Source: Microbotryum silenes-acaulis (Eukaryota; Basidiomycota; Microbotryomycetes; Microbotryales; Microbotryaceae). From it: a DNA stretch of 27,557 nucleotides. The notes below the pieces were generated by a model that was not told the DNA's origin, ran no database searches, and was given only the letters and a program-made list of their open reading frames with translations. The stretch is taken from positions 1 to 27,557 of the forward strand of contig QPFY01000057.1 of assembly GCA_003665825.1 (NCBI GenBank), in the 5' to 3' direction. A program made the translations under genes and the position numbers. Positions 1 to 27,557 of the stretch are shown here, in pieces (position 1 is the first letter of the stretch; each line of letters starts with the position of its first letter).

Positions 1-1
1 C

Positions 2-1858
2 AAGTCGATTACTAGCGATCCTCAGACCTGGCGCGAAGCAATGTCCAGCGACGAGCACGACATCTGGGCTCAGGCTGCCGCCGCCGAGTTCACCGCCATG
101 CGCGACGACTTCAAGGTGTTCACCATCGAGCCTCGATCCTCCGTACCACCGGGCGCCACTATCGTCACCTCCAAGTTCGTCTGGAAGACCAAACGCGACG
201 CACGCGGCGAAGTCACGGGGCACAAGGCACGTCTCGTAGCGCAAGGTAACCGACAACGCGACGGCATCGACTTCTCGGAGACTTTCGCACCCGTCGCCCG
301 GTTCTCCTCCATTCGCTGCCTCCTTGCCCTCGCCGCTGCCAATGGTTACCACGTTCATCAGGCCGACATCGACAAGGCTTACCTCCACGGCGAGCTCGAT
401 CACGATATCTGGATGACGACGCCACGAGGTTTCGACTTCCCAAGTGATAAGATTCTCCGCCTGCGGCGCTCAATCTACGGTCTCAAGCAGGCCGGTCGCA
501 TCTGGAATCGCCACATTGACACATCACTCAGGAGTCTCGGGTACAAGGCAACGGGCACTGATCACTGCATTTACTCTCACATTGATGATCAGCAACGGCC
601 CCATTATATCGCCTTGTATGTCGACGATCTCCTCATTGTCAGCCCCGCCCTCGACGAGATCGAACGCGTCATCTCCGGCCTCGAACAACGATACGGCGTC
701 AAACGACTCGGCCCCGCGGAATACATCCTCGGCATCCAAATCCGCCGCCTGGACGACGGCTCCATTGCCCTATCCCAGGAACGCTACATCATGGACGTGC
801 TCGCCCGGTTTCACTTCGACACCACGACACGCGGCGCTACGGTGCCAATGACGCCCGGCCTCTCGCTCACGGCAGTTCCGGGTCAAGGAACGGAGCGCAT
901 TCGATCGTGGTACCTACAAGCCATTGGCTCCCTCCTGTACATTTCCCTTGGCACTCGACCCGACATTGCCTTCGCCGTCTCGTACTTGTCCCGGTTCGCC
1001 AACAACCCTGGCCGCCGTCATTGGATTGCCGTCAAACACGTCCTTCGCTACCTTCGCGCCACGTACCGCGATGAGCTACTCTACGCCCGCGGTCCAGCCA
1101 AAGTTACGGGTGTGGTTGGGTATTCCGATGCGAACTGGGGTGCCTGCGTCGACACGTCCATCTCCACAATGGGCTTCGTCTTTTACTTGGCCGGCTCCGC
1201 CGTCTCTTGGTCATCGAAGCGTCAGACTCGGGTGGCGGATTCCACCACTGATGCCGAATACCTCGCCTTGTCGCACGCTGGTAAGGAAGCGATTTACCTT
1301 ACGCAACTCCTCTCCGAGCTCCACGTTCGCCCGATCGATGCAGCTCACATCTTCACCGACAACGAGGCCGCGGCCGCCGTCGCTCACGACCCCGTTCGCA
1401 CCTCCGGCACTCGACACATACGCCTCCGCGAGCATTTTGTCCGCGACATGGTCAACCGAGGCGATATCTCCCTCTCACACGTTGGCACAGCGGACATGGT
1501 TGCGGACCTATTCACCAAAGCGCTGGGTCCCAAGATTTTTGGTATACATTGCTATGCTCTAGGCCTCCGGACGCGGCACCCACGGCTCAAGTCTACCTCG
1601 CGTTTCGCGTGGGGGGGGTGTGAGGAATCCACTCTCCGCTCGGGTCAGGACTTAGGCGCGCGGAGCGAGCCGGGCGCATCGGCCCAGGACTTAGGCGCGC
1701 GGAGCGAGCCGGGCGCATCGGCCCAGGACCGCGCGCGCAGCGAGCCTGGCACATTGGCTCAGCCCCGAGGCTCGCTGGCTGAGGACTTGGGGCGCGCGGC
1801 TCCCTTACTGTTAGATTCCTATTCATCACTCTTGGCTATAACTACATCGCTGACGTAG
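2..1858 (+). CDS. Copia polyprotein, RT-RNase H part (A0)
   Basis: Partial gag-pol polyprotein; the frame is open from base 2, and the first internal Met is at 41. It copies element RNA into DNA inside the virus-like particle. The RT shows the [11 protein letters not shown] aspartates near 365-371 and YVDD with its two aspartates at 623-628. The RNase H shows GYSDANW, DAEY and FTDNEAA. The sequence is nearly identical to A2. Near the C-terminus one extra T (in GTTTCGCG, about 1604) and one fewer G in the polypurine run cancel, changing a few residues to SRFAWGG. The frame then crosses the LTR boundary at 1619 and ends at a stop in the LTR. Confidence 0.93.
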
Positions 1859-1944
1859 TAGAGTTGATCGAATAGGTATGTTGAAATGATATTCATCACT
1901 CTTGGCTATAACTACATCGCTGACGTAGTAGAGTTGATCGAATA
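1619..1944 (+). repeat. A0 3' LTR (326 bp)
   Basis: It starts TGTGAGGAATCC after a G8 run (1611-1618) and ends TTGATCGAATA. It is 3 bp shorter than the 329-bp LTRs of A1 and A2 because the third copy of the internal 39-bp repeat lost one codon-length unit. It carries the duplicated tail: a 54-bp unit, the spacer GGTATGTTGAAATGAT (1875-1890), then the 54-bp unit again (1891-1944). Confidence 0.95.
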
Positions 1945-1969
1945 AAACCTTTTCGGCTTCCACTCAACA
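1945..1969 (+). repeat. B0: 3' terminal 25 bp of a family B LTR
   Basis: These 25 bases equal the end of the family B LTR (TTTTCGG, then ...CTCAACA). They show that A0 inserted into a B LTR that was itself inserted in C1. The A0 insertion point lies within the CCGAAA/TTTCGG hairpin near the B LTR end. GCTTG (1970-1974) should be the right target-site duplication of B0. Whether B0 is a solo LTR or a full element cannot be seen. Confidence 0.9.
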
Positions 1970-2945
1970 GCTTGATGCCGTATTTTTGCTCCAGGCCGTT
2001 GAGGATGCGCTCAATCTCGTCCTCCGAAGGGCTGACCATCAGCAAGTCATCGACGTAGAGGGCGATGTAGTGGTAGTGGTCGCCGTCGCGTCGTACGTAT
2101 ACGCAGTGATCCTTGGCTGTGGCGCGGTAGTTGAGGCTTTTTAGCGTCAAGTCAATGTGCTCGTTCCAGACTCGGCGGCCTGCTTGAGGCCGTAGATCGA
2201 TCGATGGAGTTTGAGGACTTTACCGGGCATGTCAACACCTTGTGGACTCGCATGTAGAGGTCTTCCTTCAGTTCGCCATGGAGGTATGCCTTGTCACGTC
2301 GGCCTGATGGACGTGGAGGTTTTGTGCGGCGGGCCAGGGCGATGAGAGCTCGGATGGAGGTGAACTTGGCACAGGAGCAACGTCTCATCGTAATCGATAC
2401 CTGGGCGCTGGGAAACCCCTGTGCAACGAGCCGGCCCTTGTGCGAAGTAATCTTGCCAAGTTGGTCGCGTTTGGTGCGGAAGATGAACCTGGATCCAAGG
2501 ACTTTGGCACCGGGGGCAGTGAGGAGGAGTTGACCGGGGTGAAGCATTTGTACTCGGTGGCAAGGGAGTGAAACTCATCGGCTGCTGCTTGCCTCCAGAT
2601 CTCCTCTTTACCTGACTTGACCGCCTGCGACCAATTTTGGGGGTCCTCGGTTGGCCCTTCGAGTTCGACGACCGGTGAACCAGCAGTGGTGGCGGCGAGG
2701 CAGCGGCGCGAACGGGCATGACAAGAAGTCGATTGGGTCGGCCGAGTCGTCGTCACGTCCGACGCAGGGGGTGATGGCGAGAACTGAGCCCTGGACATGT
2801 CGGACGGTGTGTCAAAGCCATCGTCGGACATGTCGATTGTTGTGTCGTCACTCGCGTTGGTCTCAAGGCGGCAATCGATTTTCGTGCACGACAGGCTGGA
2901 GGGACGGAGGTGGTGCAGCGCGGGAGCCATGGGCAGCGTCAACAA
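1970..2945 (-). pseudogene. Copia reverse transcriptase remnant (C1)
   Basis: The minus-strand frames together cover the linker and RT of a copia polyprotein. Visible pieces are the RT start (EEIWRQAAADEF, then a fingers block with FIFRTKRDQLGKI), a palm block ending DKAYLHGEL, and [13 protein letters not shown] with its catalytic aspartates at 2046-2051. These lie in at least three frames, so the gene is broken by small indels. It resembles the A family RT but with many substitutions ([18 protein letters not shown] against [18 protein letters not shown]). It is truncated at 1970 by the B0/A0 insertion. The RNase H is not in the window. Confidence 0.88.
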
Positions 2946-4178
2946 AGGTCCAGTCGCCAGTGGTGGACGTCATGGGAGGTTTCGGTTGGTTGATCGGGGC
3001 ATCTCGAGCGGGGAAGACTTTCTCATCGAATAGGACGTCGCGACTCTGGAAGAACGAAGTTGTGGCCGAGTCGTACAGCGTCCGGCCTTGGATTTGTTAT
3101 CGATGCCAACGAAGATGAATGGTTTGGCCTTGGGGTCGAGTTTTGCCCGCTTGTGCTGAGGGGTGGTGTGCCAGGCGCGGCAGCCGATACCCTCAGGTTT
3201 GCCGTGCTGGGAGGTTTGCCAAACCAGACAGCGTCCGGATTTGTGGTCGATGGCGCTGTGCGGGCTGAGGTTCTTGGTGTCAACAACGTACCTGAGGGCC
3301 TCTCGCCAGAGTGTCATGGGCAGTCCCGAGTGCTGGAGCAGGGCGATCGTCCCCTCGACATCGTGCGGTTTGTCCTTCGGCTCGGCCGTTCTGCTCCGGG
3401 GTGTACGGGATTGTGAGCTGCCTGGTAATGCCGTGGTGAGAGCAGTACTCAATGAAGGCTTTGGACGTGTATTCGCCGCCATTGTCCGTTCGTAGCGTGC
3501 GGAGCTTGAGGCCCGTTGAGCGTTCGATCATGGTGTGCCAACGCTGGAAAGGTGTCGAAGACTTGACTCTTGTTTCTCAGTGCGCTGACCCACGTCTTTC
3601 GGGAGAAATCGTCGATGAGGTGACAACATATCGTTCCCCGTCGGTGGCTGGTTCGGGCAGAGTGAGGACATCGGAGTGGACCAGTTCGAGTGGTTGCGAA
3701 GCGCGAGGTCCGACGTTGGGAAAGATGTCCTGGTTGCCTTTGCCGCTTTGCAGGTGTCGCAGGAGAAGGCCTTGCATTCGCCGCCGAGTATGTCCATGTT
3801 TGACCTTGTAGTTGACCCGATGAGACTGCCCTTCGCAGGTTGGGGAGGGACAGGTGGCCGAATCGTTGATGCAGAGTCAGGAGAGGGATGGCGGCGGCTG
3901 CAACGGTGACGGTGTGCAGCGGATTGGGGGTGGCGTCCAGTGTCGACAATTGGTTTGCAATGAGGGATGCGACGCCTATGAGGTGACCTTGTGACCGGAG
4001 CTCGATGGTCTTGCCAAAGTGGGTGTAAATGCGCTCGCGCGCAGCTGCATGACCGAGATCAGGTTGGCTGGAAGGTCGGGGACGTAGTAGACGTTGCAGA
4101 GCTTGATCGTTCGTTGTTCGACGTTTGTATCGTGATCGAGCCGGTGCCTTGTGCCATGAGTGATCCGCCAGCGCCATC
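2946..4178 (-). pseudogene. Copia integrase and GAG-pre-integrase remnant (C1)
   Basis: Minus-strand remnant in several frames. From the right come the end of the protease/linker ([17 protein letters not shown]), the HHCC zinc region ([13 protein letters not shown] near 3870, CDTC near 3740), and the integrase core with the first Asp in HSDV (3670-3672), the second in RTDNGGEY (3484-3486) and the Glu in NGRAE (3376-3378). This gives the D,D35E spacing typical of retroviral-type integrases. The C-terminal part (LDPKAKPFIFVGID) follows in another frame. Compared with C2, several breaks are one-base changes in homopolymers (for example AAA to AA near 4126), so some may be sequence errors. B1 interrupts it at 4178. 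Confidence 0.88.
4174..4178. repeat. Target-site duplication CCATC, left copy of B1
   Basis: CCATC directly precedes the B1 LTR and is repeated at 5332-5336. The uninterrupted sequence is visible in C2 at about 6650-6658 (GCGCCATCAACGGCG), which confirms the insertion. Confidence 0.95.
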
Positions 4179-5331
4179 TGTTGAATTGCATTCTGTCAAG
4201 CCTTCGAACACTTCGACATCGGACCGCCGTTTGACGGACTTGCCCGCCTTTCGCCTCGGCCTCGCTCCGCGCGCCTTCGCCTCCGCAAGCCTCCCGCGCC
4301 CCCTGTCCCTCGAGCCTCGCTGCATGATCCTCGCACCCGGCCTCGTCCCTCGACCGATGTGCACCGCTCGTCAACTTGTCCACATCCCGGTCCGTCTGCC
4401 CGTCGTTGCCAGCTTTGCCTGCTCTGCCATGCTCGCCACCACGCGCCTTTGCCTCTTGGCACTTTCACCTCGGGCCTTTTTCGCCGCCGCGCGCCTTCGC
4501 AGCCAAGCCGCCCCCTTGTTCACCGCCCAGTTTTCGCCTCGGCGCCTCTTTCGCCGCCGCGCGCCTTCGCCTCGGCGCCTTCGCCCTCGCTGCCAAGCCG
4601 CCCCCCAGTCTTTCGCCTAGGCGCCTTCGCCTTCGCCGCCTTCGCCGCCCCCCCCTCCAGTCTTTCGCCTAGGCGCCTTCGCCTTCGCAGCCAAGCCGCC
4701 CCCTTGTCTCCGCCTCCGCGCCAGCCTGCTCAACTCACGCTCGCGCGCCGCCGCCTCCACGCCGGGGACTTAGTCAGTCCGCACTCTCCAGCCTAGCCGA
4801 GCCAACGCCTCCGCCTCGCCACAGCCAGTTTGCCACCGCCGACCTCATGACCCATCGGCCATGCAGAACATCGCCCACTCATGATGCCCGCGGTTCGCAC
4901 CTGAAGCCTGTCGTCAGGATCGCCTCACTCAACAACTCTGGATCGTGTAGATAAGTTTCCCCTCGTGTCCGTCGTCCAACACGACACCCCTCAGAGCCTC
5001 GATGGTCCACTTGGAGTTCGGTCTTGAAGCTTCGCATTGTGTTAGCCCAGTTTGTCTTAGCGCGGCCTTTGCTAAGAACCTCACCCGACTCGCGCGCCCT
5101 CGCGCCTCTCTTCCTCTTCTCTACCGCTTCCCAACATTAGCTAGACCGCTAATCTTCGTAGAGAACAGATCGTCCAGCCGCACCGTGTCCGTCTCGTCAG
5201 ACCGCGTCCGTGCCGCCTCACGACTTCTCCCCCCGGCCCGTCCGTCGCACACTGTAGCCACGTCGACGCTCCGCCAGTAGCCCAAGCGGTCGCTACTCCA
5301 AGTCCGAAACCTTTTCGGCTTCCACTCAACA
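4179..5331 (+). repeat. B1 solo LTR (1153 bp)
   Basis: A single family B LTR, TGTTGAATTGC...CTCAACA, flanked by the 5-bp duplication CCATC and with no internal region. It is therefore a solo LTR left by LTR-LTR recombination. It is longer than the B4 LTRs (991 bp) because it keeps a GC-rich minisatellite (about 4460-4700). It lacks the 65-66 bp intron-like duplication found in B2, B3 and B4: its single CTAATCTTC...AACAG unit ends at 5168 and runs straight into ATCGTCC. Confidence 0.95.
4460..4700 (+). repeat. GC-rich minisatellite inside B1
   Basis: Imperfect tandem and interspersed copies of units such as CGCCTCGGCGCCTTCGCC and TTCGCCTAGGCGCCTTCG, with recurring AGCCAAGCCGCCCCC blocks. The same array is present in B2 (7000-7090 and 12315-12450). 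It is missing from B4, whose LTRs jump from GGCGCCTTC straight to CCCGCGCCAGCC. It explains most of the LTR length difference. Confidence 0.8.
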
Positions 5332-5336
5332 CCATC
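5332..5336. repeat. Target-site duplication CCATC, right copy of B1
   Basis: Matches 4174-4178 on the other side of the B1 solo LTR. Confidence 0.95.
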
Positions 5337-5663
5337 AACAGCGATGTGCGACCGTGTGTGCCAGACGTCGAAGAGAGACGCGTCCTTGACCATGTGGTGG
5401 GAGGCGCCCGAGTCGAGTACTAGGGTGTCGTTGGGAAGGTGAAGCTCCCGGTTCGAGTTCAGACGACCTAGGAGTGCGACGACGTTCACGCTGGGCCGAA
5501 CTGTCACGCTCACAGTCGGGTCCAGGTGCGACGTGTCAAGTTGCGTCATGGTGCGGTAACGGCCGGTCGCATAGGCGAGGGTGGTTGCAACAGTGTGGTA
5601 TAGAGCGATGATGATGACGAAGACGATCATGATGGTCGCAAGTGACGATGGTGGTGGTGGCAT
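5332..5663 (-). pseudogene. Short hydrophobic leader plus protease start (C1)
   Basis: Minus-strand ORF with ATG at 5663, 21 bases past the PBS, open until B1 cuts it. Residues 11-30 form a strongly hydrophobic stretch (IMIVFVIIIALYHTVATTLA), a possible membrane segment. Residues 84-87 are DSGA in LVLDSGASHHM, the aspartic protease active site. A copia polyprotein normally has 250-300 residues of Gag with a CCHC knuckle before this site; here there are only 83 residues and no knuckle. The second copy, C2, has the same layout with many substitutions and no indel in this stretch, so gag was missing before the two copies separated. The function of the leader is unknown. Confidence 0.8.
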
Positions 5664-5683
5664 CGTGGAGCAGCTGTTAGCTC

Positions 5684-5695
5684 GGGCTCATAACC
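5684..5695 (-). other. Primer-binding site of C1
   Basis: On the minus strand, GGTTATGAGCCC directly follows the LTR end. It is complementary to the anticodon arm of an initiator Met tRNA (GGGCUCAUAACC), the half-tRNA priming mode of copia-type elements. Confidence 0.85.
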
Positions 5696-6001
5696 TGTTG
5701 AATCGTATGTCTCGGAGGGGACTGGATCGGCAACCAGTGAGTACACGAGACACAGTACGAGTTGTGGGAAGTATATTGGAGCGTTAGGATTGCAACTGAC
5801 CTGGATCGGCAACCAGTGAGTACACGAGACACAGTACGAGTTGTGGGAAGTATATTGGAGCGTTAGGGAAAGACTATAAGAGGCGCGCAGTGCGAGTGCG
5901 CGAAATATCTCTAAGTCCAAAAGGGGTCCGGCGGGCGCGCGGCTGGCTAGGCTGGGCGCGGGTTGGAGATCGACCTAAGCAAGAGTGTATGGAATTCAAC
6001 A
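5696..6001 (-). repeat. C1 5' LTR (306 bp)
   Basis: Bounded by TGTTGAAT and ATTCAACA inverted ends. On the minus strand it runs from TGTTGAATTCC to CGATTCAACA and then the PBS. It contains a 67-bp tandem duplication (5722-5788 and 5801-5867) separated by 12 bases that read GTCAGTTGCAAT on the minus strand. The C2 LTR has only one copy of the unit. Confidence 0.93.
5722..5800 (-). repeat. Intron-like duplicated insert in the C1 LTR (79 bp)
   Basis: In element orientation the segment follows CCGATCCAG, starts GTCAGTTGCAAT and ends in a copy of the preceding 67 bp, again finishing CCGATCCAG. It contains CTAAC and CTCAC branch-point-like words. Removing it gives the organisation seen in the C2 LTR (13475-13682). 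The duplication is seen directly; intron behaviour is inference. Confidence 0.75.
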
Positions 6002-6694
6002 CGATCATGGTGTGCCAACGCTGGAAGGTGTCGAATACTTGACTCTTGTTCTCAGCGCGCTGACCCACGTCTTTCGGGAGAAATCGTCGATGAAGGTGAC
6101 AACATATCGTTCCCCGTTGGTGGCTGGTTCGGGCAGAGTGAGGACATCGGAGTGGACCAGTTCGAGTGGTTGCGAAGCGCGAGAGTCCGACGTTGGGAAA
6201 GGTTTCCTGGTTGCCTTTGCCGCTTGCAGGTGTCGCAGGAGAAGGCCTTGCATTCGGCCGCCGAGTACGTCCATGTTTGACCTTGTAGTTGACCCGACGA
6301 GACTGCCCTTCGCAGGTTGGGAAGGGACAGGTGGCCGAATCGTTGATGCAGAGTCAGGAGAGGGATGGCGGCGGCTGCAACCGGTGACGGTGTGCAGCGG
6401 ATTGGGGTGGCGTCCAGTGTCGACAATTGGTTTGCAATGAGGGATGCGACGCCTATGAGGTGACCTTGTGACCGGAGCTCGATGGTCTTGCAAAGTGGGT
6501 GTAAATGCGCTCGCGGCGCAGCTGCATGACCGACACCAGGTTTGCCGGAAGGTCGGGAACGTAGTAGACGTTGCAGAGCTTGATCGTTCGTTGTTTCGAC
6601 GTTCGTATCGTGATCGAGCCGGTTCCTTGGGCCATGAGTGATCCACCAGCGCCATCAACGGCGATGTGCGACCGAGTGTGCCAGACGTCGAATA
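6002..6694 (-). pseudogene. C2 protease end to integrase start
   Basis: Minus-strand copia sequence homologous to C1 3530-4178 and 5332-5380. In element order it has [17 protein letters not shown], the block [18 protein letters not shown], the HHCC region ([17 protein letters not shown]), and the first integrase Asp in [14 protein letters not shown] followed by [14 protein letters not shown]. It is cut at 6002 by C1 and at 6694 by B2. It reads in several frames because of one-base indels, but keeps more of the frame around [12 protein letters not shown] than C1 does. Confidence 0.88.
6690..6694. repeat. Target-site duplication GAATA, left copy of B2
   Basis: GAATA precedes B2 and recurs at 13149-13153. 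Joining the flanks gives a continuous C2 sequence that lines up with C1 at about 5368-5385. Confidence 0.95.
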
Positions 6695-7090
6695 TGTTGA
6701 ATTGCATTCTGTCAAGCCTTCGAACCTTCGACATCGGACCGCCGTTTGACGGACTTGCCCGCCTTTCGCCTCGGCGCCTCGCTCCGCGCGTCTTCGCCCT
6801 CCGCAAGCTCCACCGCGCCCCTGTCCCTCGAGCCTCGCTGCATGATCCTCGCACCCGGCCTCGTCCCTCGACCGATGTGCACCGCTCGTCAACTTGTCCA
6901 CATCCCGGTCCGTCTGCCCGTCGTTGCCAGCTTTGCCTACTCTGCCATGCTCGCCACCACGCGCCTTTGCCTCTTGGCACTTTCACCTCGGCGCCTTTTT
7001 CGCCGCCGCGCGCCTTCGCAGCCAAGCCGCCCCCTTGTTCACCGCCAGTTTTCGCCTCGGCGCCTCTTTCGCCGCCGCGCGCCTTCGCCT
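6695..7090 (+). repeat. B2 solo LTR, left part
   Basis: The left 396 bp of a family B LTR (TGTTGAATTGC...), interrupted by A1 at a CGCCT in the minisatellite. Together with 12320-13148 it makes a 1225-bp LTR flanked by GAATA. With no B internal region between the parts, B2 is a solo LTR. The sequence spanning the A1 insertion point is continuous in B1 near 4560-4580. Confidence 0.95.
7086..7090. repeat. Target-site duplication CGCCT, left copy of A1
   Basis: CGCCT precedes A1 and is repeated at 12315-12319. Five-base duplication is typical of copia integrases. Confidence 0.97.
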
Positions 7091-7419
7091 TGTGAGGAAT
7101 CCACTCTCCGCTCGGGTCAGGACTTAGGCGCGCGGAGCGAGCCGGGCGCATCGGCCCAGGACTTAGGCGCGCGGAGCGAGCCGGGCGCATCGGCCCAGGA
7201 CTTAGGCGCGCGCAGCGAGCCTGGCACATTGGCTCAGCCCCGAGGCTCGCTGGCTGAGGACTTGGGGCGCGCGGCTCCCTTACTGTTAGATTCCTATTCA
7301 TCACTCTTGGCTATAACTACATCGCTGACGTAGTAGAGTTGATCGAATAGGTATGTTGAAATGATATTCATCACTCTTGGCTATAACTACATCGCTGACG
7401 TAGTAGAGTTGATCGAATA
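7091..7419 (+). repeat. A1 5' LTR (329 bp)
   Basis: TGTGAGGAATCC...TTGATCGAATA with three 39-bp repeats and the duplicated 54-bp tail unit. It appears identical to the A1 3' LTR and to both A2 LTRs. Confidence 0.97.
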
Positions 7420-7431
7420 GGTTATAAGCCC
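7420..7431 (+). other. Primer-binding site of A1
   Basis: GGTTATAAGCCC directly follows the LTR. It differs from the family B and C PBS (GGTTATGAGCCC) only at the base facing the first anticodon position of the primer tRNA. Confidence 0.8.
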
Positions 7432-7513
7432 ACGAGCTACCAGCCCCGCCGCTTGAAATTTTTCCCTCGAGCCCAGCCACTCGAGCCGCCCCAGCCCATC
7501 GCACCATCGCAGC

Positions 7514-10500
7514 ATGGACAGCTCCCCGCCCCGCCTTCGCCCCCCAGGGACATCAGCTCCCCTGACCCTTCGATCAGCGTGCAAATCGCCACGCTACAGG
7601 CACAGCTTGCCGCTCTACAGGCCTCACAGCCCCCTGCCGCCGCCGCCGCCTCCCCGCCCGTCACTGCCACGCAGGCAAACACTGCCACCGCATCAAAAGT
7701 CGTGTTCCCCAAGCACGCTCGCCTTGACGGCCCTAAGTCGTTTACAAACTGGTTACGTCAACTCCGTCTCGCGCTTCCAATCAAGCCGTGGTTACGTTCT
7801 TGACGGTGTCATTCCCCCGACGTGGACGGCCGACCAGCTTGCCGCCCGTGACGACGCCGCGCGTGAAATCATCGTTGGCTCGATCGACTCAGCCGACGTC
7901 TCAGCCACCCTCGACACCATCCCCAGCGACGACCTGTCGGCACCACGCATCTTCGCCGCACTCAAGGCTCGTTTCGCACCGGACGACGCCACTCGTACCC
8001 TCGAGTTGTTCGCCCGCCTTTGGGACTTCAGGAAGATGCCTGCCTCCGTCGAGGCGTACGACACGTGGCTCCGTGAATACATGTCGATCGCGCAGGAAAT
8101 CCGCGACGCCAAACCTCGCTCAACGACGTGCTCGCCACTCACGTGCTCGCCATGGTCCCACCCTGCCTCGACAGCTTCCGACTCACGTTCACGGACGAGC
8201 AGCGCAACCAACGCGACCTCCCGGAACTCACGACGCTGACGGATCGCATTCGCATCCAGCTTCGCTCGGCGGGACTCTCGTCATCGCACTCGGCCATGCT
8301 CGCCACCGCCTCCCCTTGTCCCGCCTGCCGCGCCCCCGGCCACCGTCTGCGCGACTGCACCTCACGGGCGACACACCCGCCCGCCGGCCCCTGCCGCCGC
8401 TGCCACAAGAAAGGTCACTGGGCCCTCGACTGCAAGCACCGGGGCGAACAGAAACACACCGGCGACGACAACCAGGACGACACGTCTCTCCCCGCCGCTC
8501 AACAGCCTAACATCGGCTATTTCGCCTCCTGCCTGTTCGCTCGCCGGCAACTCCCGACTGACGCCTTTGTAGTCGACTCGGGCGCCACGGCACACATGGT
8601 CGCCGATCGCTCTCTATTCACGGCTTATCGCCAGACGGCGCACACCAAGATCGGCGGCATCGCCGGCGGTATCACGGCCATTGGTATGGGGGACGTAGCG
8701 TTCGTTGCCAAGACCGGACATCCGATCACGCTGCGTGGCGTTCTGCACACGCCGGGCCTCCACGTCAACCTCCTCTCTGTTTCTCGCCTCTGCGACACCG
8801 ACCGCGTTCGACTCGCCTTCACCAGCGACGGCATCGACATCGCCAAGGACGGCCAGGCCATTGCTCACGGTACCAGGGTTAACGACGGTCTCTACCTTTT
8901 GGACGCGGATCACACCAAGTGTCAGCAGCTTGCCCTTCTCTCGCGTTCTGAGTCTACCGTGCCCCTGCTTACCCTTCACCGCTGCCTCGGCCATCTTGCC
9001 CCATCCTCTATACAGAAGATGATCGCCGCAGGTTTGCTGGACGGGTTTGGGGCCGGGTACAGTGACAAAGACGTAGAGGAGTTTGTTTGCAATGCTTGCC
9101 TTGGTTCCAAAGGCCACCGTCTTCCTTTTCCCGACTCTGAGTCGCATTCCCCCGAGAGACTCGGCCTCGTGCACAGCGATGTCCTTTCGTTCCCCACTCC
9201 GTCCTTGACCGGGAAGCGCTACCTTGTCACATTTCTTGACGACCACTCTCGCAAACTCTGGGCATACGCGATCGATCACAAAAGCGACGTCTTCCCGACC
9301 TTCCAGACTTGGCTCGCCGAAGTGGAGTTAGAGACGAACGCGCGTTTAAAAACCCTTCGCACTGACAACGGCGGGGAGTACCGATCGAACGCATTCACGG
9401 AGTTCTGCAAGTCCAGGGGCATTCGTCGTCAATACTCTATCCCCTACACACCTCAGCAAAACGGTCGTGCCGAACGTGTCAATCTCTCCATTGTCGAGGG
9501 CATCCTCGCCCTCCTTGCTGACTCCCATCTGCCGGCCACCTTTTGGGATGAAGCGGCTGCGTACTTCGTTTATTGCAAAAACAGGTGCTCACACTCAGCT
9601 TTGGCCAAACAGACTCCAGAATCCGTTTGGAACGGCCGACGCACCACCACCACCGCCCTCCACCCGTTCGGCTGCGCGGCCTGGCTCACGGTCGCGCCGG
9701 ACCTTCGCAGCAAGCTCGACCCCAAGGCCGCGCGCGTGATCTTCACCGGTTACGACCTCGCCTCCAAGGCTTTCCGTTTCTTCGACCATTATACCAACAA
9801 GGTTGTGATTGGCCGAAATGCCACCTTCCTCGACGACGACTTCCCCGGCCTCCCAATCAACACGCCCGTCGATGTGGACAACACCGAACGCCAGTTCGTC
9901 ATTCCCGCCGACACGCCCGCCCCCGCCGTCAAGACGAGGACCCACTAGTAAGGTCGGCGCACATGGACGTCTCATCCTCTCTTGATGATTCTGCCATGAG
10001 CGCCGTTGACGTGGCCCCAGGGTACACTGGCGGATCCTTACTTAATTCTACAGATATCAGCCCCTCGCCGTCCCCGTCGCTTGTCCCGCTTTCGTCGCCC
10101 GCCACGTCCTCGGCCGGAGGACCGTCCCTCGATGACTCGGACGACCCGCTTGACCTCCTCAACTCCAACACCGCGGTTCGCCTCAACCTGATGGACGTAC
10201 ATCGATCCGACGACGACACCCTGGTGACGCCCGCACCCGCCATTGCCCCCGCTGAACAGCCCTCCGATGACGACTCCCCTGATGAGATCGATTTCCTCTC
10301 TCGCCACCACCGCGCCTTCATCGCCACAGACGACGACGACCCCACCCTCGACGCCATCGAGCCCGTCAAGTCGATTACTAGCGATCCTCAGACCTGGCGC
10401 GAAGCAATGTCCAGCGACGAGCACGACATCTGGGCTCAGGCTGCCGCCGCCGAGTTCACCGCCATGCGCGACGACTTCAAGGTGTTCACCATCGAGCCTC

Positions 10501-11990
10501 GATCCTCCGTACCACCGGGCGCCACTATCGTCACCTCCAAGTTCGTCTGGAAGACCAAACGCGACGCACGCGGCGAAGTCACGGGGCACAAGGCACGTCT
10601 CGTAGCGCAAGGTAACCGACAACGCGACGGCATCGACTTCTCGGAGACTTTCGCACCCGTCGCCCGGTTCTCCTCCATTCGCTGCCTCCTTGCCCTCGCC
10701 GCTGCCAATGGTTACCACGTTCATCAGGCCGACATCGACAAGGCTTACCTCCACGGCGAGCTCGATCACGATATCTGGATGACGACGCCACGAGGTTTCG
10801 ACTTCCCAAGTGATAAGATTCTCCGCCTGCGGCGCTCAATCTACGGTCTCAAGCAGGCCGGTCGCATCTGGAATCGCCACATTGACACATCACTCAGGAG
10901 TCTCGGGTACAAGGCAACGGGCACTGATCACTGCATTTACTCTCACATTGATGATCAGCAACGGCCCCATTATATCGCCTTGTATGTCGACGATCTCCTC
11001 ATTGTCAGCCCCGCCCTCGACGAGATCGAACGCGTCATCTCCGGCCTCGAACAACGATACGGCGTCAAACGACTCGGCCCCGCGGAATACATCCTCGGCA
11101 TCCAAATCCGCCGCCTGGACGACGGCTCCATTGCCCTATCCCAGGAACGCTACATCATGGACGTGCTCGCCCGGTTTCACTTCGACACCACGACACGCGG
11201 CGCTACGGTGCCAATGACGCCCGGCCTCTCGCTCACGGCAGTTCCGGGTCAAGGAACGGAGCGCATTCGATCGTGGTACCTACAAGCCATTGGCTCCCTC
11301 CTGTACATTTCCCTTGGCACTCGACCCGACATTGCCTTCGCCGTCTCGTACTTGTCCCGGTTCGCCAACAACCCTGGCCGCCGTCATTGGATTGCCGTCA
11401 AACACGTCCTTCGCTACCTTCGCGCCACGTACCGCGATGAGCTACTCTACGCCCGCGGTCCAGCCAAAGTTACGGGTGTGGTTGGGTATTCCGATGCGAA
11501 CTGGGGTGCCTGCGTCGACACGTCCATCTCCACAATGGGCTTCGTCTTTTACTTGGCCGGCTCCGCCGTCTCTTGGTCATCGAAGCGTCAGACTCGGGTG
11601 GCGGATTCCACCACTGATGCCGAATACCTCGCCTTGTCGCACGCTGGTAAGGAAGCGATTTACCTTACGCAACTCCTCTCCGAGCTCCACGTTCGCCCGA
11701 TCGATGCAGCTCACATCTTCACCGACAACGAGGCCGCGGCCGCCGTCGCTCACGACCCCGTTCGCACCTCCGGCACTCGACACATACGCCTCCGCGAGCA
11801 TTTTGTCCGCGACATGGTCAACCGAGGCGATATCTCCCTCTCACACGTTGGCACAGCGGACATGGTTGCGGACCTATTCACCAAAGCGCTGGGTCCCAAG
11901 ATTTTTGGTATACATTGCTATGCTCTAGGCCTCCGGACGCGGCACCCACGGCTCAAGTCTACCTCGCGTTCGCGTGGGGGGGGGGTGTGA
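7514..11990 (+). pseudogene. Copia gag-pol polyprotein with frameshifts (A1)
   Basis: The same protein as in A2: Gag with two CCHC knuckles, DSGA protease, D,D35E integrase, YVDD reverse transcriptase and RNase H. Against A2 the frame is broken by five one-base losses, all in homopolymers: C5 to C4 at 7524-7527, A3 to A2 at 7779-7780, C3 to C2 at 7786-7787, A4 to A3 at 8111-8113 and C4 to C3 at 9941-9943. The first three sum to one codon; the last two split the gene. I see no premature stop by substitution. This is what residual long-read errors look like, so the gene may be intact in the organism. With G10 at the polypurine tract the frame ends at 11990, right at the LTR start. Confidence 0.85.
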
Positions 11991-12314
11991 GGAATCCACT
12001 CTCCGCTCGGGTCAGGACTTAGGCGCGCGGAGCGAGCCGGGCGCATCGGCCCAGGACTTAGGCGCGCGGAGCGAGCCGGGCGCATCGGCCCAGGACTTAG
12101 GCGCGCGCAGCGAGCCTGGCACATTGGCTCAGCCCCGAGGCTCGCTGGCTGAGGACTTGGGGCGCGCGGCTCCCTTACTGTTAGATTCCTATTCATCACT
12201 CTTGGCTATAACTACATCGCTGACGTAGTAGAGTTGATCGAATAGGTATGTTGAAATGATATTCATCACTCTTGGCTATAACTACATCGCTGACGTAGTA
12301 GAGTTGATCGAATA
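11986..12314 (+). repeat. A1 3' LTR (329 bp)
   Basis: Follows the G10 run (11976-11985). It starts TGTGAGG and ends CGAATA, directly before the CGCCT duplication. It carries both tail units. Confidence 0.97.
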
Positions 12315-13148
12315 CGCCTCGGCGCCTTCGCCCTCGCTGCCAAGCCGCCCCCCAGTCTTTCGCCTAGGCGCCTTCGCCTTCGCCGCCTTCGCCGCCCCCC
12401 CCCTCCAGTCTTTCGCCTAGGCGCCTTCGCCTTCGCAGCCAAGCCGCCCCCTTGTCTCCGCCTCCGCGCCAGCCTGCTCAACTCACGCTCGCGCGCCGCC
12501 GCCTCCACGCCGGGACTTAGTCAGTCCGCACTCTCCAGCCTAGCCGAGCCAACGCCTCCGCCTCGCCACAGCCAGTTTGCCACCGCCGACCTCATGACCC
12601 ATCGGCCATGCAGAACATCGCCCACTCATGATGCCCGCGGTTCGCAACCTGAAGCCTGTCGTCACGGATCGCCTCACTCAACAACTCTGGATCGTGTAGA
12701 TAAGTTTCCCCTCGTGTCCGTCGTCCAACACGACACCCCTCAGAGCCTCGATGGTCCACTTGGAGTTCGGTCTTGAAGCTTCGCATTGTGTTAGCCCAGT
12801 TTGTCTTAGCGCGGCCCCTTGCTAGAACCTCACCCGACTCGCGCGCCCCTGTGCCTTTCTTCCTCTTCTCTACCGCTTCCCAACATTAGCTAGACCGCTA
12901 ATCTTCGGTAGAGAACAGGTTAGTTGCAATCACATCTACCGCTTCCCAACATTAGCTAGACCGCTAATCTTCGGTAGAGAACAGATCGTCCAGCCGCACC
13001 GTGTCCGTCTCGTCAGACCGCGTCCGTGCCGCCTCACGACTTCTCCCCCCGGCCCGTCCGTCGCACACTGTAGCCACGTCGACGCTCCGCCAGTAGCCCA
13101 AGCGGTCGCTACTCCCAAGTCCGAAACCTTTTCGGCTTCCACTCAACA
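12315..13148 (+). repeat. B2 solo LTR, right part
   Basis: Begins with the right CGCCT duplication and continues the B2 LTR through the minisatellite to CTCAACA. It contains the intron-like duplication at 12919-12984 (leader GTTAGTTGCAATCACATC plus a 48-bp copy) and the CCGAAA-CCT-TTTCGG hairpin just before its end. Confidence 0.95.
12919..12984 (+). repeat. Intron-like duplicated insert in B2 (66 bp)
   Basis: After AGAGAACAG comes GTTAGTTGCAATCACATC, then a second copy of the 48-bp unit 12871-12918, ending again in AACAG before ATCGTCC. Both copies carry the variant CTAGACCGC. A CTAAT branch-like word lies 15-20 bases before the final AG. B1 lacks the insert at the same site. Confidence 0.75.
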
Positions 13149-13153
13149 GAATA
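13149..13153. repeat. Target-site duplication GAATA, right copy of B2
   Basis: Matches 6690-6694. Confidence 0.95.
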
Positions 13154-13442
13154 GAGACGCGTCCTTGACCATGTGGTGGGAGGCGCCCGAGTCGAGTACG
13201 AGGGTGTCGTTGGGGAGGTGAAGCTCCCGGTTCGAGTTCAGACGACCTAGGAGTGCAACGACGTTCACGCTGGGCCGGGCTGTCACGCTCACAGTCGGGT
13301 CCAGGTGCGACGTGTCAAGTTGCGTCATGATGCGGTAACGGCCGATTGCGTGGGCGAGGGCGGTTGCAAGGGTGTGGCACAGTGCGATGATGATGATGAA
13401 GACGATCATGATGGTCGCGAATGACGTCAGTGGAGCTGTCAT
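13149..13442 (-). pseudogene. Short hydrophobic leader plus protease start (C2)
   Basis: Minus-strand ORF with ATG at 13442, 20 bases past the PBS, running to the B2 insertion. Residues 11-30 are again strongly hydrophobic (IMIVFIIIIALCHTLATALA), and the protease motif DSGASHHM is at 84-91. Position for position it has the same length as the C1 leader, with about a dozen amino-acid changes concentrated in the first 40 residues and none of the frameshifts seen elsewhere in family C. No Gag or zinc knuckle precedes the protease. The pre-insertion continuation is at 6694 and below. Confidence 0.8.
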
Positions 13443-13462
13443 TGTTGGAGCAGCTTTAGCTC

Positions 13463-13474
13463 GGGCTCATAACC
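13463..13474 (-). other. Primer-binding site of C2
   Basis: GGTTATGAGCCC on the minus strand, adjoining the LTR end; identical to C1 and B4. Confidence 0.85.
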
Positions 13475-13682
13475 TGTTAATCGTATGTCTCGAGAGGGGA
13501 CTGGATCGGCAACCAGTAAGTACACGAGACAGAGTACGGGTTGTAAGGGAGTAGTTTGGAGCGTTAGGGGGAAGACTAAAGAGGCGCGCAGTGCGAGTGT
13601 GCGAAATATCTCTAAGTCCAAAGAGAGGTCCAAGCGGCGCGGATTGGAGATTGATCTAAGCAAGAGTGTATGGAATTCAACA
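13475..13682 (-). repeat. C2 5' LTR (208 bp)
   Basis: On the minus strand it runs from TGTTGAATTCC to GATTAACA. It has a single copy of the 67-bp unit that is doubled in C1, so it shows the insert-free state. It abuts the A5 gag sequence at 13683; AGATG (13683-13687) should be its right target-site duplication. The left end of C2 is off-window. Confidence 0.9.
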
Positions 13683-14124
13683 AGATGCGTGGTGCCGACA
13701 GGTCGTCGCTGGGGATGGTGTCGAGGGTGGCTGAGACGTCGGCTGAGTCGATCGAGCCAACGATGATTTCACGCGCGGCGTCGTCACGGGCGGCAAGCTG
13801 GTCGGCCGTCCACGTCGGGGGAATGACACCGTCAAGAACGTAACCACGGGCTTGATTTGGGAGCGCGAGACGGAGTTGACGTAACCAGTTTGTAAACGAC
13901 TTAGGGCCGTCAAGGCGAGCGTGCTTGGGGAACACGACTTTTGATGCGGTGGCGGTGTTTGCCTGCGTGGCAGTGACGGGCGGGGTGGCGGCGGCGGCGG
14001 CAGGGGGCTGTGAGGCCTGTAGAGCGGCAAGCTGTGCCTGTAGCGTGGCGATTTGCACGCTGATCGAAGGGTCAGGGGAGCTGATGTCCCTGGGGGGCGA
14101 AGGCGGGGCGGGGGAGCTGTCCAT
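13683..14124 (-). pseudogene. Copia Gag N-terminal fragment (A5)
   Basis: Minus-strand start of the family A polyprotein, ATG at 14124, open for about 147 codons until C2 interrupts it after the residues [12 protein letters not shown]. It includes the Ala/Pro-rich N-terminus and the gag core block [20 protein letters not shown]. It matches A2 almost perfectly; one visible difference is Ser to Thr in the Ala run (AAATPP). The rest of A5 lies off-window beyond C2. Confidence 0.93.
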
Positions 14125-14205
14125 GCTGCGATGGTGCGATGTGCTGGGGCGGCTCGAGTGGCTGGGCTCGAGGGAAAATTGCAAGCGGCGGGGCTGGTAG
14201 CTCGT

Positions 14206-14217
14206 GGGCTTATAACC
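14206..14217 (-). other. Primer-binding site of A5
   Basis: GGTTATAAGCCC on the minus strand, next to the A5 LTR end; the same variant as in A1 and A2. Confidence 0.8.
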
Positions 14218-14424
14218 TATTTGATCAACTCTACTACGTCAGCGATGTAGTTATAGCCAAGAGTGATCAATCTCATTTCAACATACCTATTCGATCAACT
14301 CTACTACGTCAGCGATGTAGTTATAGCCAAGAGTGATGAATAGGAATCTAACAGTAAGGGAGCCGCGCGCCCCAAGTCCTCAGCCAGCGAGCCTCGGGGC
14401 TGAGCCAATGTGCCAGGCTCGCTG
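14218..14424 (-). repeat. A5 5' LTR, truncated by B3
   Basis: The last 207 bp of a family A LTR, with both tail units. The spacer reads GGTATGTTGAAATGAG (final G, where A0-A2 have T), and the LTR end reads GATCAAATA instead of GATCGAATA. It breaks at the third 39-bp repeat (CCAGGCTCGCTG), where B3 begins. CGCTG (14420-14424) should be the left TSD of B3. Confidence 0.92.
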
Positions 14425-14749
14425 TGTTGAATGTGGACTGTAGGGCTTATCGGAATTTGGCGTAGCGACCGCTAGGGCTACTAGTGGAGCGTCGACGTGG
14501 CAAGGATGCGACGGACGGTCGACAGGAGAAGTCGTGAGGCGGCACTGGCGCGGTCTGATGAGACGGACGCGGTGCGGCTGGACGATCTGTTCTCTACCGA
14601 AGATTAGCTGTCTGGCTAATGTTGGGAAGCGGTATGATGATTGCAACTAACCTGTTCTCTACCGAAGATTAGCTGTCTGGCTAATGTTGGGAAGCGGTAG
14701 AGAAGAGGAAGAAAGGCACAGGGGCGCGCGAGTCGGGTGAGGTTCTAGC
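14425..14749 (-). repeat. B3 LTR, left fragment (its 3' end)
   Basis: Reverse-strand family B LTR whose 3' end is at 14425 (reading ...CCACATTCAACA on the minus strand). It is a divergent subtype: the terminal hairpin of B4 is absent. It carries the doubled unit with both copies of the CCAGACAGC variant; the insert is 14587-14651. It is interrupted at CTAGC by B4 and resumes at 17323. Confidence 0.92.
14745..14749. repeat. Target-site duplication CTAGC, left copy of B4
   Basis: CTAGC precedes B4 and recurs at 17318-17322. The uninterrupted site, GCCCCTTGCTAGAACC, is in each B LTR (for example near 15410). Confidence 0.97.
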
Positions 14750-15511
14750 TGTTGAATTGCATTCTGTCAAGCCTTCGAACACTTCGACATCGGACCGCCG
14801 TTTGACGGACTTGCCCGCCTTTCGCCTCGGCGCCTCGCTCCGCGCGCCTTCGCCTCCGCAAGCCTCCACCGCGCCCCCTGTCCCTCGAGCCTCGCTGCGT
14901 GATCATCGCACTCGGCCTCGTCCCTCGACCGATGTGCACCGTTCGTCAACTTGTCCACATCCCGGTCCGTCTGCCCGTCGTTGCCAGCTTTGCCTGCTCT
15001 GCCATGCTCGCCACCACGCGCCTTTGCCTCTTGGCACTTTCGCCTCGGCGCCTTCCCCGCGCCAGCCTGTTCAACTCACGCTCGCGCGCCGCCGCCTCCA
15101 CATCGGAACTTAGTCGGTCTACTTCTCCTGTCTTGCCAAGCCGTTGCCTCCGCCTAGCCACCGCCAGCTTGCCGCCACCGTCCTCATGTCTCATCGGCCA
15201 TCCAGTGTATCGCCCATGCATGACGCCCGTTGTTCGCAACCTGGATCTTGTTGCTACGGATTGCCCAGCTCACCAACACTCGACCAAGGTAGATAAGTTT
15301 CCCTTCGTGTACATCGTCCAACACGACACCCCTCAGAGCCTTGATGGTCCGCTTGGAGTTCGGTCTTGTAGCTTCGCATTGTGCTAGCCCAGTTTGTCTT
15401 AGCGCGGCCCCTTGCTAGAACCTCACCCGACTCGCGCGCCCCTGTGCCTTTCTTCCTCTTCTCTACCGCTTCCCAACATTAGCCAGACAGCTAATCTTCG
15501 GTAGAGAACAG

Positions 15512-15576
15512 GTTAGTTGCAATCATCACACCGCTTCCCAACATTAGCTAGACCGCTAATCTTCGGTAGAGAACAG
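15512..15576 (+). repeat. Intron-like duplicated insert in the B4 5' LTR (65 bp)
   Basis: After GAGAACAG comes GTTAGTTGCAATCATCAC, then a 47-bp copy of the upstream unit, ending GAGAACAG before ATCGTCC. The first unit has CCAGACAGC and the second CTAGACCGC. The same insert is in the 3' LTR at 17090-17154. Confidence 0.75.
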
Positions 15577-15712
15577 ATCGTCCAGCCGCACCGTGTCCGT
15601 CTCGTCAGACTGCGTCCGTGCCGCCTCACGACTTCTCCCCCCGGCCCGTCCGTCGCACACTGTAGCCACGTCGACGCTCCGCCAGTAGCCCAAGCGGTCG
15701 CTACTCCCAAGT

Positions 15713-15727
15713 CCGAAACCTTTTCGG
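15713..15727 (+). other. Hairpin CCGAAA-CCT-TTTCGG near the B LTR end
   Basis: Perfect 6-bp stem with a 3-nt loop, 13 bases before the LTR end, extendable by AAG/CTT with a one-base bulge. It is also at 17290-17304 and in B1, B2 and (cut by A0) B0. It lies just upstream of the PBS, so it could fold in the RNA next to the primer site. B3 lacks it. Confidence 0.6.
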
Positions 15728-15740
15728 CTTCCACTCAACA

Positions 15741-15752
15741 GGTTATGAGCCC
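15741..15752 (+). other. Primer-binding site of B4, containing the ORF start codon
   Basis: GGTTATGAGCCC directly follows the LTR. It is complementary to the anticodon arm of initiator Met tRNA. The ATG at 15745-15747 pairs with the CAU anticodon and is also the first ATG of the 152-codon ORF. Confidence 0.85.
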
Positions 15753-16203
15753 TGTCCGAACCACCCTGCCCCTCCCCGCCGCACCCGCCGTCTCCGCCGA
15801 GCCAACGCCCGCCGAGACACGTGCCGCTGAGACACGCGACGCTGCCGCCGACGCAACCGCACCACACGCCGACAAAGCACACACGTCTGGTCCTGCCCCC
15901 GTCACCCCCACTCTCGCCGCCACCATGGACAAACGCATCGTAGGAACAAGCCTACAAGTCGATCGTCCGCCGAGAGCCCCACCCCGAGCCAAGCTGCCCG
16001 CCGCCGCCTCCCCTGCGCACAACCCTGCCGCAACACGCGACACCGCCGCCAACGCTTCGCAGACGCCGCCCCTCGCCGCTGCACCCGTTCCCCAACCCGT
16101 CTACACCATCCGAGCCACGATCATCGAAGAACGCATTACAAGAACACGCCTTCAACCCAATGGTCCGCCGAAAGCGCCAGCCCTAGGTATGTTCTCCGCC
16201 TAA
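15745..16203 (+). CDS. Small Pro/Ala-rich ORF of family B (152 aa), unknown function
   Basis: The only ORF filling the B4 interior. It starts at the ATG inside the PBS and stops at 16201-16203, about 125 bases before the 3' LTR. The protein is rich in Pro, Ala and Thr and has no cysteine, zinc knuckle, protease or RT motif. It holds a duplicated module: MDKRIVGTSLQVDRPPRAP (residues 61-79) aligns with IEERITRTRLQPNGPPKAP (127-145), with similar Ala/Thr/Pro lead-ins. The underlying DNA is also alignable, so this is an old internal duplication. The frame is open further upstream into the LTR (from 15517), so initiation there cannot be excluded. It could be a degenerate Gag-like or RNA-binding product; I do not recognise a family. 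Confidence 0.6.
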   Translation: MSPVRTTLPLPAAPAVSAEPTPAETRAAETRDAAADATAPHADKAHTSGPAPVTPTLAATMDKRIVGTSLQVDRPPRAPPRAKLPAAASPAHNPAATRDTAANASQTPPLAAAPVPQPVYTIRATIIEERITRTRLQPNGPPKAPALGMFSA

Positions 16204-16316
16204 CGCTCGTTGCCACGTCGCTTTGCACCCTCGCCTCGTCATGGTCTCCTACACCGGTCACTCGTCTATGCACACACCACTCGTCAACCCCTTCGTGCCC
16301 TTCTGGAAGTGTTCGA

Positions 16317-16327
16317 ACGAGGGGGGG
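16317..16327 (+). other. Polypurine tract of B4
   Basis: ACGAGGGGGGG directly before the 3' LTR start at 16328, the expected site for plus-strand priming. Confidence 0.8.
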
Positions 16328-17317
16328 TGTTGAATTGCATTCTGTCAAGCCTTCGAACACTTCGACATCGGACCGCCGTTTGACGGACTTGCCCGCCTTT
16401 CGCCTCGGCGCCTCGCTCCGCGCGCCTTCGCCTCCGCAAGCCTCCACCGCGCCCCCTGTCCCTCGAGCCTCGCTGCGTGATCATCGCACTCGGCCTCGTC
16501 CCTCGACCGATGTGCACCGTTCGTCAACTTGTCCACATCCCGGTCCGTCTGCCCGTCGTTGCCAGCTTTGCCTGCTCTGCCATGCTCGCCACCACGCGCC
16601 TTTGCCTCTTGGCACTTTCGCCTCGGCGCCTTCCCCGCGCCAGCCTGTTCAACTCACGCTCGCGCGCCGCCGCCTCCACATCGGAACTTAGTCGGTCTAC
16701 TTCTCCTGTCTTGCCAAGCCGTTGCCTCCGCCTAGCCACCGCCAGCTTGCCGCCACCGTCCTCATGTCTCATCGGCCATCCAGTGTATCGCCCATGCATG
16801 ACGCCCGTTGTTCGCAACCTGGATCTTGTTGCTACGGATTGCCCAGCTCACCAACACTCGACCAAGGTAGATAAGTTTCCCTTCGTGTACATCGTCCAAC
16901 ACGACACCCCTCAGAGCCTTGATGGTCCGCTTGGAGTTCGGTCTTGTAGCTTCGCATTGTGCTAGCCCAGTTTGTCTTAGCGCGGCCCCTTGCTAGAACC
17001 TCACCCGACTCGCGCGCCCCTGTGCCTTTCTTCCTCTTCTCTACCGCTTCCCAACATTAGCCAGACAGCTAATCTTCGGTAGAGAACAGGTTAGTTGCAA
17101 TCATCACACCGCTTCCCAACATTAGCTAGACCGCTAATCTTCGGTAGAGAACAGATCGTCCAGCCGCACCGTGTCCGTCTCGTCAGACTGCGTCCGTGCC
17201 GCCTCACGACTTCTCCCCCGGCCCGTCCGTCGCACACTGTAGCCACGTCGACGCTCCGCCAGTAGCCCAAGCGGTCGCTACTCCCAAGTCCGAAACCTTT
17301 TCGGCTTCCACTCAACA
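16328..17317 (+). repeat. B4 3' LTR (990 bp)
   Basis: Matches the 5' LTR except for one C fewer in the C-run near 17214. It ends CTCAACA, followed by the CTAGC duplication. Intron-like insert at 17090-17154; hairpin at 17290-17304. Confidence 0.96.
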
Positions 17318-17341
17318 CTAGCAAGGGGCCGCGCTAAGACA
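17318..17341 (-). repeat. B3 LTR, right fragment
   Basis: Starts with the right CTAGC duplication of B4 (17318-17322) and continues the B3 LTR (AAGGGGCCGCGCTAAGACA) until the A6 LTR end at 17342. AGACA (17337-17341) should be the left TSD of A6. Confidence 0.92.
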
Positions 17342-17507
17342 TATTCGATCAACTCTACTACGTCAGCGATGTAGTTATAGCCAAGAGTGATGAATCTCAT
17401 TTCAACATACCTATTCGATCAACTCTACTACGTCAGCGATGTAGTTATAGCCAAGAGTGATGAATAGGAAGCTAACAGTAAGGGAGCCGCGCGCCCCAAG
17501 TCCTCAG
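17342..17507 (-). repeat. A6 LTR fragment (166 bp)
   Basis: Reverse-strand end of a family A LTR with both tail units (spacer ending in G as in A5) and a private change (AAGCTAAC for AATCTAAC). It is cut at CCTCAG by the A2 5' LTR; CTCAG (17503-17507) should be the left TSD of A2. With the A2 5' LTR (17671-17836) it forms an inverted repeat of 166-bp arms around a 163-bp centre. Confidence 0.92.
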
Positions 17508-17836
17508 TGTGAGGAATCCACTCTCCGCTCGGGTCAGGACTTAGGCGCGCGGAGCGAGCCGGGCGCATCGGCCCAGGACTTAGGCGCGCGGAGCGAGCCG
17601 GGCGCATCGGCCCAGGACTTAGGCGCGCGCAGCGAGCCTGGCACATTGGCTCAGCCCCGAGGCTCGCTGGCTGAGGACTTGGGGCGCGCGGCTCCCTTAC
17701 TGTTAGATTCCTATTCATCACTCTTGGCTATAACTACATCGCTGACGTAGTAGAGTTGATCGAATAGGTATGTTGAAATGATATTCATCACTCTTGGCTA
17801 TAACTACATCGCTGACGTAGTAGAGTTGATCGAATA
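17508..17836 (+). repeat. A2 5' LTR (329 bp)
   Basis: TGTGAGGAATCC...TTGATCGAATA. It holds 39-bp repeats at 17535-17573, 17574-17612 and (diverged) 17613-17651, then the 54-bp tail units at 17713-17766 and 17783-17836 separated by GGTATGTTGAAATGAT. Each tail unit contains GGCTATAACTAC (TATA-like) and CTGACGTAG (a bZIP/CRE-like half site within a CTAC...GTAG hairpin). Confidence 0.97.
17535..17651 (+). repeat. 39-bp tandem repeats in the family A LTR
   Basis: Two perfect 39-bp units beginning CAGGACTTAGGCGCGCGGAG and a third diverged unit. In the 3' LTR the gag-pol frame reads them as the 13-residue repeat [13 protein letters not shown]. Confidence 0.9.
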
Positions 17837-17837
17837 G
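17768..17837 (+). repeat. Intron-like duplicated insert at the end of the family A LTR (70 bp)
   Basis: After CGAATAG comes GTATGTTGAAATGAT, then a perfect copy of the upstream 54 bp, ending CGAATAG. The 5' hexamer GTATGT is a common fungal 5' splice site, CTGAC lies about 22-26 bases before the end, and the segment ends TAG. Removing it gives the 259-bp single-unit LTR seen in A3. The last G is the first PBS base. Confidence 0.75.
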
Positions 17838-17848
17838 GTTATAAGCCC
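17837..17848 (+). other. Primer-binding site of A2
   Basis: GGTTATAAGCCC adjoining the LTR; the primer is probably a half-tRNA cut in the anticodon loop. Confidence 0.85.
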
Positions 17849-17930
17849 ACGAGCTACCAGCCCCGCCGCTTGAAATTTTTCCCTCGAGCCCAGCCACTCG
17901 AGCCGCCCCAGCCCATCGCACCATCGCAGC
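17849..17930 (+). other. A2 leader between PBS and gag start
   Basis: 82 bases with no coding sequence. It contains paired CTCGAG words (CCCTCGAGCCC and CACTCGAGCC) that could form a small stem, a possible packaging or dimerisation element. The first ATG after the LTR is the gag start at 17931. Confidence 0.4.
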
Positions 17931-20900
17931 ATGGACAGCTCCCCCGCCCCGCCTTCGCCCCCCAGGGACATCAGCTCCCCTGACCCTTCGATCAGCGTGC
18001 AAATCGCCACGCTACAGGCACAGCTTGCCGCTCTACAGGCCTCACAGCCCCCTGCCGCCGCCGCCGCCTCCCCGCCCGTCACTGCCACGCAGGCAAACAC
18101 CGCCACCGCATCAAAAGTCGTGTTCCCCAAGCACGCTCGCCTTGACGGCCCTAAGTCGTTTACAAACTGGTTACGTCAACTCCGTCTCGCGCTTCCAAAT
18201 CAAGCCCGTGGTTACGTTCTTGACGGTGTCATTCCCCCGACGTGGACGGCCGACCAGCTTGCCGCCCGTGACGACGCCGCGCGTGAAATCATCGTTGGCT
18301 CGATCGACTCAGCCGACGTCTCAGCCACCCTCGACACCATCCCCAGCGACGACCTGTCGGCACCACGCATCTTCGCCGCACTCAAGGCTCGTTTCGCACC
18401 GGACGACGCCACTCGTACCCTCGAGTTGTTCGCCCGCCTTTGGGACTTCAGGAAGATGCCTGCCTCCGTCGAGGCGTACGACACGTGGCTCCGTGAATAC
18501 ATGTCGATCGCGCAGGAAATCCGCGACGCCAAAACCTCGCTCAACGACGTGCTCGCCACTCACGTGCTCGCCATGGTCCCACCCTGCCTCGACAGCTTCC
18601 GACTCACGTTCACGGACGAGCAGCGCAACCAACGCGACCTCCCGGAACTCACGACGCTGACGGATCGCATTCGCATCCAGCTTCGCTCGGCGGGACTCTC
18701 GTCATCGCACTCGGCCATGCTCGCCACCGCCTCCCCTTGTCCCGCCTGCCGCGCCCCCGGCCACCGTCTGCGCGACTGCACCTCACGGGCGACACACCCG
18801 CCCGCCGGCCCCTGCCGCCGCTGCCACAAGAAAGGTCACTGGGCCCTCGACTGCAAGCACCGGGGCGAACAGAAACACACCGGCGACGACAACCAGGACG
18901 ACACGTCTCTCCCCGCCGCTCAACAGCCTAACATCGGCTATTTCGCCTCCTGCCTGTTCGCTCGCCGGCAACTCCCGACTGACGCCTTTGTAGTCGACTC
19001 GGGCGCCACGGCACACATGGTCGCCGATCGCTCTCTATTCACGGCTTATCGCCAGACGGCGCACACCAAGATCGGCGGCATCGCCGGCGGTATCACGGCC
19101 ATTGGTATGGGGGACGTAGCGTTCGTTGCCAAGACCGGACATCCGATCACGCTGCGTGGCGTTCTGCACACGCCGGGCCTCCACGTCAACCTCCTCTCTG
19201 TTTCTCGCCTCTGCGACACCGACCGCGTTCGACTCGCCTTCACCAGCGACGGCATCGACATCGCCAAGGACGGCCAGGCCATTGCTCACGGTACCAGGGT
19301 TAACGACGGTCTCTACCTTTTGGACGCGGATCACACCAAGTGTCAGCAGCTTGCCCTTCTCTCGCGTTCTGAGTCTACCGTGCCCCTGCTTACCCTTCAC
19401 CGCTGCCTCGGCCATCTTGCCCCATCCTCTATACAGAAGATGATCGCCGCAGGTTTGCTGGACGGGTTTGGGGCCGGGTACAGTGACAAAGACGTAGAGG
19501 AGTTTGTTTGCAATGCTTGCCTTGGTTCCAAAGGCCACCGTCTTCCTTTTCCCGACTCTGAGTCGCATTCCCCCGAGAGACTCGGCCTCGTGCACAGCGA
19601 TGTCCTTTCGTTCCCCACTCCGTCCTTGACCGGGAAGCGCTACCTTGTCACATTTCTTGACGACCACTCTCGCAAACTCTGGGCATACGCGATCGATCAC
19701 AAAAGCGACGTCTTCCCGACCTTCCAGACTTGGCTCGCCGAAGTGGAGTTAGAGACGAACGCGCGTTTAAAAACCCTTCGCACTGACAACGGCGGGGAGT
19801 ACCGATCGAACGCATTCACGGAGTTCTGCAAGTCCAGGGGCATTCGTCGTCAATACTCTATCCCCTACACACCTCAGCAAAACGGTCGTGCCGAACGTGT
19901 CAATCTCTCCATTGTCGAGGGCATCCTCGCCCTCCTTGCTGACTCCCATCTGCCGGCCACCTTTTGGGATGAAGCGGCTGCGTACTTCGTTTATTGCAAA
20001 AACAGGTGCTCACACTCAGCTTTGGCCAAACAGACTCCAGAATCCGTTTGGAACGGCCGACGCACCACCACCACCGCCCTCCACCCGTTCGGCTGCGCGG
20101 CCTGGCTCACGGTCGCGCCGGACCTTCGCAGCAAGCTCGACCCCAAGGCCGCGCGCGTGATCTTCACCGGTTACGACCTCGCCTCCAAGGCTTTCCGTTT
20201 CTTCGACCATTATACCAACAAGGTTGTGATTGGCCGAAATGCCACCTTCCTCGACGACGACTTCCCCGGCCTCCCAATCAACACGCCCGTCGATGTGGAC
20301 AACACCGAACGCCAGTTCGTCATTCCCGCCGACACGCCCGCCCCCGCCGTCAAGACGAGGACCCCACTAGTAAGGTCGGCGCACATGGACGTCTCATCCT
20401 CTCTTGATGATTCTGCCATGAGCGCCGTTGACGTGGCCCCAGGGTACACTGGCGGATCCTTACTTAATTCTACAGATATCAGCCCCTCGCCGTCCCCGTC
20501 GCTTGTCCCGCTTTCGTCGCCCGCCACGTCCTCGGCCGGAGGACCGTCCCTCGATGACTCGGACGACCCGCTTGACCTCCTCAACTCCAACACCGCGGTT
20601 CGCCTCAACCTGATGGACGTACATCGATCCGACGACGACACCCTGGTGACGCCCGCACCCGCCATTGCCCCCGCTGAACAGCCCTCCGATGACGACTCCC
20701 CTGATGAGATCGATTTCCTCTCTCGCCACCACCGCGCCTTCATCGCCACAGACGACGACGACCCCACCCTCGACGCCATCGAGCCCGTCAAGTCGATTAC
20801 TAGCGATCCTCAGACCTGGCGCGAAGCAATGTCCAGCGACGAGCACGACATCTGGGCTCAGGCTGCCGCCGCCGAGTTCACCGCCATGCGCGACGACTTC

Positions 20901-22649
20901 AAGGTGTTCACCATCGAGCCTCGATCCTCCGTACCACCGGGCGCCACTATCGTCACCTCCAAGTTCGTCTGGAAGACCAAACGCGACGCACGCGGCGAAG
21001 TCACGGGGCACAAGGCACGTCTCGTAGCGCAAGGTAACCGACAACGCGACGGCATCGACTTCTCGGAGACTTTCGCACCCGTCGCCCGGTTCTCCTCCAT
21101 TCGCTGCCTCCTTGCCCTCGCCGCTGCCAATGGTTACCACGTTCATCAGGCCGACATCGACAAGGCTTACCTCCACGGCGAGCTCGATCACGATATCTGG
21201 ATGACGACGCCACGAGGTTTCGACTTCCCAAGTGATAAGATTCTCCGCCTGCGGCGCTCAATCTACGGTCTCAAGCAGGCCGGTCGCATCTGGAATCGCC
21301 ACATTGACACATCACTCAGGAGTCTCGGGTACAAGGCAACGGGCACTGATCACTGCATTTACTCTCACATTGATGATCAGCAACGGCCCCATTATATCGC
21401 CTTGTATGTCGACGATCTCCTCATTGTCAGCCCCGCCCTCGACGAGATCGAACGCGTCATCTCCGGCCTCGAACAACGATACGGCGTCAAACGACTCGGC
21501 CCCGCGGAATACATCCTCGGCATCCAAATCCGCCGCCTGGACGACGGCTCCATTGCCCTATCCCAGGAACGCTACATCATGGACGTGCTCGCCCGGTTTC
21601 ACTTCGACACCACGACACGCGGCGCTACGGTGCCAATGACGCCCGGCCTCTCGCTCACGGCAGTTCCGGGTCAAGGAACGGAGCGCATTCGATCGTGGTA
21701 CCTACAAGCCATTGGCTCCCTCCTGTACATTTCCCTTGGCACTCGACCCGACATTGCCTTCGCCGTCTCGTACTTGTCCCGGTTCGCCAACAACCCTGGC
21801 CGCCGTCATTGGATTGCCGTCAAACACGTCCTTCGCTACCTTCGCGCCACGTACCGCGATGAGCTACTCTACGCCCGCGGTCCAGCCAAAGTTACGGGTG
21901 TGGTTGGGTATTCCGATGCGAACTGGGGTGCCTGCGTCGACACGTCCATCTCCACAATGGGCTTCGTCTTTTACTTGGCCGGCTCCGCCGTCTCTTGGTC
22001 ATCGAAGCGTCAGACTCGGGTGGCGGATTCCACCACTGATGCCGAATACCTCGCCTTGTCGCACGCTGGTAAGGAAGCGATTTACCTTACGCAACTCCTC
22101 TCCGAGCTCCACGTTCGCCCGATCGATGCAGCTCACATCTTCACCGACAACGAGGCCGCGGCCGCCGTCGCTCACGACCCCGTTCGCACCTCCGGCACTC
22201 GACACATACGCCTCCGCGAGCATTTTGTCCGCGACATGGTCAACCGAGGCGATATCTCCCTCTCACACGTTGGCACAGCGGACATGGTTGCGGACCTATT
22301 CACCAAAGCGCTGGGTCCCAAGATTTTTGGTATACATTGCTATGCTCTAGGCCTCCGGACGCGGCACCCACGGCTCAAGTCTACCTCGCGTTCGCGTGGG
22401 GGGGGGTGTGAGGAATCCACTCTCCGCTCGGGTCAGGACTTAGGCGCGCGGAGCGAGCCGGGCGCATCGGCCCAGGACTTAGGCGCGCGGAGCGAGCCGG
22501 GCGCATCGGCCCAGGACTTAGGCGCGCGCAGCGAGCCTGGCACATTGGCTCAGCCCCGAGGCTCGCTGGCTGAGGACTTGGGGCGCGCGGCTCCCTTACT
22601 GTTAGATTCCTATTCATCACTCTTGGCTATAACTACATCGCTGACGTAG
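17931..22649 (+). CDS. Copia gag-pol polyprotein, intact (A2)
   Basis: One 1572-residue ORF encoding all functions for retrotransposition in virus-like particles. Gag occupies about 1-310, with a copia gag core ([15 protein letters not shown] near 70-85) and two CX2CX4HX4C knuckles (270-283 and 295-308). The protease active site is D356-S-G-A. The integrase zinc region is H490, H495, C527, C530; the catalytic residues are D557 (HSDV), D619 (RTDNGGEY) and E655 (NGRAER), an exact D,D35E spacing. An acidic Ser/Pro linker follows. RT: D1075 in [11 protein letters not shown] and D1161/D1162 in YVDD. RNase H: D1329, E1372, D1406. There is no frameshift between gag and pol. Residue 1493 onward is encoded by the 3' LTR and consists of 13-residue repeats; the real end depends on the G-run length. 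The start is the first ATG after the PBS. Confidence 0.97.
22398..22406 (+). other. Polypurine tract of A2 (G9)
   Basis: Run of nine G directly before the 3' LTR. The run is G8 in A0, G10 in A1 and G8 in A3, which changes the reading frame across the LTR boundary. Confidence 0.85.
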
Positions 22650-22735
22650 TAGAGTTGATCGAATAGGTATGTTGAAATGATATTCATCACTCTTGGCTAT
22701 AACTACATCGCTGACGTAGTAGAGTTGATCGAATA
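22407..22735 (+). repeat. A2 3' LTR (329 bp)
   Basis: Looks identical to the 5' LTR; both tail units are present. It is followed directly by TCACAGCCC, which is interior gag sequence of A3. Confidence 0.97.
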
Positions 22736-25700
22736 TCACAGCCCCCTGCCGCCGCCGCCGCCTCCCCGCCCGTCACTGCCACGCAGGCAAACACCGCCAC
22801 CGCATCAAAAGTCGTGTTCCCCAAGCACGCTCGCCTTGACGGCCCTAAGTCGTTTACAAACTGGTTACGTCAACTCCGTCTCGCGCTTCCAAATCAAGCC
22901 CGTGGTTACGTTCTTGACGGTGTCATTCCCCCGACGTGGACGGCCGACCAGCTTGCCGCCCGTGACGACGCCGCGCGTGAAATCATCGTTGGCTCGATCG
23001 ACTCAGCCGACGTCTCAGCCACCCTCGACACCATCCCCAGCGACGACCTGTCGGCACCACGCATCTTCGCCGCACTCAAGGCTCGTTTCGCACCGGACGA
23101 CGCCACTCGTACCCTCGAGTTGTTCGCCCGCCTTTGGGACTTCAGGAAGATGCCTGCCTCCGTCGAGGCGTACGACACGTGGCTCCGTGAATACATGTCG
23201 ATCGCGCAGGAAATCCGCGACGCCAAAACCTCGCTCAACGACGTGCTCGCCACTCACGTGCTCGCCATGGTCCCACCCTGCCTCGACAGCTTCCGACTCA
23301 CGTTCACGGACGAGCAGCGCAACCAACGCGACCTCCCGGAACTCACGACGCTGACGGATCGCATTCGCATCCAGCTTCGCTCGGCGGGACTCTCGTCATC
23401 GCACTCGGCCATGCTCGCCACCGCCTCCCCTTGTCCCGCCTGCCGCGCCCCCAGCCACCGTCTGCGCGACTGCACCTCACGGGCGACACACCCGCCCGCC
23501 GGCCCCTGCCGCCGCTGCCACAAGAAAGGTCACTGGGCCCTCGACTGCAAGCACCGGGGCGAACAGAAACACACCGGCGACGACAACCAGGACGACACGT
23601 CTCTCCCCGCCGCTCAACAGCCTAACATCGGCTATTTCGCCTCCTGCCTGTTCGCTCGCCGGCAACTCCCGACTGACGCCTTTGTAGTCGACTCGGGCGC
23701 CACGGCACACATGGTCGCCGATCGCTCTCTATTCACGGCTTATCGCCAGACGGCGCACACCAAGATCGGCGGCATCGCCGGCGGTATCACGGCCATTGGT
23801 ATGGGGGACGTAGCGTTCGTTGCCAAGACCGGACATCCGATCACGCTGCGTGGCGTTCTGCACACGCCGGGCCTCCACGTCAACCTCCTCTCTGTTTCTC
23901 GCCTCTGCGACACCGACCGCGTTCGACTCGCCTTCACCAGCGACGGCATCGACATCGCCAAGGACGGCCAGGCCATTGCTCACGGTACCAGGGTTAACGA
24001 CGGTCTCTACCTTTTGGACGCGGATCACACCAAGTGTCAGCAGCTTGCCCTTCTCTCGCGTTCTGAGTCTACCGTGCCCCTGCTTACCCTTCACCGCTGC
24101 CTCGGCCATCTTGCCCCATCCTCTATACAGAAGATGATCGCCGCAGGTTTGCTGGACGGGTTTGGGGCCGGGTACAGTGACAAAGACGTAGAGGAGTTTG
24201 TTTGCAATGCTTGCCTTGGTTCCAAAGGCCACCGTCTTCCTTTTCCCGACTCTGAGTCGCATTCCCCCGAGAGACTCGGCCTCGTGCACAGCGATGTCCT
24301 TTCGTTCCCCACTCCGTCCTTGACCGGGAAGCGCTACCTTGTCACATTTCTTGACGACCACTCTCGCAAACTCTGGGCATACGCGATCGATCACAAAAGC
24401 GACGTCTTCCCGACCTTCCAGACTTGGCTCGCCGAAGTGGAGTTAGAGACGAACGCGCGTTTAAAAACCCTTCGCACTGACAACGGCGGGGAGTACCGAT
24501 CGAACGCATTCACGGAGTTCTGCAAGTCCAGGGGCATTCGTCGTCAATACTCTATCCCCTACACACCTCAGCAAAACGGTCGTGCCGAACGTGTCAATCT
24601 CTCCATTGTCGAGGGCATCCTCGCCCTCCTTGCTGACTCCCATCTGCCGGCCACCTTTTGGGATGAAGCGGCTGCGTACTTCGTTTATTGCAAAAACAGG
24701 TGCTCACACTCAGCTTTGGCCAAACAGACTCCAGAATCCGTTTGGAACGGCCGACGCACCACCACCACCGCCCTCCACCCGTTCGGCTGCGCGGCCTGGC
24801 TCACGGTCGCGCCGGACCTTCGCAGCAAGCTCGACCCCAAGGCCGCGCGCGTGATCTTCACCGGTTACGACCTCGCCTCCAAGGCTTTCCGTTTCTTCGA
24901 CCATTATACCAACAAGGTTGTGATTGGCCGAAATGCCACCTTCCTCGACGACGACTTCCCCGGCCTCCCAATCAACACGCCCGTCGATGTGGACAACACC
25001 GAACGCCAGTTCGTCATTCCCGCCGACACGCCCGCCCCCGCCGTCAAGACGAGGACCCCACTAGTAAGGTCGGCGCACATGGACGTCTCATCCTCTCTTG
25101 ATGATTCTGCCATGAGCGCCGTTGACGTGGCCCCAGGGTACACTGGCGGATCCTTACTTAATTCTACAGATATCAGCCCCTCGCCGTCCCCGTCGCTTGT
25201 CCCGCTTTCGTCGCCCGCCACGTCCTCGGCCGGAGGACCGTCCCTCGATGACTCGGACGACCCGCTTGACCTCCTCAACTCCAACACCGCGGTTCGCCTC
25301 AACCTGATGGACGTACATCGATCCGACGACGACACCCTGGTGACGCCCGCACCCGCCATTGCCCCCGCTGAACAGCCCTCCGATGACGACTCCCCTGATG
25401 AGATCGATTTCCTCTCTCGCCACCACCGCGCCTTCATCGCCACAGACGACGACGACCCCACCCTCGACGCCATCGAGCCCGTCAAGTCGATTACTAGCGA
25501 TCCTCAGACCTGGCGCGAAGCAATGTCCAGCGACGAGCACGACATCTGGGCTCAGGCTGCCGCCGCCGAGTTCACCGCCATGCGCGACGACTTCAAGGTG
25601 TTCACCATCGAGCCTCGATCCTCCGTACCACCGGGCGCCACTATCGTCACCTCCAAGTTCGTCTGGAAGACCAAACGCGACGCACGCGGCGAAGTCACGG

Positions 25701-27136
25701 GGCACAAGGCACGTCTCGTAGCGCAAGGTAACCGACAACGCGACGGCATCGACTTCTCGGAGACTTTCGCACCCGTCGCCCGGTTCTCCTCCATTCGCTG
25801 CCTCCTTGCCCTCGCCGCTGCCAATGGTTACCACGTTCATCAGGCCGACATCGACAAGGCTTACCTCCACGGCGAGCTCGATCACGATATCTGGATGACG
25901 ACGCCACGAGGTTTCGACTTCCCAAGTGATAAGATTCTCCGCCTGCGGCGCTCAATCTACGGTCTCAAGCAGGCCGGTCGCATCTGGAATCGCCACATTG
26001 ACACATCACTCAGGAGTCTCGGGTACAAGGCAACGGGCACTGATCACTGCATTTACTCTCACATTGATGATCAGCAACGGCCCCATTATATCGCCTTGTA
26101 TGTCGACGATCTCCTCATTGTCAGCCCCGCCCTCGACGAGATCGAACGCGTCATCTCCGGCCTCGAACAACGATACGGCGTCAAACGACTCGGCCCCGCG
26201 GAATACATCCTCGGCATCCAAATCCGCCGCCTGGACGACGGCTCCATTGCCCTATCCCAGGAACGCTACATCATGGACGTGCTCGCCCGGTTTCACTTCG
26301 ACACCACGACACGCGGCGCTACGGTGCCAATGACGCCCGGCCTCTCGCTCACGGCAGTTCCGGGTCAAGGAACGGAGCGCATTCGATCGTGGTACCTACA
26401 AGCCATTGGCTCCCTCCTGTACATTTCCCTTGGCACTCGACCCGACATTGCCTTCGCCGTCTCGTACTTGTCCCGGTTCGCCAACAACCCTGGCCGCCGT
26501 CATTGGATTGCCGTCAAACACGTCCTTCGCTACCTTCGCGCCACGTACCGCGATGAGCTACTCTACGCCCGCGGTCCAGCCAAAGTTACGGGTGTGGTTG
26601 GGTATTCCGATGCGAACTGGGGTGCCTGCGTCGACACGTCCATCTCCACAATGGGCTTCGTCTTTTACTTGGCCGGCTCCGCCGTCTCTTGGTCATCGAA
26701 GCGTCAGACTCGGGTGGCGGATTCCACCACTGATGCCGAATACCTCGCCTTGTCGCACGCTGGTAAGGAAGCGATTTACCTTACGCAACTCCTCTCCGAG
26801 CTCCACGTTCGCCCGATCGATGCAGCTCACATCTTCACCGACAACGAGGCCGCGGCCGCCGTCGCTCACGACCCCGTTCGCACCTCCGGCACTCGACACA
26901 TACGCCTCCGCGAGCATTTTGTCCGCGACATGGTCAACCGAGGCGATATCTCCCTCTCACACGTTGGCACAGCGGACATGGTTGCGGACCTATTCACCAA
27001 AGCGCTGGGTCCCAAGATTTTTGGTGTACATTGCTATGCTCTAGGCCTCCGGACGCGGCACCCACGGCTCAAGTCTACCTCGCGTTCGCGTGGGGGGGGT
27101 GTGAGGAATCCACTCTCCGCTCGGGTCAGGACTTAG
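22736..27136 (+). CDS. Copia gag-pol polyprotein, N-terminally truncated (A3)
   Basis: Open from 22736 with no frameshift, equivalent to A2 residues 38-1492; it has no ATG of its own at the right place. All domains are present: two CCHC knuckles, DSGA protease, D,D35E integrase, YVDD RT and RNase H. Two substitutions against A2 are visible. Gly277 to Ser in the first knuckle ([14 protein letters not shown], codon at 23453) hits the conserved Gly before the zinc-binding His. Ile to Val (FGVHCY) lies near the C-terminus. With a G8 run the frame enters the LTR in another register and stops at 27136 after the residues [11 protein letters not shown]. Without a 5' end it should not be expressed from its own promoter. 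Confidence 0.93.
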
Positions 27137-27358
27137 GCGCGCGGAGCGAGCCGGGCGCATCGGCCCAGGACTTAGGCGCGCGGAGCGAGCCGGGCGCATC
27201 GGCCCAGGACTTAGGCGCGCGCAGCGAGCCTGGCACATTGGCTCAGCCCCGAGGCTCGCTGGCTGAGGACTTGGGGCGCGCGGCTCCCTTACTGTTAGAT
27301 TCCTATTCATCACTCTTGGCTATAACTACATCGCTGACGTAGTAGAGTTGATCGAATA
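27100..27358 (+). repeat. A3 3' LTR, short form (259 bp)
   Basis: Same as the A2 LTR but with a single 54-bp tail unit (27305-27358). Exactly the 70-bp intron-like segment is missing. It ends CGAATA at the junction with A4; CGAGG (27359-27363) should be the right TSD. Confidence 0.94.
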
Positions 27359-27557
27359 CGAGGGACGGTCCCCCGGCCGAGGATGTGGCGGGCGACGAAA
27401 GCGGGGCAAGCGACGGGGACGGCGAGGGGCTGGTATCTGTAGAATTAAGTAAGGATCCGCCAGTGTACCCTGGGGCCACGTCAACGGCGCTCATGGCAGA
27501 ATCATCAAGAGAGGATGAGACGTCCATGTGCGCCGACCTTACTAGTGGGGTCCTCGT
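27359..27557 (-). mobile_element. A4: inverted family A linker fragment
   Basis: Reverse complement of the integrase-RT linker (A2 20355-20553), coding [15 protein letters not shown] and following residues on the minus strand. At least three substitutions against A2 are visible (for example Ile to Thr in NSTDTSPS and Val to Ala in SLAPLSS), so A4 is a slightly older copy. A3 inserted at its CCCTCG. It continues beyond the window. Relative to A3 bases of about 25050-25250 it is an inverted repeat. Confidence 0.93.

Follow-up and report, generated by a model that had tools for sequence, protein, structure and literature searches.

In the part of the literature cited here from excerpts, the closest described systems are retroelements that are spliced and introns that arise by duplication or insertion. 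A retroelement intron lying in the leader should vanish once spliced RNA is copied back, and in the Ty1 test of 1985 an intron-bearing RNA gave intron-free new copies, the intron having been placed there by the experimenters (excerpt of PMC12786077). In BARE1, a splice junction just behind gag yields a Gag-only RNA (excerpt of PMC3735527), and in EVADE a Gag-only RNA results from splicing that removes the protease domain (excerpt of PMC12786077). Foamy virus is described as having a splice donor in its LTR, with U1 binding suppressing early polyadenylation (excerpt of PMC3694450). Among modes of intron gain, tandem genomic duplication leaves an intron between the original and the duplicated AGGT (excerpt of PMC3443670), introners insert into many genes (excerpt of PMC9860276), and direct repeats of 4-30 bp (mean 11.4) near the borders of 213 of 213 introns have been read as insertion traces (excerpt of PMC11782384).

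Here we describe a short unit within the LTRs of retrotransposons from the basidiomycete fungus Microbotryum silenes-acaulis. The unit looks like a small intron, and its 3' part is a copy of the sequence that would be the upstream exon. As in BARE1, EVADE and Ogre, there would be spliced and unspliced forms of the retrotransposon RNA; unlike BARE1 and EVADE as the excerpts describe them, insert-free copies exist and the unit lies inside the LTR. The putative donor is within the LTR, as in foamy virus. Foamy virus acceptors lie outside the LTR, and we know of no exon copy in the foamy virus LTR. Set against the Ty1 test, the present case may be an equivalent from nature, in which a repeat could allow the intron to come back. 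As in the excerpted account of tandem genomic duplication, a duplicated exon would become an intron, with the exon end giving splice signals and the mature RNA unchanged. In contrast to that account, the donor here is supplied by a leader of 9-39 nt, the copies stay identical and the carrier is an LTR; the two AGGT sites that mark a tandem-duplication intron are absent, there being no leader copy at the upstream exon. The border repeats cited above also place sequence from near the 5' border near the 3' border, but the repeat here takes in 34-68 bp on the upstream exon side. Like introners, the unit is an intron-like mobile-element sequence in many copies; unlike introners as excerpted, it is confined to a single LTR site and moves along with its element. 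Among the titles and abstract openings searched, we found no intron lying wholly inside an LTR together with an exon copy, which is a statement about those sources and not a claim of absence from print.

Architecture of the unit

The genome searched comprises 29.85 Mb in 88 contigs; the window is a stretch of 27,557 nucleotides, the entire contig C57 (QPFY01000057.1). A host chaperonin, CCT4, shares 94% identity with its counterparts in Microbotryomycetes sp. JL221 and Glaciozyma antarctica, which places the host in or near Microbotryomycetes. We call the upstream copy X1, the leader L, the second copy X' and the rest up to the LTR end D. In nine LTR families (A-I), segment X is followed by a unit of 65-80 bp, consisting of leader and X', and then by D, with 34-68 bp repeated through the last base of the unit. 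Unit lengths are 70 (A), 65 (B), 79 (C; 80 in a second lineage), 69 (D), 71 (E), 73 (F), 72 (G), 78 (H) and 78 (I), and the leaders of A to I measure 14, 18, 12, 14, 9, 39, 24, 31 and 21 nt, respectively. The phenomenon is wider than first described: the initial annotation had reported units in three families, which we call A, B and C, and families D and E were absent from its listing. The positions it gave for units of A (17768-17837), B (15512-15576, 12919-12984 and 14587-14651) and C (5722-5800) were borne out, as were its insert-free copies of A (with X at 27314), B and C (Table 1). Beyond that listing, the window holds A units starting at 1876, 7351, 12246 and 22667 on the plus strand and at 14217 and 17341 on the minus strand, and a B unit at 17090.

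Table 1. Positions in the window of features belonging to families A, B and C
Feature	Position	Strand	Remarks
Family A 5' LTR, 329 bp with unit	17508..17836	+	Starts TGTGAGGAATCC at 17508; ends AATA before GGTTATAAGCCC
Family A X1, upstream copy	17712..17767	+	Ends AATAG; CTGAC 22 nt before AG
Family A unit, proposed 70-nt intron	17768..17837	+	Leader GTATGTTGAAATGA, then X'
Presumed primer-binding site	17837..17860	+	GGTTATAAGCCCACGAGCTACCAG, directly behind the A LTR
Family A ORF	17931..22649	+	Integrase and RVT_2 pieces match Pfam
Family A unit in next LTR	22667..22736	+	4899 bp on; last base not G
Family A unit, 5' LTR of element 7091-12314	7351..7420	+	TSD CGCCT
Family A unit, matching 3' LTR of element 7091-12314	12246..12315	+	
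Family A unit within an LTR	1876..1945	+	
Family A unit	14217..14286	-	
Family A unit	17341..17410	-	
Family A LTR without unit (n=0)	27100..27358	+	Informative columns as in the majority of unit-bearing LTRs
Family B unit, 65 nt	15512..15576	+	X1 = CCAGACAG, X' = CTAGACCG
Family B unit, second LTR of the element with the 15512 unit	17090..17154	+	TSD CTAGC
Family B unit, 66 nt	12919..12984	+	X = X' = CTAGACCG
Family B unit, 65 nt	14587..14651	-	X = X' = CCAGACAG
Family B X without unit (n=0)	5124..5168	+	
Family C unit, 79 nt	5722..5800	-	X = X'
Family C X without unit (n=0)	13501..13567	-	

It had also been claimed that every unit ends in AG. In family A this AG is complete only where a G follows, which the primer-binding site supplies; for the unit at 17768 the final base of the LTR and the initial base of that site together form the AG, and of 24 unit-bearing A LTR ends that no primer-binding site follows, 15 have a base other than G in that position. 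The site itself presumably corresponds to a tRNA 5' half.

Splice-like signals

In all nine families, each represented by one copy, the sense strand reads [CT]AG/GTNNG[TC]...[CT]AG/, where slashes mark the unit borders. As for a U2-type intron, the representatives have GT and AG in 9/9 cases, a CTNAY word in 8/9 (family G is without one) and lengths of 65-79 nt. Where present, this word stands 15-30 nt upstream of the final AG, and for A-E the product of the shuffle frequencies of finding it in place is 0.0047. Differences between lineages within CTNAC fall on the N only, both in C (CTCAC/CTTAC) and in E (CTTAC/CTAAC), and a further intron-like segment of E, which has a diverged middle, again varies on N only (CTCAC/CTTAC).

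Host introns at chaperonin loci are ~66-98 nt long with comparable signals, and host donors from these loci and from L031 are mostly of the GTNNGT kind, often with CTNAY words. With a matrix built from 18 host donors (scoring 5.9-9.8), a set assembled in part by visual reading and in part with a position-5 filter, the donors of A, B, C, D and E score 7.0, 5.6, 7.6, 3.6 and 7.7; those of D and B thus score below all 18 host donors. The earlier impression of a small fungal intron finds support in that the unit resembles a host spliceosomal intron, that its absence is exact and that it would be neutral if spliced.

Less in keeping with an intron, A and D have other AGs 3-10 nt after CTNAY, closer than the final AG. 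The two bases after the unit are GT only in A and D, and the leader is not repeated beside X1. The fold z-score of X lies below that of the unit in all of A-E (B, -5.4 vs -0.6; E, -5.1 vs -1.3), and in those two families the leader stands where the X hairpin would have its left arm. Pyrimidines are abundant in the 12 nt before X (mean 0.81 vs 0.61 in parts of five LTRs), and X starts as Y/A in 4/9 families (p ~0.012 at an assumed 0.11). Both features agree, weakly, with a transcription start there; because Y/A occurs in only four of nine, a cap position at the start of X is a guess.

Families, copy numbers and element type

Families A-E came from a repeat scan that had no GT or AG requirement, whereas F-I were picked out visually from sequences in which AG/GT had been marked and are therefore less independent. 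The same scan also returned tandem repeats that are not intron-shaped, for example in the U3 of family A. An X-segment search of the window, C1:545001-655000 and C2:1-60000 gave 48 LTR ends for A (40 with one unit, 1 with two, 7 with none), 15 for B (10 with one, 5 with none), 8 for C (2 with one, 6 with none), 5 for D (2 with one, 3 with none) and 7 for E (2 with one, 3 with two, 2 with three), so that unit numbers from 0 to 3 coexist among copies.

LTR ends are followed by GGTTAT[AG]AGCC as a primer-binding site. The sites, which read GGTTATAAGCC or GGTTATGAGCC (17837-17860; LTR ends of L059-L110), would suit half-tRNA priming by two tRNAs in related families. A tRNA origin was considered for primer-binding-site matches on arms and rejected, since no tRNA was found in L089 or L090, which look like LTR ends instead; recognising them as such led to families F-I. 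Of 20 windows upstream of primer-binding-site-like matches, 8 had a unit (L069, L070, L071, L076 and L078 in C; L072, L074 and L075 in E), as did 9 of 20 further such windows (L092, L095, L096, L097, L100 and L102 in F; L103 in G; L109 in H; L110 in I). Unit-free counterparts are L091, L098, L099, L101 and L108 (F), L104 (H) and L105 (I), and L093, L106 and L107 have no unit and were not classed to a family. These windows were hand-picked among 100 places listed of 117, so the counts are not frequencies.

Family E has an extra intron-like segment between X1 and the first unit in 6/7 copies of one set and in L074. It reads GTGAGC...CTCAC or CTTAC...CTTGAGCAG (L036:4025-4092), and its middle differs between two lineages while both ends are kept. 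The segment is missing in L033, L072 and L075, and L061 has neither segment nor unit.

Families A, C (L047) and E (L036) are Ty1/copia elements, with rve and SH3_retrovirus followed by RVT_2 in Pfam matches, and their reverse transcriptase pieces are 56-61% identical. The view that three unrelated families were involved therefore needs qualifying, since coding pieces of A, C and also E match the copia reverse transcriptase family RVT_2 and the LTRs of A and D resemble each other. A piece near D (L042:7502-8866) also matches RVT_2 but is 89% like A and may therefore be A-type; the internal piece of B had no Pfam match. We confirmed no relatives in viral_contigs, and three contigs in prokaryote bins match at 34-42% identity.

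Exact presence and absence of the unit

In family A, 14 candidate LTR pairs lie ~4.8-5.0 kb apart, 11 of them with a 5-bp TSD. Among the TSD pairs, the unit is in both LTRs of 10 and in neither LTR of 1 (C2:29-34 kb, TTCTT). Of the three pairs without a TSD, two have the unit in both LTRs, including the element at 17508, whose LTRs differ at 0 of 329 positions, and one has 0 and 1. Three of four B pairs have TSDs, namely GGACA (unit in both), GAACA (in neither) and CTAGC (in both; in the window).

The presence of the unit changes without other change. B LTRs with and without it are identical over 927 bp outside the 65-bp unit. In family C, L067 and L077 (no unit) show 0 differences over 190 bp from L069, L070, L071 and L076 (one unit); L078 has 142 differences, taken as a length shift, and L059, L060, L063, L065 and L066 belong to other lineages, with 24-78 differences counted position by position on sequences not realigned. 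Each of three A haplotypes was found both with and without the unit. The change is thus exact and repeated, and it arises at or before the stage that makes both LTRs from one template.

Concerted evolution of X and X'

If X' were an old duplicate evolving alone, its divergence from X within an element would be expected to be at least that between lineages. We observed zero differences between X and X' in 32/41 comparisons for A, 7/10 for B, 6/7 for C, 1/2 for D and 9/11 for E, having left out one A row without X1 and 7/18 E units that stand behind the other segment. Haplotypes of C differ in 3 places, or in 7-8 places and a 1-nt gap, those of D in four places, and those of E in CTTACCACTG, CTTACCACCG and CTAACCACCG. 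In 3/10 B copies, X1 is CCAGACAG and X' is CTAGACCG, and these copies look like hybrids. The A leader GGTATGTTGAAATGA shows 0 changes in 41 units, and the next ten sites show 16 changes at three sites. For ONSEN elements, the first strand switch has been called a hot spot at which RNAs recombine (excerpt of PMC12786077), and template switching would homogenise X and X'.

A separate observation concerns L094 (C3:1580617-1580807), a recombinant LTR end in which two F copies are joined. Here a leader end, X', D and a GGTTATAAG site stand behind another copy's X, D, GGTTATGAG site and internal leader. Judged from its letters, this arrangement reads like a natural template-switch product.

Candidate products of splicing at another AG

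Splicing at another AG after the branch site, followed by reverse transcription, would leave an LTR that reads X1 and then the tail of X' past that AG. We looked for A tails after three AGs and for the B tail after the first AG. CGAATAG/AGTTGATCGAATA occurs at 2 places in A, 4912 bp apart, and GAGAACAG/AGAACAG/ATC occurs at 5 places in B. With 0-30 nt allowed between exact flanks, we found no joints in A or B beyond the same 2 + 5 places; diverged joints would escape a search that demands exact flanks. Both A cases stand behind a full unit. Of the B cases, L084-L086 are alike and unit-free, L082 shares ATCGCCC and carries a unit ahead of its tail, and L083 has ATCGTCC and a differing upstream end. 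Given these contexts, we count roughly one independent event in A and either one or two in B. Tandem duplication of 7 bp and of 14 bp between AG dinucleotides could also leave the same letters, and since such duplications yield an identical result, we regard these sequences as support for splicing and not as proof. We found no alternative-AG product in family E, where the nearer AG is GAG, and the first intron-like segment of E was joined straight to D at 0/52 places.

The shared leader

The sharing of a leader is not random. Allowing at most one mismatch, the window has 12 occurrences of GTNWGTTGMAAT where 0.77 would be expected (0/100 shuffles reached 12), and genome-wide the 15-letter GTNWGTTGMAATSAT is found at 246 + 209 places, compared with 10 + 2 for a reversed control. 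The initial annotation had described the leader as a fixed 12-nt sequence. Families A-D have roughly that form, but across the nine families the leader spans 9-39 nt, and what recurs is [ACT]TG[ACG]AAT (NTGVAAT), present in 8/9 leaders at position 6 in A-D, 25 in F, 10 in G, 21 in H and 11 in I. At position 6, the motif is found in only 1/18 host donors (L031).

The LTRs of A-E are mostly dissimilar, and A and D are detectably alike. The best match between B and C LTRs, 16 bp (E 0.011), is by its coordinates the leader with the preceding CAG, and the C-D match stems from C sequence lying ahead of D in the slice. By eye, a CTTAGCTTCCT-like sequence before X1 is common to A, D and F, and CTTCCTCTTCT is common to B and H. 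Inspection by eye of the sequence upstream of X1, the LTR start, D and the primer-binding site gave no convincing match as a source of the leader. U1 binding that guards against early polyadenylation is one idea for what the leader may do.

It had been asked whether the pattern occurs in host genes. At both non-LTR leader matches that were read, L031 and L032, the duplication is absent. Judged by these two places, a host-gene introner family is not supported, as L031 is an ordinary-looking first intron, L032 is coding on the other strand, and the two have nothing further in common than short, chance-like matches. L031 1621-1641 (-) and L032 1484-1504 (+) share 20/21 leader-like letters; they are unrelated places in the host, and we judged this to be chance.

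Proposed mechanism and alternatives

Our main reading, to which we give a probability of about 0.68, is that these copia-type retrotransposons carry the unit as a small spliceosomal intron of their 5' leader, inside the LTR, and that splicing and template switching both act on it. It builds on what is directly observed, namely the architecture, the exact presence and absence, the concordant TSD pairs and the concerted X and X'. The RNA would run from its 5' end through X1, the intron (GT leader, X' and AG) and D to the primer-binding site, with X', as a second copy of X1, supplying the branch-site-like CTNAY and the 3' AG. Splicing would join X1 to D, giving the same RNA as an insert-free element, and reverse transcription of this RNA would yield a new element whose two LTRs both lack the unit; elements of this form exist among the TSD pairs. 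Since X1 and X' are the same sequence, reverse transcription that has passed D and X can continue on X1 or on X' of another RNA. Such a template switch, suggested by unit numbers of 0-3 and by the concerted evolution, could remove, restore or multiply the unit and rewrite X' from X1. With less to support it, X might comprise the entire 5'-terminal exon between cap and donor and serve as the R region for first-strand transfer. The leader with its NTGVAAT would be old, inherited and under some constraint.

The unit might instead be an unspliced tandem repeat of a regulatory or structural LTR segment plus a spacer, with slippage during reverse transcription giving 0-3 copies and the splice-like words owed to chance or another use. 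Unit numbers of 0-2 in A and 0-3 in E would suit this, as would the other tandem repeats of the A LTR (39-bp steps in U3) and the strong X hairpins of B and E (z -5.4 and -5.1), which possibly have a conserved function; moreover, direct repeats produce exact loss, so slippage between them without splicing predicts the observed loss equally well. Yet GT comes first, G stands at +5 and AG is at both ends in 9/9 families, CTNAC varies at N alone, the rare-variant joints fall at AG only, and the U3 repeats have no intron shape, and we therefore consider the tandem-repeat account unlikely. It appears highly improbable that the unit number changes in the DNA of already inserted elements, whether recombination or gene conversion were to act between LTRs or between elements: the elements do form dense nested blocks with many identical LTRs, and one candidate pair has 0 and 1 units (C2- 20288/15498), but 14 TSD pairs (11 A, 3 B) are concordant, and the discordant pair, having no TSD and differing LTR haplotypes, is probably not one element.

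A different alternative concerns origin and is compatible with a present-day intron. The initial annotation had proposed that upstream exons are copied repeatedly behind a fixed leader into unrelated sequence; in a form of this idea, cDNA would run off at the cap and land in the leader of another RNA, with independent gains in many families. Nine families are involved, most of A-E without detectable LTR likeness (F-I lay outside the program comparison), X and X' are alike within elements, the 12 nt before X are pyrimidine-rich, and L094 ends in leader. The identity of X and X' nevertheless says nothing on age, given their concerted evolution; NTGVAAT recurs in eight of nine leaders although it lies outside the donor, and at position 6 it marks a single one of the 18 host donors; the flanks, by eye, link A-D-F and B-H; and we met no element with a freshly gained leader. 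The alike flanks, the copia nature of A, C and E and the joint evolution of X and X' speak against repeated copying into unrelated sequence, and an old cassette with homogenisation requires fewer assumptions. Common descent would therefore explain the shared leader better than new gain, which we hold to be distinctly unlikely and which is not needed to explain the data.

To return to the spliceosomal intron, the cassette is real, widespread and intron-shaped, it is probably spliced, and it is most likely homogenised by reverse transcription. A more tentative extension, possible but on balance doubtful, is that the intron is proof against reverse transcription: minus-strand strong-stop cDNA of a spliced RNA would transfer onto X' of an unspliced RNA, restoring the intron and rewriting X', so that exon-intron identity would be a survival device, and second and third units would reflect transfers onto X' and not onto the 3' R. 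A reverse-transcription route that restores an intron would be new to our knowledge. If the main reading is true, the nine LTR families hold a natural record of splicing and template switching, a natural counterpart of the classic test that detects retrotransposition by intron loss, and a route, open to testing, for a copied exon to turn into an intron and remain one.

Genomic setting of the elements

Family B elements have only ~590 bp between their LTRs (window 15741-16327), and a B ORF at 15517-16203, which begins within the unit, has no Pfam match; the family is probably non-autonomous. Family A LTR lengths step by 39 bp (290, 329 and 368 bp), even within one TSD element (C1:551523 and 556461), and L043 has a 57-bp tandem duplication at ~1720-1840, within the A coding region. 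Among those listed, the A and B leader matches cluster densely, with roughly one block to each large contig, a pattern that centromeres could show (C1:551-650 kb, C2:1-58 kb, C5:1602-1655 kb, C7:1531-1598 kb and others), and the F windows are scattered elsewhere.
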